DNA of 64,000 nucleotides from contig NZ_KB893644.1 in assembly GCF_000374125.1 (NCBI RefSeq), positions 186,001-250,000 of the forward strand, written 5' to 3'. A program made the position numbers and the translations under genes. How positions within the stretch are numbered: the stretch's first letter is position 1; each line of letters opens with the position of its first letter. Positions 1 through 64,000 of this stretch are shown one piece after another. The notes under the pieces were generated by a model, which ran no database searches, was not told the origin of the DNA, and saw nothing but the letters and a program-made list of their open reading frames with translations. Origin of the DNA: Niabella aurantiaca DSM 17617 (GTDB lineage: Bacteria > Bacteroidota > Bacteroidia > Chitinophagales > Chitinophagaceae).

Positions 1-316
<316 letters not shown>

Positions 317-341
317 TTATTGCTTATTATCAATGGGGTAT

Positions 342-362
342 GGTTCATAGATCATGGATCAT
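342..362. repeat. three heptads downstream of guaB
   Basis: Three consecutive 7-base units, GGTTCAT, AGATCAT and GGATCAT, end in the same TCAT. They lie inside an AATGGGG / CCCCATT inverted repeat (333-339 and 363-369). It is one of several 7-base-period tracts in the window's gaps. No function can be assigned. Confidence 0.6.
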
Positions 363-577
363 GCCCCATTCTTTATCAGGGAAAGTTCGGTTTAACGTTT
401 CAGGCGCTCCCGAACGGGGCTGGTTGTCGTTTGATGCGGGGTATTGGATTTGGGACGCCGGATGATCGATGCCGAAAGCCCAATGCTCAGGTCTCCACGC
501 AATGACACAAAGAAAGAGCGCAGCGTTATAGCTAATGGCTGACTGCAGATCGCTCAAGACCGCCTGTTCAAATCCCG

Positions 578-610
578 GATCTCAGACTCTGATTTCTTAA
601 CTTTGATCTC
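578..610. repeat. degenerate 7-base-period tract before the Crp/Fnr gene
   Basis: Heptads GATCTCA, GACTCTG, ATTTCTT and AACTTTG followed by ATCTC run straight into the ATG at 611. The sequence is degenerate but keeps a 7-base spacing of pyrimidine-rich cores. It resembles the tracts before nuoB and upstream of the GlcD-like gene. Confidence 0.5.
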
Positions 611-1177
611 ATGGGGCATCTTCGCGCTTACTATGAACGCTTCCGGAAGCTGGACGAAACGGAATGGCATTTTATTGCGGCTCATTTTCAACGACGGGTA
701 TTCCGGAAGAATGAGCGGGTAGTGCAGCTGGGACAAACTGAAAACTTCCTGTCTTTTATTGAGTCCGGACTGGTACGCTGTTATGTTCCGGGTGATGAAA
801 ACGATCATACCTTCCATTTTAATTTTGAAAAGGATTTTGTCTGCGCCTATGATTCGTTTTTGACAAGAACCCCGTCCGAATACGAAATACAGGCCCTGTC
901 CGACACGGTTGCGTGGCAGATCTCTTATGACGATCTGCAGCGGGTATATGCGAAAACAACGGCCGGTAATTACCTGGGACGGTTTGTTGCCGAAAAATTG
1001 CTGCTGGCCAAAACAAAACATGAAATTGCATTGGTAAAGTACAATGCTACAGAACGCTATCTGAAGCTTCTGAATGAAGAACCGGAGGTGATCCGGCAGG
1101 TGCCGCTTAAGTACATCGCTTCCTATATTGGCATTACACCACAGGCGCTGAGCCGGATCCGGCGCCAGATTTCTTAA
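611..1177 (+). CDS. Crp/Fnr family transcriptional regulator
   Basis: The 188-residue protein has the layout of small Bacteroidota Crp/Fnr regulators: an N-terminal cyclic-nucleotide-binding-like beta-roll (about residues 20-115, including an IESGLVRCYV strand pair) and a C-terminal helix-turn-helix (about residues 145-188, LKYIASYIGITPQALSRIRR). No cysteine cluster for an Fe-S centre is visible, so it is Crp-like rather than oxygen-sensing Fnr. The ligand and targets are unknown. It stands alone: guaB ends about 300 bases upstream and def starts 58 bases downstream on the same strand. The ATG follows a 7-base-period repeat rather than a Shine-Dalgarno. Confidence 0.85.
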   Translation: MGHLRAYYERFRKLDETEWHFIAAHFQRRVFRKNERVVQLGQTENFLSFIESGLVRCYVPGDENDHTFHFNFEKDFVCAYDSFLTRTPSEYEIQALSDTVAWQISYDDLQRVYAKTTAGNYLGRFVAEKLLLAKTKHEIALVKYNATERYLKLLNEEPEVIRQVPLKYIASYIGITPQALSRIRRQIS

Positions 1178-1235
1178 CAATTGTTCATTGCACGGACCGG
1201 TTGTCTGATGCATTTTTGCAATAAATTTTTTGTAG

Positions 1236-1820
1236 ATGATTTATCGGGTACAGGCCTATGGGCATCCGCTGCTGAGAACGAAAAGTGTACCTGTAGATGC
1301 CGGTGAAAAAGGCCTGGATCTGCTCGTCAGTGACCTGTGGCAGACCATGCGCCGTGCGAACGGCTGCGGGCTGGCGGCGAACCAGGTAGGAAAGGCCCTG
1401 CAATTATTTATTGTTGATAGCCGGAGCACCTACCTGCAACAGGATACGGCAGCACGGAAGGCAGATTTTGAAGTTGAGGATACGGGTATTGAAGAAACGT
1501 TTATCAATGCCCGGATATGCAGCAGATCGGAGCGGGTTTGGGTGGCCAATGAAGGCTGTCTGAGCATTCCCGGATTTTATCAGCCCGTAGTGCGGCCCTG
1601 GTCGGTGGAGATCACCTATATGGATAAAGACCTAAAGACACAGCATAGAACGTTTAGTGGTATTACGGCCCGCATGATCCAGCATGAGTATGACCACACG
1701 CAGGGTATTTTGTATCTGGATCATCTTTCACCGCTGAGCCGGAAACTGCTTGCTGCCAAACTGAAGCGGATCCGGGAAGGAAAGGTACACACAACCTATC
1801 CTTTAGAATTTTACAGGTGA
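1236..1820 (+). CDS. def: peptide deformylase
   Basis: It removes the N-formyl group from nascent proteins using a divalent metal. All three family motifs are present: GCGLAANQ (residues 43-50), EGCLS (106-110, metal-ligand Cys108) and HEYDH (150-154, two metal-ligand histidines and the catalytic Glu). At 194 residues it is a normal length for a Bacteroidota deformylase. An insert around residues 63-90 separates motifs 1 and 2 more widely than in E. coli. It lies 58 bases after the Crp/Fnr gene and converges on the GIN-domain gene. The methionyl-tRNA formyltransferase gene is not adjacent. Confidence 0.95.
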   Translation: MIYRVQAYGHPLLRTKSVPVDAGEKGLDLLVSDLWQTMRRANGCGLAANQVGKALQLFIVDSRSTYLQQDTAARKADFEVEDTGIEETFINARICSRSERVWVANEGCLSIPGFYQPVVRPWSVEITYMDKDLKTQHRTFSGITARMIQHEYDHTQGILYLDHLSPLSRKLLAAKLKRIREGKVHTTYPLEFYR

Positions 1821-1998
1821 TGCCGGATGGGAGCATGTGGAAATTTGAAAATAAAGGTCCGTTACAACTCCATGATCTTTTCTCCGATTGATAGCCACAT
1901 CAGGTATCAAACTCGTCCACTGCCATCAGCTTTCGGCTTATCAGATCAGCGACTGAGTGCCGCAGCAGTCAATAGTCATACGAATATGAAACCGGTTT

Positions 1999-2721
1999 TT
2001 AATCCGCTTTGCTTACACTGCCTGCGCCGTTGGCGGAAGAGCTTACTTTGGGATTGCCCATGTATTTGATGCTGGAGGCGCCGCTGGCATTTGCGGTTAA
2101 CTGAACGCTGGCAAAAATATTAGCGGTACTGGCGCCGCTGGCCTCCATATTGGTGGTCTCTGCCTTCAGGTCAAATCCGTGGATCGTGCTGGCGCCACTG
2201 GCTTCGCCCCGGATCTCGCGGGTTTCACCGGAAATATTCAGGGTGGAGGCACCACTTACGTCCATTTGGACCATCGGCGCTTTTAGCTGCAGCGTGGCGT
2301 TGGAAGCGCCGCTGATATCCAGTGCAAATGGTTCATCCTGTGTGATCTTGTTGTCGGCCTTTAATGTGGAAGCACCGGAAAGGGCCGCTTTTTTCACTAC
2401 CGGCATGGAGATATAGATTTTTATCTCATTGCTGGGCCTGAGGTCAAAATCGTTCTTTTCATCAATATCCAGCTCCCCTTCTTCAACAGCGGCAGTGATG
2501 TATTGGAAAAGATTTTCATCTGTTTCGATCTTTACACTGAATACGGAATCCTGCTTTAGAAAAACGGCAGAAGCATTACCGATATCGATGCTGCTGAAAT
2601 CCTTCAGGTCGTAAGTTTTGCTCACGGTCTTTCCGTCTCCTTTAATGCGTTGCTGATCAATGATATTGCAGGATCCTGTCAGGAAAGCGGCAACAATTGC
2701 TGTAAAAAATAACTGTTTCAT
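1999..2721 (-). CDS. GIN-domain (DUF2807) lipoprotein
   Basis: The 240-residue protein begins with a lipoprotein signal (lipobox TGSC, Cys18), so it is expected to be anchored in an envelope membrane. The rest matches the DUF2807 / GIN 'putative auto-transporter adhesin head' family of Bacteroidota. The second half repeats a GAS core (LSGAS, ISGAS, VSGAS, ASGAS) about every 16-20 residues, as expected of a right-handed beta-helix. Function is unknown for the family. It converges with def and diverges from guaA over a 183-base gap. Family assignment is strong; 'adhesin' is only a label. Confidence 0.85.
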   Translation of the reverse strand: MKQLFFTAIVAAFLTGSCNIIDQQRIKGDGKTVSKTYDLKDFSSIDIGNASAVFLKQDSVFSVKIETDENLFQYITAAVEEGELDIDEKNDFDLRPSNEIKIYISMPVVKKAALSGASTLKADNKITQDEPFALDISGASNATLQLKAPMVQMDVSGASTLNISGETREIRGEASGASTIHGFDLKAETTNMEASGASTANIFASVQLTANASGASSIKYMGNPKVSSSANGAGSVSKAD

Positions 2722-2904
2722 CCGTATAGTTTTTAAGTTTTGCGATTACAGGCCGGCCGGTATGAAATTACGCCGGGACTGGCCTGCAATGTTCCATTCT
2801 TTAGATTAAATCTTCAATAAATATAAAAAGGTTCCGGTAATTTAACCAAAGGTTCTCCGGATTCTCCGTTTATGTGATTTGCAATTTTATTACCTTCGCG
2901 CATC

Positions 2905-4440
2905 ATGACCGAAAAAATCTTAATACTTGATTTTGGCTCCCAATATACCCAGCTGATCGCGCGCAGCGTACGGGAAGCCAATGTTTATTGCGAAATCATT
3001 CCTTATTCCAAATCATTTGAATTCGAAGGCAATTTAAAAGGAATCATCCTTTCCGGGTCGCCCTTTTCGGTAAATGATGAAAATGCGCCGGTTATCAGCG
3101 TAAAAAGCCTCCTGGGCAAAGTGCCAGTTTTGGGTATTTGCTATGGTGCACAGCTTTCCACCAAACTTTTTGGCGGCCGGGTAGAAAAAAGCAGCAAACG
3201 GGAATACGGGCGGGCGCAAATGCAGGCCCGGCAGACCGCTGACCCGTTGTTGAAGGCCGTGGAGCCCAGAAGCCAGGTATGGATGAGCCATGGGGACAGT
3301 ATCCTGGAGCTGCCCGCCGGGTTTGAGGTGCTGGCCACCACAGAAAGCATTCCGGTAGCGGCCTTTAAATACAGCGGGGCACAACATCCTCTGTACGGGC
3401 TGCAGTTTCACCCGGAAGTGTATCACAGTATTGAAGGAAAAAAGATATTAAAGAATTTTTTAACCGGGATCTGCGGTTGCAGCCAGGACTGGACCCCCGC
3501 TCATTTTATAACCGATACGGTAAATGAGCTCCGGGAAAAGATCGGCGACCGTAAGGTGATCATGGCTTTGAGCGGCGGTGTAGACAGTACCGTTGCGGCC
3601 ACCCTGATCCACAAGGCGATCGGCAGCCGGCTGTATGGTATTTTTGTAGACAACGGGGTACTGCGGAAAGGCGAATTTGAGCAAGTGCTGGAAACTTATA
3701 AACAGCTGGGTCTGAATATAAAAGGTGTAGATGTAAAGGATCTTTTTTACAAAGAGCTAAAAGATAATCCGGATCCGGAGACCAAGCGGAAGATCATTGG
3801 CCGCCTTTTTATTGATGTATTCCAGGATGAAGCAAAACAGCTGACCGATATTGATTTTCTGGGACAGGGGACGATTTACCCGGATGTGATCGAAAGTGTG
3901 TCTGTGCACGGGCCTTCCGTAACCATCAAATCGCACCACAATGTGGGCGGACTTCCGGAAAAAATGCATCTGTCGCTGGTGGAACCGCTGCGCTTTCTTT
4001 TTAAAGATGAAGTGCGGAAAGTGGGCCGTGAATTGGGAATTCCTTCCGAATTGATCGACCGGCACCCGTTTCCGGGACCCGGCCTGGCCATCCGCATCCT
4101 GGGTGAAGTGACCGAGGAGAAAGTAAAATTATTGCAGGAGGCAGATGCCATCTACATAAACGCGTTGAAAGAAAACGGACTCTATGCAACGGTTTGGCAG
4201 GCTGGAACAATCTTGTTACCAGTGAAGAGTGTTGGCGTAATGGGCGATGAACGTACATATGAGTATACGGTGGCCCTGCGCGCTGTAACCAGTGTGGACG
4301 GTATGACCGCCGACTGGGCCCATCTCCCTTACGATTTCCTGGCAAATGTTTCCAACGAGATCTGTAACAATGTAAGGGGTATTAACCGGGTGGTTTATGA
4401 TATCAGCAGTAAACCGCCCGCTACCATAGAATGGGAATAA
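2905..4440 (+). CDS. guaA: GMP synthase (glutamine-hydrolysing)
   Basis: It aminates XMP to GMP using glutamine and ATP. The N-terminal class I glutamine amidotransferase domain has its triad: Cys79 in GICYG, His169 and Glu171 in FHPEVYH. The ATP-pyrophosphatase domain has the SGGVDS loop (223-228), and the C-terminal dimerisation domain ends in KPPATIEWE, the invariant tail. Length is 511 residues, typical of the family. A TACCTTCG element (2891-2898) like a Bacteroidota -7 box sits only 6 bases before the ATG, which suggests a very short or absent leader; no clear -33 TTTG was found. Confidence 0.98.
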
Positions 4441-4525
4441 TATTTGCTAAGGATATAGCGGTTCCGCGGAGAGACCTGTTTTGTATGGGACGGCCGGGGA
4501 TAGCTGACTAAATATTCTTGTAACT

Positions 4526-5689
4526 ATGAAGAAATTATCATTATTTGTATTCCTGGCGGTTTGCAGTATTGCAACAGTAGCGGCACAGGTAACAACGGGT
4601 CTGCGTCACAAAATGGCCATTTTTACGCCTTTGTACCTGGACAATGCCTTTAGTGCGGACGGCACTTATAACTACAACAGCAACACATTCCCGAAATTAT
4701 CCATCGCGGGGCTGGAATTTTATCATGGGGCTGAGCTGGCCATCGATTCCCTCGAGAAGCTCAACCTTCCTCTTGACATCTATGTTTATGATTCGCGGTC
4801 TGCAAAACAAACCCTGGAAAGCCAGATCAACAAGGCCGCTTCCGATGGTGTGGAGCTGATCATTGCAAATTGTGCCGTTACCGAACTGGACCGCCTGTCA
4901 AAGCTGGCCGCTTCAAAAAAGATCCCGGTCATCAATGCCCTGGTGCCTAATGACGGAAACGTGCGTAACAATCCGTATTTTATTGTCATGAACCCGACGC
5001 TGCCCACGCAGGGAGAGCGGATCTATGCTTATCTGAAAAAGAACTACCCCAATCAGCAGGTCATCTATCTTACCCGTAAAGGCAGCTCTGAAAATTACCT
5101 GCGCTCTGTTTTTGAAACCCTGAACAAGGTAGATAAAAACACCGCCATGCACATTAAATTCACGGATGTAAAAGACTCGCTGTCTCCGGCGCAGATCGCG
5201 GCAAATTTTGCCAAAGGCAGGTCTTCCCTGTTTGTGATCGGATCGCTGGACAATAGTTTTGCAGAAAAGCTCCTGGCCCAGTTGTCGCGGCTCAGCAAAA
5301 CCTACCCCCAGATCACCGTAATGGGAATGCCCACCTGGGACAATCTGGACTTTTCAAAATATAAGGGGCTGGATCTGGTTTACAGTACGCCGTTTTACAG
5401 CTCTCAACTGGATGCAACCAGCAGGAATATCATCAGCTACTACAACGCAAAAATGTATGCCCGGCCGTCTGATCTGGTTTTTCGCGCCTTTGATCTTACC
5501 CTCCGGTTCGGACGCTTGCTGAACCAGTATGGCAGCAACACTGCGAGCGCGCTCAGCAGCAAAGAGTACCGGGTATTTTATGATTATGATATCCAGCCGG
5601 TAAGCAGAACCAGTAAGATCGATTATTACGAAAACAAAAAACTGTATTTCCTGGAATATTCCAACGGAAGTTTTAAGCGGGTGCGGTAG
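4526..5689 (+). CDS. periplasmic-binding-protein (type 1) like exported protein
   Basis: The 387-residue protein starts with a signal peptide ending near VAAQ (residue 21). The body looks like a type 1 periplasmic-binding fold: an early IFTPLYLDNAF strand, GAELAIDSLEKL, and later paired alternations such as VIYLTRKGS and SLFVIGSLDNS. Bacteroidota encode many such proteins as ABC substrate-binding relatives, sometimes fused to LysM domains; no LysM and no transporter genes are seen here. The ligand is unknown. It is 85 bases downstream of guaA and ends 5 bases from the convergent gene. A TATTCTTG element (4513-4520) lies just before the ATG. Confidence 0.7.
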   Translation: MKKLSLFVFLAVCSIATVAAQVTTGLRHKMAIFTPLYLDNAFSADGTYNYNSNTFPKLSIAGLEFYHGAELAIDSLEKLNLPLDIYVYDSRSAKQTLESQINKAASDGVELIIANCAVTELDRLSKLAASKKIPVINALVPNDGNVRNNPYFIVMNPTLPTQGERIYAYLKKNYPNQQVIYLTRKGSSENYLRSVFETLNKVDKNTAMHIKFTDVKDSLSPAQIAANFAKGRSSLFVIGSLDNSFAEKLLAQLSRLSKTYPQITVMGMPTWDNLDFSKYKGLDLVYSTPFYSSQLDATSRNIISYYNAKMYARPSDLVFRAFDLTLRFGRLLNQYGSNTASALSSKEYRVFYDYDIQPVSRTSKIDYYENKKLYFLEYSNGSFKRVR

Positions 5690-5694
5690 CGGGA

Positions 5695-6300
5695 TCAATT
5701 GCCTTTAAGATCATCCAGGATGCTTTTTTGAGAAGTAATGATCCGGGTTTGTTTTTGCTGCGCTTCCAGGTTTTGCTGCATTTTCCGGTCGAGCGCCTCA
5801 TAGTCGTCCTTCAGGGATCTCAGTTTTTGCTCTTCGGTAACGAGCAGGTCTTCCTGCTTTTTTATCTGAAAGATGGTATTGCTCTTTTTTACATTGGATG
5901 TGAGACCTTCCAAAAAGGATTTTCCTTTGGCCGCCAGCACCACGGCATCTTCGGCTATATTGTTTCCTCCTTCCATGATCAAATACAGCGTTGTTTTTTC
6001 TTTTCCGTTTTTACCCGATTGTTCTGTTTTAAAGGTATAGTCCAGGGCGGAACGGGTGATGGAAGGTACGATGCAGTTGTTGTAGGAGATGAATCCTTTG
6101 CTGGTGCTGTATTTTAAACGAAGGTCCGCCATTTTGGCCTTTAATGCATTCTCTACCACGTTCACCGGGTAGTTGTATTCCACAACAAGGGCCGGCTGAT
6201 CGATCTTTTTGTACCGGATCCTTCCCTCATAAGCCTTTTGTGCAAAAGAAGCAGCGCCGGTCAGGGTAAGCAAAGCCAAAATCAACGAAAACTTTTTCAT
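5695..6300 (-). CDS. secreted protein with C-terminal coiled coil, unknown function
   Basis: I place the start at the ATG ending at 6300 because it opens a good signal peptide (MKKFSLILALLTLTG, cleavage near SFAQ); the open frame runs 21 codons further upstream without a signal. The mature protein (about 180 residues) has an N-terminal beta-rich region (YEGRIRYKKIDQPALVVEY) and a C-terminal stretch from about residue 140 rich in Lys, Gln and Glu with coiled-coil spacing. I do not recognise a named family. It ends 5 bases from the previous gene, convergent with it. A TTTG-N20-TACCTTCG promoter candidate lies upstream. Confidence 0.7.
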   Translation of the reverse strand: MKKFSLILALLTLTGAASFAQKAYEGRIRYKKIDQPALVVEYNYPVNVVENALKAKMADLRLKYSTSKGFISYNNCIVPSITRSALDYTFKTEQSGKNGKEKTTLYLIMEGGNNIAEDAVVLAAKGKSFLEGLTSNVKKSNTIFQIKKQEDLLVTEEQKLRSLKDDYEALDRKMQQNLEAQQKQTRIITSQKSILDDLKGN

Positions 6301-6332
6301 GTTAATTTGTATTTTTATAGAATAAAGTATTG

Positions 6333-6364
6333 CGAAGGTAAAAAGATGTCGTTCCAACCCCAAA
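6333..6364 (-). promoter_or_regulatory. Bacteroidota-type promoter for the secreted protein gene
   Basis: On the minus strand, TTTG (6361-6364) is followed after 20 bases by TACCTTCG (6333-6340). This resembles the Bacteroidota consensus TTTG-N19-TAnnTTTG. The start codon lies about 33 bases further downstream. Confidence 0.45.
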
Positions 6365-6426
6365 TTTTACCCGGTAATATCATTTATCAGAAGAACAGTA
6401 CATTTGTTAAATAATACGAAGATCCA

Positions 6427-7935
6427 TTGAGCGGCATTAAACAACTGGCAGGACAAACACTTTGGTACGGCTTAAGCAATGTAATGGCGAGGTTATTGAA
6501 CTTCCTTTTGACGCCGATATTGACGTATTTAATGGTGGATTCAAAGGGGGTTAAGGAGTATGGAGATTTTAGTCTTTTGTACGCATGGATCGGCGTTGCC
6601 AATATCGTTTATACTTATGGCCTGGAAACGGGGTTCTTTCGGTTCAGCAACCACACCGACATAACGCAAAAAAGCCTGTTCAATACAACTTTTGCGTCTC
6701 ATATTGTTTCTACCTGCATTCTAAGTGGCGTTATCATATTTTACAGCCAGCCCATTAGCACCTTCCTCGAAATCGGAAAATTTCCGGAGATTATTGTCAT
6801 TACGGCGGTGCTCATAGCATTTGATACACTGGCTACCATTCCTTTTGCCAAGCTGCGGCAGGATAACCGGCCGCGGCGCTATGCTTTTATCAAGGTTTTT
6901 GGTATCCTGGTGAATATTTTTTTGGTCATTCTGCTCGTTTACCTGATCCCGAAATATTACAGCCATACAGACAATGCCTTCCTGAAATGGATCTTACGCC
7001 AGAACAGGGTGACGCTGCTGGTAGTAGCAAACATGGTGCAGTCGTTTCTGGTTTTTTTGTTCCTGTTCCCTGAATGGAAGCGTTTCCGGTTCCGGGTAAA
7101 CCGCAGCCTTTGGAAGCAGATCCTGCGGTACAGCACGCCCATGATCATCATCGGGCTGGCCGGCATGGTGAACGAGGTAATGGACCGGCAGCTGCTGAAG
7201 AGCTTTTTGCCCTATTCTTCCGACGAAAATATGCGGATCGTTGGTATTTACTCCGCAAACTATAAGATCTCTATTTTCATTACCATGTTCATTCAGGCCT
7301 TCCGTATGGCCGGTGAACCTTTTTTCTTTAAACAAAAAGGAGCAGAGAATGCCCGGTTCACCTATGCCAAGGTAATGAAGTGGTTTGTTATTACGCTGTG
7401 CATTGCTTATTTATTCACCGGGCTGTACCTGCATATCTGGCAATACATGATTGGCAGGGAGTACCGGGAAGGGCTGTATATTGTCCCGATCCTCTTAATG
7501 GCCAATGTCTTTCTTGGCATCTACTATAACCTTTCGGCCTGGTACAAGCTTACAGATAAAATGTATTGGGGCATTATCATAACGGTCATTGGTGCCCTGA
7601 TCACTTTTATAGGCAACTACCTGTTCATTCCCAAATATGAAATGTATGCGGGTGCAACAGTAACCATGATCTGCTACGGGGCAATGGTGGTGATGGCCTA
7701 TCTGACCGGGCAAAAATATTATCCGATTCCGTACGCGTGGAAAAAACTTGTGGCCTATCTGGTGATCACGGTGCTGTTATTTTTGATAAACAGGATGGTT
7801 GCATCATTTATTTCCAATTTTTGGTTCAAAACATGCAGTGCAACATTGTTTATGGGAGTATTCCTGTTCCTTGTAGTGCGAATTGAGCAGAACGAACTAA
7901 AGCGGCTGCCTTTGATCGGGAAATTTCTCCGGTAA
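6427..7935 (+). CDS. Wzx-like polysaccharide flippase
   Basis: The 502-residue integral membrane protein has roughly 14 hydrophobic segments spread evenly, matching the MOP superfamily of polysaccharide/oligosaccharide flippases (Wzx, MurJ relatives). The N-terminus GIKQLAGQTLWYGLSN is typical of the Bacteroidota branch. It is expected to flip lipid-linked sugars across the inner membrane. The start is a TTG; the conserved GIKxLAGQT motif begins two residues later, so a downstream ATG is not plausible. No glycosyltransferase genes are adjacent, so its substrate cannot be inferred. Downstream is the broken Rpn-type gene on the other strand. Confidence 0.85.
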   Translation: MSGIKQLAGQTLWYGLSNVMARLLNFLLTPILTYLMVDSKGVKEYGDFSLLYAWIGVANIVYTYGLETGFFRFSNHTDITQKSLFNTTFASHIVSTCILSGVIIFYSQPISTFLEIGKFPEIIVITAVLIAFDTLATIPFAKLRQDNRPRRYAFIKVFGILVNIFLVILLVYLIPKYYSHTDNAFLKWILRQNRVTLLVVANMVQSFLVFLFLFPEWKRFRFRVNRSLWKQILRYSTPMIIIGLAGMVNEVMDRQLLKSFLPYSSDENMRIVGIYSANYKISIFITMFIQAFRMAGEPFFFKQKGAENARFTYAKVMKWFVITLCIAYLFTGLYLHIWQYMIGREYREGLYIVPILLMANVFLGIYYNLSAWYKLTDKMYWGIIITVIGALITFIGNYLFIPKYEMYAGATVTMICYGAMVVMAYLTGQKYYPIPYAWKKLVAYLVITVLLFLINRMVASFISNFWFKTCSATLFMGVFLFLVVRIEQNELKRLPLIGKFLR

Positions 7936-7970
7936 TAACGCATCAATACCAGCGTCGATTTGAAGACGTT

Positions 7971-8403
7971 TTATTTTAAAGAGCGTAAGCGCCTCTTTGC
8001 AAAGGCTTCAGTAACGCCGGCAAAACCGGCAATTTCAGCAATAGAGAATTTTTTCGTTGCCAGCAGATTGTTCACCATCTGCTCTTTGCCTTTTTCAATA
8101 TAGATATCTGGTGTGTTCCTGATCGGACCTGGATGGACGCCGCTAAAAATTTATTATTCAGCTGTTTTACTGCAGCATCGTAAGTATCCGGCAATTGTGC
8201 CAGCCTGGAAAAAATCAACTGGTTACTGATAAAAGGGGGAAGTGATTTTTAAAATATTCCGTCGCAATGCTCTTGTTGGATAAAATACTGCGGATAAAGT
8301 TGTCGTAGGGTAAGTAGTGTTCTTCATAGGGTGAAAGTAGTTTTTTATTCCGTTGTTGGTGAAAAGGGCCACAGGGGCCGCCCGCTTTTTTGAGTAAGTG
8401 CAT
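7971..8403 (-). pseudogene. degraded Rpn-type PD-(D/E)XK nuclease family gene
   Basis: Three pieces of one family can be read on the minus strand in different frames. The first (from about 8403) includes YDNFIRSILSNKSIATEYF, the usual N-terminus. After a frameshift near 8230 comes FSRLAQLPDTYDAAVKQL. After another shift or deletion near 8120 comes DIYIEKGKEQMVNNLL and a C-terminal KFSIAEIAGFAGVTEAF, ending at the stop 7971-7973. Intact Rpn/YhgA-like proteins are about 280-330 residues; here only about 140 codons remain and the catalytic core is gone. These genes are mobile and commonly decay. It lies between the flippase and recG. Confidence 0.7.
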
Positions 8404-8426
8404 CCTGCCTGCAACGCAGCTCCCGT

Positions 8427-8456
8427 TTTGCAGTTAACAAAAGCGCCTTATTTTTG
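8427..8456 (+). promoter_or_regulatory. Bacteroidota-type promoter for recG
   Basis: TTTG (8427-8430), an 18-base spacer and TATTTTTG (8449-8456) match TTTG-N19-TAnnTTTG well. The recG TTG start follows 35 bases later, giving a leader of about 30 bases. Confidence 0.55.
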
Positions 8457-8491
8457 TCAAAAGCAGTTTTATTTCCGGTAATAACAACATA

Positions 8492-10582
8492 TTGTCCAGC
8501 CCCATTGGCTATCTCAAAGGTGTGGGGCCGCAGCGGGCGGAGCTGCTGCAAAAGGAGTTGGGCATCTTTACGTTTAATGACCTGCTGCAGCATTATCCGT
8601 TCCGGCATGTGGATAAAACAAAAATAACCTTCATTGCCGCCCTCGCCCCGGGGGAGGAGTATGTACAGGTGGCCGGATTGCTTTCTCCCCTTGAACAGAT
8701 CGGGGAACGGAGGGTACGCCGGCTTACTGCCCAGGTACGCGACCGGACGGGGGTATTGGAGCTGGTATGGTTCCAGAGCATCAGTCTTATTCAGAAAATG
8801 ATCCAGCCGGGACAGGCTTACCTTGTTTACGGAAAGGTTTCTTTTTTTATGGGAAAACCCCAGATCGTGCACCCGGAAATGGAACTCTGGGACCCTGAAA
8901 AATTAAAGGGGAAAGATTACCTGGAACCGGTTTACCCATCAACAGAAAAACTAAAAGCAAAAAACCTGGGCGGCCGGCAGATCGGGAAGCTTGCAGGGGT
9001 GCTGATGCAGCATCTTTCGGAAAGGGACCTGCCGGAGAACCTGCCCCCGGGAATGCGGGAAGCACTGCGGCTGATGCCCCGTTTTGAAGCTTTCCGCAAC
9101 ATTCATTTTCCCCGAACCAATGCCTTGTATGAAGCCGCGGTACGCCGGCTGAAATTTGAAGAGATCTTTTTTGCGCAGCTGCGGATGAATTTATTGCGCT
9201 GGGAACGACACCGGTTCTCCAAAGGCGTGGTCTTTGAAAAAGTGGGTGATCTTTTCAACCGTTTTTATAAAGAGTGCCTGCCTTTTGAGCTGACCAGTGC
9301 ACAAAAACGGGTACTAAAAGAGATTCGCATCGATACCGGCCGGGGTAAGCAAATGAACCGGCTGTTGCAGGGAGATGTGGGCAGTGGCAAAACCATCGTG
9401 GCGCTGCTCAATATGCTGCTGGCGGCAGATAATGGATTCCAGGCCGTATTGATGGCCCCCACGGAGATCCTGGCACGCCAGCATTTTCAGGGGATCAAAG
9501 AGCTGTTGGAGCCGTTGCCGGTGGAAGTGGCCATTTTAACCGGCACCACCAAGGGAAAAGAGCGCCGGTTGCTGCTGGAACGGCTTGCAGCAGGCGGGGT
9601 CCATATTTTGATCGGCACACATGCGGTGATCGAGGACCCGGTTCGGTTCAGCAACCTGGGCCTGGTGATCATCGATGAGCAGCACCGGTTTGGCGTGGCA
9701 CAACGCGCGAGGCTCTGGGACAAGGCGCCCATCCCGCCCCATGTGCTGGTCATGACGGCTACGCCTATTCCCCGCACACTGGCCATGACGGCCTATGGAG
9801 ACCTGGATTACAGTGTAATTGACGAATTGCCACCGGGGCGGAAGCCCATCCAGACCGTGCACCGGTACGAAAACGACCGCAGCCTGGTAATGGATTTTCT
9901 GAAAGCCGAGATCGCGCTGGGACGGCAGGTGTATATAATCTTTCCCCTGATCGAAGAAAGCGAGAAGCTGGATTATGAGAACCTGATGCAGGGGTATGAT
10001 GTGATAAAAACCTATTTCCCCGAACCTCAGTATTGGATCAGTATGGTACATGGGAAAATGCCGGCCTTTCAGAAAGAAGAGAACATGCGGAGGTTTGTAA
10101 CGCATGATACCCAGATCATGGTTTCCACCACGGTGATCGAAGTGGGGGTAAATGTGCCCAACGCATCGGTCATGCTGATCGAGAGCTCCGAAAAATTCGG
10201 GCTATCGCAGCTTCACCAGTTGCGGGGCCGGGTAGGAAGAGGGGCCGAAAAAAGTTACTGTATCCTGCTTACCGGAAAAAAGCTGGGCAATGAAGCCCGG
10301 GAGCGTATGAAGATCATGACCTCCACCAACAATGGCTTCGTAATTGCAGAAAAAGACCTGGAATTAAGGGGGCCGGGCGATATAGAAGGCACCCGGCAAA
10401 GCGGTATGCTGAGCTTCAGGCTCGTGGATATTGTGAATGACCGTGCGATGGTAGAAGTGGCCAAACAGCAGTGTGAACAGATCCTGAAAGACGACCCCGA
10501 CCTTTCAAAACCGGAACATGCGGTGCTGAAAGATTTTCTGCGTTCCCAAAATGGGAAAACCGCATGGAGCAAGATTTCTTAG
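8492..10582 (+). CDS. recG: ATP-dependent DNA helicase RecG
   Basis: RecG remodels stalled replication forks and branch-migrates Holliday junctions. The 696-residue protein has the family order: an N-terminal wedge/OB-fold region (about 1-250), then helicase domains with Walker A GDVGSGKT (294-301), DEQH box (395-398), MTATPIPRT (motif III) and, in the second domain, TTVIEVGVNVPNA and QLRGRVGRG (motifs V and VI). The start is TTG: no in-frame ATG or GTG exists nearby upstream, and the next residues (SPIGYLKGVGPQRAELL) are the conserved N-terminus. A good promoter lies 35 bases upstream. Length is normal. Confidence 0.97.
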   Translation: MSSPIGYLKGVGPQRAELLQKELGIFTFNDLLQHYPFRHVDKTKITFIAALAPGEEYVQVAGLLSPLEQIGERRVRRLTAQVRDRTGVLELVWFQSISLIQKMIQPGQAYLVYGKVSFFMGKPQIVHPEMELWDPEKLKGKDYLEPVYPSTEKLKAKNLGGRQIGKLAGVLMQHLSERDLPENLPPGMREALRLMPRFEAFRNIHFPRTNALYEAAVRRLKFEEIFFAQLRMNLLRWERHRFSKGVVFEKVGDLFNRFYKECLPFELTSAQKRVLKEIRIDTGRGKQMNRLLQGDVGSGKTIVALLNMLLAADNGFQAVLMAPTEILARQHFQGIKELLEPLPVEVAILTGTTKGKERRLLLERLAAGGVHILIGTHAVIEDPVRFSNLGLVIIDEQHRFGVAQRARLWDKAPIPPHVLVMTATPIPRTLAMTAYGDLDYSVIDELPPGRKPIQTVHRYENDRSLVMDFLKAEIALGRQVYIIFPLIEESEKLDYENLMQGYDVIKTYFPEPQYWISMVHGKMPAFQKEENMRRFVTHDTQIMVSTTVIEVGVNVPNASVMLIESSEKFGLSQLHQLRGRVGRGAEKSYCILLTGKKLGNEARERMKIMTSTNNGFVIAEKDLELRGPGDIEGTRQSGMLSFRLVDIVNDRAMVEVAKQQCEQILKDDPDLSKPEHAVLKDFLRSQNGKTAWSKIS

Positions 10583-10600
10583 AGCAGTCGGTGGTCAGTT

Positions 10601-10621
10601 TTGAGAATTGAGTATTGAGAC
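10601..10621. repeat. three heptads downstream of recG
   Basis: TTGAGAA, TTGAGTA and TTGAGAC are three adjacent 7-base units 18 bases after the recG stop. They belong to the same class as the tracts before nuo genes. Confidence 0.6.
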
Positions 10622-10729
10622 TGCTTCCGGCGGTGCTCTGTTTTGAATGCCGGGTAACTGATTTGGAAACAAATTACAAACGTCTGTTAAGAGGCTCCTG
10701 TGTCCGGGATCGGGTTTTCAATTTTTAAT

Positions 10730-10764
10730 GTCTCATTGCTCAGGTCTCGATTCTGATTTCTGAA
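10730..10764. repeat. five heptads upstream of the GlcD-like gene
   Basis: GTCTCAT, TGCTCAG, GTCTCGA, TTCTGAT and TTCTGAA form five adjacent 7-base units sharing an N(T/G)CT(C/G) core. The tract ends 74 bases before the ATG at 10839. Confidence 0.6.
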
Positions 10765-10838
10765 TCATTTTTTCCTTTCCCAAATTTCCCCGAATTTTAC
10801 GCCTCCTAAAATTTATAGACTGTTTGTAAAAAAGAATA

Positions 10839-12260
10839 ATGGCAGACAAAAAGATTACAGCGCAGCATATTGAGGAATTTAAACAGATTGTTGGCGCTGC
10901 AAATGTTGTTGTAGACGCGGAATCACTGGAAATTTATGCGCACGATGAAACAGAAACCCTCTATTTTGTACCGGAGGTAGTGGTAAAACCCGGAACCGCC
11001 GAAGAAGTTTCGGCATTGTTTAAGATCTGTAACCGGGACCTGATTCCCGTTACGCCGCGGGGAGGCGGTACGGGGCTGAGTGGGGGAGCGCTGGCGCATT
11101 TGGGCGGTGTGGTGCTTTCTACGGAGCGTTTGAATAAGATCCTTGATATTGACGAAAGAAACCTTCAGGTGACCACAGAACCGGGCGTGATCACCGAAGT
11201 GCTGCAAAATACCGTAAAAGAAAAAGGGCTGTTTTACCCGCCGGATCCCAGCAGCCGCGGAACCTGTTTTATTGGCGGCAATATTGCCGAGAACAGTGGC
11301 GGACCTAAAGCTGTGAAATACGGGGTGGTGAAAGACTATGTGCTGAATCTGGAAGCGGTATTGCCTACCGGCGAAATCATCTGGACCGGTGCCAATGTAT
11401 TGAAAAATGTAACCGGCTATAACCTCACACAGCTGCTGGTGGGCAGCGAGGGAACCCTGGCCGTGGTTACAAAGATCGTTTTAAAACTGATCCCCCTGCC
11501 CAAATATGACCTGCTGATGCTGGCGCCCTTTGCTTCGCTGGAAAAAGCAAGTGAAGCTGTAAGCGCTATTTTCAGGGCCGGATTTAATCCCAGTGCGCTG
11601 GAGCTGGTGGAGATCGACGCATTGAAGATCGTAAGCCAGATGGTAGATAGCTATGTGGTGCCCGTAAACGACGAAATTGCCGCACACCTTATTGTAGAGG
11701 TGGATGGAAATAACCTGGACGTGCTGATGCAGGAAATGGAACAGATCGCCCTGTTGCTGGAACAATACGAAGCAGGGGAAGTTTTCTTTGCAGATGATGC
11801 CCAGCAGAAAGATGAATTATGGAAACTGCGCCGGAGAACGGCCGAAGCGGTAAAATCTTCCGGCTATACCATTGAGGAAGATACGGTAGTACCAAGGGCA
11901 GAACTGCCAAAACTGATCAAAGGTGTAAAGGATTTGGGACAAAAGCATAATTTTCATGCGGTTTGTTACGGACATGCGGGCGATGGGAACTTACACGTGC
12001 GCATCAAAAAAGAGGGGAATAAAAACAGCCTCAACGATCCGGAAATGAACGCCGTACTGCGGGAATTGTTTAAATTAGTAAAAAGTTTGGGCGGTACCAT
12101 CAGCGGTGAGCACGGCATCGGGCTGATCCAGAAAACCTACATGGATATCGTGTTTGAACAGCGGCAGATCCGGCTGATGCAGGATATTAAAAAGGCATTT
12201 GACCCCAATAATATTTTGAACGCGGGAAAGATATTTGATGCGGTGGCCCCGGAACATTAA
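10839..12260 (+). CDS. FAD-binding oxidase, GlcD/lactate dehydrogenase-like
   Basis: The 473-residue protein has an N-terminal FAD_binding_4 (PCMH/VAO type) domain, about residues 35-215, with the FAD loop PRGGGTGLSGGA, and a C-terminal FAD-oxidase domain with YGHAGDGNLHV and GGTISGEHGIG. This matches the GlcD subunit of glycolate oxidase and D-lactate dehydrogenases, which oxidise 2-hydroxy acids. glcE and glcF are not adjacent, and D-2-hydroxyglutarate dehydrogenases share the fold, so the substrate is uncertain. The exported-protein gene starts 11 bases after its stop. Fold assignment is secure. Confidence 0.9.
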   Translation: MADKKITAQHIEEFKQIVGAANVVVDAESLEIYAHDETETLYFVPEVVVKPGTAEEVSALFKICNRDLIPVTPRGGGTGLSGGALAHLGGVVLSTERLNKILDIDERNLQVTTEPGVITEVLQNTVKEKGLFYPPDPSSRGTCFIGGNIAENSGGPKAVKYGVVKDYVLNLEAVLPTGEIIWTGANVLKNVTGYNLTQLLVGSEGTLAVVTKIVLKLIPLPKYDLLMLAPFASLEKASEAVSAIFRAGFNPSALELVEIDALKIVSQMVDSYVVPVNDEIAAHLIVEVDGNNLDVLMQEMEQIALLLEQYEAGEVFFADDAQQKDELWKLRRRTAEAVKSSGYTIEEDTVVPRAELPKLIKGVKDLGQKHNFHAVCYGHAGDGNLHVRIKKEGNKNSLNDPEMNAVLRELFKLVKSLGGTISGEHGIGLIQKTYMDIVFEQRQIRLMQDIKKAFDPNNILNAGKIFDAVAPEH

Positions 12261-12271
12261 AACCTTTGAAT

Positions 12272-12943
12272 ATGAAAAAAATATGCTGTATGCTGGGAGC
12301 GGTCTTGTTGCTCGTTACCTCATCCCGGGCGCAGGACGATCCTGTTGAAGTGCGCAATGCCAATAAGGATCAGCCATTTGAGGAAAAAGGCTTTAAAAAG
12401 GAAAACCTGTTTACAGGAGGCGGAGTTACGGCCTCCTTCTATTCCGGCGGAAGCGTACTGGGCGTCAGTCCGGTACTTGGATACAAGATCAACGATTATT
12501 TAGACGGAGGGATTGTACTGAATTATGTATTCAATGGTGCCCGTGATGTATGGGGCACAAACGACCGGTTAAAGCAGCATGTATGGGGGCCGGGTGCTTT
12601 TTTGAGGGCATATCCCATCAGCTTTTTATTTGTTCAGGCACAATTTGAAGAAAATTTTACCAATGAACGGTACACAACCTCAACAAGCAGCCCGGTGCCT
12701 TCCTATAAGGTAAATGCCCGGGCGCCATCCTTACTGCTCGGAGGCGGATACTCTACCGGCCGCATAAAAGGTGGGACCACGTTCTTCTACATTTCCATAC
12801 TAGCCGATGTATTGAAGAACTGGAACAGCCCGTATGTGGACAAAAGATATGATGATTATGGAAATAAAAAGCCGGTGATCATTCCGGTAATCCGCGCCGG
12901 TGTCAATGTAGGCTTGTTCCAGGGCAGGTATGGGCGGTATTAG
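12272..12943 (+). CDS. exported protein, probably a small outer-membrane beta-barrel
   Basis: I start at the ATG at 12272 (the open frame begins two codons earlier at a TTG). It gives a signal peptide (MKKICCMLGAVLLLVTS, cleavage near RAQ) and a 223-residue protein. The mature part alternates glycine and aromatic residues in short strands (GGGVTASFYSGGSVLGVSP, YKINDYLDGGIVLNYVF, GPGAFLRAYP, LLLGGGYSTGRIKGG), typical of a small beta-barrel, and ends in an aromatic (GRYGRY). It follows the GlcD-like gene by 11 bases and may be cotranscribed. No specific function is supported. Confidence 0.7.
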   Translation: MKKICCMLGAVLLLVTSSRAQDDPVEVRNANKDQPFEEKGFKKENLFTGGGVTASFYSGGSVLGVSPVLGYKINDYLDGGIVLNYVFNGARDVWGTNDRLKQHVWGPGAFLRAYPISFLFVQAQFEENFTNERYTTSTSSPVPSYKVNARAPSLLLGGGYSTGRIKGGTTFFYISILADVLKNWNSPYVDKRYDDYGNKKPVIIPVIRAGVNVGLFQGRYGRY

Positions 12944-13154
12944 GTGATAACAAAAGTGGCGATGTCGGGAGCTTTTAGGTTTTTATGCCGGTTTATTCAT
13001 TTGCGTTACCTGCCCCGTCTGTAATATTTCGGGCGGCCCAAAGCCCACCAGAGCTTTTGGTTGATCGGCTATAAATCCGCAGATGGATCATCAGCCCATG
13101 AGCGGCCTGTTTATATACAAGGCTACGCGGCTGTATAAGAATGGGCTATGTCTC

Positions 13155-14177
13155 TTATTTCGCGTTTTCTCCGGCTGCGCTGTTTTCGATCCGGTGCTCT
13201 TCGGCCGATTTTGCCACCACAGGATCCTGTTGCAGGTTTTGTATGGAGTCTTTATTTTCTACTTCCACATGCTCTACCCAAACGGCATATTGACTGGGAT
13301 AGATATTCATTTCATTATGGATGGCGTATACCCGGGTAAAGACTGCACCAATATAAAGGATGATCGCAGAATAGTACACCCACAAAAGAATAATGATAAC
13401 GGAGCCGGCAGCACCATAGGCAGATGACATCTTATTACGCCCGAGGTAATAGCTGATCAGGAACTTGCCGCCCATAAAGAGCAGGGCGGTAACAAATGCG
13501 CCGGCCCTTACGGCACGCCACTTTATTTTTGCATCCGGAAGTACTTTAAAGATCATTCCGAATAGAACAGAAGTAATGATGAGCGTAATGACAAGGTTCG
13601 AAACATAGGCAAGTACCCGCTGCGAATCGGGAATGATCCGTGTCAGCTGGGTGGTAAGCAATTCCATCAGTCCATTGATCATTAAAGAAACCAGCAGCAA
13701 AAAGCCCAATGTGACCACTACTGAAAAGGACATCAGCCGGTCCAGAAGCAGTTTCAGCCAGCCCTTTCCTTTTTTGGGACGGGCCTTTAAGCGCCAGATC
13801 ATATTGATGGAATCCTGTATTTCTGCAAAGACACCCGTAGCTCCAAAAACCAGGGTAAGGACGCCGATGATTTTGGCCACCGCTTTATTGGGAAAATGGG
13901 CCGCATTATTAATGGTTTGCCAGATCTGATCGGCATAGGTAGTTCCGATAAATCCTTCTATTTGCTGATACAGGCTGTTCTTTACGTCGGCATGTGTGCT
14001 GTGACTGAGAAGGGCGTCCGCAAAAAAGCTGTCACCGATCCAAATGATCACAATAAGCAGGCCGGGCAATGAAAAAATGGTATAATAGGCCAGTGCCGCG
14101 CTCAGCTTGAACACGCGGTTAGTAAACGTTTCTTCAATGGTTTGCTTTGCAATGTTTACTGCATTTTTTAATGCCAT
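13155..14177 (-). CDS. YihY/BrkB family inner-membrane protein
   Basis: The 340-residue protein has about six membrane segments (for example LAYYTIFSLPGLLIVIIWIG, VVTLGFLLLVSLMINGLM, GSVIIILLWVYYSAIILYIG) and the family motif ALAYYTIFSLPG near residue 30. The family was once called ribonuclease BN in error; its role is not established, though envelope or transport functions have been proposed. The C-terminal 60 residues are hydrophilic and extend past the usual domain end. It is the last gene of a minus-strand set: the MazG-like gene ends 3 bases upstream of its start. Confidence 0.88.
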   Translation of the reverse strand: MALKNAVNIAKQTIEETFTNRVFKLSAALAYYTIFSLPGLLIVIIWIGDSFFADALLSHSTHADVKNSLYQQIEGFIGTTYADQIWQTINNAAHFPNKAVAKIIGVLTLVFGATGVFAEIQDSINMIWRLKARPKKGKGWLKLLLDRLMSFSVVVTLGFLLLVSLMINGLMELLTTQLTRIIPDSQRVLAYVSNLVITLIITSVLFGMIFKVLPDAKIKWRAVRAGAFVTALLFMGGKFLISYYLGRNKMSSAYGAAGSVIIILLWVYYSAIILYIGAVFTRVYAIHNEMNIYPSQYAVWVEHVEVENKDSIQNLQQDPVVAKSAEEHRIENSAAGENAK

Positions 14178-14180
14178 TTG

Positions 14181-14516
14181 CTACAATTTTTTGTTGTTCA
14201 AATGTCTTACCGCATCCCGGATGTTCTTTTTTTCAAAGTTTTTTCTGAGTGCGGCTGTCAGATCTGTTCCGGTTTGGTTGGCCAGGCAGATCAGCACCCA
14301 CAGCACGTCTGCCATTTCATCGGCCATCAGGGTCCGGGCCTGCTCCGCATCTTCGGGTTTCCGGTACGACTGATCGCCAAAAATACGGGCCATATGCCGC
14401 GACAGTTCGCCGACCTCTTCGGTAAGAATGGCCATATTGGTCAGTTCGCTGAAATAGCGGACACCTACTGTTTTTATCCATTGATCTACGGTTTGTTGTG
14501 CTTCGCTGATGGTCAT
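14181..14516 (-). CDS. MazG-like nucleotide pyrophosphohydrolase
   Basis: At 111 residues it is a single-domain MazG-like protein. The metal-binding pattern is visible: EEVGELSR (about residues 31-38) and, 30 residues on, DEMADVLW, which together supply the acidic Mg2+ ligands. Such enzymes hydrolyse noncanonical NTPs to NMP and pyrophosphate. It lies in a tight minus-strand group: 6 bases downstream of dtd and 3 bases upstream of the YihY gene, suggesting one transcript. Substrate preference cannot be read from the sequence. Confidence 0.88.
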   Translation of the reverse strand: MTISEAQQTVDQWIKTVGVRYFSELTNMAILTEEVGELSRHMARIFGDQSYRKPEDAEQARTLMADEMADVLWVLICLANQTGTDLTAALRKNFEKKNIRDAVRHLNNKKL

Positions 14517-14522
14517 ATCCGT

Positions 14523-14975
14523 TTATTCTTTATTTTTTGAGTCAATAATGATGGTAACCGGCCCGTCGTTGATGAGTTGTACCTTCATGTCGGCGCCAAA
14601 AACACCGGTTTTGATCTTTTTGCCCAGATCACTTTCCAGGCGGCGGATCATTTTTTCATACATGGGGATCGCCATACCCGGCTTGCTGGCCTTGATATAA
14701 GACGGACGGTTGCCTTTTTTGGTAGAGGCGTGTAAGGTAAACTGGCTCACCAGCAACAGGGCGCCGTTTACATCCTGTATGCTGAGGTTCATGACCCCGT
14801 TTTCATCATCAAAGATCCTTAACTGCGTGATTTTCTGGCTCAGCCAGCCGATGTCTTCTTCTGTATCCGCATCCTCGATCCCCAGCAGCACCATCATTCC
14901 TTTTTCAATCGATGAAAAAATAGTGCCATCAATGCGCACACTGGCTTCCAATACCCTTTGTATAACAACTTTCAT
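14523..14975 (-). CDS. dtd: D-aminoacyl-tRNA deacylase
   Basis: The 150-residue protein removes D-amino acids (and glycine mischarged on tRNA-Ala) from tRNA. Diagnostic motifs are present: SQFTL (77-81), NRPSY (89-93) and the Gly-cisPro element in NDGPVT (136-141). The start MKVVIQRVLEASVRIDG is the classic family N-terminus. It heads the minus-strand group dtd, mazG-like, yihY. The divergent ArfB-like gene starts about 150 bases away. Confidence 0.96.
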   Translation of the reverse strand: MKVVIQRVLEASVRIDGTIFSSIEKGMMVLLGIEDADTEEDIGWLSQKITQLRIFDDENGVMNLSIQDVNGALLLVSQFTLHASTKKGNRPSYIKASKPGMAIPMYEKMIRRLESDLGKKIKTGVFGADMKVQLINDGPVTIIIDSKNKE

Positions 14976-15128
14976 ACCCTGGTTCTTCCTTCAAAAATAG
15001 GGATACAAAGATGAATCGGGGAAAATGAGGCGCAGAACATTTTCTTTTAAGCACTGTTGCGGCAGACCGGTGCTGCATATCTGTGCCTCCATGGTCATAC
15101 GGCTCATTTGCAATTATGGCGTAATTTT

Positions 15129-15551
15129 ATGCCGTATATGAATCAGGAGATGGACGTTTCAAAAGAATTGTTATTCCAGACAACGAGAAGTAGCGGAAAA
15201 GGCGGGCAAAATGTAAATAAGGTGGAAACGGCCGTGATCGCCTTATTCCGGATACCGGATTCTGCGCTTCTTTCTGATGCGCAGAAAAGCATCTTAATGG
15301 TCAAACTGGCAAACCGCATTCAGTCCGGAGGGTCTTTGCAGGTAAGATCCCAGGAATACAGGACCCAGCTGGAAAATAAGGCGGCAGCTGTCCGGAAGAT
15401 CAACATTCTAATTTCGGCGGCATTGCAGAAAAAGAAAGCCCGCATTGCCACCCGGGTACCAAAGGCTGTCGTGGCCCAGCGGATACAGAACAAAAAGCGG
15501 AAAAGCGAGATCAAATCTGGTCGTAAAAAGGTACGAAGGGATGAGTATTAG
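15129..15551 (+). CDS. arfB: ArfB-like peptidyl-tRNA hydrolase (release factor homologue)
   Basis: The protein is a class I release-factor-like domain without codon-recognition regions. SSGKGGQNVNKVET contains the catalytic GGQ, and the C-terminus is a basic tail (KKRKSEIKSGRKKVRRDEY) like the one ArfB uses to probe the empty mRNA channel of stalled ribosomes. I chose the ATG at 15129 (140 residues, family length); a second ATG at 15138 is equally possible, and the open frame extends upstream to a TTG with no conserved residues. It acts in rescue of non-stop complexes. The symbol is by similarity only. Confidence 0.82.
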   Translation: MPYMNQEMDVSKELLFQTTRSSGKGGQNVNKVETAVIALFRIPDSALLSDAQKSILMVKLANRIQSGGSLQVRSQEYRTQLENKAAAVRKINILISAALQKKKARIATRVPKAVVAQRIQNKKRKSEIKSGRKKVRRDEY

Positions 15552-15693
15552 CGGTGTTCCCGGTTTGGGTTGCCAAAGAAGCGCAGAAACGCGGAAGTTT
15601 TTGGATTGCGGATATCCTGCCCGGCGTGGTATGGAGCTTGTCAGGAGTCAGGAACGCCGGATCTTGTAGAAAAGCATCCTGTTTTCAGGGGCA

Positions 15694-16443
15694 TCAGTTC
15701 ATTTTCTTTTTCATACCGGCCACTTCCTGCTGCAGGTCGGCAACAATATTGACCAGCTGTCCTACATTCCAGCTTTGCATGGTGTTTGTTTTTGAAATGA
15801 TGAACTGGGCCTCCCACATTTCCACCACGTCCTCCGAGCTGATAGAATAAGGCTGAAACGTAGGATTATCGCTTAACAACATGAGCTTGCTTTTTGTTTT
15901 CCCGTTCTTCTGGACGCGTTTGTACACGATCCCGTCGTTTTTCGACACCACGATGCAGGCTGTATTGTTTTTTACATATTCCAGCGCTTCTACTTTTTCT
16001 CCTACGATGATGGAACCGCTTGGGGTAGGCAGCATGGAATCACCCGAAATTTCAAAGGCCCGGTAATTACCGCCCGATACCATCGGCAGGGTAAACGTAT
16101 TCAGTTCATCAATAAATTCGTGATCCGCATAGCCGTTCAGGTAGCCTGCAGCCGCTTTTACCGGAACAAAAGGGATCCTGGCCGAGGTATCCGATAATTT
16201 CAGCGCACGCCTCCGGGCCAGGTAATTGTCCGTATGCTCACTCAGGTCTTTTCTTAAGATCTCGTCGAGCGTTAATTTAAAGATATTGCAAACCGTCTCC
16301 AGCACTTCCAGCCGCGGCTCCGCCCGCCCTTCTTCATAAGCACCCAGTAACGATCGTTTGATGTTGAGCTTACCGGCAAACTCATCCTGTGTCAAGCCTC
16401 TAAGCTTTCTTAAATACTTCAGGTTTTTATTGGCAACTGACAT
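15694..16443 (-). CDS. XRE-family regulator with S24 (LexA-like) C-terminal domain
   Basis: The 249-residue protein has an N-terminal XRE helix-turn-helix (about residues 6-62; GLTQDEFAGKLNIKRSLLGAYEEG) and a C-terminal LexA/CI-type peptidase S24 domain (about 90-220) with the serine-containing GDSMLPTPSG and the lysine-containing YKRVQKNGK. The pair Ser/Lys is the self-cleavage dyad, although many Bacteroidota members may only use it structurally. It could be a stress or phage-type repressor. It sits beside the type VI cluster, divergent from it over about 600 bases, so a regulatory link is possible but not shown. Confidence 0.88.
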   Translation of the reverse strand: MSVANKNLKYLRKLRGLTQDEFAGKLNIKRSLLGAYEEGRAEPRLEVLETVCNIFKLTLDEILRKDLSEHTDNYLARRRALKLSDTSARIPFVPVKAAAGYLNGYADHEFIDELNTFTLPMVSGGNYRAFEISGDSMLPTPSGSIIVGEKVEALEYVKNNTACIVVSKNDGIVYKRVQKNGKTKSKLMLLSDNPTFQPYSISSEDVVEMWEAQFIISKTNTMQSWNVGQLVNIVADLQQEVAGMKKKMN

Positions 16444-16451
16444 GGCTAATT

Positions 16452-16474
16452 ATTTTAGTGCAAATTACTAAATA
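16452..16474. promoter_or_regulatory. candidate operator dyad upstream of the XRE/S24 gene
   Basis: TTTAGT (16454-16459) and ACTAAA (16467-16472) form a perfect 6-base inverted repeat with a 7-base spacer, 11 bases upstream of the start codon at 16441-16443. The position fits an autoregulatory operator. The assignment rests on symmetry and position only. Confidence 0.45.
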
Positions 16475-16986
16475 TTTTGACAAATTGAAAATATTTTTTT
16501 ATGGAACCCCGAAATGACTTTTACCGGGGTTAGGTAACCGGCCTGTGTAACAGGGCGTTCCCGGAAACGCCCGTGAACTTGTCGCCGCCGATCCGCAGAT
16601 GCTCAACCCGGGAACAACCTAAAAGCAGGTGGACACCAGGTACGAGGTTGTCCGGCGATATCCAATAGTAAATATGATACCCGCAGGTTGGGGGCCCTAC
16701 CGGAGGGCAGGGCAGACGCACTCAATCACCAAAGTAGCCTGGTAAGCGGCGCAGCGCCGAAGCGTATAAGAAAAAGACCCGCCTCAAAAGCAGTGGATCA
16801 ATCATTAGCAGGGAAACGGGAACGCGAAGAGGGTTTATATCTCCGTCCTTATCGCCTTGCCGGTCCCAAAAAATACTTTTCGGTACGCTTCTTTTACAAT
16901 GGAACCGGCTGATCGCTGTTTGTATCCATTCTAATGCGTTGCCCTGGCCGGAAGCGGAAACTATTTTTTTTTTCCCGCATTGCCAT

Positions 16987-16994
16987 TATCTTTG
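16987..16994 (+). promoter_or_regulatory. likely -7 element of the type VI cluster
   Basis: TATCTTTG matches TAnnTTTG exactly. A T-run at 16964-16973 lies about where the -33 TTTG should be, but it is not a clean match. Transcription would start near 17001, giving a leader of about 37 bases to the ATG at 17038. Confidence 0.45.
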
Positions 16995-17037
16995 GATGCA
17001 TACAAGTGTTAATCTGTTATCATCATCAAAAAGCCCT

Positions 17038-17445
17038 ATGCTTCTTCTGCCTATCAGTATCATCGCCATTGCTGCCGGTCTTCTTGTTTTTTTGCTGTTG
17101 AACAGACCTGCGCCTGCGGATCCCGGTGATGGGGCAAAAAAGGCGGGTGCGGAGTTGGCCCGTGCCAAAGCGGTATATGAAGAACTGGAAACGCGCCTGT
17201 TTGCCATCATTGAAAAAGGAATCAACAAAAAATATACCCGGGAGATCCGGGATGGAGAAGTGACCATTGGTATGCCATCGGAGCTTTTGCTGATGGCCTG
17301 GGGACATCCTTCTGAAATCAAAGAAGAGGGTGACGAAACCGAAGAGACCTGGATCTACCCCGCCGGAAGAAGTACCGTGGAAAGCGGAGGCGGCACGGAA
17401 GTGCGGATCTCCGGTAAAAAGGTTCAGGGCTGGAAAGACAATTAA
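17038..17445 (+). CDS. small membrane-anchored protein with BamE/SmpA-like C-terminus
   Basis: From the ATG at 17038 the product has 135 residues. A single hydrophobic segment (MLLLPISIIAIAAGLLVFLLL) anchors it, followed by a charged helix (about 35-65) and a C-terminal part with IGMPSELLLMAWGHPSEI and WIYPAGRSTVESGG. The latter resembles the helix-strand pattern of SmpA/BamE-like domains (motif IGM...V..LLG.P). An in-frame ATG at 16996 is possible but overlaps the candidate promoter. Its stop is 1 base before the J-domain gene, so the two are clearly coupled and open the type VI cluster. Function unknown. Confidence 0.65.
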   Translation: MLLLPISIIAIAAGLLVFLLLNRPAPADPGDGAKKAGAELARAKAVYEELETRLFAIIEKGINKKYTREIRDGEVTIGMPSELLLMAWGHPSEIKEEGDETEETWIYPAGRSTVESGGGTEVRISGKKVQGWKDN

Positions 17446-17446
17446 T

Positions 17447-18289
17447 ATGGCAGGAGCATTAAAAAATTTTTATGAAACCCTGGGGGTACCGCGCTCAGCA
17501 ACCGATGAGCAGATCAAGACGGCATACAGGAAGCTGATCCTGAAATTTCATCCCGACAAAAATGTAGGGGATGTCTATTTTGAGGACTGGTCCAAAAAGA
17601 TCATCGAAGCATTTGAGGTGTTGAGCGACCCGCAGCTGCGCGCGGAATACGACCAGGTTTATGATGAGCACCGGAGCGCGGCAAAGAGGAATTTCCAGAA
17701 ACAGGCGCACCGTCCGGAACCAGATCCCCGACCTGCTGCTGAGCCGGAACCTGCCGCTCAGACGCCGCCGGACGCGGATCCGCAAATGGACGCATCCGAT
17801 GCGGGGCCGGTTCCGGAAGAAGATCCCCATGCCGCGGCAATGGCCCTGATCCGGGAGGAGTTGCCGGCCTATCTTACTGCAAAGCAGGATTATCTGAAAG
17901 CGGTAAAGGCATGGAAGGAACACGGGGAAGGAAGGCACCTGGCAAAAAAGAATTACAGGCTTCCGTTAATCCTTCTTTGCTTATTCATGATAGCCGCATC
18001 CGTAGTCTGGCTCGTGCGGCCCCCCGCAAAAGAACCGGTGGCAGCCGTTCCCGAAGGCACCGTGAGCGATATTGCCGGAAAATTCATTGTGGCTGCAGAC
18101 AAGGCCTATTTTTATAAAGATCCGCAAAACCAGGTACGGACGAACGAGTACCTGACAAAAGGCAACAAGATCCTGGTCTCAAAGCGGTATGGGAATTTTT
18201 ATTATGCTGTTTTTCAAAGTATTGCAAACCCGGACTATAAGCTTACCGGCTGGATAAAAGAGGAAGACCTTCAGCCATATGGCGAGTAG
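17447..18289 (+). CDS. J-domain protein with a membrane segment and SH3-like C-terminus
   Basis: Of 280 residues, 6-75 form a DnaJ domain with the HPD motif (KFHPDKN). A Pro/Glu/Ala-rich linker follows (about 85-130), then one membrane segment (about 170-190, LPLILLCLFMIAASVVWLV) and a C-terminal beta-rich domain with an SH3-like look (GTVSDIAGKFIVAADKAYFYKD ... TGWIKEEDLQPYG). The J domain is on the N-terminal, probably cytoplasmic, side and would recruit DnaK; the SH3-like part would face the periplasm. No Gly/Phe region or zinc fingers are present, so it is a type III J protein. It sits just before tssE, suggesting a role in assembly of the secretion machine (inference). Confidence 0.75.
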   Translation: MAGALKNFYETLGVPRSATDEQIKTAYRKLILKFHPDKNVGDVYFEDWSKKIIEAFEVLSDPQLRAEYDQVYDEHRSAAKRNFQKQAHRPEPDPRPAAEPEPAAQTPPDADPQMDASDAGPVPEEDPHAAAMALIREELPAYLTAKQDYLKAVKAWKEHGEGRHLAKKNYRLPLILLCLFMIAASVVWLVRPPAKEPVAAVPEGTVSDIAGKFIVAADKAYFYKDPQNQVRTNEYLTKGNKILVSKRYGNFYYAVFQSIANPDYKLTGWIKEEDLQPYGE

Positions 18290-18503
18290 CCCTTACAGAT
18301 CCGGGCAACAGGGGACCTGCTACCAAAAAACAAGTAATTTTTTCAAAAACCTTGGGCAAAACTGGGAAAATCTGGAAAAAAAAATCATATTTGCTTCAGG
18401 AGAGGAGACCTCTACCGCGTGTTTACCTATCAAGAAAATATCTTTTGAGCCTGGCAAATCGCAATATCTGAATCACGTTACTACGATCCATTTGACGTCG
18501 GGC

Positions 18504-18938
18504 ATGTTACATCCGTATTACAAACTACCGCTGGAGCTGGAAAAGATAGTGGGCAAAAAGGAACTAAAAAAGTGCTCGCTGAAGGAATCTATTGCCCACC
18601 ATTTACACCTGATGCTGACCACGGCCTTTGGCGAATTGCTGAGCGATGATCAGTTTGGGAACAAATTGTGGGAGGAAGATTTTGACAACGTTTCTTACCG
18701 GAACAGGCAAAAAGAAAAGATACTGCTTTCGCTGGGCAAAACCATTGCCCGTTTTGAAAAGAGGATCGAAAAGGTCAAGATCGAAATGCAGGTACGGCAG
18801 GAGGAAGCACCTTCAGGAATAGCCGATCCGGGTATTAAAAGAAAACTGGAATTTACCATTACCGCGGTAATTACGGCGACCAATGAGCCCATCCTGTACC
18901 GGGACGGGTTCTTTATCAGCCCGCTGGCCTATAATTAA
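18504..18938 (+). CDS. tssE: type VI secretion baseplate protein TssE (gp25-like)
   Basis: TssE is the gp25-like wedge component of the baseplate. The 144-residue protein from the ATG at 18504 begins LHPYYKLPLELEKIVGKKELKKCSLKESI, which I recognise as the usual start of Bacteroidota gp25 proteins, and includes LMLTTAFGELLSDDQFGNKLWEEDF, the core GPW/gp25 motif. The open frame reaches back to an ATG at 18279 overlapping the J-domain gene, but those 75 residues do not resemble the family. tssF starts 9 bases after the stop. Confidence 0.85.
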   Translation: MLHPYYKLPLELEKIVGKKELKKCSLKESIAHHLHLMLTTAFGELLSDDQFGNKLWEEDFDNVSYRNRQKEKILLSLGKTIARFEKRIEKVKIEMQVRQEEAPSGIADPGIKRKLEFTITAVITATNEPILYRDGFFISPLAYN

Positions 18939-18947
18939 ACCAAAAAG

Positions 18948-20825
18948 ATGAACGAGAGCAGGGAACATATAAGGAACAGGATGCTGCAAAATGCAGCGAG
19001 GATCTGGGGATACCCCGAAACAGAGGAAGCGTCGAATTTTGACCCGCTGGTGAGTTTGCTCTTATCGGTAAATGCTGCGGAGCTGGAACGGCTTTCAAAT
19101 GAGATCTATCATTCCCGTAACCGCGTAATGGACCGGATCGTGCAGCTGCTGGCGCCGGATGTGCTTACCGGTCCCCGGCTGGCCTCTGCCGTTCTGAATG
19201 CAAACAGCCTGGAGGATAGGGCAACCCTGTCTGTAAAAGAACAGTTCTTTATTACCCAAACCATCCGGGGCAATGCCGGGGAAGCTGCCAAAAGCACCGA
19301 TATCTTTTTTACCCCTACGGACCATTTTGTGATCAATAAGGCACGCGTGCGCTACGCTGCCACCGGTAACAAGCTATACCGCTACCCGGGTGGCGTTACT
19401 AAAGAGCTGACCGGGCTTGCAGAAGAACAGCAATGGTTGCCGGCCTCCACGCTCTGGATCGCAATGGACCATAAAGAGCTGGACCTGAACCATACTCAAT
19501 TTTATTTTCAATACCGGAGCGAGGTCAGTAAGGCTGTGTTCTACAACCAGCTGAAAAGCGCCGGATGGAGCATCAACGGACACCCGGTGCATACCCATAG
19601 GGGCTACAACGTGGCCACAAATACCAACCCGGACTGGTATGCAGCGCAGCTGATCCAGCAGGAGGCAAGCGCCACCTCCCGGTACATCAAACTGATAAAC
19701 GAATTGTACGAGGAAGCGTTTATCAGCATCAAAGACCCGGGAATGCAGCAATATGCCGCTGCAGAAAAGGACATTCCGGCGGCGTTAAAGGCGGTATTCG
19801 GAAACGATGTGCTCCGGAACATCACCGAACCGCTTTGCTGGATCAAGATCACTTTTCCGGAAAACATTACCAGCGCCATGCTGGAGGATGTAAGCGTATT
19901 TGCAAATTGCTTCCCCGTAGTGAACCGCAGGCTGCATGAGATCACTTACCGCATTCAGGAAATGATCAATGTGATCCCGTTGCTTACCGATGCCGACCAG
20001 TTTTATGACCTGGCCGAGATCACCGATGAAACCGGCCGCTTTTTACACATCCGCGAAAACACGGAAGAGGAACATCATAAGATCAATATCCTTTTACGTA
20101 ATGGCGGGGCGGGCCGTTTTGACGAACGGGACGCAACGGTTGTCGTGGAAAATCTTGTACAGCTCCTAAGGGATGAAAGTGCCGCCTTTTCAAAGCTGGG
20201 CAAGGATCTGATTGCCCAGGAGATCAAAAGCCTGCAGCAGTCCATCGCAAAAATTGAGCAGCTGGTGGGGGAAACGACCTCCAACCAGTCGGCCTACACG
20301 CCTTACCTGATGGTCCGGAACCCCAGGCAAACCAGTTCCAAATTTTTGTATGTTCAATATTGGAGCACCAACGGGTATGCTGCAAACGGGTTGCGGCCGG
20401 GTACGCGCCTGCAGCCTTATAAGACCGGATCGGTAAATCATTCTTCGGTTTTTTTACTGACCAATACACAAAGCGGCCGGAACCGGCTGAGCCAGGCGGA
20501 TGCCGTGGTGGCCTATAAATATGCCCTCCTGTCAAAAGACCGCATCATGAGCCGCAATGATATTGCCCTGTACTGCCGGTTGTTCCTGGGTGCAGCGGTA
20601 GAAGAGGTGAATGTGGATAAAGGATTTATGGTTTCTGCGGAAACCACAAAAGGGTTTATGAAAACAATTGATGTAACCATTACCATGAAGCGAAAGGCAT
20701 TTATTGAAGCCCAGGAAAAGGGCGAGACCGTCCAGTGGGAAAAGGAGCTGACATTGCAGCTGGCGGAGCGTTCCATGGCATTCATTCCATACCGGGTATT
20801 CATCAAAGAAGCATCAGGTATTTAA
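18948..20825 (+). CDS. tssF: type VI secretion baseplate subunit TssF
   Basis: TssF is the large gp6-like wedge protein that binds TssG and TssK. The 625-residue product opens with MNESREHIRNRMLQNAARIWGY and an early helical region followed by LAPDVLTGPRLASAVL, as in Bacteroidota TssF proteins, and is of normal length. Position is decisive: tssE lies 9 bases upstream and tssG 3 bases downstream. No catalytic residues are expected. The N-terminal helix MLQNAARIWGYPE carries the family pattern, which makes the call firm despite low similarity to proteobacterial TssF. Confidence 0.85.
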   Translation: MNESREHIRNRMLQNAARIWGYPETEEASNFDPLVSLLLSVNAAELERLSNEIYHSRNRVMDRIVQLLAPDVLTGPRLASAVLNANSLEDRATLSVKEQFFITQTIRGNAGEAAKSTDIFFTPTDHFVINKARVRYAATGNKLYRYPGGVTKELTGLAEEQQWLPASTLWIAMDHKELDLNHTQFYFQYRSEVSKAVFYNQLKSAGWSINGHPVHTHRGYNVATNTNPDWYAAQLIQQEASATSRYIKLINELYEEAFISIKDPGMQQYAAAEKDIPAALKAVFGNDVLRNITEPLCWIKITFPENITSAMLEDVSVFANCFPVVNRRLHEITYRIQEMINVIPLLTDADQFYDLAEITDETGRFLHIRENTEEEHHKINILLRNGGAGRFDERDATVVVENLVQLLRDESAAFSKLGKDLIAQEIKSLQQSIAKIEQLVGETTSNQSAYTPYLMVRNPRQTSSKFLYVQYWSTNGYAANGLRPGTRLQPYKTGSVNHSSVFLLTNTQSGRNRLSQADAVVAYKYALLSKDRIMSRNDIALYCRLFLGAAVEEVNVDKGFMVSAETTKGFMKTIDVTITMKRKAFIEAQEKGETVQWEKELTLQLAERSMAFIPYRVFIKEASGI

Positions 20826-20828
20826 TAA

Positions 20829-21788
20829 ATGAAAAAAGAAGAGCAAATAAAATATCTGACCGGGTGGCTGCAGGAGCGCAACGCCGATGTAAAGGCGGAA
20901 GTGTTGCTGAACCATGCGCTGGAGAATGGTTTTCCGGAGCAGGGATTTGTAACCCACAACAACGGCTATTTTTACCGGGATTTTGTAAAAGATATTTACC
21001 AGACAAATGTTATTGAAGATAACTGGTACCGGATCTTTATAGAGGTAGGGCTGTCGCGTGCGGGTTTTTACGATATGCTGCCGGAGGCGCTGTTCCACCA
21101 GCCCGAAACCAGTGAATTCAGACAGCGTGCCGGCGTTGCGGAAATGATCGACCGGTATAAGAAAAATCTTGTAAAAGAGAACGAGACGCGTAAGTTCTTT
21201 CAGCCGTTTGAGAACGAATTTTTCTACCAGCAGATGATGCTGGAAAAGGAGGAAGTCAACCTTCTGGATGTTCTGAAAAGCCGGATACTGACAAAATATT
21301 TCCTGGACTTTTGGGGGTTGCCTCCCTCATTTAAGGTACATGAAGCAGCTTCTTTTTTGCTGCTGCTGCCTCATGCGCACCGGATCAGTGGTAACCTGCC
21401 GGTTATGGAGTCCTGCCTGAAGGCCCTGTTACACGAGCCGGTGCAGATCCTCCGCAAGGAGCCGCAGGTGATCCGGGTGGAAGCAGCTGCCGGGCTGGGC
21501 AGTGGGGCCGGGCTCGGAGAGCAGCCGCTGGGCGATTATATGGTTTGCGGAACAGAGTTTGTGGAAGATTATCCGGTACTGCAATACAAGATCGGCCCGC
21601 TGAAGAACGGGAAGATCAGCGATTTTATCAACAATAAAGAGAAAGAGGTCCTGATCCGGACCTTCAATGATTATTTTGCGCCGGTGGAAGCAGATATTGA
21701 AATAGAGATCCTGATCGAACCGGCAGCGGAGGGGATGTCTTTTGATGCCGGCAGTGAGGTGATCCTGGGATATTCGTCCGTTATGTAA
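20829..21788 (+). CDS. tssG: type VI secretion baseplate subunit TssG
   Basis: At 319 residues it follows tssF by 3 bases, the invariant arrangement of the two interacting baseplate proteins. The body has mixed helices and a later region (CGTEFVEDYPVLQYKIGPL ... LIRTFNDYFAPVEADIEIEILI) reminiscent of the gp53-like part of TssG. Similarity to proteobacterial TssG is weak, so the call leans on context and size. In the usual wedge one TssG joins two TssF copies. Confidence 0.75.
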   Translation: MKKEEQIKYLTGWLQERNADVKAEVLLNHALENGFPEQGFVTHNNGYFYRDFVKDIYQTNVIEDNWYRIFIEVGLSRAGFYDMLPEALFHQPETSEFRQRAGVAEMIDRYKKNLVKENETRKFFQPFENEFFYQQMMLEKEEVNLLDVLKSRILTKYFLDFWGLPPSFKVHEAASFLLLLPHAHRISGNLPVMESCLKALLHEPVQILRKEPQVIRVEAAAGLGSGAGLGEQPLGDYMVCGTEFVEDYPVLQYKIGPLKNGKISDFINNKEKEVLIRTFNDYFAPVEADIEIEILIEPAAEGMSFDAGSEVILGYSSVM

Positions 21789-21824
21789 ACGTTTTTTTAA
21801 TCAAGGAACAACAGACAGCAATAA

Positions 21825-22694
21825 ATGGAAAACTGGTTTTCGCCATCTTTAAGATCTGCGCTGCCCTACCTGGGGATCAGCTTCATCAGCATGTCCGTGA
21901 TCATGGGGCTGATTGTTTCGAAAATAAGAGGAAGCTTTAAGCCTTTTACCAAACCCACTGTTTATTATATTTTACTGTACGCCGCCGGGTTTGCGGTGAT
22001 CGGGCTGCTGTCCTGGTTCCGCTTCCTGGAAAGCAATACGCAACAATTCCTTTTCTTTCAGTTCTTCTTCCTGTGTCTGGGCATCCTGCATGTATATACC
22101 CTCACCACGCGGCTGAAATGGGTAAATGAAAAAACTTACTGGGCCGAGGTCTTTCTTACGCTCGCCATCCTGTTCCTCGGAGGCCTTTGTTTTATGATGA
22201 CCTACCGTTTGTTCCGGAAAGATCATATGGATCTTACCATGCTTACAGCGGGCGTCATTTTCTTTATTCCGCTGATCGTTTACTATACCTACAGGCAGGC
22301 GGTTGCCATCCCTTTTAAGATCCTCAAGCAATGGCAATACCCGGCTCACATGGAAATAGCCGAGGTGGATGAAAAGAAACTGAGAAATCTTTTGGTCATT
22401 AGTTTTGAGTTCTATAAAAAAGGGACCGATCAGCATTTTACCAACTTCCGGGCCAAAGCGCCCGCAGATATGGAGTTTGGGGAGCTGTTCTATTATTTTA
22501 TCAACGATTATAATGAGCGGCATCCCAGTGCCAGCATTTCTTATATCAACGAAAAAGGTGAATCTTCCGGTTGGATCTTTTTCAAAAAACCGAAATGGTA
22601 CACCTTATTCACAAAATACATCGATCCGGAACGGACCATCTTTATGAATAAAGTAAAAGAAAACGATATTATTATTTGTTCCAGGGTTTCCTGA
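21825..22694 (+). CDS. tssN: TssN-family type VI secretion membrane protein
   Basis: TssN is found only in the Bacteroidota subtype iii system, which lacks TssJLM; it is thought to be part of the alternative membrane complex. The 289-residue protein has about five membrane segments in its first 170 residues (for example YYILLYAAGFAVIGLLSWF, FLFFQFFFLCLGILHVYTL, MLTAGVIFFIPLIVYYTY) and a soluble C-terminal domain of about 110 residues ending in KVKENDIIICSRVS. It lies between tssG (36 bases) and tssK (13 bases). The family match is from topology, size and position. Confidence 0.8.
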   Translation: MENWFSPSLRSALPYLGISFISMSVIMGLIVSKIRGSFKPFTKPTVYYILLYAAGFAVIGLLSWFRFLESNTQQFLFFQFFFLCLGILHVYTLTTRLKWVNEKTYWAEVFLTLAILFLGGLCFMMTYRLFRKDHMDLTMLTAGVIFFIPLIVYYTYRQAVAIPFKILKQWQYPAHMEIAEVDEKKLRNLLVISFEFYKKGTDQHFTNFRAKAPADMEFGELFYYFINDYNERHPSASISYINEKGESSGWIFFKKPKWYTLFTKYIDPERTIFMNKVKENDIIICSRVS

Positions 22695-22707
22695 AAAATA
22701 GAAAAAT

Positions 22708-23883
22708 ATGAATCGCATACAAGAATACAAACCGGTGAATTGGGTAAACGGGATGAAGATTAACAAAAGCCATTTCATTGCCCAGCAGAATGCTACGGTA
22801 TTTCAGCAGGCGCTGAGCAACACCGTGTTCTTAAACGACCATAATTACGGTCTGTTGCCCATCAGCACCGCCATTGAGCCGCCGAGAATATGGGTGAGCG
22901 TAGACAATATGCAGCATGTGAGCCTGCGCATTATGTCCTGCACCGCTATTACCCGGGGGGGCTATGTGATCCGGCTGAACTCCGACTCCGCGGGCAATAC
23001 CAACCAGCTGGGCGCAAAGATTCCCGGTTTAAGCGTACCGTTTAAGGAGCTTCAGGGGAAGTCCGAAGCATTCTATGTCATTCTTTCGCTGGACCCTTAT
23101 AACCCGGTGCCTTCCGGGGCGGCCAACCCGGAGGAGCAGCCCATCCGGCTGCCTTTTACAGAACCGGCCTTTAGCGTATCGTTGCTTCCGGTAGCCGATA
23201 CCTCGCTGAACACGCTTGGGGAGTTTCAGCTGCCGGTCGGCAAAGTGCTCATTCATGACCAGTCTGTATCGCTGGAGGAAGACTACCTGCCGCCCTGTAC
23301 CTCGGTAAACAGCCATGAAAGCCTGATCCAGCACCATGCGGAAACAGAACAGTTCTTTGGAAGAATGGAGCTGAATGCGTTGCAGATCCTGCAAAAGATC
23401 CTGCAAAAGAATCAGCAAAATGATCTGATCGATCCGGTACGCAAATTAAGCGAGCAGGTATTGTTCTATATTTCCCAGGCTTATGGAAGTTACCGGCACG
23501 ATGTGTTGTACGGTCCGCCCGTAAACCTGGTTTCCTCCATCTCCGGCCTGGCGCGGACCATTAAAAATGCCATGGACATTTATGTAGGATCTGCAAAGGA
23601 AGAAATGATCAATTATTTTACGGAATGGTGTAATGTAAACCAGGGAGAGCTGGAAGAGGAGATCACCGGCATTACCAATTACCGGTATGATCACCTGAAC
23701 ATCCGCCAGGGGATCGATAAGAACGTAAAATTCTGTGCGCTCATTCTGCAGTTGTTTACCAACCTTGCCGGGCTGGATTATATCGGCAAGAAAAAGGAGA
23801 CCGGCATTTTCGTAAAAGAAAAGCTGATCGTTCCCGAAGAAGAAGTGCAGGCAAGGAAACGCGGATTTTTCCTGGCGGATTGA
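22708..23883 (+). CDS. tssK: type VI secretion baseplate connector TssK
   Basis: TssK links the baseplate to the membrane complex and resembles phage receptor-binding proteins. The 391-residue product starts RIQEYKPVNWVNGMKINKSHFI; the VNWVNGMKINKSHF stretch is the characteristic Bacteroidota counterpart of the WxxGMLLxPQHF start of TssK. The rest alternates beta-rich shoulder regions with a helical middle (about residues 205-345). Length is a little under the 440 of proteobacterial forms. It lies between tssN and tssO, with 13 and 37 bases to either side. Confidence 0.85.
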   Translation: MNRIQEYKPVNWVNGMKINKSHFIAQQNATVFQQALSNTVFLNDHNYGLLPISTAIEPPRIWVSVDNMQHVSLRIMSCTAITRGGYVIRLNSDSAGNTNQLGAKIPGLSVPFKELQGKSEAFYVILSLDPYNPVPSGAANPEEQPIRLPFTEPAFSVSLLPVADTSLNTLGEFQLPVGKVLIHDQSVSLEEDYLPPCTSVNSHESLIQHHAETEQFFGRMELNALQILQKILQKNQQNDLIDPVRKLSEQVLFYISQAYGSYRHDVLYGPPVNLVSSISGLARTIKNAMDIYVGSAKEEMINYFTEWCNVNQGELEEEITGITNYRYDHLNIRQGIDKNVKFCALILQLFTNLAGLDYIGKKKETGIFVKEKLIVPEEEVQARKRGFFLAD

Positions 23884-23920
23884 TCCCTCATCATTAACCG
23901 GAATTTAAAACAAAAGAAAA

Positions 23921-24433
23921 ATGTCGCAGATCGTCATCAATGCAAAAGAGCGCCGGCAGGCCTTCTGGAAGTTTTTATTGTTGTTCATACTGGCTGTAGG
24001 GCTGGTATTGCTGGCCTTTTATTTTGACACCCGGGTGCCCACCAAAGATAACCGGGTGATGCGGCAGCAATTAAACAATTTCAAACTGCAGGAAGCTGCC
24101 CAGGACCGGTTTGTGCAAACCATGGATGAAACCAAGGTCCTGATCGATTCACTGAGGAAACCGGGATCGCAGAAAGCGTATCTCAACTCGCTGATTATGG
24201 AAAAGATCCGGACCCTGAATAACCTGCAGTATAAGGACAGCAGCATGTACTCCCGGCTCAATACAAATGTGATCGATGTGTTTCAGCGTTATCTGGAAGC
24301 CACAAACAAGATCACGGATATCGGCGATATGCCGGCCGAGCTGGAGAAACTGAAGGGAGATAACGCACAGCTTAGCCGGGATCTTACAGAGTGCCGGACC
24401 CAGATGAACAATCTGTTGACCACACCGCGCTAA
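23921..24433 (+). CDS. tssO: TssO-family type VI secretion transmembrane protein
   Basis: The 170-residue protein has a short cytoplasmic N-terminus, one membrane helix (about residues 18-37, FLLLFILAVGLVLLAFYF), and a periplasmic domain that is almost all helical, ending in a coiled coil (LEKLKGDNAQLSRDLTECRTQM). This matches TssO of subtype iii systems, proposed to help replace TssJLM. It is the last gene of the tssE-tssO run; the next gene is on the other strand. Confidence 0.8.
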   Translation: MSQIVINAKERRQAFWKFLLLFILAVGLVLLAFYFDTRVPTKDNRVMRQQLNNFKLQEAAQDRFVQTMDETKVLIDSLRKPGSQKAYLNSLIMEKIRTLNNLQYKDSSMYSRLNTNVIDVFQRYLEATNKITDIGDMPAELEKLKGDNAQLSRDLTECRTQMNNLLTTPR

Positions 24434-24454
24434 ACGCGGAAGCAGTTCTTTGAC

Positions 24455-25114
24455 TTAATTTTTTGCTACTTTCCGGGATTTGTTCACGATCAGTCTGCCG
24501 GATGCCACATACCGTGCGGCCCAATAGGGCTTTTGCAGACTTTCGATGGTAACGCCCCGGGATGCGGCGTTCACAAAGCGGCCATTACCCAGGTATAGGC
24601 CTACGTGTGTAATGGGATTCCCGGGTATCGTCTTAAAAAAGATCAGGTCGCCTTCAGCCAGTGATTCCCAGCGGGCAAACCGTTCTACATTATCGGTAAA
24701 GTATTGCTGGTAAGAGGTCCGGGGAATATAAATATCATATACTTCCGCCAGCAGCCGCTGCATCAGCGCCGAGCAGTCGATGCCTCGTTTTGTGGTTCCG
24801 CCCCATTGATACGGTGTATGCAGCCATTCATCAATAAAGCGATAGAGCTTCAGGTTGACGATGCTGTCTGCAGGAACCTGTAAATATCCGGCATATTTTA
24901 CCCGGAGCAGTGAGTCGGATCTTGACAGGGTGCTTCCTCCGGAAGCGCTTTCATTGCCGGTCAGGGCAGCCGTATGCAGGAGCGAATCTTTGGGGCGCGT
25001 GTTGTTGATGTACAGAGAAGTACTGTAATCCGGAGCAACCGGTTTTTTAAAAAGAGAACAGCCGGAGAGGATCAGGGTGATTAACAAGGTGCCGAATATT
25101 TTTCGTGGTAACAT
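24455..25114 (-). CDS. NlpC/P60 family lipoprotein (cell-wall peptidase)
   Basis: The 219-residue protein has a lipoprotein signal (lipobox LSGC, Cys19) and a C-terminal NlpC/P60 domain (about residues 90-200). The catalytic Cys is in DCSAL (Cys114) and the His in THVGLYLG (His170); the third polar residue is Asn182 (FVNAAS) rather than the histidine of E. coli Spr, an accepted substitution. It would cleave D-Glu-diaminopimelate type bonds in peptidoglycan from the envelope side. It is the only minus-strand gene in the type VI cluster, so it could be an unrelated housekeeping gene or a tool for opening the wall for the machine. Confidence 0.88.
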   Translation of the reverse strand: MLPRKIFGTLLITLILSGCSLFKKPVAPDYSTSLYINNTRPKDSLLHTAALTGNESASGGSTLSRSDSLLRVKYAGYLQVPADSIVNLKLYRFIDEWLHTPYQWGGTTKRGIDCSALMQRLLAEVYDIYIPRTSYQQYFTDNVERFARWESLAEGDLIFFKTIPGNPITHVGLYLGNGRFVNAASRGVTIESLQKPYWAARYVASGRLIVNKSRKVAKN

Positions 25115-25180
25115 GTAGCAAAATTAAGTTTTAAACTAAAAAAATTTTATAAAAACTATTGGAAATCGTAAAACCGTTTT

Positions 25181-26254
25181 ATGCAAAAAAAACAATTTAT
25201 GGTTTTTCGGCTGGATGATAACGTGATCATCACACTGCTCGCTGTGTGCATTCTGGCCTCACTGGCATTTGTGGTGCGTTTTAAAAACTATAAACCCTGT
25301 GCAGATTTTACCATCAAAACAGTGGGCTCCACGCTTCAGGTAGGTACCATTGTGCGGCTTGAAACGGATGTACGCGATTTTAAAAGGCTGCATTGGGATT
25401 TTGGCGATAACCAGCAGAGCGTTACCGAGGTGGGCTCTGTGATGCACTCCTATGATGCTCCCGGCGACTATACGATTATGCTGATTGCGGATGGAAAATG
25501 CACGGAGTACAAGACCATTACCATCATCGAGGCTCCGGAAATCGTTGATTCTACGTTGATTGCAAAATTAGTAATGCCGGCCACCGCCGAAGTGGACGTG
25601 CCAGTGCTGTTTACCGACACATCTTCAAGAGCAAGCAGCTGGGAGTGGCGTTTTGGAGAAACCGCTACTGTGGACGGAACCCTGAGAAACCAGTATTATA
25701 CCTATAAAACACCCGGATGGAAAACGATCTCCGTGGTGATCAACGGGAACATGAAAACCCCGCTGGTAAGAAAAATCTTTGTGAACCCCAAAGCGGCCGC
25801 AGAATTGCCGCGGGCAAACGCCGGAGCCTCCGGGCCGGTGATCCGCCCCCGGGTGAACGAAGAGCCGCAAACGGCACCCCTGCCGGAGCAGCTGAACCCC
25901 AGGCCCCAGCCACAGAATCCCAAGCCGCAGGCGCCGGAGCCGGTGGTCATGTACCCGGATGTGGCTGCTGCAGACTTTAACCAGATGCTCCGCAATTCTG
26001 CGGGAGGAAAACGGCCGATTTCCACTTTTAGTAAATACTTTTGTGAGGGGAATATGAATACGACGGTTATCCTCAACGGAAAAGCAACCACCTTTCAGCA
26101 GTTTTTTGCGAAAGTGGCTGCCGTAAAAAAAGGCGATAAATTGTCGTTGACTACCACCTTGTATAAAAACAAACAGAACAATTGCATCAATAAAATTGAT
26201 GTGATCGGGAAAGTAAAAACGGGAATGCTGGGAATGTCCTGGAGGGATCTTTAA
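25181..26254 (+). CDS. PKD-domain membrane protein of the type VI cluster
   Basis: The 357-residue protein has one membrane segment near the start (about residues 13-29, VIITLLAVCILASLAFV) and then two PKD-like domains: WDFGDNQQSV...YDAPGDYTIM (about 67-105) and WEWRFGETATVDG...YKTPGWKTISV (about 150-190). A Pro-rich linker (about 210-250) leads to a C-terminal domain of about 105 residues. PKD proteins are recurrent in subtype iii clusters next to tssO and clpV and may correspond to TssP, but I am not certain of the letter. It is 27 bases from clpV and likely cotranscribed. Confidence 0.75.
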   Translation: MQKKQFMVFRLDDNVIITLLAVCILASLAFVVRFKNYKPCADFTIKTVGSTLQVGTIVRLETDVRDFKRLHWDFGDNQQSVTEVGSVMHSYDAPGDYTIMLIADGKCTEYKTITIIEAPEIVDSTLIAKLVMPATAEVDVPVLFTDTSSRASSWEWRFGETATVDGTLRNQYYTYKTPGWKTISVVINGNMKTPLVRKIFVNPKAAAELPRANAGASGPVIRPRVNEEPQTAPLPEQLNPRPQPQNPKPQAPEPVVMYPDVAAADFNQMLRNSAGGKRPISTFSKYFCEGNMNTTVILNGKATTFQQFFAKVAAVKKGDKLSLTTTLYKNKQNNCINKIDVIGKVKTGMLGMSWRDL

Positions 26255-26281
26255 ACAATCTTTAAAAATTAACCAACCAAA

Positions 26282-28759
26282 ATGCAATTCTCAAAAGCGC
26301 TCGAAAAAGCAATGCATATTGCCAAAGCTATTGCTAAAGAAAACATGCACAACAGCTATTCGGCTGCTCATTTGCTAAAGGCCCTGCTGCATAAGGACGT
26401 AGCGCTGGATCCGGTGCTGGTACAGACAGATGTGGATGTGTATTACCTGGCGGACTGGGCGGATGTGCGCATAGAAGCCTGTCCGAAATCGACAGCTTTG
26501 AAAGATGATATTCCTGCTGCGGCAGATATTGCTGCGGTGCTGGATGATGCCGACCATATCCGGCTGCAAACCGGTGATGATGCCATTGAGCCCATCCATG
26601 TGCTGGCGTCCATCAGCACACCGGGGATCGCGTTTTCCTTCGACCAGCTGAAAACGTTTTCCGTGCAGCGGCAGCAACTGATCGACCTGGCCTCCGTTTC
26701 TGCGGAAGGAGCGCAATTGCTCCAAGAAGTAAAGAATGCAACGGCAGGAGGTGCAACCGTCAACACCGGCAGGAACCAGCAGGCCTTGCAGAAATATTGT
26801 ATCGACAAAACCCTGATGGCCGGCGAGGGCAAGCTGGACCCGATCATTGGCCGGGAGCAGGAAGTACGTATGATGGCCGAGATCCTGAGCCGGCGCACAA
26901 AACCGAATGTATTGCTGATCGGGGAGCCCGGGGTGGGAAAGACCGCCCTGGTGGATGGCTTTGCCATTGCGATCGGGGAAGGGCATGTGCCCGCATTTTT
27001 AAAGAATGCCCGGGTCTTTGAGCTGAACAATGGCGCTATGGCCGCGGGGGCCTCCTACAAGGGAGAAACAGAAGAACGCCTGAAATCCGTTCTCAATGAG
27101 ATCAAACAATTTGAAAAGGGTATTTTGTTCATTGATGAAATACACGTGCTGCTGGACAAGAACGGTCCTTTTTCCGGAGCAGCCAACCTGCTGAAACCGG
27201 AGTTGGCTAAAGGCACCATCACCATAATCGGGGCAACAACGATCGATGAATACCGTAAGAATTTTGAGCGCGACGAGGCCTTTGCGCGGCGGTTTGAGAC
27301 TCTTATGGTTGAGGAGCCGGACCCCGTTGCCGCCTTCCGTATGATGAAGATCGTAATGCCGCTTTATGAAGCCCATCATAAAATAAACGCACCGGATGAA
27401 ACCCTGCATGAGGCCATCCGGCTGGCCCGGCGCTATATCAAGGACCGCCGCCTCCCGGACGCCGCCATTGACCTGGCAGACCGTTCCATGGCCGCCCTGC
27501 GCCTGGTAAAAGATACCGGTGCGCCGTTGCTCGAACGCCGGAAGACCGCATATGAAGCCTTAAAGGCCGAAACCGCAGCTCCGGCGGATCTGTCGGAGTA
27601 TCAATGGCATTACCAGCAGCTAAAGAGCAGCATGAGCCCCGTGATCTGGAGTGCAGTATCCACCTCGGAAAATCCGATGGAAATGAAAACGGCCGAAGCG
27701 GTCACGACTTACCTGGACGGCGTTTATGAAACGCTGAAACCATTGGTGGAGCAGGATCGTACAGAACTGGACAAACATGATGTGATCTCTATTGTTGCAG
27801 ATAAGACCGGTATCCCGCTGGGAAAGATACAGGCGCAGGAAAAGGAACGCCTGCTCAATATAGAAGAAATTTTACAGCAGCGGGTAGTGGGCCAGGATCA
27901 TGCGATCAAGATCATCAGCGAATCCATCCTCGAATCACGTTCGGGTTTGGGCAAGCCCGGACAGCCCATTGGATCTTTTTTCTTTTTAGGGCCAACAGGA
28001 ACGGGTAAAACAGAGCTGGCCAAATCACTGGCCGATTTCCTGTTCCAGGATGAGACTAACATCATCCGGTTTGACATGTCGGAGTTTAAAGAAGAACATT
28101 CGGCGGCACTGCTGTATGGAGCACCTCCGGGCTATGTAGGGTATGAGGAGGGCGGCCTGCTGGTGAACAAGATCCGGCAGCAGCCCTATTCGGTGGTATT
28201 GTTTGATGAGATCGAGAAAGCGCACCAATCGGTTTTCGATATTTTCCTTCAACTCATGGATGAAGGAAAGATCCACGATAAGCTGGGAAAAGAGGGCGAT
28301 TTTTCCAACTCCCTCGTCATCTTTACCTCCAATATCGGCAGCAAGCACGTGGTTGACTCGTTCAACAACACCCAGGCTCCGCCGGACCCGGTAAGCCTGC
28401 TGAACATCATGAGCAACCATTTCCGGCCGGAATTCCTGGGCCGACTCACTGAGATCGTTCCGTTTGCGCCGATGAAAGAGCAGATGGTGGAGCGCATCCT
28501 CGACATCAATCTCAAATCATTGTACGCTGCCCTGGAAAAACAGCAGATCCGCATCGAGATCGCCCCGGAGGCCAAAAAGAAACTGGCCGCAATGGGGTTC
28601 ACGCCCGAGTACGGCGCCCGGCCGCTTCATGGGGTTATCCGCTCACAGATCCGGCGGCCGCTGTCGAAAAAGATCATCTCCGGCGATCTGCTGCCCGGCG
28701 CAGCTGCGAAATTAAAGCTGGAGGGTGAGGCCCTGGTTTGGGAAAACATGCCGGAATGA
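26282..28759 (+). CDS. tssH: type VI secretion AAA+ ATPase TssH/ClpV
   Basis: ClpV recycles the contracted sheath. The 825-residue protein is a class I Clp ATPase: N-domain (about 1-150), AAA1 with Walker A GEPGVGKT (214-221) and Walker B ILFIDEI, a short middle region, AAA2 with GPTGTGKT (570-577) and VLFDEIEKA, and a C-terminal D2-small domain. There is no full ClpB-length M domain, in line with ClpV. Assignment to the secretion role, rather than to ClpB or ClpC, rests on its place between the PKD gene and tssB. A perfect 26-base palindrome follows 13 bases after the stop. Confidence 0.9.
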   Translation: MQFSKALEKAMHIAKAIAKENMHNSYSAAHLLKALLHKDVALDPVLVQTDVDVYYLADWADVRIEACPKSTALKDDIPAAADIAAVLDDADHIRLQTGDDAIEPIHVLASISTPGIAFSFDQLKTFSVQRQQLIDLASVSAEGAQLLQEVKNATAGGATVNTGRNQQALQKYCIDKTLMAGEGKLDPIIGREQEVRMMAEILSRRTKPNVLLIGEPGVGKTALVDGFAIAIGEGHVPAFLKNARVFELNNGAMAAGASYKGETEERLKSVLNEIKQFEKGILFIDEIHVLLDKNGPFSGAANLLKPELAKGTITIIGATTIDEYRKNFERDEAFARRFETLMVEEPDPVAAFRMMKIVMPLYEAHHKINAPDETLHEAIRLARRYIKDRRLPDAAIDLADRSMAALRLVKDTGAPLLERRKTAYEALKAETAAPADLSEYQWHYQQLKSSMSPVIWSAVSTSENPMEMKTAEAVTTYLDGVYETLKPLVEQDRTELDKHDVISIVADKTGIPLGKIQAQEKERLLNIEEILQQRVVGQDHAIKIISESILESRSGLGKPGQPIGSFFFLGPTGTGKTELAKSLADFLFQDETNIIRFDMSEFKEEHSAALLYGAPPGYVGYEEGGLLVNKIRQQPYSVVLFDEIEKAHQSVFDIFLQLMDEGKIHDKLGKEGDFSNSLVIFTSNIGSKHVVDSFNNTQAPPDPVSLLNIMSNHFRPEFLGRLTEIVPFAPMKEQMVERILDINLKSLYAALEKQQIRIEIAPEAKKKLAAMGFTPEYGARPLHGVIRSQIRRPLSKKIISGDLLPGAAAKLKLEGEALVWENMPE

Positions 28760-28772
28760 CCCGCAAACGGAG

Positions 28773-28798
28773 CGCCCGGCCGGATATCCGGCCGGGCG
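28773..28798. terminator. perfect 26-base palindrome after clpV
   Basis: The sequence is fully self-complementary (13-base arms, GC-rich, centred on ATAT at 28784-28787), beginning CGCCCGGCCGG. It can form a strong hairpin 13 bases after the clpV stop, but no U-run follows, so it may be a stabilising or attenuating hairpin, or a protein-binding site, rather than an intrinsic terminator. Confidence 0.5.
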
Positions 28799-28861
28799 TG
28801 CATCGCTATTTCCGGGTATATTTAATAATTATTTATTACCGGATTGCATTTATTTTTTAGA

Positions 28862-28889
28862 TTTGTTTTGAAATTTATCATTATTTTTG
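28862..28889 (+). promoter_or_regulatory. candidate promoter of tssBC
   Basis: TATTTTTG (28882-28889) matches TAnnTTTG exactly; TTTG at 28862-28865 gives a 16-base spacer, shorter than the usual 18-20. It would give a leader of about 110 bases before the tssB ATG. Confidence 0.4.
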
Positions 28890-28976
28890 AAAGAAGCTGA
28901 CTCAGAAAAATACGTCGAACGGGGTCTCATAACCGACTTAGAATATTTTGAGCAATGCTTGAAAGAAAAAGAATAA
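28887..28976 (+). CDS. possible 29-residue peptide or gene remnant before tssB
   Basis: A TTG at 28887 opens 29 codons ending at TAA 28974-28976. The translation (KEADSEKYVERGLITDLEYF and a QCLKEKE end) is acidic, helical and protein-like, with sensible codon choice. No ATG exists in frame before the upstream stop at 28869. It could be the C-terminal remnant of a lost gene, a leader peptide, or chance. It overlaps the candidate promoter, so the two readings compete. I do not recognise a family. Confidence 0.3.
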   Translation: MKEADSEKYVERGLITDLEYFEQCLKEKE

Positions 28977-29004
28977 GATTTTTGGACCTGTAAAATTAAT
29001 AGCT

Positions 29005-29457
29005 ATGCCTTTAGAACCTTATGGTATTGGCGGTACGGAAGTAAAAACGGATGCGTTTGAGGCTTTTGCAGATATACCCCAGAACCGTGTTTTATTAGCC
29101 GAAAAACTGACCGATCTTCCTCCCGTTAAGCCTGAAATTGTACAGGGGCTGACCAATATCGATGCCGTTTTCAATCATTTTGCACCTACTGTTTCCATGG
29201 ATTTTGAAACCGAGGAAGGCGCTACCCGGAGGGAAGACCTGCATTTTAAGGCATTGAGCGATTTCGGAGCCAATGGCATTACCAACCAAAGCGCCTATTT
29301 GAGTGAGCTGGATATGAAACGTCAGCAATATCAGAAGATCGTGAAGCAGTTAAAGACCAATAAATTGTTGAAACAGGCGCTGGCTGACAAGGAGACCAAA
29401 GAGAACCTGCTGGCCGCATTGCAGGTATTGATACAGGAACTGGACGGTTCGAAATAA
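29005..29457 (+). CDS. tssB: type VI secretion contractile sheath small subunit TssB
   Basis: TssB (VipA) pairs with TssC to build the contractile sheath. The 150-residue protein has a variable N-terminus and then GLTNIDAVFNHFAPTVSMDFETEEG and EDLHFKALSDFGANGI, the Bacteroidota version of the TssB core (strand that threads into TssC, then the phi-F-phi motif). The C-terminal third is helical. tssC begins 30 bases after the stop, the normal pair. The start is the only ATG before the conserved region. Confidence 0.9.
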   Translation: MPLEPYGIGGTEVKTDAFEAFADIPQNRVLLAEKLTDLPPVKPEIVQGLTNIDAVFNHFAPTVSMDFETEEGATRREDLHFKALSDFGANGITNQSAYLSELDMKRQQYQKIVKQLKTNKLLKQALADKETKENLLAALQVLIQELDGSK

Positions 29458-29487
29458 TGATTTCTAATGACCCTTTGATTAATTTAT

Positions 29488-30882
29488 ATGGCAACTGCTC
29501 AAAATAATTTGACCCCGGAAGAACAAAGTGTTCAAAAAGAATATAAACAGCCGGAGGCCCGCCAGCTTAGATCTCTGGATGCGCATTTGCAGGCGCTGAC
29601 AAGACTGGGTGGTTTTGACCTGCTGGAATCTGCGATCGATAATGTGCAAAACCTGAATCCCGAGCGCAAGGCCAGGAAAAAGATCTTCCTGGAAGAATCT
29701 TCAAAAAAAGCCGATCGTGCGGAATTAAAAAAGACGCTTGAATGGTGGGTGGAGGTACTGGGAAAAACAGACGACCTGAGCGAGATGGTGAACGATTGCG
29801 AGCAGAAGGCAGAGACCGCTGAAAACACGCTGAAAGCAAACCTCCGGAAGGCGCTGGAACGCAGCCAGGACCTGGAGCGGTCCTATCGCTCGGTAGCGCT
29901 GTTCTACAAGAATACCGAAAGTCAGAAAGTAAAAAATATTTCCATCATGAACGCGGAGCTGGACCAGCTGAAAGACCTGGACAATACCCGCTTCGTTGAT
30001 TATGTACAGGCAGAGCTGGTCAATAACTACGACCGGCTGGATCTGCGCAACAATTACGGCATCCTGGTGTTGCCTGGTTACCTGGGTTCCAATAAGGTGG
30101 TGGAAAAATGGGCGAAGATCGCTCATGACAATAAAGTGATGCTGGTCACCGATTTTGAGAACCTGGATTCCCCGGATGACGTGATGGAGCTGTTTGAGGC
30201 CGCCAACCTGACGGGAGGAGACCCATACCGCTCAAACGTGATCATGGCCTGTAACTGGCTGGTAGGGCGCGGGAAAGTAGATGCGGTTGGAGAAGAGGAC
30301 CATCTGTATGTACCGCCATCAAGCTCCCTCGCCGGTAAGATTTATTATACCCTGATGTCGCAGGTGACCGCCGGGAAGAAATACGGAAGCATGAACGAGG
30401 TGGACGGTGTGAAGTTTGATCTGAAGAAGAGTGAGATCGCGTCGCTGGAAAAACTGGGACTGATCCCCATGGCGAAGGAATATGGAAAGGTAATGGCTTT
30501 TTCTGCCAAGACCCTGTTCAATGGTGATAATATCGGCCTGCAGACCTATTCGGTAGTCCGGGTATTTGACTATGTGGCCAAAGTAATGATGGATTTCCTG
30601 AACCGCCGGGCCTTTGAAAACTTCAATGCCAATACCCGTAAGGAGCTGAACTCACAGATTGTGAAGTTCCTGGACGGTATTACAGGTCCCAGCAAACTCA
30701 TCGAAAACTTTACCATCAAAAGATTTGAACAGGACCCGGTTCAGAAAGATCGGATCCATTTAGACATACACTTAAAGCCCTATTTTCCGGCTAAAACGTT
30801 CCTTATCAAGCTGGAAGGCCAGAAGGGAGAAGACCCGGATGGTGTAGAATGGATGTCGAAATACGAACAGGAAGGGAAATAG
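29488..30882 (+). CDS. tssC: type VI secretion contractile sheath large subunit TssC
   Basis: TssC (VipB; the DUF5458 family in Bacteroidota) forms the bulk of the sheath with TssB. The 464-residue protein has an N-terminal helical part (about 1-130), the central LVTDFENLDSPDDVMELFEAANLTGGDPYRSNVIMACNW segment and a C-terminal region with NFNANTRKELNSQIVKFLDG and DRIHLDIHLKPYFPAKTF, consistent with handshake and inner-wall regions. It follows tssB by 30 bases; hcp1 follows after 154 bases containing a hairpin, so expression of hcp may be separate. Confidence 0.9.
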   Translation: MATAQNNLTPEEQSVQKEYKQPEARQLRSLDAHLQALTRLGGFDLLESAIDNVQNLNPERKARKKIFLEESSKKADRAELKKTLEWWVEVLGKTDDLSEMVNDCEQKAETAENTLKANLRKALERSQDLERSYRSVALFYKNTESQKVKNISIMNAELDQLKDLDNTRFVDYVQAELVNNYDRLDLRNNYGILVLPGYLGSNKVVEKWAKIAHDNKVMLVTDFENLDSPDDVMELFEAANLTGGDPYRSNVIMACNWLVGRGKVDAVGEEDHLYVPPSSSLAGKIYYTLMSQVTAGKKYGSMNEVDGVKFDLKKSEIASLEKLGLIPMAKEYGKVMAFSAKTLFNGDNIGLQTYSVVRVFDYVAKVMMDFLNRRAFENFNANTRKELNSQIVKFLDGITGPSKLIENFTIKRFEQDPVQKDRIHLDIHLKPYFPAKTFLIKLEGQKGEDPDGVEWMSKYEQEGK

Positions 30883-30926
30883 ATGTTGCAAAAGATTTTG
30901 AGGAGCTACCCATAAGGAACAAAACC

Positions 30927-30989
30927 GGCATACAATAAGCAATGCGACGGATGGATGGCTTTGTTGTATGCCCTGAACACGTTTTTTTT
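30927..30989 (+). terminator. hairpin plus T-run between tssC and hcp1
   Basis: GGCATACAA (30927-30935) pairs with TTGTATGCC (30964-30972), with a 28-base loop, followed nine bases later by a run of eight T. The long loop and the gap before the T-run make it an imperfect intrinsic terminator; it may attenuate rather than end tssBC transcription. Confidence 0.45.
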
Positions 30990-31036
30990 ATTTATAGTTT
31001 TTATACTTTTTATTTTTTAACCTAAAATGTACAGTT

Positions 31037-31426
31037 ATGTCATTTAAAGCACAATTGGAAGTAGCTGGTAAAAAGGTAAACGTTCTTGACATGAACTATG
31101 CCCTTAACCAGGAAACAGACGCAACAGGGCGTCCGTCTTCCATCACCCGTGGCGGAAAAATTACGCTGACCGTTGAATCGACCGGAGAAACCAATTTCTT
31201 CGAGTGGATGTGTAACAATTTCGAAAGAAAGGATGGAAAGATCGTTTTTACGAAGAGAGACTCGGATGCGACCATGAAAGAATTAAACTTCAAGGAAGGG
31301 TATCTTGTCCAGTATCGGGAAAACTTTAATTCCACCAGCGATAACCCCATTACAGAAACGTTCACCATTTCTGCGAAAGAAATTGCAATGGGCAATGCTT
31401 CTCATGTAAACCAATGGGCGGTTTAA
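31037..31426 (+). CDS. tssD: type VI secretion tube protein TssD (Hcp), copy 1
   Basis: Hcp hexamers stack to form the inner tube. The 129-residue protein has the Bacteroidota TssD pattern: FKAQLEVAGKKVNVLDMNY, a QETDATGRPSSIT turn, GGKITLTVESTG and an FFEWM motif, then KEGYLVQYREN and FTISAKEIAMGN. The beta-rich layout fits the Hcp barrel. It is preceded by a very AT-rich stretch (30980-31020) and a hairpin, so it is probably transcribed separately at high level. A second hcp follows 93 bases later. Confidence 0.9.
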   Translation: MSFKAQLEVAGKKVNVLDMNYALNQETDATGRPSSITRGGKITLTVESTGETNFFEWMCNNFERKDGKIVFTKRDSDATMKELNFKEGYLVQYRENFNSTSDNPITETFTISAKEIAMGNASHVNQWAV

Positions 31427-31445
31427 TACCGGCCCAGAATTCCTC

Positions 31446-31505
31446 AGGCTGATTCAGCCTTGATCTTAATTGAATCATAACCCGGCTCACTATGGGTCGG
31501 GTTAT
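31446..31505 (+). other. two hairpins between the hcp genes
   Basis: AGGCTGATTCAGCCT (31446-31460) is a 6-base-stem hairpin. ATAACCCG (31477-31484) pairs with CGGGTTAT (31498-31505) around a 13-base loop. No T-run follows, so they look like mRNA-processing or attenuation structures that could set different levels for the two Hcp proteins. Confidence 0.45.
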
Positions 31506-31519
31506 TTAAACTGTTATCT

Positions 31520-31915
31520 ATGTCATTTCTAGCAAAATTTACGGCCGATGGTGAGGAGTTAACAGTGCTCAGCTGCCGTTTCCGGTTCTCGCAGGAAACG
31601 GACCGCACCAACCGCCCTACCTCCATTCCTATGGGAGGGGTCATTGATATTACTATTGAAAGCAATGGCAATACCAATTTGTTCGACTGGATGATCAGCT
31701 CTACACAAACAAAAAGCGGAGAAGTGGTCTTCTACAGACGGGACAGCATGAGCAAACTTAAAACACTGAAGTTCAACGACGCGCATTGTATCGACTACCA
31801 GGAAGAGTACAATCACAACGGCGAGTACCCCATGCAGATATCCATGCAATTGAGTGCCAAAGAGATTAAGTTGAACGATTCAATGTACAAAAACAATTGG
31901 CCGGATGAAGCTTAG
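31520..31915 (+). CDS. tssD: type VI secretion tube protein TssD (Hcp), copy 2
   Basis: A 131-residue paralogue of the preceding gene. It keeps the frame FLAKFTADGEELTVLSCRF, QETDRTNRPTSIP, GGVIDITIESNG, LFDWM and QLSAKEIKLNDS, but differs at most surface positions, so the two copies diverged long ago. Either can be expected to build tube; different effectors may ride in different Hcp rings, or one may be a structural variant. A strong terminator follows. No tssI/vgrG gene is found after it. Confidence 0.9.
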   Translation: MSFLAKFTADGEELTVLSCRFRFSQETDRTNRPTSIPMGGVIDITIESNGNTNLFDWMISSTQTKSGEVVFYRRDSMSKLKTLKFNDAHCIDYQEEYNHNGEYPMQISMQLSAKEIKLNDSMYKNNWPDEA

Positions 31916-31947
31916 CAAATAGCCATCCGGGCCAGCCCCCTCCCCAT

Positions 31948-31997
31948 AAAAGTGCCGGACTGAAATCGTGTCAGCAGGTACTTTTATTTTTTTATAC
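31948..31997 (+). terminator. intrinsic terminator after hcp2
   Basis: AAAAGTGCC (31948-31956) pairs with GGTACTTTT (31977-31985), with one G-U pair, and a T-rich tract follows (to 31993). It closes the type VI cluster. Confidence 0.7.
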
Positions 31998-32167
31998 AAA
32001 CAGGTTTTTATCGTTTCCCGGCTTCAGGTGACTGGAGAAAACACCAGCCGGAGTATTGGCAGCGTACCGTCCGGGGTGGCCCTTTCGCAGACGGTTCCGG
32101 TACATTTTTTTGGAAATTAAAGAGCAGCGCGTCTGCAGCCTCCCGCAGTAAAAATTGCAGGTGCCCG

Positions 32168-32956
32168 TCAGCGGCTAAAGAATAGCTCCTTGGCCAGTAT
32201 AAAAATTCCCATCAGGAAAATGAAATAGCCGAACACAGGCTTTAGCTTGCGGGCATCGATCCTGCCCGACAGGTAAAGCCCCGCAAACATACCCCCGATA
32301 GCGGTGGCCGACACTGTGATCAGGATCCGTTTGTCAAAAACCACCTGGTTCACCAGGTCGCCGATAAACCCGCTAAGCGAGTTGATTGTAATGATCAGCA
32401 GCGAAGTGGCGATGGCGTACCGCATGCGCATACCGGCATGAAAGATCAGGACCGGTACGATCAAAAAGCCGCCCCCTGCACCCAAAAAGCCGGTAATGAT
32501 CCCGATCACGATGCCCAGCAGCATCAGCCGGCCTACCGAGGCTTTTCCCGATTTTACCCGGTTTTGGGTTCTCCGGATCATCGAAAAAGAAGCGGCCATC
32601 ATAAGAACGGAGAAAAGCACCATCATCAACATATGCTTGGTGATGGTAACGCCGCGGTCGAAAACGACCTCGGGCAGCGCCGGCAACAGGTACTTGCGGG
32701 AAAGCACCAGGCTGATGATGGACGGAACGGCAAAATAAAGTGCTTCCCGGATTCTGAGGTTCCCGAACCGGTAATGTTTCCTGACAGCTATGGCCGAGGT
32801 TATGCCTACAATAAATAAGGAGTGGGTAGTGGCATGCTCCGGTGTTAGCCCGAAAAAATAAACCAGTATGGGAATGGCCAAAATGGATCCCCCGCTGCCG
32901 ATAAGCCCCAGGGAAACACCGATTAACAGTGAGCAGATATAGCCAATGATTTCCAA
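32168..32956 (-). CDS. TauE/SafE family sulfite exporter-like permease
   Basis: The 262-residue protein has about eight membrane segments and the paired family signatures: SLLIGVSLGLIGSGGSILAIP near the N-terminus and GIITGFLGAGGGFLIVPVL in the second half, each with the GxGGG-type loop. TauE/SafE proteins export organosulfur compounds such as sulfite or sulfoacetate; many members are of unknown substrate. It stands alone on the minus strand between hcp2 and tRNA-Ser, with no sulfur genes nearby to indicate the substrate. Confidence 0.88.
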   Translation of the reverse strand: MEIIGYICSLLIGVSLGLIGSGGSILAIPILVYFFGLTPEHATTHSLFIVGITSAIAVRKHYRFGNLRIREALYFAVPSIISLVLSRKYLLPALPEVVFDRGVTITKHMLMMVLFSVLMMAASFSMIRRTQNRVKSGKASVGRLMLLGIVIGIITGFLGAGGGFLIVPVLIFHAGMRMRYAIATSLLIITINSLSGFIGDLVNQVVFDKRILITVSATAIGGMFAGLYLSGRIDARKLKPVFGYFIFLMGIFILAKELFFSR

Positions 32957-33132
32957 TTGAACAGAGAAATTTTTGCAATATCGGAAGAATCGTCCGTTTG
33001 GAAAAGCAGCCTACCGGGAGAGTAGGATGGTTTTGCGTTTGAGGTCAGGTCGCGGTTCCACAGGTTGCCCATTGTCCAAAGGCTGCAGGACAGTGTAAGA
33101 TTGTAGATAAAAACAAACGTTGCAAGATAAAA

Positions 33133-33159
33133 AAAGCGCATTGATCATCAATGCGCTTT
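33133..33159 (-). terminator. intrinsic terminator of tRNA-Ser
   Basis: A perfect inverted repeat with 13-base arms (33133-33145 and 33147-33159), starting AAAGCGCATTGAT, stands just downstream of the tRNA on the minus strand and is followed by a T-run. It is a textbook intrinsic terminator. Confidence 0.85.
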
Positions 33160-33160
33160 G

Positions 33161-33247
33161 CGGAGACGGCGAGATTCGAACTCGCGATACAGTTTCCCGT
33201 ATACACACTTTCCAGGCGTGCTCCTTCAACCACTCGGACACGTCTCC
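33161..33247 (-). tRNA. tRNA-Ser (anticodon GGA)
   Basis: The minus strand folds as a type II tRNA of 87 bases. Acceptor arms GGAGACG and CGTCTCC pair fully, followed by discriminator G. The anticodon stem CACGC / GTGTG encloses CTGGAAA, giving anticodon GGA (serine UCC/UCU). The T arm has GAGTTCGAATCTC, and the long variable arm expected of serine tRNAs is present. CCA is not encoded. A strong terminator follows. Confidence 0.95.
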
Positions 33248-33295
33248 GGATCCCTGATAGACATCAGAAGGGCTGCAAAAATACGGGATCCGATG

Positions 33296-34060
33296 CTATA
33301 AAGCGAATAATTTTTTTGCATTTCCGGTGGTGATCCGGGCAATTTCTTCAGGGGCCGTTCCGGTGGCCTCGGCCAGCTTTTGTGCGATCAGCGGCAGATA
33401 GGCCGGTTCATTCCGTTTTCCACGGTTGGGAACGGGGGCAAGATAGGGCGCATCCGTTTCCAAAACAATATGCTCCAGCGGGATCTCTTTTAAAACCTGG
33501 TCCAGCCCCGCTTTTTTAAAGGTCAGCACCCCCCCGACGCCCAGGTAAAACCCTTCTTCAGTGATGGCCCTTGCCTGGGAAAGACTGCCTCCAAAGCAAT
33601 GGAAAACGCCACGCAATCCCCGGGGAGTATGCTTTTTTATGATCTCCAGGCAGGCATCCGTAGATTCCCTGCTGTGGATCACAATGGGAAGCCGGTATTC
33701 AAGGGCCCATTCGATCTGCCGCTCAAATGCTGCTTCCTGTTGCGCCTTAAAGCTCAGGTCCCAGTAAAAATCGAGCCCCGTTTCTCCGATAGCAATGAAG
33801 GAACGCTGTTTTAAAAGCGCTTCGACCTGGTCCAGCTCTGTCTGAAAACCATCTTTTACCGAGCAGGGATGCAGCCCGATCATGCTAAGGCACCGGCCCG
33901 GGTAATCGGCCTCCAGTTGCAGCATGGTGGGGTGGGTTTCGCTGTCGATCGCCGGCATCAGGATAGCGGAAATCCCGGCATCCAGTGCCCTCCGGATCAT
34001 AGCGGCCCTGTCCGGATCAAATTCCTTACTGTAAATATGGGAATGCGTATCAATCAGCAT
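33296..34060 (-). CDS. TatD family metal-dependent hydrolase
   Basis: From the ATG ending at 34060 the product has 254 residues; the open frame extends 26 codons further upstream without conserved residues. TatD motifs are all seen: DTHSH (residues 4-8, metal-binding H6 and H8), GLHP, GETGLDFYWD, VIHSRES, HCFGGS and ETDAPYLAP. These enzymes are 3'-5' exonucleases or DNases of the amidohydrolase fold. It converges on no gene: the tRNA lies downstream on the same strand. The paralogue (YcfH, YjjV or TatD) cannot be decided. Confidence 0.9.
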   Translation of the reverse strand: MLIDTHSHIYSKEFDPDRAAMIRRALDAGISAILMPAIDSETHPTMLQLEADYPGRCLSMIGLHPCSVKDGFQTELDQVEALLKQRSFIAIGETGLDFYWDLSFKAQQEAAFERQIEWALEYRLPIVIHSRESTDACLEIIKKHTPRGLRGVFHCFGGSLSQARAITEEGFYLGVGGVLTFKKAGLDQVLKEIPLEHIVLETDAPYLAPVPNRGKRNEPAYLPLIAQKLAEATGTAPEEIARITTGNAKKLFAL

Positions 34061-34183
34061 GATGGGGGTATGTGTTGTTAATTTGGCAATATTAATCAAT
34101 ATTTTTTTGACAAAGTGTTGAAAACAATCTACCTTCACCCCTAAGTTTTCATAGGGTACGGATTAAAAATCGGGCTTGGGTAT

Positions 34184-34840
34184 TCACCCGGGCCCTGTTT
34201 GTGTATCTGGTCCGGCGGGCAACGCCTCGAATGTAAATCCCCGGGCAGAAAAATATTCCAGCACCCCCGGCAGTGCAAATGACATATTCTTGAACGCCTT
34301 TTCGCTGTCGTGAAAAACAACAATGGACCCGCTTCTGGTATGTTTCAGTACCTGTTCCAGGCATTCTTCAGGAGCCCGGTTTCGGTCAAAATCTCCGCTT
34401 AATACGTCCCACATAATGATCCGGAACGCCCTGCCTGTAACACCCTGCCGCAAAAGCCGCCCCTGTTTTTTCCCGATACGCCCGTATGGCGGGCGAAAAA
34501 GACAGGAATCAATATGGGATGCCGCCTGAAGCACATTGTTCAGGTAGGTCCGGGTATCAGTTTTCCACCCGTTAAGATGGTTATGTGTATGATTACCAAT
34601 ACTATGTCCTTCATCCTGCAGCGCCTGATAAAGGCTCTTTTCAGCGACGGCATTTTTTCCTACACAAAAAAAAGTGGCCCGGGCGTTCCAGGCTTTTAGC
34701 TGCTTCAATACAAATGGCGTCGCCGTGGGGTGCGGCCCGTCGTCAAATGTTAAGAAAATCTTTTTTTTAGAGACCGGCAGGTCCCATATGTAATGCGGAT
34801 AAATCCTTTTTAACCACCAGGGGGTCTTTACAAAATACAT
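34184..34840 (-). CDS. polysaccharide deacetylase family protein
   Basis: The 218-residue protein is a carbohydrate esterase family 4 (NodB-type) domain. Motifs: TFDDGPHP (31-38, catalytic base and metal Asp), NHTHNH (83-88, metal histidines), FRPPYG (115-120) and MWDVLSGDFD. It removes N- or O-acetyl groups from chitin-like or peptidoglycan sugars. No signal peptide is predicted, although WWLKRIYPHYIWDLP near the start could tether it weakly. It lies about 120 bases upstream of tatD and shares its strand. The substrate is unknown. Confidence 0.88.
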   Translation of the reverse strand: MYFVKTPWWLKRIYPHYIWDLPVSKKKIFLTFDDGPHPTATPFVLKQLKAWNARATFFCVGKNAVAEKSLYQALQDEGHSIGNHTHNHLNGWKTDTRTYLNNVLQAASHIDSCLFRPPYGRIGKKQGRLLRQGVTGRAFRIIMWDVLSGDFDRNRAPEECLEQVLKHTRSGSIVVFHDSEKAFKNMSFALPGVLEYFSARGFTFEALPAGPDTQTGPG

Positions 34841-34984
34841 ACAATCAATAAAAATAACATTTAATTCAGACAGTGCCGGATTTTAACAGGGGTTTAGCCC
34901 TTTGCTGCAGCCCTGGTATTATGGAATTTTAAAATTTTGTATCTAATTAGAAAAATCAATAAATTGCCGCTCCTCATCAACGAT

Positions 34985-35239
34985 ATGACTGTAAAATCAA
35001 ACGAAGAATATGAAAGGCAACGGAACAAACAGGTTGCCGGGATGCGATCGGTATTGGATTATGCAATGGGGGTGGTGATCATTTTTTTGGGGGTATTTTT
35101 AATTGTGCGGCAACAATTTGATCTGGCATTGAACAAACGGTTTCCTCCGGACACAATAGATATACTGCTGGGAGCGTTGTTTGTAATTTATGGTAGCTGG
35201 AGGATCTACCGGGGGTACAAAAAAAAATATTTTAAATAA
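34985..35239 (+). CDS. small two-helix membrane protein
   Basis: I start at the ATG at 34985 (84 residues); the open frame begins at a TTG 16 codons earlier. Two membrane segments are visible: YAMGVVIIFLGVFLIV (about 25-41) and IDILLGALFVIYGSWRIY (about 57-76), with a short loop between and a basic tail (RGYKKKYFK). It stands 4 bases before the PstS-like lipoprotein gene, and I recall the same small protein next to the PstS-like and TPR genes in related genomes. No specific function is known. Confidence 0.7.
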   Translation: MTVKSNEEYERQRNKQVAGMRSVLDYAMGVVIIFLGVFLIVRQQFDLALNKRFPPDTIDILLGALFVIYGSWRIYRGYKKKYFK

Positions 35240-35243
35240 AGAA

Positions 35244-36164
35244 ATGAAAATGTTGCGCTTCGTGCTATGGGGCAGTGTGTTGGGGATCCTGTTCGGTTCG
35301 TGTACATCCGGGAATGAGCAGGTGCGTACATTTACGGATACACCCAAAAAAGGAGAGATCACGATCAGCGCCGATGAATCGTTCCGGCCGATCGTGGACG
35401 CATTGATCCAGGTATATGAGTCCAATAATGACAGCACGAAGATCCATGCGCAATACAAACCGGAATCGGAGTGCATGACCGACTTATTTAATGACAGCAT
35501 CCGGATGGTGATCGCAACAATAAAGCTGTCGGAAGAGCAGGTGCGGTCGGTTGTAGACTCGCTGCATGTGGTGGTGAAACAACTGCCGGTAGCCCGGGAT
35601 GCGGTTGCGGTGATCGTAAACCCGGCTTCGAGAGATACGCTGTTGACGATGGCGGAGATAAAAATGATCCTTACCGGAACTTATACCAAGCCGCTGGTTC
35701 CTGTTTTTGATGGGTTGTCCGCCACCAGCACGGTCCGCTTTCTGCTGGATAGTGTGTTAAAAGGGCAAAAGATCACGCCAAAGGCCATGGGAGCCAATAC
35801 CAGTGACTCGGTGATCCATTATGTGGCCAATAATCCCCAGGCGGTGGGCTTTATTGGGGTAAGCTGGATCGGGAACAGGGACGACGCGGAACAGTTAAGC
35901 TTTTTAAAAAAGGTTAAAATTGTGCAAATAGAAAGCAGCGACAAACCCGGAAAATATGTCTTACCGGTGCAGGCAAACATCTATACCAAGCGTTATCCGA
36001 TGACCCGGGACCTGGTTTATATTTTGAAGGAAGGGCATCGGGGATTGGGCACAGGGTTTGCAGATTTTATAGGAGGGGAGATCGGCCAGCTGATCTTTAA
36101 GCGGGCCTATTTGATGCCGGGCCGTAAGAACTTTATCATCCGGCCGGCGCAAACAAAAGAATAA
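35244..36164 (+). CDS. PstS-like substrate-binding lipoprotein
   Basis: From the ATG at 35244 the product has 306 residues. The signal ends in a lipobox GSC (Cys17), so it is a lipoprotein. The body is a type 2 periplasmic-binding fold related to phosphate-binding PstS: GEITISADESFRPIVDALIQVY at the start, AVAVIVNPASRDTLLTMAEIKMILTG in the middle, and SVIHYVANNPQAVGFIGVSWIG later. No pst transport genes are present, so it may not serve phosphate uptake. It is between the small membrane protein and a TPR protein; the typical neighbours include exbB/exbD/tonB, found here 18 kb away. Confidence 0.8.
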   Translation: MKMLRFVLWGSVLGILFGSCTSGNEQVRTFTDTPKKGEITISADESFRPIVDALIQVYESNNDSTKIHAQYKPESECMTDLFNDSIRMVIATIKLSEEQVRSVVDSLHVVVKQLPVARDAVAVIVNPASRDTLLTMAEIKMILTGTYTKPLVPVFDGLSATSTVRFLLDSVLKGQKITPKAMGANTSDSVIHYVANNPQAVGFIGVSWIGNRDDAEQLSFLKKVKIVQIESSDKPGKYVLPVQANIYTKRYPMTRDLVYILKEGHRGLGTGFADFIGGEIGQLIFKRAYLMPGRKNFIIRPAQTKE

Positions 36165-36223
36165 AATTTAAAAAGGATTATATTTGAAAATCTATTATTT
36201 ACTGGTAAAATAAAATTAGAAAA

Positions 36224-37996
36224 ATGATCAACAAGAAAATCCGTCTTTTAGCACTTACAGTAATCCTGGGGGTAGCAGTCAATGCGCAGTCCATACAGGA
36301 TGGTGTAAAAGCATTGTACTCGGGAAAAGTGCTGGGGGCAAAATCAATTTTTGAAAAGCAGGGTGATAAGCCAGAAGCTATCTACTGGCTGGTTCGTGCA
36401 GATATCGAAAATCAGGATAAAGCGGGAGCACAGCAGGTGCTGGACAAGGCGCTGGCTGCAAATCCCAATGACGAGTGGCTGCTGGTAGCAAAGGGTCAGT
36501 TGCAACTGATCAACGGAAAAGCGAACGAAGCAAAGCAAAGCTTTGAGGCTGCCCTGACCGCCAGCAAACGCCGGAAAGGAAACGATCCGGAGATCCTGAA
36601 TGCCGTTGGTGCCGCCATCGCCAAAGAGTACAATAATATTGACAAGATCGGCGATATCAATTATGCCGTGCAGAAGCTGGAAGAGGCAAAGGCCGAAACC
36701 GAAAAGGCCAAGGATCATTGGTTCCGGGCCGATATCCTGACCAACCTGGGCGATGCCTATCGTAAGGCAAAACCCGGTGATGGTACGGCTGCGTTCAGCT
36801 CGTACAGGGACGCGGTAGATATAGAACCCAGTTTTGCAAAAGCCTACTTAAGAAACGCTTTGATCTTTAAGTCTCAACGGAACTATGAACTTTATCAGCA
36901 GAACATTGATAAAGCCATTGCAGCCAACCCGGCTTTTGTACCCGCCTACGAAAACCTGTATTGGTATAAAATGGGTACCGGGGATTTTAACGGAGCGAAT
37001 GCGATCGCAGATAAGATCATCGCCAATTCAGATCCCAGCCCGTGGAATGACTATTACAAGGCGCAAACGTTTTATTTGAACAAGCAGTACGATCAGGCCA
37101 TTGCTTCGGCAACCGGCATCCAGCAGAAAATGGGCGACCTGGCAAAGCCCAACCTTTATAAGCTGCTGGCCTGGGCCTATGTAGATAAAGGAGATGCTAA
37201 AGCGGCTTTACCATATATGGAAAAGTATTTTGCGAAAGTAGATAAGGAGGACATGGATCCGATGGACTACAACCTGAAGGCAACCGTTTATGCGGCTACC
37301 CCGGGTAAAGAAAATGAAGTGATGCAGGCCTACGAGGAAGGGCTGAAAGCAGATACCACCACTGCCGGCAGGATAAAAATGCTGCAGGAAGGTGCAAAGT
37401 TCTTTGCCGACAAGAAACAATATGCTTTACAGGGCGATCTGCTGAGCAAAATACTCGAGATCAAACCCAACCCTACCATCAACGACTTTTTTGACGCCGG
37501 TTACCGTGCCTACTACCAGGGGAAAGAATATGAAAAGTCCTGGAAGGTATTTGACGCTATGCGGACCAAATTCCCGGATGTGAACTATGGCTACCTCTGG
37601 GCCTTTAATAACAGCCGGATTTTCGATTCTGCAAATGCAAAGAACATCATGATACCGGATGCGGAAAAACTCGTTGCATTTTCCCTGAAGGATACGGCAA
37701 GAGATGCAAAGAGCAACGCATTTAGCGCTGCTGCTGTTCTGTTCCCTTATTTTGTAAATGAAAAAGGCGACAAGGAAACCGGGTTGAAATACCTGAATGT
37801 TGCTTTGCAAAATGCACCCAACGACGATGTGAAACAGCAGGTCCAGGGGCTGATTGAGCAGGTGAGCAAAATGGCGGCCAAACCGGCAGGTACCGAGGAA
37901 TCAAATAACCAGGCCGGCGGAGCGGCAACCGGGGCCAAAGACACTACGAGCACGGCTCCCAAAAAGGACACTGCCAGCGGTGGGTCCCAGAAATAA
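36224..37996 (+). CDS. exported TPR protein
   Basis: The 590-residue protein begins with a signal peptide (cleavage near VNAQ, residue 22). The body is almost all helical with TPR-like repeats, from YSGKVLGAKSIFEKQGD onward (NPNDEWLLVAKGQLQLINGKANEAKQSF, DPEILNAVGAAIAKEY, and so on). The last about 50 residues are low-complexity and rich in Gly, Ala, Thr, Ser and Lys. It lies 59 bases after the PstS-like gene and is probably in the same unit; a TATATTTG element (36179-36186) just upstream could give its own promoter. It is probably a periplasmic scaffold, function unknown. Confidence 0.8.
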   Translation: MINKKIRLLALTVILGVAVNAQSIQDGVKALYSGKVLGAKSIFEKQGDKPEAIYWLVRADIENQDKAGAQQVLDKALAANPNDEWLLVAKGQLQLINGKANEAKQSFEAALTASKRRKGNDPEILNAVGAAIAKEYNNIDKIGDINYAVQKLEEAKAETEKAKDHWFRADILTNLGDAYRKAKPGDGTAAFSSYRDAVDIEPSFAKAYLRNALIFKSQRNYELYQQNIDKAIAANPAFVPAYENLYWYKMGTGDFNGANAIADKIIANSDPSPWNDYYKAQTFYLNKQYDQAIASATGIQQKMGDLAKPNLYKLLAWAYVDKGDAKAALPYMEKYFAKVDKEDMDPMDYNLKATVYAATPGKENEVMQAYEEGLKADTTTAGRIKMLQEGAKFFADKKQYALQGDLLSKILEIKPNPTINDFFDAGYRAYYQGKEYEKSWKVFDAMRTKFPDVNYGYLWAFNNSRIFDSANAKNIMIPDAEKLVAFSLKDTARDAKSNAFSAAAVLFPYFVNEKGDKETGLKYLNVALQNAPNDDVKQQVQGLIEQVSKMAAKPAGTEESNNQAGGAATGAKDTTSTAPKKDTASGGSQK

Positions 37997-38017
37997 GAAC
38001 GAATCTTTTATCCATAA

Positions 38018-38055
38018 AAACAGCTCCGGAATTTTTCGGGGCTGTTTGCTTTTTA
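38018..38055 (+). terminator. intrinsic terminator after the TPR gene
   Basis: AAACAGC (38018-38024) and GCTGTTT (38041-38047) form the base of an 11-pair stem, with CCG/CGG inside, followed by a short T-rich stretch. It separates the TPR gene from nuoA. Confidence 0.7.
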
Positions 38056-38089
38056 ACCCTTAAAAAAAGGATTTGTTAAATGGTTACCT

Positions 38090-38097
38090 TATTTTTG
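38090..38097 (+). promoter_or_regulatory. candidate -7 element of the nuo operon
   Basis: TATTTTTG matches TAnnTTTG. TTTG at 38072-38075 would give a 14-base spacer, too short for a good match, so only the -7 element is supported. The start of nuoA is 17 bases further on. Confidence 0.35.
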
Positions 38098-38114
38098 CTT
38101 ATTGCATAATCGAG

Positions 38115-38507
38115 ATGGTAAATTTAGCTATACAGACGAATTTAGATACTTCAGGCTCCTACCTGCCCATTGGTTTACAACTCTTATTTGCGGCAGGAAT
38201 GATCGTTACCCTGATGGGGGTTACCCATCTGCTGGGGCCCAAACGGAGAACCGCGGATAAACTGCAAAACTTTGCCAGCGGTATCGAATCGCACGGGGAG
38301 GCCCGGCAGCCGATCGCGATCAAATATTTCCTCACGGCCATTCTTTTTGTGTTATTTGATGTGGAGGTGATCTTTTTTTATCCCTATGCCGTGAATTTCA
38401 GGGAACTGGGTTGGAGCGGGTTTTATGCGGTGCTGTTGTTCGTAGCGTTTTTCCTGTGCGGGTTTATCTATATCATCCGGCGCGGCGCGTTGAAGTGGGA
38501 GGACTAA
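38115..38507 (+). CDS. nuoA: NADH-quinone oxidoreductase subunit A
   Basis: The 130-residue membrane subunit of complex I starts at the ATG at 38115 (the open frame begins 14 codons earlier). Three membrane segments are visible: LQLLFAAGMIVTLMGVTHLL, KYFLTAILFVLFDVEVIFFYPYAV and FYAVLLFVAFFLCGFIYII. The conserved loop RTADKLQNFASGIESHGEARQPI and the FDVEVIFFYPWA-type motif are diagnostic. It opens the nuo operon; nuoB follows after a 7-base-repeat leader of 57 bases. Confidence 0.97.
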   Translation: MVNLAIQTNLDTSGSYLPIGLQLLFAAGMIVTLMGVTHLLGPKRRTADKLQNFASGIESHGEARQPIAIKYFLTAILFVLFDVEVIFFYPYAVNFRELGWSGFYAVLLFVAFFLCGFIYIIRRGALKWED

Positions 38508-38514
38508 AAAATTT

Positions 38515-38564
38515 ATAATTTCTGATTTGAGCCTCGATCTCAAATCTCAAATCTCAAATCTCAA
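38515..38564. repeat. 7-base tandem repeat in front of nuoB
   Basis: ATCTCAA is repeated four times exactly at 38537-38564, and the last unit abuts the nuoB ATG (38565). Upstream, ATTTATA, ATTTCTG and ATTTGAG (about 38510-38530) are degenerate 7-base units. GATTTGAG (38524-38531) and CTCAAATC (38539-38546) form a perfect inverted repeat, so a hairpin is possible. Confidence 0.75.
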
Positions 38565-39146
38565 ATGAGACCAGTATCATATAATATTAAGAAAAAACCG
38601 CTGGAGGCAGATATCAGCATGGCAGAAATGCCGGAAGGGCACCAGGGGCAGGGTTTTTTTGCAACAACGCTGGACAATGTGATCGGGTTGGCGCGGAAGA
38701 ACTCCTTATGGCCGCTTCCCTTTGCTACCTCCTGCTGTGGAATTGAATTTATGGCTACCATGGCCGCCACTTATGATATTGCCCGTTTTGGCAGCGAGCG
38801 GGTGGGGTTTTCTCCCCGCCAGTGCGACCTGCTGATGGTTATGGGCACCATTGCAAAAAAAATGGGACCGGTGGTAAAACAAGTGTACCTGCAAATGGCT
38901 GAACCCCGCTGGGTGATTGCCGTGGGCGCCTGCGCTAGCAGCGGTGGAATCTTTGATACATACAGTGTGCTGCAGGGAATAGACCAGGTAGTGCCGGTGG
39001 ACGTTTATGTTCCCGGCTGCCCTCCCCGGCCGGAAGCCATTCTCGACGGATTGATGCGCATCCAGGACCTGGTGGGCAAAGAAAGCCTCAGAAGAAGGAA
39101 TAGTGAGCAGTATAAAGCATTATTGGAAAGTTACGGGATACAATAG
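38565..39146 (+). CDS. nuoB: NADH-quinone oxidoreductase subunit B
   Basis: NuoB carries the N2 cluster, the last Fe-S centre before quinone. The 193-residue protein has CCGIEFM (tandem Cys), GACASSGG and [16 protein letters not shown], the four cysteine ligands including the unusual adjacent pair. The C-terminal tail after [25 protein letters not shown] is a little longer than in E. coli. Its start codon directly follows a four-unit 7-base repeat. Confidence 0.97.
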
Positions 39147-39200
39147 TATAATATATGGAGATCTTTAGTATGAAGTATTTAGACACACATATGCATCCGT

Positions 39201-39235
39201 CTGAATACTGAATACTGAATACTGAATACTGAAAG
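39201..39235. repeat. 7-base tandem repeat in front of nuoC
   Basis: CTGAATA is repeated four times at 39201-39228, followed by CTGAAAG (39229-39235). The nuoC ATG (39245) follows 9 bases later. The unit is unrelated to the one before nuoB but has the same length. Confidence 0.75.
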
Positions 39236-39244
39236 TCTTTTACA

Positions 39245-39748
39245 ATGGCATTGAGCAACGAACAGATAAAAGAGAAGCTGGTTGAGAAATTTGGTGACCA
39301 GGTTATCGGTTTTGAAGAGCAGTACGGAATGCTGAGCTTCCAGTCCGCCAAAGAGCTCAATCTGAAGGTGCTGAATTTCCTGGTGGAGGAAGCAACGCTG
39401 CAATTCCGTTTCCTTACGGATCTCTGCGGAGTGCATTACCCCGACAACAAGGGACAGGAAATTGCAGTGGTGTATCACCTGCACAATATGAGGGAAAATG
39501 TGCGGATCCGGTATAAGGTATTTACGGATAGCGCACAGCCCGATGTATATACGGCAACCGGCCTTTTTGCCGGTGCCAACTGGATGGAACGGGAAACCTA
39601 CGACTTTTACGGGGTAAACTTCGTTGGTCACCCCAACCTGAAGCGGATATTGAATGTAGAAGAAATGGACTATTTCCCGATGCGGAAAGAATATCCGCTG
39701 GAAGACCAGAGCCGTATCGACAAAGATGACGAGATGTTCGGAAGATAA
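39245..39748 (+). CDS. nuoC: NADH-quinone oxidoreductase subunit C
   Basis: A peripheral-arm subunit of complex I (30-kDa subunit). The 167-residue protein has the family motif RETYDFYGVNFVGHPNLKRIL and an earlier FRFLTDLCGVHYPDNKG. It is a separate gene rather than fused to nuoD as in E. coli. It starts 9 bases after a 7-base tandem repeat; nuoD follows after 79 bases. Confidence 0.97.
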   Translation: MALSNEQIKEKLVEKFGDQVIGFEEQYGMLSFQSAKELNLKVLNFLVEEATLQFRFLTDLCGVHYPDNKGQEIAVVYHLHNMRENVRIRYKVFTDSAQPDVYTATGLFAGANWMERETYDFYGVNFVGHPNLKRILNVEEMDYFPMRKEYPLEDQSRIDKDDEMFGR

Positions 39749-39827
39749 ATAAGTTTAATGGCTGACGTTTAAAGTTTGAGGACCCTGTTGACCGATCACT
39801 TTAAACGATCGTATTGCATATTTGATT

Positions 39828-41048
39828 ATGAGCGACAATGTATTATTGCCGAGTGGCAGTATAGAGAAACAAACGACTACATTGAACCTGGGTCCCACGC
39901 ATCCGGCTACCCACGGAGTTTTCCAGAATATTATCGAGCTGGATGGTGAAAAAATTGTTGCCGCTGACTCTACGGTAGGCTATATTCACAGGGCCTTTGA
40001 AAAGATCGCCGAACGGCGCCCCTTATACCAGATAACGCCACTGACCGATCGCCTGAACTACTGCTCGGCTCCGATCAATAATATAGGCTGGCATCTTACC
40101 TGCGAAAAATTGCTGAAGGTACAGGTGCCCAAGCGGGTAGATTACCTGCGGGTAATCATTATGGAGCTGGCGCGGATCACGGACCACCTCATCTGTAATT
40201 CCATCATGGGGGTCGACAGCGGAGCCTATACCGGTTTTTTATATGTGATGCAATACCGCGAGCTGGTGTACGAGATCTACGAAGAGATCTGCGGCTCCCG
40301 GCTCACCACGAATATCGGGCGCATTGGCGGCTTTGAGCGCGATTTTACAAATGCGGCCTTTGAAAAGACTGAACGCTTTTTGAAGGAATACCCGGCGGTA
40401 TTAAAAGAATTTGAAGACCTGTTTACCCGCAACCGGATCTTTATGGAGCGAACAATAGGTGCAGGCCCTATCAGTGCCGAACGGGCATTGAATTACGGGT
40501 TTACCGGTCCCAACCTCCGGGCTGCGGGAGTGGACTATGACGTACGTGTGGTGGCTCCGTACAGCAGTTACGAGGAGTTCGATTTTGAGGTACCCATCGG
40601 TTCCACCGGGGATTCCTATGACCGCTTCCTGGTACGCAACGGTGAGATGTGGCAGAGTCTGCGGATTATTGAGCAGGCCATGCAAAAACTGAATGACCTG
40701 AAGGGAGAAGACGCCACCGTATATCACGCGGATGTACCGGAATATTACCTGCCGCCCAAAAAGGACGTATATACAAAAATGGAAGCGCTGATCTGGCATT
40801 TTAAGATCATTATGGGGGAGATCAATATGCCTCCGGGCGAAGTGTACCAGGCGGTGGAAGGTGCCAACGGCGAACTGGGCTTTTATTTCATCAGCGACGG
40901 GGGGCGGACTCCTTACCGCCTGCATTTCAGAAGGCCCTGTTTTATATACTACCAGGCGTATGCCGAAATGGTGAAGGGTGCGATGCTGAGTGATGCGATC
41001 GTGGTCATGTCGTCCATGAACCTGATCGCAGGGGAAATGGATGCGTAA
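39828..41048 (+). CDS. nuoD: NADH-quinone oxidoreductase subunit D
   Basis: The 49-kDa subunit that with NuoB forms the quinone site. The 406-residue protein starts at the ATG at 39828, two codons after an alternative TTG. It has GPTHPATHG near residue 23, IGYIHRAFEKIAE-type helix, RLTTNIGRIGGFERDF and the C-terminal RTPYRLHFRRPCF. Length is normal. It overlaps the first possible nuoE ATG by 8 bases. Confidence 0.97.
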   Translation: MSDNVLLPSGSIEKQTTTLNLGPTHPATHGVFQNIIELDGEKIVAADSTVGYIHRAFEKIAERRPLYQITPLTDRLNYCSAPINNIGWHLTCEKLLKVQVPKRVDYLRVIIMELARITDHLICNSIMGVDSGAYTGFLYVMQYRELVYEIYEEICGSRLTTNIGRIGGFERDFTNAAFEKTERFLKEYPAVLKEFEDLFTRNRIFMERTIGAGPISAERALNYGFTGPNLRAAGVDYDVRVVAPYSSYEEFDFEVPIGSTGDSYDRFLVRNGEMWQSLRIIEQAMQKLNDLKGEDATVYHADVPEYYLPPKKDVYTKMEALIWHFKIIMGEINMPPGEVYQAVEGANGELGFYFISDGGRTPYRLHFRRPCFIYYQAYAEMVKGAMLSDAIVVMSSMNLIAGEMDA

Positions 41049-41061
41049 ACGGAATTTAATA

Positions 41062-41574
41062 ATGGAGCAAAAGATAATGATACAGTTTTCTCAGGAACAA
41101 TTAGATAAAGTGAACCAGATCATCGCCCGCTATCCGGAAGGAAAGCAAAAAAGTGCTTTGCTGCCGGTACTGCACCTGGCCCAGGAGGTCTTTGGCTGGC
41201 TGAGCACAGAAACGATGGACTATGTGGCCACACTTTTAAAAATAGAGCCGATAGAAGTGTATGAGGTTGCCACATTTTACACGATGTACAACCTGAGACC
41301 GGTCGGGAAATACGTATTTGAAGTATGCCAGACCGGTCCCTGCATGATCCAGGGAAGCGATGATATCATTGCATATATTGGTGAACAATTGAATATAAAA
41401 CCCGGGGAAACCACGGAAGATGGTTTGTTTACGCTGAAAACCGCCGAGTGTCTCGGGGCCTGCGGGTATGCACCGATGATGCAGATGGGTAAATTTTACA
41501 AAGAGCATCTTACAAAAGAGAAAGTAGATGCCATTATTGCAGCATGCAGGAATGACGCATCCGTTAACAATTAA
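41062..41574 (+). CDS. nuoE: NADH-quinone oxidoreductase subunit E
   Basis: The 24-kDa subunit holds the N1a [2Fe-2S] cluster of the NADH-dehydrogenase module. Ligand motifs are CQTGPCM and CLGACGYAP (four cysteines). Three in-frame starts exist: 41041 (overlapping nuoD), 41062 and 41077; the conserved IQFSQEQLDKVNQIIARYP begins right after the last. I use 41062 (170 residues). The next gene is not nuoF but a VOC-family gene 12 bases downstream. Confidence 0.93.
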   Translation: MEQKIMIQFSQEQLDKVNQIIARYPEGKQKSALLPVLHLAQEVFGWLSTETMDYVATLLKIEPIEVYEVATFYTMYNLRPVGKYVFEVCQTGPCMIQGSDDIIAYIGEQLNIKPGETTEDGLFTLKTAECLGACGYAPMMQMGKFYKEHLTKEKVDAIIAACRNDASVNN

Positions 41575-41586
41575 AAAGAAATAGCT

Positions 41587-42009
41587 ATGCAGGCAATTAC
41601 TCCTTACCTGAATTTTAACGGTGATGCTGCGGAGGCGCTGGATTTTTATGCAAAGGCCCTGGGCGGACAAATTGTGCACCAGCAAACCTTCGGTGACACA
41701 CAGGCCGAATTTCCAAGCCCGGATTCACATAAGGATAAGATCATGCACGCCCTGTTCAACGCAGGCGAGCTGAATTTCATGGTGAGCGATTGCGCACCGG
41801 GAGCCGAGCCTGTAACCGCCGGATCCAATATAAGCCTGGCACTGAATTTTACCGATGAAGCATCCATTACCGGGGCATTTGAGGCCATAGCGGCAGGAGG
41901 AACCATAACTATGCCGCTCCAGGATACGTTTTGGGGGGCAAAATTCGGAATGGTAACGGATCGGTTCGGTATCAGCTGGATGTTCAACTACGATAAGCCC
42001 AAAAGTTAG
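41587..42009 (+). CDS. VOC-family (PhnB/glyoxalase-like) protein inside the nuo operon
   Basis: The 140-residue protein has the PhnB-like variant of the vicinal-oxygen-chelate fold: ITPYLNFNGDAAEALDFYAKALGG at the start, HALFNAGELNFMVSD, and TDRFGISWMFNYDKP at the end. Such proteins bind or modify small molecules; PhnB-type members have no proven reaction. It lies 12 bases after nuoE and 37 bases before nuoF, so it is very likely cotranscribed with complex I. No link to NADH oxidation is known, which makes the place notable. Confidence 0.88.
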   Translation: MQAITPYLNFNGDAAEALDFYAKALGGQIVHQQTFGDTQAEFPSPDSHKDKIMHALFNAGELNFMVSDCAPGAEPVTAGSNISLALNFTDEASITGAFEAIAAGGTITMPLQDTFWGAKFGMVTDRFGISWMFNYDKPKS

Positions 42010-42046
42010 TTGTTCCGCAGCTGATTTTTGGAAAAGGATAAAAACA

Positions 42047-43411
42047 ATGAGCAGTAAAAAATTACTTTTAGAGAACGCACATATTGAAGGCATCCGCTAT
42101 TACGATGTTTACCGTAAGAACGGAGGCTACCGTAGCGTGGAGAAGGCTTTGAAAATGTCGCCGGATGAGGTAGTGGAGGAAGTAAAGAAAAGCGGCCTCA
42201 GAGGCCGGGGCGGAGCGGGGTTTCCTGCAGGTATGAAATGGAGCTTTATTGCCAAACCCGAAGGCGTTCCCCGTCACCTGGTATGCAATGCGGATGAAAG
42301 TGAACCGGGTACGTTTAAGGATCGCTACCTCATGGAGTTCATTCCGCATCTGCTCATCGAGGGGCTGATCGTTTCCAGCTATGCACTGGGGTCAAACGTT
42401 ACCTATATCTACATCCGGGGCGAATACGCCTGGATACCGGATATTCTGGAGCAGGCGATTGAGGAAGCAAAAGCAAACGGTTTTCTGGGAAAGAATATAT
42501 TAAACTCCGGGTTCGATTGTGAGATCTATGTACAGCGGGGTGCGGGAGCTTATATCTGCGGAGAAGAAACCGCTTTGATCGAATCGCTGGAGGGCAAACG
42601 GGGCAACCCGCGCATCAAGCCGCCCTTCCCTGCGGTAAAAGGTGCCTGGGACCGCCCGACCGTGGTAAACAACGTAGAAACCCTGGCCGCTGTGGCGCCC
42701 ATCATCAACATCGGTGGTGAGGAGTATGCAAAAATAGGCGTGGGACGGTCTACCGGAACAAAGCTGATCTCGGCCTGCGGCAATATCAACAAGCCCGGGG
42801 TTTATGAAATCGACATGACCATCTCCGTTGAGGAGTTTATTTACAGTGATGAGTGGTGTGGCGGTATCAAAAACGGCAAACGGTTGAAAGCCTGTATTCC
42901 GGGCGGATCTTCTGTTCCCATTTTACCGGCCAACCTGCTGCTGAAAACGGCGAAGGGTGAACCGCGGATGATGAACTATGAGAGCCTCGCTGATGGCGGT
43001 TTTGCAACCGGTACCATGATGGGTAGCGGTGGATTTATTGTGCTGGATGAAGATCAGTGCGTGGTGAAGCATACCTATACGCTGGCGCGCTTTTACCGTC
43101 ATGAAAGCTGTGGACAGTGTTCACCCTGCCGGGAAGGTACCGGATGGATGGAAAAGCTGCTGCTGCGCCTGGACCAGGGGCAGGGCAAGATGAGCGATAT
43201 AGACCTGTTGTGGGATATTCAGAGCAAGATCGAAGGAAATACGATCTGTCCTTTGGGTGATGCCGCCGCGTGGCCGGTTGCCGCGGCGATCCGGCATTTC
43301 CGCGATGAATTTGAATGGCATATCACCAATGCGGCAGAGGCGCAAACCCGTAATTTCGGATTGGCGCATTATGCCGATCCGTTGCCGGTATCGGAGCCTG
43401 TGGCGGTGTAA
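42047..43411 (+). CDS. nuoF: NADH-quinone oxidoreductase subunit F
   Basis: The NADH- and FMN-binding subunit. The 454-residue protein has GLRGRGGAGFPAGMKW (NADH binding), the FMN motif around GAGAYICGEETAL, and the N3 [4Fe-4S] ligands ESCGQCSPCREG with a fourth Cys in NTICPLGD. Length and order are normal. It is followed not by nuoG but by the GxxExxY cassette, whose left inverted repeat begins 6 bases after the stop. Confidence 0.97.
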   Translation: MSSKKLLLENAHIEGIRYYDVYRKNGGYRSVEKALKMSPDEVVEEVKKSGLRGRGGAGFPAGMKWSFIAKPEGVPRHLVCNADESEPGTFKDRYLMEFIPHLLIEGLIVSSYALGSNVTYIYIRGEYAWIPDILEQAIEEAKANGFLGKNILNSGFDCEIYVQRGAGAYICGEETALIESLEGKRGNPRIKPPFPAVKGAWDRPTVVNNVETLAAVAPIINIGGEEYAKIGVGRSTGTKLISACGNINKPGVYEIDMTISVEEFIYSDEWCGGIKNGKRLKACIPGGSSVPILPANLLLKTAKGEPRMMNYESLADGGFATGTMMGSGGFIVLDEDQCVVKHTYTLARFYRHESCGQCSPCREGTGWMEKLLLRLDQGQGKMSDIDLLWDIQSKIEGNTICPLGDAAAWPVAAAIRHFRDEFEWHITNAAEAQTRNFGLAHYADPLPVSEPVAV

Positions 43412-43416
43412 GGTCG

Positions 43417-43447
43417 TTTCTCGCAAAGCCGCAAAGTCAACGCAAAG
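43417..43447. repeat. left inverted terminus of the GxxExxY cassette
   Basis: TTTCTCGCAAAG (43417-43428) is the exact reverse complement of 43866-43877. It runs on into CCGCAAAG and TCAACGCAAAG, so GCAAAG occurs three times here. The GxxExxY ATG follows at 43458. Confidence 0.75.
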
Positions 43448-43457
43448 AATAAAAGGT

Positions 43458-43835
43458 ATGACGGAAAATGAATTAGCGAAGATTGCGGTTGATTGCTGTT
43501 TCAAAATTCACAGTCAATATGGACCGGGATTATTTGAAAGCGTTTACGAGGAGATCTTTTGCTATGAGTGGCAAAAAACGGGGATAGGGTTTAAAAGGCA
43601 GCAGGGAGTGCGATTGATACACAAGGGAATAGATATGGGAATTGGTTTTATCCCTGATGTAGTAATTGGGAATAAAGTAATTCTGGAATTTAAATCGATC
43701 GAGGCATTGGCAGATGTACATTATAAGCAGGTGCTAACATATCTAAAGTTAACAGATTTGAAGCTGGGGCTGCTAATCAACTTTAATGTACCGCTGATTA
43801 AAAATGGTATGCATCGTATTGTAAATAATTTATAA
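43458..43835 (+). CDS. GxxExxY protein (PD-(D/E)XK nuclease-like)
   Basis: The 125-residue protein has the defining motif GLFESVY (Gly24, Glu27, Tyr30) and the PD-(D/E)XK pattern PDVVIGNKVILEFKS, with Asp67, Glu77 and Lys79. The family (Pfam PDDEXK_3) has no proven activity but has the residues of a nuclease. I start at the ATG at 43458; the open frame runs back into nuoF without conserved residues. It lies between nuoF and nuoG, flanked by perfect 12-base inverted repeats, and so looks mobile. Base composition is more A+T rich than the nuo genes around it. Confidence 0.85.
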   Translation: MTENELAKIAVDCCFKIHSQYGPGLFESVYEEIFCYEWQKTGIGFKRQQGVRLIHKGIDMGIGFIPDVVIGNKVILEFKSIEALADVHYKQVLTYLKLTDLKLGLLINFNVPLIKNGMHRIVNNL

Positions 43836-43840
43836 AATAT

Positions 43841-43877
43841 TGGCGTCTTGGCGAGGTCCTGGCGTCTTTGCGAGAAA
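43841..43877. repeat. right inverted terminus of the GxxExxY cassette
   Basis: CTTTGCGAGAAA (43866-43877) mirrors 43417-43428. Before it, TGGCGTC / TTGGCGAG / TGGCGTC (43841-43866) are degenerate copies of the reverse-complement repeat. The nuoG ATG follows 5 bases after the terminus. Confidence 0.75.
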
Positions 43878-43882
43878 TAAAT

Positions 43883-45028
43883 ATGGCAGACGAAATAAAA
43901 CAAGAACCACCTGCAAATTTTAAGGTAACCATCGACAATGTTACCCTGGAAGTGCCGCCCGGTACTACCATTCTGCAGGCTGCAAGGATGGTAGGCGGTG
44001 ATGTGGCGCCCCCGGCTATGTGTTTTTATACACCGCTGAAAGGCAGTGGTGGTAAATGCCGTACCTGCCTGGTAGAGGTTAGCAAAGGATCGGAAAAAGA
44101 CCCGCGGCCCATGCCTAAGCTGGTAGCCAGCTGCCGCACTACGGTAATGGATGGCATGGAAGTAAAAAACATCACCAGCGAACGGGTGATCAATGCACGA
44201 AACAGCGTGGTAGAATTCCTGTTGATTAACCACCCGCTGGATTGCCCGATCTGTGACCAGGCGGGAGAGTGCCATCTGCAGGATCTGAGCTATGAACATG
44301 GTAAGGAAGGTACGCGCTACGAATTCAAACGCCGTACCTTCAAAAAACACAACCTGGGTAAATACATCCAGCTGCATATGACGCGTTGTATCCTTTGCTA
44401 CCGTTGTGTATTTACCGCTGATCAGCTGACCAATAAACGGCAGCATGGAATACTGGACAGGGGCGATCATGCAGAGATTGCTACATATATCGAAAAATCG
44501 CTGGATAATGAGTTTATCGGTAATGTGATCGATGTATGCCCGGTGGGAGCCCTGACCGATAGAACCTTCCGTTTTAAGAACCGGGTATGGTTCACCAAAC
44601 CGGTGGATGCGCACCGCGATTGTCCGAATTGCTGTGGAAAAGTAACACTGTGGGAGCGGGGCAACGAAGTATTGCGGGTAACAGCACGCAAGGATCCCTG
44701 GGGCGAAATACTGCCGGCAGAAGATGGCAAAACGGGGTGGATCTGTAATGAATGCCGTTTTGAAAAGAAAGATATCAAAGACTGGGTGATTGAGGGGCCC
44801 ATGAAGGTAGCCCGGCACTCCGTTATCGGGGCCAACCACTATGAAGTGCTGGACCTTCCCAGGGAAACGATCCCCGAAGTGATGGGCGGGCGGGCACCCA
44901 AGCTGCTGATGAATATTCACAGCATCAGCGATGTGAACGATCCGGCCATCGACCTGAGCAAGATCCCCGGGCCGGCAACAGGAGAAGTGTTTGACCGGAA
45001 AAAATTAACAGAGGAAAAGAAAGATTAA
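43883..45028 (+). CDS. nuoG: NADH-quinone oxidoreductase subunit G, short form
   Basis: The Fe-S subunit of the NADH-dehydrogenase arm. The 381-residue protein has the N-terminal [2Fe-2S] ligands (CFYTPLKGSGGKCRTC, with a further Cys in ASCRTT), CPICDQAGECHLQD, and a [4Fe-4S] motif TRCILCYRCVF; the chain then has CPNCCGKV and CNECRF. E. coli NuoG has about 900 residues: the whole molybdopterin-oxidoreductase-like domain is missing, as is common in Bacteroidota. The start is the ATG at 43883, 5 bases from the right terminus of the GxxExxY cassette. Confidence 0.93.
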   Translation: MADEIKQEPPANFKVTIDNVTLEVPPGTTILQAARMVGGDVAPPAMCFYTPLKGSGGKCRTCLVEVSKGSEKDPRPMPKLVASCRTTVMDGMEVKNITSERVINARNSVVEFLLINHPLDCPICDQAGECHLQDLSYEHGKEGTRYEFKRRTFKKHNLGKYIQLHMTRCILCYRCVFTADQLTNKRQHGILDRGDHAEIATYIEKSLDNEFIGNVIDVCPVGALTDRTFRFKNRVWFTKPVDAHRDCPNCCGKVTLWERGNEVLRVTARKDPWGEILPAEDGKTGWICNECRFEKKDIKDWVIEGPMKVARHSVIGANHYEVLDLPRETIPEVMGGRAPKLLMNIHSISDVNDPAIDLSKIPGPATGEVFDRKKLTEEKKD

Positions 45029-45049
45029 CAAGCTATATTATTTTATAAC

Positions 45050-46105
45050 ATGTACTTACTGGCTATTGATTGGATTTTTATTATTGAAAAACTGGTGCTG
45101 ATCGCCGCCATTGTTACCTTGTCAATGGTGGTGGCCATGTATGCTACATATGGCGAAAGAAAGGTAGCGGCATTCATCCAGGACCGGATCGGGCCAAACA
45201 GGGCAGGTCCTTTTGGCTTGCTGCAGCCATTGGCCGATGGAGGGAAGCTCTTTTTTAAAGAAGAGATCATTCCGCTGGCATCTTCAAAATTCCTGTTCAT
45301 ACTGGGCCCGCTGCTGGCAATGGTAACCGCATTGCTGACCAGCGCCGTGATTCCCTGGGGAGCTTCTATGAATATCGGCAACCGCACGGTGCCCCTGCAG
45401 GTTGCGGATGTGAACATCGGGATCCTTTATGTTTTTGGCGTGGTAAGCCTCGGCGTGTACGGCATCATGCTGGGCGGTTGGGCCTCCAACAATAAATTTT
45501 CACTGCTGGCAGCTATCCGTGGTGCGTCGCAGATGGTATCGTATGAGCTGGCCATGGGGTTGTCGCTGATTGCGGTACTGATGCTCACCGGTTCATTGCA
45601 GATGAGCGTAATCGTAGGGGAGCAGTACAACGCCGTATGGAACATCGCTTACCAGCCTATCGGCTTCATCATCTTTTTTATCTGTGCGCTGGCGGAAACG
45701 AACCGCACACCGTTTGATTTACCCGAGGCGGAAAATGAACTGAACTTCGGATACCACCAGGAATACTCCAGTATGAAGCTGGGTTTTTACTTGTTTGCAG
45801 AATACATTAATATGTTCATAAGCGGTGTTATCATGGCTACCCTGTATTTTGGAGGTTACGATATTCCGTTTGTTAACGAAGCCAGCCTGGCGCAGCATAT
45901 TGGAGAGAACTGGGTAGCCTTGCTTACATTCCTTACGCTGATGGTGAAGGCCCTGTTCTTTGTATTTGTATTTATGTGGATCCGCTGGACCATTCCCCGG
46001 TTCCGTTTTGACCAGCTGATGCATCTTGGATGGAAACGGCTGATCCCGCTGGCATTGCTGAATATGGTGATCACCGCGGTGGTGATCCTTTGGCTGAAGA
46101 AGTAG
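45050..46105 (+). CDS. nuoH: NADH-quinone oxidoreductase subunit H
   Basis: The membrane subunit that joins the quinone cavity to the membrane arm. The 351-residue protein has about eight helices and the motifs YGERKVAAFIQDRIGPNR and ETNRTPFDLPEAENEL, both diagnostic. Loop WIRWTIPRFRFDQLMHLGWKRLIP near the end is also conserved. It follows nuoG by 21 bases. A 136-base spacer without gene separates it from nuoI. Confidence 0.98.
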   Translation: MYLLAIDWIFIIEKLVLIAAIVTLSMVVAMYATYGERKVAAFIQDRIGPNRAGPFGLLQPLADGGKLFFKEEIIPLASSKFLFILGPLLAMVTALLTSAVIPWGASMNIGNRTVPLQVADVNIGILYVFGVVSLGVYGIMLGGWASNNKFSLLAAIRGASQMVSYELAMGLSLIAVLMLTGSLQMSVIVGEQYNAVWNIAYQPIGFIIFFICALAETNRTPFDLPEAENELNFGYHQEYSSMKLGFYLFAEYINMFISGVIMATLYFGGYDIPFVNEASLAQHIGENWVALLTFLTLMVKALFFVFVFMWIRWTIPRFRFDQLMHLGWKRLIPLALLNMVITAVVILWLKK

Positions 46106-46241
46106 AATGGGAATGTGGAAATGTGAGAATTGAAAAAGATGAAAACAGTACCGGTGTACAAGTGAGTGACACAAGAATGTGGAGCCTTGCACAGGCGTTG
46201 ATAAACAAAAAATTAAAAAGTAAAGCGCTGTATAAAGAAAT
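46106..46241. other. 136-base spacer between nuoH and nuoI
   Basis: This is the longest gap in the core of the operon. It holds the 15-mer GAATGTGGAAATGTG (46111-46125), repeated exactly at 52577-52591 after nuoN. An open frame overlapping the end of nuoH runs to 46245, but it is a different frame and shows no family features. No promoter or hairpin is clear. Confidence 0.5.
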
Positions 46242-46799
46242 ATGAGTGAACCATTAACAAACAGGAGTAAACCCGTTGATCGGAGGCCGATGAACTGGGT
46301 AGAGCGTTTATACCTGGTAAATATTTTTAAAGGGATGGCCATTACATTGAGACATTTCTTTAAAAAGAAGGCCACCATTAAATATCCTGAAGAAACAAGG
46401 CCGTTTAGCAAGGTCTTCAGAGGTCTGCACATCCTTAACCGGGATGAGGAAGGGCGTGAAAGATGTACGGCCTGTGGTCTTTGTGCCGTAGCCTGTCCGG
46501 CAGAAGCCATTACCATGGAGGCTGCGGAACGCCAGGAAGGCGAAGAAAAACTGTATCGTGAGGAAAAATATGCCGCAAAATATGAGATCAATATGCTGCG
46601 CTGTATCTTCTGCGGATATTGTGAGGAGGCTTGCCCCAAAGATGCCATTTACCTGTCGCAGACATTTACACCTGCCAACTACCAGCGTAAGGGATTTATT
46701 TATAAAAAAGAAGACCTGCTGATCCCCGATCCGGTTACAGATCCGGAAGGCTATCAAAAAGCGTTGGGAACCATCAACAGGGAAAAAGAAGGTGTTTAA
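46242..46799 (+). CDS. nuoI: NADH-quinone oxidoreductase subunit I
   Basis: A ferredoxin-type subunit with two [4Fe-4S] clusters (N6a, N6b). The 185-residue protein has CTACGLCAVACPAEAI and CIFCGYCEEACPKDAI, the two 4Fe-4S binding motifs, separated by about 45 residues. The N-terminal helix (LVNIFKGMAITLRHFF) is the conserved membrane-associated start. It lies 19 bases before nuoJ. Confidence 0.98.
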   Translation: MSEPLTNRSKPVDRRPMNWVERLYLVNIFKGMAITLRHFFKKKATIKYPEETRPFSKVFRGLHILNRDEEGRERCTACGLCAVACPAEAITMEAAERQEGEEKLYREEKYAAKYEINMLRCIFCGYCEEACPKDAIYLSQTFTPANYQRKGFIYKKEDLLIPDPVTDPEGYQKALGTINREKEGV

Positions 46800-46818
46800 G
46801 GGTTAATAAGAAAATGAA

Positions 46819-47319
46819 ATGAATATTACGCAACTATTATTCTGGTTACTAACGGTAATTGCTATAGGCAGCGCGCTGATGATTGTGACCAGTAAAAATC
46901 CTGTGTACAGTGTGCTGGGATTGATTGTTACTTTCTTTGCCATCTCCGGCCATTATATTTTAATGAATGCGCAATTCCTGGCCATTGTAAATATCATCGT
47001 TTATGCCGGGGCCATTATGGTATTGTTCCTTTTTGTGATCATGCTCATGAACCTGAGCAGGGCAACGGAAACCCTGAAGAACAAATGGCTGCAGATTGTG
47101 GGGGCCATTGCCGGAAGCTGCTTATTCCTCGTACTGATCGCAGCTTTAAAAAATACGGAAATAAAAAAGAACCTGGTGGAAATGGGAACCGGTGATATCG
47201 GGCTGGTGAAAAGCCTCGGAAGGGAGTTGTTCACCACCTTTGTTGTTCCGTTTGAAATCAGCAGCGTGCTGTTCCTGAGCGCCATGATCGGGGCCGTGGT
47301 AATCGGTAAGAAAGAATAA
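46819..47319 (+). CDS. nuoJ: NADH-quinone oxidoreductase subunit J
   Basis: The 166-residue membrane subunit has five helices. The early segment [50 protein letters not shown] contains the family motif with [10 protein letters not shown]. The C-terminal helix [18 protein letters not shown] matches. It is followed by three 7-base repeat units and then nuoK. Confidence 0.97.
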
Positions 47320-47320
47320 G

Positions 47321-47348
47321 ATCTCAAATCTCAAATCTCAAATTCAAA
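47321..47348. repeat. 7-base tandem repeat in front of nuoK
   Basis: ATCTCAA is repeated three times exactly (47321-47341), then a decayed unit ATTCAAA. The nuoK ATG (47351) follows 2 bases later. It is the same unit as before nuoB, 8.8 kb away. Confidence 0.75.
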
Positions 47349-47350
47349 AA

Positions 47351-47677
47351 ATGCCAATAAATTATTACATAACCCTTGCTCTTTGTTTGTTTGCCATAGG
47401 TGTGGTAGGGGTATTGACACGCAGGAACGCCATTATTGTTTTCATGTGCATCGAGCTGATGCTGAACTCGGTTAACCTGTTGCTGGTAGCTTTCTCAAAA
47501 ATGCATCACCTGGCAAAAGGGGCGGCAGCCACAGCAGGTACCGACGGACAGTTGTTTGTATTTTTCATCATGGTAGTAGCGGCAGCGGAAGTAAGCGTTG
47601 GTCTGGCGATCATTGTGATGATGTACCGGAATGTGCATTCGATAAATATTAATTTCTTAAACAGGCTGAAACATTAA
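47351..47677 (+). CDS. nuoK: NADH-quinone oxidoreductase subunit K
   Basis: The 108-residue subunit of the proton-pumping arm has three helices. It has the conserved Glu in [19 protein letters not shown], at the centre of the second helix, and a second in [23 protein letters not shown]. This size and the two glutamates identify NuoK. It lies 22 bases before nuoL and follows a 7-base tandem repeat. Confidence 0.97.
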
Positions 47678-47699
47678 TTGCGCCGGCATTCTTTTTATT

Positions 47700-49607
47700 A
47701 TGAATAATGTGTTAGATATCGTTTATTGGATCCCGCTGTTGCCGTTGCTGGGCTGTATCATAAACGGATTGGGAAGAAAAAATTTATCAAAAGGAGCCAT
47801 CGGTTTTATCGGAAGCGGTGTCATTCTTGCCTCTTTTGTATTAAGCCTCTGGGTGTTTTTCCAGGTCCGTGGAGGAAATGTACATACCGCGGAATATTTC
47901 CCGTTCATCAATGTGGGCAATCTGAAGATCCCCTTTGCCTTCCAGATCGATCAGTTGTCGGCCATCTGGCTGCTGATCATTACCGGTATCGGCTTTTTGA
48001 TCCATGTTTATTCTGTTTCTTATATGCATGAAGAAAAACCAGTGCATTTCGGGAGGTATTTTGCCTATCTGAACCTGTTTGTGTTCTCCATGCTGTTGCT
48101 GGTGATGGGGGCCAATTTTGTGATCATGTTCATTGGGTGGGAAGGCGTTGGCCTATGCTCGTACCTGCTGATCGGTTTCTGGTTTAAGAAAAAAGAATAC
48201 AGCAAGGCCGCCAACAAGGCGTTCATCATGAACCGTGTGGGCGACCTGGCCTTTTTGATCGCCTTGTTCATGCTGATCCATAAGCTGGGCACAACCACTT
48301 TTAGTGAGATCTTTACCAGTGCCTCCCTGGCAAAATTATCGGGTAAGGAAATGACCACCATTACATTACTGCTGTTTGTAGGCGCCACCGGTAAAAGTGC
48401 CCAGATCCCGTTGTACACCTGGCTGCCCGATGCGATGGCGGGTCCTACGCCAGTGTCGGCGCTCATCCACGCCGCTACCATGGTTACCGCGGGGGTCTAT
48501 ATGATCGCCCGGGCCAACCTGATGTTTGCCATGGCCCCGGCCACATTAAATGTGATCGCTATCATTGGCATTGCTACGGCCCTGCTGGCCGCTACCATTG
48601 CCCTCAAACAGAACGACATTAAAAAAGTGCTGGCGTATTCGACAGTAAGCCAGCTGGGATATATGTTCCTGGCATTGGGAAGTGGTGCTTATGTGGCGGC
48701 TGTTTTTCATGTAATGACCCATGCCTTCTTCAAGGCATTGTTGTTCCTGGGCAGCGGCAGCGTTATTCATGCAATGGGGGGCGAGCAGGATATGCGCAAA
48801 ATGGGCGGTTTGTCCCGGTACATGAAGATAACCAATATTACCTTCCTGCTGGGCTGCCTGGCCATTGCCGGCATTCCGGGTTTTTCCGGCTTTTTCTCCA
48901 AGGACGAAATTCTCGCAGGCGCATTTGCGAAGTCGCCGGTATTGTATGCGCTGGGCTTGTTTGGGGCACTATTGACCGCGTTTTATATGTTCCGGCTATA
49001 TGTTACTACGTTTAAAGGAACATTCCGTGGCACGGACGAGCAGAAACATCATTTACATGAAAGCCCTGCAGCCATCACCATACCGCTGGTCATCCTGGCT
49101 GTTCTTTCCGTAATCGGCGGATTTGTCGGAGTGCCGGAGTTTATCGCGCATGGGGCACATGCATTGTCCGGCTTCCTGCAGCCCGTTTTTAAAGAAGCAT
49201 ACGCCGTTCTGCCGAAGCACGAAGTGGAGCATAGCACAGAGTGGGGGCTTGCAGGGCTGTCCTCCGTATTGGTGATCCTTACCGTAATCATTGCCTGGGC
49301 CCGGTTCTCTAAAAAACCCGACCTGCAGGCCGCAACCGGTTTCGGAAAAATATTGGAAAATAAATGGTATATAGACGAGCTGTACCAGGGTGTTATTGTA
49401 AAGCCGCTCAATATGCTGGGCTCATTTTTGAGCAATGTAGTAGATAAAAAAGTGGTAGACGGACTGGTGAACGGAGTGGGCCGGCTGGTGCGTTATGGCG
49501 GCCGTCAGCTGCGCTGGTTGCAAAGCGGGCAAACCGGCTCTTATATATTAATGATGGTGCTGGGAATGGTGCTGATCTTTATTGTGCAGTTCTTTTTGAG
49601 AAAATGA
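47700..49607 (+). CDS. nuoL: NADH-quinone oxidoreductase subunit L
   Basis: The 635-residue antiporter-like subunit at the tip of the membrane arm has about 16 helices. Signatures include GWEGVGLCSYLLIGFWF (with the catalytic Glu), TGKSAQIPLYTWLPDAMAGPTPVSALIHAATMVTAG and HAFFKALLFLGSGSVIHAMGGEQDMRKMGGL (Lys for proton transfer). The long C-terminal helix and a final membrane anchor are present. The stop is followed by a heptad and palindrome tract before nuoM. Confidence 0.98.
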   Translation: MNNVLDIVYWIPLLPLLGCIINGLGRKNLSKGAIGFIGSGVILASFVLSLWVFFQVRGGNVHTAEYFPFINVGNLKIPFAFQIDQLSAIWLLIITGIGFLIHVYSVSYMHEEKPVHFGRYFAYLNLFVFSMLLLVMGANFVIMFIGWEGVGLCSYLLIGFWFKKKEYSKAANKAFIMNRVGDLAFLIALFMLIHKLGTTTFSEIFTSASLAKLSGKEMTTITLLLFVGATGKSAQIPLYTWLPDAMAGPTPVSALIHAATMVTAGVYMIARANLMFAMAPATLNVIAIIGIATALLAATIALKQNDIKKVLAYSTVSQLGYMFLALGSGAYVAAVFHVMTHAFFKALLFLGSGSVIHAMGGEQDMRKMGGLSRYMKITNITFLLGCLAIAGIPGFSGFFSKDEILAGAFAKSPVLYALGLFGALLTAFYMFRLYVTTFKGTFRGTDEQKHHLHESPAAITIPLVILAVLSVIGGFVGVPEFIAHGAHALSGFLQPVFKEAYAVLPKHEVEHSTEWGLAGLSSVLVILTVIIAWARFSKKPDLQAATGFGKILENKWYIDELYQGVIVKPLNMLGSFLSNVVDKKVVDGLVNGVGRLVRYGGRQLRWLQSGQTGSYILMMVLGMVLIFIVQFFLRK

Positions 49608-49616
49608 CCCGGAAAC

Positions 49617-49678
49617 CGAAACTTGGAACTTTACCCCGATCGCTATCGGGATTGGAATTTGGAATTTGAAATTTGAAA
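49617..49678. repeat. composite heptad tract with central palindrome before nuoM
   Basis: Heptads GAAACTT and GGAACTT lead to the hairpin CCCGATCGCTATCGGG (49635-49650; 6-base arms, 4-base loop), followed by ATTGGAA, TTTGGAA, TTTGAAA and TTTGAAA up to the nuoM ATG (49680). A related hairpin occurs at 58650-58669. Confidence 0.7.
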
Positions 49679-49679
49679 T

Positions 49680-51164
49680 ATGATCGCATTGTTGTTGATA
49701 CTGGTGCCTTTAGTGAGCGGGTTGGCTGCTTTTTTAATGAAAAAAGAGGAACAGGTGAGAACCTGGTCGTTATTGGCAGCCATCATCACGTTTATCATTT
49801 CCATTCTTGGTGTGGCGGTTTATACGGCACCCGGATGCTGGACGTTCAGGGCCGGCTGGATGGGATCGCTGAACAGTAGCTTTTCGTTGAAAGGGGATGG
49901 CATGGGGATCATGCTATGCCTGCTCACAGCGCTGTCTTACCCCGTGATCTTTCTTTCGACCTGGACCACTGCCTACAAAAAGGTGCATAACTTCTTTGGG
50001 TTGATGCTCTTAACACAGGCCGGCCTCATGGGCGTATTCCTGGCAATGGATGCCCTGCTTTTTTACTTCTTCTGGGAACTGGCGCTCATACCGATTTATT
50101 TTATCTGTTCGCAATGGGGCGGCGAAAAGCGCATTGCGGTAACTTTTAAATTCTTTATCTATACTTTCATCGGCTCATTGTTAATGCTGGTGGGCATACT
50201 GTATGTTTATTCCCGTACTCCGGGCCATTCCTTTGATATTACCGCCTTTTACCAGGCTGGTCTTTCCCTGAAGGAACAATCCTGGCTGTTCTGGTTATTC
50301 TTTGTGGCTTTTGCGGTAAAAATGCCGGTATTCCCGTTTCACACCTGGCAGCCGGATACGTACCAGCAATCGCCAACTGCGGCAACAATGGTGCTCAGTG
50401 CGCTGATGGTAAAAATGGGCTTGCTGGGGGTACTGCGCTGGCTGTTGCCGGTGTTCCCTTTTGCTTCCTACCTGAACGGGGATACCATATCCCTGCTGGC
50501 GGTAACGGGCATTGTTTATGCATCCCTGATCGCAATGCGGCAGGATGATATGAAGCGGCTGGTTGCCTATTCTTCCATCGCCCATATCGGGCTGATGTGT
50601 GCGGCTGTTTTTGCCGAAGACAAAAGTGCTCTGCAGGGAACCATGATACAGATGTTCTCCCATGGGATCAATATTCTGGGGATGTGGATCGTGGTGGAGA
50701 TCATCGAGCGGAAATTCGGCACCGTTAAGATTTCCGCTTTGGGCGGCATTGCCCAAAAAGCACCGGTGCTTACCTTCTTCTTTGTGATCATTGCTTTTGC
50801 CAATATAGCCCTGCCTTTAACCAATGCCTTCATCGGCGAGTTCCTGATGTTCAGAGGCATCCTGGCTTCCCGGGTTTCAGAGCATGGTGTCCTGATCATG
50901 GCCACAGCGGGTCTTGGGATCATCCTGGGCGCGGTATATACCCTGCGTCTGGGGCGCAAAGTGTTTTTTGGGGAAACAAACGCACTCACGGAAAAGGGGA
51001 GCGATATCGTTTTTCATGAGCGGGCGATCCTTGCAATCATTGTTGGCGCCATTCTGATCCTGGGTATCTATCCCCAGCCATTCTTAAACGCATTAGATCA
51101 TATCAGTCAATCCATTTTAAAAAATTCAGACGTGCTTCCGATGTTGATGAAGCAGAAGCATTAA
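49680..51164 (+). CDS. nuoM: NADH-quinone oxidoreductase subunit M
   Basis: The 494-residue antiporter-like subunit has about 14 helices. Motifs: FFFWELALIPIYFIC (catalytic Glu), VKMPVFPFHTWQPDTYQQSPTAATMVLSALMVKMGLLGVLRW and MKRLVAYSSIAHIGLMCAAVF. The order L-M-N is as in other complex I operons. Start follows a 7-base repeat with no Shine-Dalgarno; nuoN follows after 10 bases. Confidence 0.98.
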   Translation: MIALLLILVPLVSGLAAFLMKKEEQVRTWSLLAAIITFIISILGVAVYTAPGCWTFRAGWMGSLNSSFSLKGDGMGIMLCLLTALSYPVIFLSTWTTAYKKVHNFFGLMLLTQAGLMGVFLAMDALLFYFFWELALIPIYFICSQWGGEKRIAVTFKFFIYTFIGSLLMLVGILYVYSRTPGHSFDITAFYQAGLSLKEQSWLFWLFFVAFAVKMPVFPFHTWQPDTYQQSPTAATMVLSALMVKMGLLGVLRWLLPVFPFASYLNGDTISLLAVTGIVYASLIAMRQDDMKRLVAYSSIAHIGLMCAAVFAEDKSALQGTMIQMFSHGINILGMWIVVEIIERKFGTVKISALGGIAQKAPVLTFFFVIIAFANIALPLTNAFIGEFLMFRGILASRVSEHGVLIMATAGLGIILGAVYTLRLGRKVFFGETNALTEKGSDIVFHERAILAIIVGAILILGIYPQPFLNALDHISQSILKNSDVLPMLMKQKH

Positions 51165-51174
51165 GAGAAATAAT

Positions 51175-52548
51175 ATGAACGCAGTACTATTATCAGGTTT
51201 GTTAGGTGTGGTGATGATGTTCGCCAGCTTTTTGTTCAGGACAAAGGCCCCGGTGCGGATACTGGCTATTTTGGGCATGGCCGTATTGCTGGTTGCGAAT
51301 GTCCTCGACACAAAAGGGATCCATTTTTTTCATGTGAATACAACCGGCTTCCTTTCATTTACCGGCTATGCGCTGTTTTTTAATACGATCGTCATTGCCT
51401 GCACGCTGATCTTTTTCCTTATTTCCTCAAAAGACATGCAAAAGGTGGGGAATCACTATGCCGAATATTTTGCCCTGATCTTCTTCATCCTGACCGGCAT
51501 CTTCCTGGTAACCGCATTTACCAACCTGCTGATACTTTTTATCGGAATTGAGATCATCTCCATTCCACTATACATCCTGACCGGCTCTGCAAAAAAGGAT
51601 TTAAAAAGCAATGAGGCGGCGCTGAAATATTTTTTGATGGGGGCTTTTTCAACCGGCGTAATGCTGATGGGTATTGCGTTGATCTACGGGGCCACCGGCA
51701 CTTTTGATATTACAAAGATGAATATTGCCGGGCTGTTGAAATCAAACCTGCTGACGGCGGGGATGCTGATGCTGTTGTTCTCCATGTGCTTTAAGGTATC
51801 CATCGCTCCCTTTCACTTCTGGACGCCGGATGTATATGACGGTGCTCCGAATGTATTTACCTCTTTTATGGCCACGATTGTAAAAGTGGGCATTTTTGTC
51901 GGGTTCCTCCACCTGTTCTACACTGCTTTTGATGCGATCGCGCTCCAATGGAAAATATGGATGGCCGTGCTGGCGGCGCTTACGCTGCTGGTAGGGAACA
52001 TCACTGCGGTCTTTCAGCAAAGCGTAAAACGGATGCTGGCCTATTCCAGTATTTCCCAGGCCGGTTTTATGCTGTTTGCCCTGGTGGCCATGAATGAAAC
52101 GGCGCATGAGGGCCTGCTGCTTTACGCAATAGCCTACTGCCTGGCAACGATCGGGGTATTTGGGATCATCAGCAAAATGACGGATTACTCCTTTGACGGG
52201 TTCAATGGTCTGGCAGGGCATCAGCCTTTAGTGGCGCTATGCGTTGCCATTTTCATGTTGTCTTTGGCCGGCATACCGCTTTCTGCAGGATTCCTGGCCA
52301 AGTTCTATATGCTAAAGGCAGTTATACAGGCCGGTGGCTATATGTGGCTGGTGATCTTTGGCGTGCTGATGGCTGCGGTAAGCGCTTATTATTACTTCCG
52401 GGTGATACAGGCGATGTACTTTAAAGAAGGGCCCAATCACTTTTCCGGGATCAGCGCATTTGAAAAGTGTGTGCTGGTGGGCATCTGTGTGCTCATCGTG
52501 TTTACCGGACTTTTTCCCAACATAATATTCGGCTGGATGTATTTTTAA
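51175..52548 (+). CDS. nuoN: NADH-quinone oxidoreductase subunit N
   Basis: The 457-residue antiporter-like subunit has about 14 helices. Motifs: LFIGIEIISIPLYILTG (membrane Glu), FKVSIAPFHFWTPDVYDGAPNVFTSFMATIVKVG, and KRMLAYSSISQAGFMLFALVA. It ends the nuo operon; the 232-base gap after it is filled by degenerate 7-base repeats. No clear terminator was found. Confidence 0.97.
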   Translation: MNAVLLSGLLGVVMMFASFLFRTKAPVRILAILGMAVLLVANVLDTKGIHFFHVNTTGFLSFTGYALFFNTIVIACTLIFFLISSKDMQKVGNHYAEYFALIFFILTGIFLVTAFTNLLILFIGIEIISIPLYILTGSAKKDLKSNEAALKYFLMGAFSTGVMLMGIALIYGATGTFDITKMNIAGLLKSNLLTAGMLMLLFSMCFKVSIAPFHFWTPDVYDGAPNVFTSFMATIVKVGIFVGFLHLFYTAFDAIALQWKIWMAVLAALTLLVGNITAVFQQSVKRMLAYSSISQAGFMLFALVAMNETAHEGLLLYAIAYCLATIGVFGIISKMTDYSFDGFNGLAGHQPLVALCVAIFMLSLAGIPLSAGFLAKFYMLKAVIQAGGYMWLVIFGVLMAAVSAYYYFRVIQAMYFKEGPNHFSGISAFEKCVLVGICVLIVFTGLFPNIIFGWMYF

Positions 52549-52780
52549 TCATCCGGTTCAGTATTTGAAAATTTGTGAATGTGGAAATGTGGGAATGAGC
52601 ATTCGGCCTCAAACCGGGACCGGATTTGGGATTTTCGATCCTCAGCGTTAAATGCCCCCTGGTCTTTCCGTCACCCGGAACAAGCTTAGAACTATCAGAT
52701 TTGAGGATTTGAAAATGTGCAAATGAGCATCCGTATCATTAAACTTCAAACCTTAAACCGATAACCTGTAACTTAGCAAG
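52549..52780. repeat. repeat-rich gap between nuoN and the MacB-like permease
   Basis: Two imperfect copies of one pattern occur: 52562-52605 (TTTGAAAATTTGTGAATGTGG and on to ATGAGCATTCGG) and about 52699-52736 (TTTGAGGATTTGAAAATGTG to ATGAGCATCCGT). The second runs into five heptads at 52741-52775: AAACTTC, AAACCTT, AAACCGA, TAACCTG, TAACTTA. The GTG start follows 5 bases later. No gene is visible. Confidence 0.65.
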
Positions 52781-54058
52781 GTGAAATTTAAAGACACTTT
52801 ACTGCTTGCATTCCGCACCGTAAAAAGCAATAAGTTGCGCACCGGGCTTACGGTTACCATCATTGCTTTTGGCATTATGGCGCTGGTAGGGATCATTACA
52901 GCCATCAAGGCAATGAACCAAAAATTCTCCGAAAGCTTTTCTTCGATGGGCGCCAATGGCTTTACCATACGATTCAAGGAGCGCAATATGAATATGGGCG
53001 GCCGGGGAGGCGATCTGGCCGTTTCCAAGAAGGGGAAAAAAGAAAAACAGTCCAATCTGAACAAGGTCATTACCCGGGAGCAGGCCGAGTATTTTATCAA
53101 TCATTATCATTTTCCCGGGGTCGTGTCGGGCATTTCCGTATTTGGCGGAAGAAGCAATATCCTGTCTTTTAGTGATAAGAAAACCAGCCCCAATGTGGTG
53201 CTCCTCGGGGGTGACGAAAATTACCTGAGCCTGAATTCCTACAAGATTTTATACGGCCGGAACTTTACAGCCGGAGAGATCCGGGGCGGTCAGAACCTGT
53301 GCATCCTGGGACTGGATGTTGCCCGGAGCTTTTTTGGCGAGGCGATGGACGGCGGGATAAATACGACCATACGTATCAACAACCTGCCTTACCGGGTATT
53401 GGGGATCCTGGAGGGGAAAGGCGCCACATTCGGTTTCAGCCGGGATAATATGGTCATAACCGGGTACCAGAACTGGGCCCGGAATTTTGGCAGCCCCAAT
53501 GTTTCTTACGTGATTGCGGTAAAAGTGGCCGATCTGAAGCAACTGGACGCAGCAATGGGCGAAGCTGAAAGTTTTTTCCGATCGGTCAGAAGAAACGGCA
53601 TTACCGAAGCCAGCAATTTTGCGTTGGACCGGAGCGACAGCGCCGTGCAAACGGCAATGAATGTGCTGCGCTATATCCGGTGGGCCGCTATCGTTATTGG
53701 CGTCATCACGCTGCTGGGGGCCGCCATCGGGCTGATGAATATTATGCTGGTTTCTGTATCGGAACGCACCAAGGAAGTGGGGCTGGTAAAGGCATTGGGA
53801 GGAAAGCGACGGTCGGTCAAGATCCAGTTTTTACTGGAAGCGATCATTATCAGCATCCTCGGTGCCCTGTTGGGGATCCTCCTGGGAGTCATCGTCGGAA
53901 ACCTGTTCTCGCTGGTGCTGCATACCGGGTTTGTGGTTCCCTGGGATTGGGTGGTATATGGAATTGTCATTTGCACAATTGTTGGTCTCGGAGCAGGCAT
54001 TTACCCGGCGGTAAAAGCGGGAAGATTGAATCCTATAGAAGCATTGCGCTATGAATAA
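52781..54058 (+). CDS. MacB-like ABC transporter permease without ATPase partner
   Basis: The 425-residue protein has the MacB/FtsX layout: N-terminal membrane helix (TGLTVTIIAFGIMALVGIITAI), a large periplasmic MacB_PCD domain (about 45-280), then three helices in the C-terminal FtsX part (including AAIVIGVITLLGAAIGLMNIMLVSVSERTKEVGLVKALGGKR, the coupling-helix region). Start is GTG, following a 7-base repeat. The usual ATP-binding gene is not adjacent, so its partner must be elsewhere. Possible roles are lipoprotein or peptide export. Confidence 0.85.
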   Translation: MKFKDTLLLAFRTVKSNKLRTGLTVTIIAFGIMALVGIITAIKAMNQKFSESFSSMGANGFTIRFKERNMNMGGRGGDLAVSKKGKKEKQSNLNKVITREQAEYFINHYHFPGVVSGISVFGGRSNILSFSDKKTSPNVVLLGGDENYLSLNSYKILYGRNFTAGEIRGGQNLCILGLDVARSFFGEAMDGGINTTIRINNLPYRVLGILEGKGATFGFSRDNMVITGYQNWARNFGSPNVSYVIAVKVADLKQLDAAMGEAESFFRSVRRNGITEASNFALDRSDSAVQTAMNVLRYIRWAAIVIGVITLLGAAIGLMNIMLVSVSERTKEVGLVKALGGKRRSVKIQFLLEAIIISILGALLGILLGVIVGNLFSLVLHTGFVVPWDWVVYGIVICTIVGLGAGIYPAVKAGRLNPIEALRYE

Positions 54059-54205
54059 AAAACGCAATGCTGGAGCTGTTTTATTGAATACAATAAAATC
54101 AAAAACGATTTTAAATAAAATTATCGTAACATTTTTTTGTTTTTTTTGATTAATTATAAAAAAAGATTAACTTCAATCGGTTAAAAAAAAATAATGACGA
54201 AAAAT

Positions 54206-54235
54206 TTTGTTGTTTGATTTTTTTTGTTAGAATTG
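54206..54235 (+). promoter_or_regulatory. Bacteroidota-type promoter of the exbB-tonB operon
   Basis: TTTG (54206-54209), an 18-base spacer and TAGAATTG (54228-54235; one mismatch to TAnnTTTG) stand 51 bases before the exbB ATG in a very A+T rich 228-base gap. Confidence 0.5.
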
Positions 54236-54286
54236 TAGACTCAAATAAACTTGTTCAATATTTAAAAAACTAAAAAAACTAAGATC

Positions 54287-55141
54287 ATGGCTGAGACAAA
54301 TCAAGCGAAGCCCGTAACGGCTACTACTTCTGTTCAACCTAAAAAAAGCAGTAATTTGATTTCGTGGGTGGCGCCCATTTTGTGTATTGTTGCTGGGTAT
54401 TGTATATGGCGCTTTGTGATTGGCGCGGATTCTGGGTTTGACCAGCCTGACAAAGCAGGAGGCTTCTGGCCGGAGCACAAAGGTCCCCACGGTGCCTTCC
54501 ACCGGATTTATGAAGGAGGGATCATCGTACCGTTGCTGATCGGTATGCTGTTAATGGTAGTTGTGTTTGCAATTGAAAGGTTCCTGACCATTGCCAAAGC
54601 ACTGGGTAAAGGAAACATCAGCAATTTTATCCGTAAAGTACAGTACCACCTGGCTAATAAAAATGTAGATGCTGCATTGGCTGAGTGCGACAAGCAAAAA
54701 GGTTCTGTTGGTAATGTTATGAAAGCAGGTCTGCGTCGTTACAAAGAAATGATCGGCGAAACCGGTTTGGAAACCGAGCAAAAAATTGCGGCTATTCAGA
54801 AAGAAGTTGAAGAAGCAACTGCTTTGGAATTGCCCATGTTGCAAAAGAACCTGGTATTCTTATCCACCATTGTATCCACCGGTACGTTGATCGCGTTATT
54901 GGGTACGGTAATGGGTATGATCAAATCATTCTCGGCTTTAGGTGACAGCGGTGGCGGTAATGCTGCTGAACTGGCGGTAGGTATCTCTGAGGCCTTGTAT
55001 AATACCGCATTAGGTATCGGTACTTCAGCCCTGGCCCTGATCATTTATAACATGCTTACAACTCGTATTGACAGCATTACATATGGTATTGACGAATCTG
55101 GTTTTACCCTGACCCAATCCTTTGCTTCTTTATATAAATAG
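54287..55141 (+). CDS. exbB: MotA/TolQ/ExbB proton channel protein
   Basis: The 284-residue protein forms the proton channel that powers TonB. It has a membrane segment near residues 25-45 and two or three more (GGIIVPLLIGMLLMVVVFAIER; NLVFLSTIVSTGTLIALLGTVMGMIKSF; ALYNTALGIGTSALALIIYNML), typical of the family, with the cytoplasmic helical bundle between. It heads the operon exbB-exbD-exbD-tonB with its own promoter; exbD1 is 65 bases downstream. Confidence 0.92.
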   Translation: MAETNQAKPVTATTSVQPKKSSNLISWVAPILCIVAGYCIWRFVIGADSGFDQPDKAGGFWPEHKGPHGAFHRIYEGGIIVPLLIGMLLMVVVFAIERFLTIAKALGKGNISNFIRKVQYHLANKNVDAALAECDKQKGSVGNVMKAGLRRYKEMIGETGLETEQKIAAIQKEVEEATALELPMLQKNLVFLSTIVSTGTLIALLGTVMGMIKSFSALGDSGGGNAAELAVGISEALYNTALGIGTSALALIIYNMLTTRIDSITYGIDESGFTLTQSFASLYK

Positions 55142-55206
55142 TATAAGAAGCAAGATTTTTATGGAATAAAACAGATTTTTCGTCTTATATCAAAATCAAG
55201 TCAATA

Positions 55207-55860
55207 ATGGCAAAAGCAAAAATACAAAAGAAGCCGACGGATACGGATATGACGCCCTTTGTGGATGTGGCGTTCCTGATCCTCTCCTTCTTTATCATGG
55301 CTACAAAATTCAAACCGTCTGAGCCGGTACCCATCGATACGCCGAATTCTGTTTCGTCTCAGATAATGCCTGATAACAATGCGGTTATGATGAGTATTGA
55401 TAAGGATAACAAGGTCTATTTTTCTGTGATGTCCAAGTCTGATGTCCAAAAAGGCAAGGAGATCATCAAGGAGGCAGCCAAAAGGTCCGGGATCACGCTT
55501 ACGGATGCTGACCTGAGCCAGTACCAGGATGGAGAAATGATCGGGATGCCTTTTAATAAAATAAAAGGATTCATGGCGCTCTCCCCGGCCGAGCGGGCAA
55601 AAGTGGCACAGGATGGTATTCCGGTAAAAGATTCAGCTACCAGTGAGCTGGTAAACTGGATCGGCGCTGCTAAATATGTTTTCGCCGGCGAGCAGCTGAA
55701 GTACCTGGTTAAAGGGGATAACACCTCAAAATATCCAACCTTCGGTGCTGTTATCGATGCCATGAAACGTAATGATGAGCAGAAGTACAACCTGGTAACC
55801 ATGCCTCAGGACGCACCCGCAGGAACCGATCTGTACAAGGAGCGGCTGCAGGCAAAATAA
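55207..55860 (+). CDS. exbD: biopolymer transport protein ExbD/TolR, copy 1
   Basis: The 217-residue protein has a short N-terminus, one membrane helix (VDVAFLILSFFIMATKF, with the critical Asp in TPFVDVAFL) and a periplasmic domain that is longer than usual (about 175 residues). The membrane Asp is the proton site of ExbD/TolR. Two exbD genes follow exbB in this operon, as in many Bacteroidota. A second exbD starts 39 bases later. Confidence 0.9.
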   Translation: MAKAKIQKKPTDTDMTPFVDVAFLILSFFIMATKFKPSEPVPIDTPNSVSSQIMPDNNAVMMSIDKDNKVYFSVMSKSDVQKGKEIIKEAAKRSGITLTDADLSQYQDGEMIGMPFNKIKGFMALSPAERAKVAQDGIPVKDSATSELVNWIGAAKYVFAGEQLKYLVKGDNTSKYPTFGAVIDAMKRNDEQKYNLVTMPQDAPAGTDLYKERLQAK

Positions 55861-55899
55861 AATTCAATCACTTACTATAACCAGTAAAAAGAAAAAAAT

Positions 55900-56532
55900 A
55901 TGGCAAGTTTAGATACTGGCGGCGATGACGGGCATAAGAAAGGCCCCGGGGTCAAGAAGGCCAAGAAACTGAACACCCGGGTGGATATGACGCCAATGGT
56001 GGACCTGGGATTCCTGCTGATCACCTTCTTTATTTTTACGGCAACAATGAGCAATCCAACCACAATGGATCTGAACATGCCGAAAGATACCGATAAGAAG
56101 GATGAAGAAACGAAGATCAAAGAATCCGGTTCTTTGTCGGTGATCCTGGCTAAGGACGACAAGGTGTTCTATTATGAAGGTGATCTGGATCCTACCGGAT
56201 CAAATTTTAAGAGCGCAACATATAAGGACATCCGGGCAGAGATCATCCGTAAAAAAAGAGAGGTGGTTTCCCGCTATGTGACCGACCCGGCTTGTGAAAA
56301 TGAAGCCCGGGCAAAAGGAAAATCCATTGATGATTGTAAGCAGAAAGACTTTTTTGTGGTGATCAAACCCACGGAAGATGCTACCTATAAAAACGTAGTG
56401 GACATGCTGGATGAAATGACCATCAATAAAGTTTCACGCTATGCATTGGTAAAGCCTTTTGATTCGGAGTTGGACGCGGTTCGTTTGTCTGGTGGCGCTG
56501 CTGCTGCCCCGGCAGAAACCCCGGCCAAATAA
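55900..56532 (+). CDS. exbD: biopolymer transport protein ExbD/TolR, copy 2
   Basis: The 210-residue paralogue has the same layout: RVDMTPMVDLGFLLITFFIFTATM, with the key Asp in MVDLGF, followed by a periplasmic domain. It starts 39 bases after copy 1. The presence of two ExbD with one ExbB suggests a mixed dimer; which partner binds TonB cannot be seen. Confidence 0.9.
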   Translation: MASLDTGGDDGHKKGPGVKKAKKLNTRVDMTPMVDLGFLLITFFIFTATMSNPTTMDLNMPKDTDKKDEETKIKESGSLSVILAKDDKVFYYEGDLDPTGSNFKSATYKDIRAEIIRKKREVVSRYVTDPACENEARAKGKSIDDCKQKDFFVVIKPTEDATYKNVVDMLDEMTINKVSRYALVKPFDSELDAVRLSGGAAAAPAETPAK

Positions 56533-56588
56533 AAGTTCTGTATGGAATTTTTAGAAAAATGCATCACATTAAAAAACGTAATTAGATA

Positions 56589-57419
56589 ATGGAAGCCAAT
56601 AAAATTTTATCCTCTGATCTCCTGGATATCGTGTTTGAAGGGCGGAACAAAGAGTACGGAGCCTATGAGCTTCGCCGCACTTATAACAAACGGGTCTGGA
56701 AAGCACTGGGTATCACGGTAATAGCCGCTGTGGTTATTGCTGGCCTGGTGGTTCTGAAAAGCCAGATGAAATCCACGGTTCAGGAGAAAGTAAAAATGGA
56801 GGAAGTTACCATTCAGGAAATTAAACCGGAGGAGAAAAAGGACGAGCCACCACCGCCACCGCCGCCGCCTCCTCCCAAACAGGAACCACCTCCCAAAATT
56901 GAAACCAAAGCGTTTACACCTCCCAAGATCGTAAAAGATGAGGAAGTAAAAGAACCACCTCCCGTACAGGAAGAGTTAAAGGAAACCAAGATCGGTACCA
57001 TTAACCAGGAGGGTGTTAAAGACGTTGGAATCGTTGTGCCGCCGGCTGGTGTTGATGGTGGTAAAGGGATTGTGGAAACAAAGCCCGTAGAAAAAGAGCC
57101 GGAGATCTTTACCAAAGTAGAACAGGATGCCAAATACCCGGGCGACTGGGCGCGGTACCTGACCACCAACCTCAGAGGTGAAGTACCGGTTGAGAACGGC
57201 GCATCACCCGGTAACTACCAGGTAGTTGTTCAGTTTGTGGTAGACGTACAGGGAAATGTGAGCGACGTGAAAGTGATCAAAGACCCCGGGTTTGGAATGG
57301 GTTCAGAGGCAATACGTGTAATCAAAAGATCCGGTAAGTGGAAGCCTGCTATCCAGAACGGACGGGAAGTAAAAGCCTACCGGAAGCAGCCGATCACCTT
57401 CCAGGTTACAGACGGTTGA
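56589..57419 (+). CDS. tonB: TonB-family energy transducer
   Basis: The 276-residue protein has one membrane helix (about residues 38-57, ALGITVIAAVVIAGLVVL), a Pro-rich spacer (nine consecutive Pro near residue 87 and further PP pairs to about 127) and a C-terminal TonB domain (about 185-276, with GNYQVVVQFVVDVQGNVSDVKV and SGKWKPAIQNGREVKAYRKQPITFQV). TonB carries energy to outer-membrane receptors. It ends the operon, before a good terminator. Confidence 0.93.
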   Translation: MEANKILSSDLLDIVFEGRNKEYGAYELRRTYNKRVWKALGITVIAAVVIAGLVVLKSQMKSTVQEKVKMEEVTIQEIKPEEKKDEPPPPPPPPPPKQEPPPKIETKAFTPPKIVKDEEVKEPPPVQEELKETKIGTINQEGVKDVGIVVPPAGVDGGKGIVETKPVEKEPEIFTKVEQDAKYPGDWARYLTTNLRGEVPVENGASPGNYQVVVQFVVDVQGNVSDVKVIKDPGFGMGSEAIRVIKRSGKWKPAIQNGREVKAYRKQPITFQVTDG

Positions 57420-57446
57420 TAGGTTATCCGAATATATTCAGTTTAG

Positions 57447-57476
57447 ATCCCCATTTGAAAAAATGGGGATTTTTTA
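57447..57476 (+). terminator. intrinsic terminator after tonB
   Basis: ATCCCCATTT (57447-57456) and AAATGGGGAT (57461-57470) form a perfect 10-base stem with a GAAA loop, followed by a T-run. It ends the exb-ton operon. Confidence 0.85.
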
Positions 57477-57551
57477 ATGGTATAATTGTTGAGGTATTTT
57501 TTTAATATTTTTTCTAACAGTTCTTCATTGTTCATTTTAAAAACAAACAGG

Positions 57552-58376
57552 ATGGCAAAAGGAAAAAAAGCAGCCGCAAAAAAGGCAGACTCTAAAAAGA
57601 AGGGCAATGCATCTCCAAAGAAAGCGGATAAAAAAGCAAAAAAAGAGGCTGCCCGCGAACTGAAGCAGCAGAGCAAAGCACAAAAAAAGATCCTGAAAAA
57701 GGAAAAAAAGGCCGCAAGAAAAGTAGTGGGATCCGTGCCATTGCCCACCGTAAAAAAAGCAGCTGCCGGTTCTAAAGCCCCCGGCAAAACGGCGGCACCT
57801 AAAAAAAATGCCATTTCGAAAATTGCCACACAAAAAACAGCTGCTAAAAAAGTAATTGCCAAAAAACCGGCGGTGAAGAAAGCGGCTACCAAAAGGGCGG
57901 TTACGGTAAAGAAAACGGCTGTAAAAAAATCAGTGGCAGCAAAGACGGCCGCTCCTGTGAAACAAACTATAAAAAAACCAACAAAAACAACGACAGTTAA
58001 GTCGGCTAAAAAGACCCTGGCGAAAAAGCAGCCCAAACAGCCGGCGGTTTCCGTACCGGCAGTAGTGGAAAATAGCGGGAAGGACATTACGGATGTAAAA
58101 ATGCCCGGTTTGAATGAACCGATCATTGCAGCGCCTGTTATGGAACCCTCAGAATTGAGCGAAGTGGCAAACATCGATAGCGGTGTTGATCAGAACCCTT
58201 CCGGAGACGGAGCACCGGTGGCGGATCGTGCAGAAGAACTGCGTCATGATCCCGTTCCGGATGTATTTAAGGAAAAACCACACGACCCGCTTCACGACCC
58301 GCACGACCCCATTCCGGGAAAAGGTGTGAATACGCCCTTGCCGAAGAAACCATTAGGAGGTGCCCGGAAAAAATAA
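57552..58376 (+). CDS. Lys/Ala-rich histone-H1-like protein
   Basis: From the ATG at 57552 the 274-residue protein is extremely rich in Lys and Ala for its first about 170 residues (KKAAAKK, KKADKKAKKEAAREL, VAKKPAVKKAATKRAV-like runs), like bacterial histone-H1 homologues or AlgP. The C-terminal about 100 residues are different: acidic, with repeated DPxHDP elements (HDPVPD, KPHDPLHDPHDPIPG). The basic part could bind DNA or RNA. The open frame begins 22 codons earlier without a better start. It follows the tonB terminator and so has its own transcript. Confidence 0.75.
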   Translation: MAKGKKAAAKKADSKKKGNASPKKADKKAKKEAARELKQQSKAQKKILKKEKKAARKVVGSVPLPTVKKAAAGSKAPGKTAAPKKNAISKIATQKTAAKKVIAKKPAVKKAATKRAVTVKKTAVKKSVAAKTAAPVKQTIKKPTKTTTVKSAKKTLAKKQPKQPAVSVPAVVENSGKDITDVKMPGLNEPIIAAPVMEPSELSEVANIDSGVDQNPSGDGAPVADRAEELRHDPVPDVFKEKPHDPLHDPHDPIPGKGVNTPLPKKPLGGARKK

Positions 58377-58721
58377 GTAAACATGAGTGCATCAAAGCGG
58401 CTTTATCAAATGCCGGTTTATTGTATATTGTCGTTCTGAACTTTCGATCGGACAGGTGTTTCAGAATCTATTGATAACCAATCGTGCCTTTATAATGGGC
58501 CAGTATTCATTTTATTGAAGTGTGTATCATCTTAAATGATTTGTGAAGACATAAACCATGGCCCCGCGCCACGGTCAGCGTCCTCACTGACCGGAGAATA
58601 AGTTTATAAAGATAATTTTGATACCGGTTCATTATTTGATGCTGAAACAGTCCCGGTTGCTATCGGGACAGCAAGGCAGTATAGGCTTTTGCTATAACCC
58701 CTTTACATTTAAGAACAGACA
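58377..58721. other. 345-base gap before the epimerase gene
   Basis: No gene is visible. It holds a hairpin CGGTCAG / CTGACCG (58572-58578 and 58587-58593) and the palindrome GTCCCGGTTGCTATCGGGAC (58650-58669), related to the one before nuoM. No T-run follows either, so neither is a clear terminator. Confidence 0.5.
58650..58669. repeat. CCCG-N-CGGG palindrome
   Basis: GTCCCG and CGGGAC flank an 8-base loop. The sequence is a variant of the hairpin at 49635-49650: both have CCCG, then GCTATCGGG. This suggests a dispersed palindromic repeat. Confidence 0.5.
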
Positions 58722-59648
58722 ATGATAGCAATTGTGACCGGGGGAACCGGGATGATCGGGAAAGCAGTTGTGAGCAGATTGCTGGAAAGCGGCTACCAGG
58801 TAGTGATCTTTACCCGCAAAAAGCAATTGCATGGCCGCGTTCAGGGAGCGTTGTCCTATCGCTACTGGAACGTGGAGACCGGGGAAATTGACCGGAACGC
58901 TGTGCTTACGGCCGATTATATCATTCACCTGGCCGGTGCCGGTGTAATGGAACGCCCGTGGTCTGCCACCTACAAAAAAGTGATCGTCGACAGCCGGGTA
59001 CAAAGCGGGTTACTGCTTTCTGACACGTTGCTGAGCGGCGTTAACCGGTTGAAGGCCCTGGTCAGTGCCTCGGCTATTGGTTGGTATGGCCCCGATCCTG
59101 AGATCCCAAACCCGGCTCCCTTTACAGAAGACCGGCCCGCAGCACCGGGTTTCCTGGGACATTGCTGTATGCAATGGGAGCAGAGCACCGCATCATTAGA
59201 GCGCCGGGGGATAAGGGTTGCTTATCTGAGAACGGGCGTTGTACTGGCTCCCGGAGGAGGGGCTCTGTCAATGATCCTGCAACCGCTAAAATGGCGGATC
59301 GCAGCAGTGCCCGGTAATGGCCGGCAGGTGATCAGCTGGATCCATATACACGACCTGGTCAGCCTGTATCTGGCTGCATTGGAAGAAGAAAGCTACCGGG
59401 GTGCCTGCAATGCGGCAGCGCCCGCTCCGGTTTCGAATGCCACGCTGGTACGGTCATTGGCGGAGCATCGGTATGGCAATGCCTTTATCTCCATCCCCAT
59501 TCCCGCCGCGCTGCTCCGGTTGGTATTGGGCGAACGGGCAGCCGAAGTGTTGGGAAGCACTACCGTCAGTGCCCGGAAAGTGCAGGTTAAGGGGTTTGTG
59601 TTTCAATATCCTGATATCGGTTCGGCAATCCGGCAGCTTCTGAAGTGA
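58722..59648 (+). CDS. TIGR01777-family NAD-dependent epimerase/dehydratase
   Basis: The 308-residue protein is an atypical short-chain dehydrogenase. It has the Rossmann glycine motif GGTGMIG (7-13), HLAGAGVMERPWS, and a DUF1731-type C-terminus (from about residue 250, IPIPAALLRLVLGERAAEVLGS). E. coli YfcH is the best-known member; the reaction is unknown. It follows the gap and ends next to a minus-strand ABC permease gene, whose stop is adjacent. Identification of family is firm. Confidence 0.9.
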   Translation: MIAIVTGGTGMIGKAVVSRLLESGYQVVIFTRKKQLHGRVQGALSYRYWNVETGEIDRNAVLTADYIIHLAGAGVMERPWSATYKKVIVDSRVQSGLLLSDTLLSGVNRLKALVSASAIGWYGPDPEIPNPAPFTEDRPAAPGFLGHCCMQWEQSTASLERRGIRVAYLRTGVVLAPGGGALSMILQPLKWRIAAVPGNGRQVISWIHIHDLVSLYLAALEEESYRGACNAAAPAPVSNATLVRSLAEHRYGNAFISIPIPAALLRLVLGERAAEVLGSTTVSARKVQVKGFVFQYPDIGSAIRQLLK

Positions 59649-60467
59649 TCAGGTCCTCAGGTCAGTGCGCTGGTAATAGCGGACCATCCAATACATCATC
59701 AATGCGCCGTAGATCGCTGCTGTTATCAGCAGGGTGCCGTCTGAAACCGTTCGGGTTTCAACCATACCAGGTTTAAAGGGATTGGGGACCAGTGAGTCCG
59801 TACTTTCCAAAGGCAGAAAATAGCCCGCCTGGCTTTTCCGGAAGGTCAGCGCCAGCCACAGCAGGTTGTCAATAATAAAAACATATCCGAAATAAAGGAT
59901 GATCGCCAGGCCGGTACGCTTAATCAGCAGGGCGATCAAAAAAGCGATCACAAGGTACAGGGTTGCCATCACCGCATAGTAGCCTACATAGTGCATATTT
60001 TCAAAAATTGAAACGGAAGAGCGGTTCGGTGTGTACAACAGGCCGCAAACCAATCCGCAGAAAAAGACCATAAGGGTAGAGGTTGCTACGAAAAAGAGCA
60101 GCAGGGTTATCTTGGCTTTGATATAGTCCATCCGGCTCCAGCCATCAATAATGTTCTGCCGGTGTGTTTTGTATTGTACTTCGTTGGTGATCAGCATGAT
60201 GAACAACATCCCAATGATGATAAAGAACATTCCTCCAAACCAGGCAGCACCATGCCATACATTGGGAAAAATGAACGGGGAGCTGAACAGGCGCTTTAGC
60301 ATCGCGGCTTCGATGCTCTTGTCTTCAAACTGGCTAAACTGACGCATGAACCGGCTTGCGGTCATCAGGAAGGTAAATGGCAGAAACGTAAAAAAGGAAC
60401 CGAACAGGATCCAGAAAGTGCGGTAGTTTTTTATTTTCAGCCATTCGGTTTTAAAAAGTTGTAGCAT
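59649..60467 (-). CDS. ABC-2 type transporter permease
   Basis: The 272-residue protein begins MLQLFKTEWLKIKNYRTFWIL, the usual start of Bacteroidota ABC-2 permeases, and has about six membrane segments (for example FFIIIGMLFIMLITNEV, LLFFVATSTLMVFFCGLVCGLLY, LLITAAIYGALMMYWMVRYY). It follows the ATP-binding gene on the minus strand by 51 bases and is its obvious partner. The substrate is not known. Confidence 0.87.
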   Translation of the reverse strand: MLQLFKTEWLKIKNYRTFWILFGSFFTFLPFTFLMTASRFMRQFSQFEDKSIEAAMLKRLFSSPFIFPNVWHGAAWFGGMFFIIIGMLFIMLITNEVQYKTHRQNIIDGWSRMDYIKAKITLLLFFVATSTLMVFFCGLVCGLLYTPNRSSVSIFENMHYVGYYAVMATLYLVIAFLIALLIKRTGLAIILYFGYVFIIDNLLWLALTFRKSQAGYFLPLESTDSLVPNPFKPGMVETRTVSDGTLLITAAIYGALMMYWMVRYYQRTDLRT

Positions 60468-60518
60468 ATGGAAAAGAGTTATTGAGGAGATGCGGGTTAT
60501 TGATAAAATCAGGTCGGG

Positions 60519-61433
60519 TCAATGGTCGCTGCCGGCGCCGGTGATTTCCAGGAACCGGGCCTCCAGGCTTTTCTTTTTAAGCACCAGGTAGGTAAGCGCA
60601 ATGCCTTTTTCAAAACAGTACCGGTTTACCAGTTGCGGAGTAAGGTCTGCTGTGCCGGTAAGCTGAAGCATCCCCGGTTTTACAATGAGCGCTGTTACAT
60701 TTTGCAAACCGGCAACCACCTCCTGCAGCAGCGGCAGATCCGATGCAGCTATTTCGATCACCGTTTCCGGTGCCGGTCCGTTTGCATGCAATACTTCATG
60801 AACGGTACCGCCTGCTTTTACATGCCCTTTCTGGATAATGGTCACATGCGTGCACACTTTTTCCACCTCATCCAGTATATGGCTGGCCATAATAATCGTT
60901 TTTCCCGCGGCATGCAGCTGTTGGATCAGTTGCCGGATCTCCGCGATCCCGGCGGGGTCCAGACCATTGGTAGGTTCGTCAAAGACCAGCACTTCCGGAT
61001 CGCCAAGCAGGGAGGACGCGATCGCCAAACGTTGTTTCATGCCCAGCGAATAGGTACTGAAGGCAGAGTGCCGGCGGTCAAAGAGCCGGACGGCCTTCAG
61101 CGCCCGGGGAATATCGGCTGTGTCCTGACCTTTAATGGCCGCCGCAATCCTGAGGTTCCGTTCCGCGCTCAGGTAGGGATAAAAATTAGGCGTTTCCAGC
61201 AAGGTCCCGATACGCTTTCGTTGCGCTTTATGGCCCGTTTGCCCGTTCCACAAATAGCTGCCGGAACTGGCTTTTAATACATTCATGACGATGCCCAGCA
61301 GTGTGGTCTTACCGCTGCCGTTGGGGCCCAGAATGCCGTACACCGCGCCCCGGGGTACTTCAAAGCTTACCTGGTTCAATGCCTGTACCATACCGTAGTT
61401 TTTAGAAAGGCCGTTGGTTGATAATACATTCAT
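60519..61433 (-). CDS. ABC transporter ATP-binding protein
   Basis: From the ATG ending at 61433 the product has 304 residues; the open frame extends 24 codons upstream without family residues. It has Walker A GPNGSGKT (36-43), signature SLGMKQ (129-134) and Walker B FDEP (151-154), plus a C-terminal extension of about 90 residues common in ABC-2 exporters of the CcmA type. It is transcribed together with the permease downstream. The substrate is not known. Confidence 0.92.
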   Translation of the reverse strand: MNVLSTNGLSKNYGMVQALNQVSFEVPRGAVYGILGPNGSGKTTLLGIVMNVLKASSGSYLWNGQTGHKAQRKRIGTLLETPNFYPYLSAERNLRIAAAIKGQDTADIPRALKAVRLFDRRHSAFSTYSLGMKQRLAIASSLLGDPEVLVFDEPTNGLDPAGIAEIRQLIQQLHAAGKTIIMASHILDEVEKVCTHVTIIQKGHVKAGGTVHEVLHANGPAPETVIEIAASDLPLLQEVVAGLQNVTALIVKPGMLQLTGTADLTPQLVNRYCFEKGIALTYLVLKKKSLEARFLEITGAGSDH

Positions 61434-61655
61434 GCCGACTTGGTTTAACAGAACCAAATGTATCATTAATTGATCCGGCGCAAGAAATAAAATCGGCAAA
61501 AACACATTTTAAAAAGGTAAACGTCCGGAACGGCGGAACCGGGTAGCGGATCTTAGCGCCTGTAACCGGTTGGCCACGGGCGCTGGCTTGCCAACGGCCC
61601 GGATCTCCGACGTCAGAGCGCCGCAACCGGAGCAGCGCCGGCCGGGGTTCATGTT

Positions 61656-61686
61656 TTTGCATTTGCTTTTTTTCTCCTTACCTTCA
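61656..61686 (+). promoter_or_regulatory. Bacteroidota-type promoter of the beta-oxidation gene
   Basis: TTTG (61656-61659), a 19-base spacer and TACCTTCA (61679-61686) agree in spacing with TTTG-N19-TAnnTTTG; the last two bases of the -7 element differ. Confidence 0.5.
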
Positions 61687-61689
61687 CAG

Positions 61690-61707
61690 TAGATAGTTGT
61701 TTATCTA
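61690..61707. promoter_or_regulatory. candidate operator TAGATA-N6-TATCTA
   Basis: A perfect 6-base inverted repeat with a 6-base spacer lies at the expected transcription start of the beta-oxidation gene. It could be the site of a repressor acting on fatty-acid catabolism; no regulator gene is adjacent. Confidence 0.4.
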
Positions 61708-61803
61708 ACTAATTGTTGTTTGTATATGATTTCAGTGATAAAATTTGTTGATATATGGATCACAAAAGCAAAGGCCGTACAACCGCTAAACATATAGTCG
61801 TGT

Positions 61804-64000
61804 ATGAAAAGAATCATTAAAAAAGTAGCAGTTCTCGGAAGTGGTGTGATGGGATCGCGCATCGCCTGTCATTTTGCAGGCATCGGTATTCCGGTATTGT
61901 TGCTGGACATTGCTGCCGAAGGGGCGGATAAGAACAGGATCGTAAAAGATGCGCTGGCAGCTGCTGTAAAAAGCAGTCCCTCGCCCGTATACACCAAAGA
62001 GGTGGTGAAGAGGATCACCACCGGTAATTTTGATGAGGATCTACAGCACATCGGGGGGTGCGACTGGGTGATAGAGGTGATCGTGGAGCGGCTGGATATT
62101 AAACAGCAGTTATTTGAAAAAGTGGAGCAGTACCGGCGCCCCGGAACACTCATCACTTCCAATACATCGGGCATTCCGATCCACCTGATGACCCGTGACC
62201 GGAGCGAGGACTTTAAAAAACATTTTTGCGGAACCCATTTCTTTAACCCTCCCCGTTATTTGCGGTTATTGGAGATCATTCCTGCGCGGGAAACCAGCGG
62301 GGAGATGGTCGATTTCCTGATGGAATTCGGCGATCGCATTCTTGGAAAAACAACTGTGCTTTGTAAGGATACACCGGCCTTTATTGCTAACCGTGTGGGT
62401 GTGTTCAGCATCATGGCTATATTTTCCCTGATGGACCAGCTGGGGCTGGGTATCGATGAAATTGAGGCGCTGACCGGCCCGGTGATCGGCCGGCCAAAGT
62501 CGGCCACATTCCGCACTGCGGATGTTGTAGGCATCGACACCCTGGCAAAAGTGGCCGCCGGCGTTTTTGAGAACTGTCCGGACGATGAAGCGAAACAGTT
62601 ATTTGTGGTCCCGGCCTGGCTGGAAAAAATGGTGGCCAATAAATGGCTGGGTGATAAAACAGGGCAGGGCTTTTTTAAAAAGATAAAAAATGAGAAAGGG
62701 GCTTCAGAGATCCTGGTGCTGGATCTGAAAAGCTTTGAGTACGCCCCCCGCGTAAAACCAAAATTTGCCGGTCTGGAAGCGGCAAAGCTGTTAGAGGAGC
62801 TGCCCGCAAAACTAAAGGTGCTGATGGCTGGCCAGGACAAGGCGGGCGAGTTTTACCGGAAGTTTCATTACCTCTTGTTCTCCTATGTAAGCCACCGGAT
62901 ACCGGAGATCAGCGATGAGCTGTACCGCATAGATGATGCCATGAAGGCCGGCTTTGGATGGGAGATCGGCCCTTTCGAAAGCTGGGATGTGGTTGGGGTG
63001 GCTAAAACGGTGGCAGCGATGAAGAGCGCCGGCATTACCATAGCCGCCTGGGTGGAAGAAATGCTGGCAGCAGGCCATCAAACATTTTATACGGTTGAGA
63101 ACGGGAAGCGTAAGGCTTACGATCCGGTCAGCAGGAACTACAAGGTCCTGCCTGGAGCAGATGCTTTTATTATTTTAAGCAACTACTCCGATAAGATCGT
63201 GTGGAAGAACAATAGCTGCCGGCTCTGCGATATAGGAGACGAAGTGCTGGCCCTGCAATGGAATACCAAGATGGGAACCATTGGAGGCGATGTGCTTAGT
63301 GGTATTCAGACGGCGATTGAAAAGGCTGAAAAGGATTTTAAAGGGCTGGTGATCGCCAATGAAGGCGCCAATTTTTCTGCCGGGGCAAATGTGGGCATGA
63401 TCTTTATGCTGGCTGTGGAGCAGGAGTATGATGAGCTGGATATGGCCATACGTCTTTTTCAGAATACCACTATGCGTGCCCGGTACGCATCGATACCGGT
63501 CGTAGTAGCGCCGCACGGCCTTGCGCTGGGAGGCGGATGCGAGCTGAGCCTGCACGCCGATAAGGTATGTGCTGCTGCCGAAACCTATACAGGGTTGGTA
63601 GAACTGGGCGTGGGACTGATCCCCGGAGGCGGGGGCACCAAAGAGTTTGCTTTGCGCGCGGCCGATGAAGTGCAGCAGGGCGAGCCGGAAAACATTCCAC
63701 TGCAGAACCGGTTTTTAACCATTGCTACGGCAAAGGTGAGTACTTCGGCTGCAGAGGCATTTGAACTGGGTATTTACCGCAGGGGCCATGATGAAGTGAT
63801 CGCCAACCAGGACCGTCGCGTTGCAGAAGCAAAACGCAGTGTGCTTGAATTGTATGACAGCGGCTATGTGGCACCTGTGCCCAGGACAGATATAAAAGTG
63901 CAGGGACGCAGTGTACTGGGCTCCTTACTGGCAGGGATCAATGCCATGCAGAAGGGCAGCTATGCCACCGGGCATGATGCGCTGGTTGCAAAAAAACTGG
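61804..64000 (+). CDS. 3-hydroxyacyl-CoA dehydrogenase / enoyl-CoA hydratase fusion, partial
   Basis: The gene starts at the ATG at 61804 and runs off the window without a stop; 732 codons are visible. The N-terminal 3-hydroxyacyl-CoA dehydrogenase part begins with the NAD motif GSGVMG (12-17), continues with HFCGTHFFNPP (catalytic His region) and has its helical C-terminal domain to about residue 440. The enoyl-CoA hydratase part then includes EGANFSAGANVGMI and LGGGCE (575-580), the oxyanion and active-site regions. The order dehydrogenase-hydratase is reversed from FadB/FadJ. It catalyses two steps of fatty-acid beta-oxidation. Confidence 0.93.
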   Translation, partial: MKRIIKKVAVLGSGVMGSRIACHFAGIGIPVLLLDIAAEGADKNRIVKDALAAAVKSSPSPVYTKEVVKRITTGNFDEDLQHIGGCDWVIEVIVERLDIKQQLFEKVEQYRRPGTLITSNTSGIPIHLMTRDRSEDFKKHFCGTHFFNPPRYLRLLEIIPARETSGEMVDFLMEFGDRILGKTTVLCKDTPAFIANRVGVFSIMAIFSLMDQLGLGIDEIEALTGPVIGRPKSATFRTADVVGIDTLAKVAAGVFENCPDDEAKQLFVVPAWLEKMVANKWLGDKTGQGFFKKIKNEKGASEILVLDLKSFEYAPRVKPKFAGLEAAKLLEELPAKLKVLMAGQDKAGEFYRKFHYLLFSYVSHRIPEISDELYRIDDAMKAGFGWEIGPFESWDVVGVAKTVAAMKSAGITIAAWVEEMLAAGHQTFYTVENGKRKAYDPVSRNYKVLPGADAFIILSNYSDKIVWKNNSCRLCDIGDEVLALQWNTKMGTIGGDVLSGIQTAIEKAEKDFKGLVIANEGANFSAGANVGMIFMLAVEQEYDELDMAIRLFQNTTMRARYASIPVVVAPHGLALGGGCELSLHADKVCAAAETYTGLVELGVGLIPGGGGTKEFALRAADEVQQGEPENIPLQNRFLTIATAKVSTSAAEAFELGIYRRGHDEVIANQDRRVAEAKRSVLELYDSGYVAPVPRTDIKVQGRSVLGSLLAGINAMQKGSYATGHDALVAKKL

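Follow-up and report, generated by a model that had tools for sequence, protein, structure and literature searches.

The name STRR is given to the 7-nt tandem repeats of cyanobacteria, which comprise few fixed units; the arrays described here are likewise made of 7-nt tandem units, but they occur in another phylum. A survey by Mrazek et al. (2007), cited in both PMC4679880 and PMC4692102, is reported to have found units of 7 nt to be more abundant than those of any other length in most genomes, and polymerase slippage was proposed for this heptanucleotide excess. The long simple sequence repeats of that survey are exact, whereas our arrays are mostly degenerate. Calothrix heptanucleotides are also cited in PMC4692102. 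Two described systems are close precedents. Rehm et al. 2015 (PMC4692102) reported GGGAATC and GGGGA(C/T)T heptamer repeats in Xanthomonas and Nostoc, and MacGregor 2015 (PMC4679880) reported TAACTGA direct repeats in Beggiatoaceae, Cyanobacteria and five Bacteroidetes; the TAACTGA repeats of two closely related Cyanothece strains differ mostly by 7-nt indels. A preliminary description of the present DNA had stated that no system of this type was known, which these two reports contradict.

As reported in PMC4692102, the Rehm-type heptamers resemble ours in several respects. They have partly conserved and partly variable positions, are mostly intergenic and dispersed, show no preference for gene function, and are sparse between divergent genes (8 and 7%). 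Inverted pairs are frequent (70 cases in one Xanthomonas genome and 75 in another), and the G/purine strand points outward from the ORFs, a polarity that is strong for our 8-nt units (octads) and weaker for the heptads. Relatives mostly keep the same gaps, with changes in length and sequence. Unlike ours, the Rehm-type unit is G-rich and G-quadruplex-forming (GGGNATC) and belongs to other phyla, while here many units are AT-rich without G tracts and there is a second period of 8. The Xanthomonas repeats also lie nearer to the upstream ORF (28 versus 160 nt on average), whereas stops and starts are approached alike in our data. The TAACTGA repeat (PMC4679880) is, as here, an intergenic heptamer intermixed with other heptamers and often ends directly before a start. 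In BOGUAY most copies face the start codon, with a single inverted case listed, whereas inverted pairs are common here, and its placement before starts is not matched by the arrays here, which favor stops and starts alike. AT-rich units without G tracts, the second period of 8 and the outward polarity of such units are not among the features we found described in PMC4692102 and PMC4679880.

In the window, i.e. the whole 64-kb stretch of DNA analyzed, perfect or near-perfect heptad arrays were found before nuoB, nuoC, nuoK and nuoM, whose gene names were checked, as first described (all arrays are given on the + strand). An ATCTCAA array of 4.3 units (38537-38566) is flush with the nuoB start. 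The nuoA-nuoB gap holds an inverted repeat (38511-38559; arms 38511-38531 and 38539-38559, 16/21 paired) whose right arm consists of these heptads; its score of 11 is below our cut-off of 12. A CTGAATA array of 4.7 units (39201-39233) ends 11 nt before the nuoC start, or 7 nt when the tolerant cluster is taken, and forms the right arm of a stronger inverted repeat (39154-39228; arms 39154-39184 and 39199-39228, 23/30 paired, score 13.5). The nuoK array, ATCTCAA again (3.3 units, 47321-47343), lies 7 nt before the start; here our hexamer caller had set the start at 47387, but the frame that opens at 47351 matches the NuoK family from its residue 1 onward. Degenerate TTTGGAA/TTTGAAA heptads (49652-49679) end at the nuoM start. 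A search for inverted partners found none for the nuoK array and no long one for the nuoM array.

Octad arrays occur downstream of nuoN. One array, of the AATGTGGA type, begins 21 nt after the nuoN stop (52570-52599); a second, composed of GATTTGAG/GATTTGAA/AATGTGCA (52698-52725), makes up the right-hand portion of a short inverted repeat with arms at 52624-52644 and 52702-52724 (18/21 paired, score 10). Weak AAACCTT-like heptads (52748-52772) do precede the MacB-like permease gene, as had been noticed, but they are sub-threshold (13/18 matches at lag 7), and the best lag-8 stretch of this gap is better (14/18), so the period is not exactly 7 everywhere. Near recG, degenerate heptads directly after the stop (10595-10621) form the left arm of an inverted repeat with its right arm at 10730-10756 (20/27 paired, score 13); the tract proper (10595-10619) is separated by 12 nt from the stop of recG and by 219 nt from the start that follows. 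Similarly, a degenerate heptad tract at 339-369 is 22 nt away from the stop on its upstream side and 241 nt away from the cNMP-binding (Crp/Fnr-type) gene that comes next, and overlaps an inverted repeat (323-348 and 354-379, 19/26 paired, score 12). The statement that most tracts stop within 0-10 bases of a downstream start codon thus applies to nuoB, nuoK and nuoM, to nuoC for the tolerant tract only, and not to recG or the Crp/Fnr gene. A tract had also been placed near guaB; we did not identify this gene in the window, which contains a guaA-type GMP synthase gene at 2905-4440.

The period-7 signal is real. In an 864-kb sample of the same, Niabella-like genome (Chitinophagaceae), 27 of 497 intergenic gaps contained a lag-7 array, compared with 1.8 in dinucleotide shuffles, while lag-8 arrays were present in 10 gaps and lag-6 arrays in 3 (1.0 in shuffles for each). 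The scan that had been proposed therefore came out in favor of lag 7. The window itself has 46 gaps, of which 6 passed for lag 7 and 1 for lag 8. Gaps with runs of N (1 of 42 lag-7 and 1 of 17 lag-8 clusters in one listing) were excluded from the shuffle-tested counts. Among the named loci, which are related by ancestry so that gap counts are not independent, 86 of 756 gaps had a lag-7 array (2.6 in shuffles). In both sets, lags 4-6 and 9-13 gave 1-8 gaps each. Unit length 7 is over-represented, as lag 7 exceeded lag 6 in all 12 genomes compared and lag 8 in 11 of them. In ten other Niabella genomes, the gaps of the nuo loci did not show this advantage over lag 8 (20 of 136 gaps at lag 8, 18 at lag 7). 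Ten genomes (G017-G026) were chosen because arrays had already been noticed in their nuo loci, so that they are a biased sample with respect to density.

The arrays are concentrated in non-coding DNA, as are intergenic heptameric simple sequence repeats: the 758 kb of coding DNA of the sample contained only 4 lag-7 clusters, against the 27 gaps in 102 kb of intergenic DNA. Gene models came from our own hexamer caller, used without annotation, and individual start positions may be wrong. A phylum-wide spread was considered and rejected: 18 other genomes, sampled in 20 stretches of 20 kb each, yielded lag-7 arrays in 5 gaps (1.2 in shuffles), 2 of them in a genome of the same family. The feature is therefore patchy. 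In E. coli, 2 of 64 gaps had such arrays (0.2 in shuffles). The gaps are AT-rich and random short repeats are expected in them, but base composition has practically no chance of being the explanation, as judged from the shuffles and from two fifth-order Markov copies without any lag-7 match run of at least 14, of which the real sequence has 7.

The preliminary description took the repeats for leaders that might tune translation, by copy number, in place of a Shine-Dalgarno sequence. In codirectional gaps, starts are indeed favored: 46 of 180 heptad arrays (24.2 expected) and 30 of 103 octad arrays (12.1 expected) lay within 10 nt of a start. Several arrays are flush with the ATG, those of nuoB and nuoM here and of nuoK in G001, G009, G007 and G010, and a leader function has been proposed for TAACTGA in Beggiatoaceae (PMC4679880). 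However, stops were adjoined as often (53 of 180 heptads, with the same expectation, and 31 of 103 octads). In convergent gaps, where there is no start, arrays adjoined stops in 16 of 80 cases (7.1 expected), and divergent gaps showed no start enrichment (heptads 1 of 38, 2.2 expected; octads 1 of 22, 1.2 expected). Because of this pattern we conclude that the arrays are not leaders, and translation tuning has become improbable. A missing Shine-Dalgarno sequence is ordinary in this phylum, according to PMC6847099 and PMC9976891. We also rejected the idea that the arrays serve as all-frame stop-codon devices, stops in all frames being present in 58 of 180 arrays on the gene strand and 43 on the other; the shuffled expectation of 15.3 is unfair, because shuffling breaks the period.

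The units fell into 415 heptad and 206 octad classes. The claim that the unit differs between loci was partly borne out, since units are variable, but ATCTCAA is common to nuoB and nuoK, and its dimer has 30 matches in the genome (overlaps counted separately), compared with 0 for the reversed pattern. Of the octad classes, AAAATGTG turns up in 11 genomes or loci and AAAATTTG in 12. None of the most frequent classes in the list, among them AAATCTC, AAAAGTC and AAAATGTG, contains GGG; the octad AATGTGGG is a rarer exception. Similarity between units decreased from 0.775 for neighbors (n = 521) to 0.587 for units four apart (n = 122), although the detection rule itself favors alike neighbors. Invariant unit columns numbered 449, compared with 391 after permutation, a constraint that selection could also produce. 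With one genome per species in the comparison set, Niabella species were found to differ in their units at the same gap, which indicates turnover; no change was observed inside a single species. The nuoJ-nuoK gap contained heptads in 8 of 14 Niabella genomes, of at least three unit types; those of G010 and G013 are close to TAACTGA, whose dimer was absent from both strands of the window.

Many arrays are paired. A strong inverted repeat (score of at least 12) was present in 129 of 246 gaps with arrays, compared with 199 of 1386 without. It was found with 53% of heptads and 52% of octads, against 14% and 23%, respectively, for a mirror-repeat control, and array density correlated with inverted-repeat density across 66 loci (rho = 0.69). 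In a test without selection on the own score, arms matched their partner in the same gap better than arms from other gaps of the same genome, both for heptads (12.0 versus 8.5, n = 110, p = 2e-4) and for octads (14.9 versus 12.0, n = 51, p = 0.01); ordinary gaps, too, showed a small excess (7.58 versus 6.91, p = 0.01). Octads pointed outward in 42 of 45 gaps. Paired heptads were oriented RY in 27 cases, YR in 5, YY in 8, RR in 1 and 0R in 1, and single heptad arrays followed the outward purine polarity more weakly than octads did (89 of 151, p = 0.03).

Such arms could belong to a REP/MITE-like dispersed family of inverted repeats with the octads AAAATGTG and AAAATTTG as termini. The recurrence of these two classes agrees with this, as do the orientation of the octad dimer (outward in 84 of 90 matches) and its location (9 of 10 matches of our sample in gaps). 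Octad arms of different gaps of one genome also paired well (15.9 within the gap, 14.6 across gaps, n = 41), an observation that is expected of a dispersed family and counts against the DNA-level explanation given below. The number of unit classes does not, however, suggest a single sequence, and no common interior was seen between gaps compared by eye. Y1_Tnp, the transposase family associated with REP elements (RAYT), had 3 matches in the genome studied here and none in the array-rich G019, G020 and G025, which led us to reject a RAYT-type transposase as array partner. Altogether, we consider a dispersed family unlikely.

The stems might alternatively act at the RNA level, as terminators, attenuators or mRNA-stabilizing or processing hairpins, a reading that we regard as rather unlikely. 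Codirectional gaps with heptads folded better than array-free ones in 3 of 4 sets (own sample, -1.9, n = 18, versus -1.1, n = 209), and those with octads in the named loci did so strongly (mean z of -3.5, n = 27, versus -1.4, n = 348). Some stems reach 37 bp (L035, 10586-10727), and convergent gaps often hold array stems (16 of 28 with a score of at least 12). On the other hand, the arrays of G001 did not fold (mean z of 0.04, n = 10), the octads of our own sample did so unclearly (-0.5, n = 6), and the arrays of the window at nuoK and nuoM lack a partner. Array stems taken alone had no significant excess of G-U over A-C mismatches (123 versus 106, p = 0.29, score of at least 10; 109 versus 82, p = 0.06, at least 12), which is compatible with a DNA-level origin without proving it; an early, smaller set (84 versus 59 and 71 versus 41, respectively) had suggested such an excess. 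Ordinary codirectional stems gave 252 versus 187 (p = 0.002) and 129 versus 106 (p = 0.15) at the same cut-offs. At none of the cut-offs was there a difference between the two kinds of stems (Fisher p of 0.37, 0.70 and 1.0), an outcome that agrees with the RNA-level reading but does not separate it from a DNA-level origin.

The arrays thus have a favored period of 7, with 8 as the second, degenerate units, frequent complementary arms, a near-confinement to gaps and units that differ between species. They look more like a trace of DNA copying than like switches of protein production. That they are intergenic heptad and octad arrays of a known general kind, formed and reshaped by a DNA-level process, is the best explanation, to which we give about an even chance. 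The generating process already suggested for them gains support from the favored period, the variable units, the decay of similarity with distance, the turnover at the same gap and the gap-specific matching of arms. In such a process, tandem duplications of 7 or 8 nt through strand slippage would extend an arm, and replication would copy one arm from the other by template switching in a quasi-palindrome, preserving their complementarity; template switching is reported to create and repair inverted repeats (PMC8794818, PMC7202029). Arrays would build up where changes in length are tolerated, mainly in codirectional gaps, less in convergent or divergent ones and hardly in coding DNA, and would turn over fast in gaps. 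An array beside an operon-internal gene would then also adjoin its start codon, giving the pattern that was first noticed. From slippage alone one would expect neither a restriction to 7 and 8 nor units that point outward.

Loss of the hairpin nuclease SbcD was considered as a cause but found no support. SbcD was above the cut-off in 6 of 28 genomes and, in a larger set, in 5 of 49 (one with an internal stop), compared with 43 of 49 for recN. The loci richest in arrays lack it, but the array fraction did not differ significantly between 7 loci with SbcD (0.072) and 59 without (0.170, p = 0.42), after loci with fewer than 3 gaps had been dropped and with L145 (G014, SbcD-positive) outside the gap set and L081 outside the search.

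A bolder, distinctly unlikely version of the DNA-level explanation is that one process, perhaps a specific polymerase or nuclease with a step of 7-8 nt, writes polar, mirror-paired repeats at gene borders in unrelated bacteria. The bacteria concerned would be the Chitinophagaceae studied here and Xanthomonas and Nostoc, for which a similar architecture with G-rich units is reported in PMC4692102. If so, step length and outward polarity would be the fingerprint of the enzyme, and G-quadruplexes and leader function would be side effects of the unit. Units that lack G tracts show a similar architecture, with a period of 7, inverted pairs and an outward purine strand, which detaches this architecture from the idea of G-quadruplexes; the arrays beside the stops of convergent genes detach it from that of translation. 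The nuoJ-nuoK gap, with its genus-wide turnover, is a tractable place to follow the process.

The window, with its nuo operon, belongs to a 5.93-Mb genome. Its NuoB shares 98% identity with the Niabella pedocola protein, which places the genome among Niabella-like Chitinophagaceae (Bacteroidota). Tandem Repeats Finder, together with a search for match runs, revealed heptads that are perfect ahead of nuoB, nuoC, and nuoK and nearly so ahead of nuoM. Match runs of at least 10 numbered five at a spacing of seven bases (lag 7) in the window, versus none at lags 6 and 8. We then considered 864 kb of this genome (the window plus 800 kb drawn from two contigs), in which runs of at least 14 numbered seven at lag 7 and two at lag 8, while two fifth-order Markov controls had none at either lag. 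With a mismatch-tolerant threshold (at least 14 of 18 matches), lag-7 arrays were found in 27 of 497 intergenic gaps (1.8 in shuffles), lag-8 arrays in 10 (1.0 in shuffles), and lag-6 arrays in 3 (1.0 in shuffles). The period of seven noted in the preliminary description is real and genome-wide. Three of the seven long exact arrays fell in the window, which is therefore richer than the sample.

Lag 7 exceeded lag 6 in 12 and lag 8 in 11 of 12 sampled Chitinophagaceae genomes, 10 of which had been selected once their nuo loci were known to contain arrays. Lag-8 and lag-7 arrays were equally common in the nuo loci of ten other Niabella genomes (20 and 18 of 136 gaps, respectively). Sampled stretches of 18 other Bacteroidota genomes gave little signal (5 gaps versus 1.2 in shuffles). 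Among 14 Niabella genomes, arrays occupied the nuoA-nuoB gap in nine (six heptad, three octad), the nuoB-nuoC gap in eight, and the nuoC-nuoD gap in none; the nuoJ-nuoK gap carried heptads in eight, of types ATCTCAA, AACCTGA/AACTT, and AACTGAA. The 4.7 CTGAATA units in the own genome's nuoB-nuoC gap had fewer, degenerate counterparts at the same position in another Niabella genome (G005).

The units are degenerate: in arrays of at least four heptads, 449 of 931 columns were invariant, versus 391 with mismatches dealt randomly, and unit similarity dropped with distance between units. The pooled set comprised 415 heptad and 206 octad classes; AAAAGTC and AAAATGTG each occurred in 11 genomes or loci and AAAATTTG in 12. 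A 536-nt gap of locus L012 (12477-13012) contained six blocks of AAGT-type heptads recurring every 62-82 nt as higher-order repeats. Downstream of the nuoH stop, the nuoH-nuoI gap (46106-46241) holds weak octads, with 12 of 18 positions matching at lag 8; clearer octads of this type were present in that gap of G012, G010, and G013.

Array density per kb was highest between codirectional genes, the values for codirectional, convergent, and divergent gaps being 0.37, 0.21, and 0.15 for lag-7 arrays of the own genome, 1.47, 0.71, and 0.27 for the named loci, and 1.21, 0.25, and 0.47 for genome G001. Of 180 codirectional heptad cases, 53 were no farther than 10 nt from a stop and 46 no farther than that from a start (24.2 expected for each); the corresponding numbers for 103 codirectional octad cases were 31 and 30 (12.1 expected for each). 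Stops of convergent gaps were also favored (heptads, 16 of 80 versus 7.1 expected; octads, 4 of 16 versus 1.3), with no excess at starts of divergent gaps (1 of 38 versus 2.2; 1 of 22 versus 1.2). The arrays are not leader-specific, and the earlier suggestion that they might tune translation as leader repeats is not supported.

The arrays were frequently built as two complementary arms, as in locus L030 (9881-9994), with the layout stop-[AAAGTCA]n-loop-[TTTTGAC]n-start, and locus L035 (10586-10727), where octads form a 37-bp stem. An inverted repeat overlapped the array in four of the six lag-7 gaps of the window: nuoA-nuoB (pairing score 11), nuoB-nuoC (13.5), after recG (13), and upstream of the Crp/Fnr-type gene (12). 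A weak one (score 10) overlapped the lag-8 array before the MacB-like gene, and no inverted partner was found for the nuoK and nuoM arrays of the window. In the pooled set, 129 of the 246 gaps with arrays and 199 of the 1386 without contained a strong inverted repeat (score at least 12; odds ratio 6.6). Inverted repeats occurred in 53% of heptad gaps (mirror-repeat control, 14%) and 52% of octad gaps (control, 23%). Left halves of gaps tended to be purine-rich (R) and right halves pyrimidine-rich (Y) in all three gap classes, counts being small outside codirectional gaps. Of 90 octad dimer hits, 84 faced outward; counted per gap, this held for all 14 pairs and for 28 of the 31 singles. Heptad polarity was less strict (pairs: RY 27, YR 5, YY 8, RR 1, 0R 1; singles: 89 of 151 outward). 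Two palindromic features were seen besides: a long AT-rich inverted repeat (54089-54237; 40 of 53 paired, score 17) without array upstream of a TolQ/ExbB-like gene, and a short CCCGAT...ATCGGG hairpin (49635-49650), shared with the nuoL-nuoM gaps of G002 and G007, which resembles a dispersed palindromic element.

Were the stems maintained by selection for pairing in RNA, G-U should outnumber A-C among the mismatches on the transcribed strand. This was so for ordinary codirectional stems scoring at least 10 (252 versus 187, p = 0.002), but not clearly so at 12 or more (129 versus 106, p = 0.15); array stems gave 123 versus 106 (p = 0.29) and 109 versus 82 (p = 0.06), respectively, and the balance did not differ between array and ordinary stems. 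A DNA-level process behind the arrays is favored because they occupy all gap classes, at stops as well as starts, because arms match their own partner in the arm-matching test, and because array density correlates with inverted-repeat density across 66 loci (rho 0.69). One arm might be copied from the other by template switching, a process described for microbes and elsewhere (PMC8794818). For the step of 7 (and 8) nt, the literature offers a polymerase footprint as a conjecture (Mrazek 2007, cited by PMC4679880 and PMC4692102).

The arrays are a variant of an already known kind of repeat: most architectural features found here were already reported for the G-rich heptamers of Xanthomonas and Nostoc (PMC4692102), and PMC4679880 places TAACTGA heptamers directly upstream of start codons. 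Among papers listed by searches of the open-licence PMC library, titles and abstract openings yielded no further description of such arrays in Bacteroidota, a phylum in which absence of the Shine-Dalgarno sequence is established (PMC6847099 and PMC9976891).

Some nucleases were noticed alongside. SbcD, a hairpin nuclease subunit, stayed below its threshold in 22 of the 28 genomes of one search and in 44 of the 49 of another, including the own genome and most of the Chitinophagaceae covered, among which its loss is apparently widespread; for comparison, recN passed in 43 of 49. The nuoF-nuoG gap holds, inside the operon, a gene (43458-43835) for a 125-aa member of the PDDEXK_3 nuclease superfamily (PF13366, E 1e-34), with short inverted CTCGCAAAG/CTTTGCGAG sequences on both flanks. 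Of 14 Niabella genomes, 11 have a nuoF-nuoG gap of similar length (467-704 nt), one has a longer gap of 880 nt, and two have a short one of about 100 nt.
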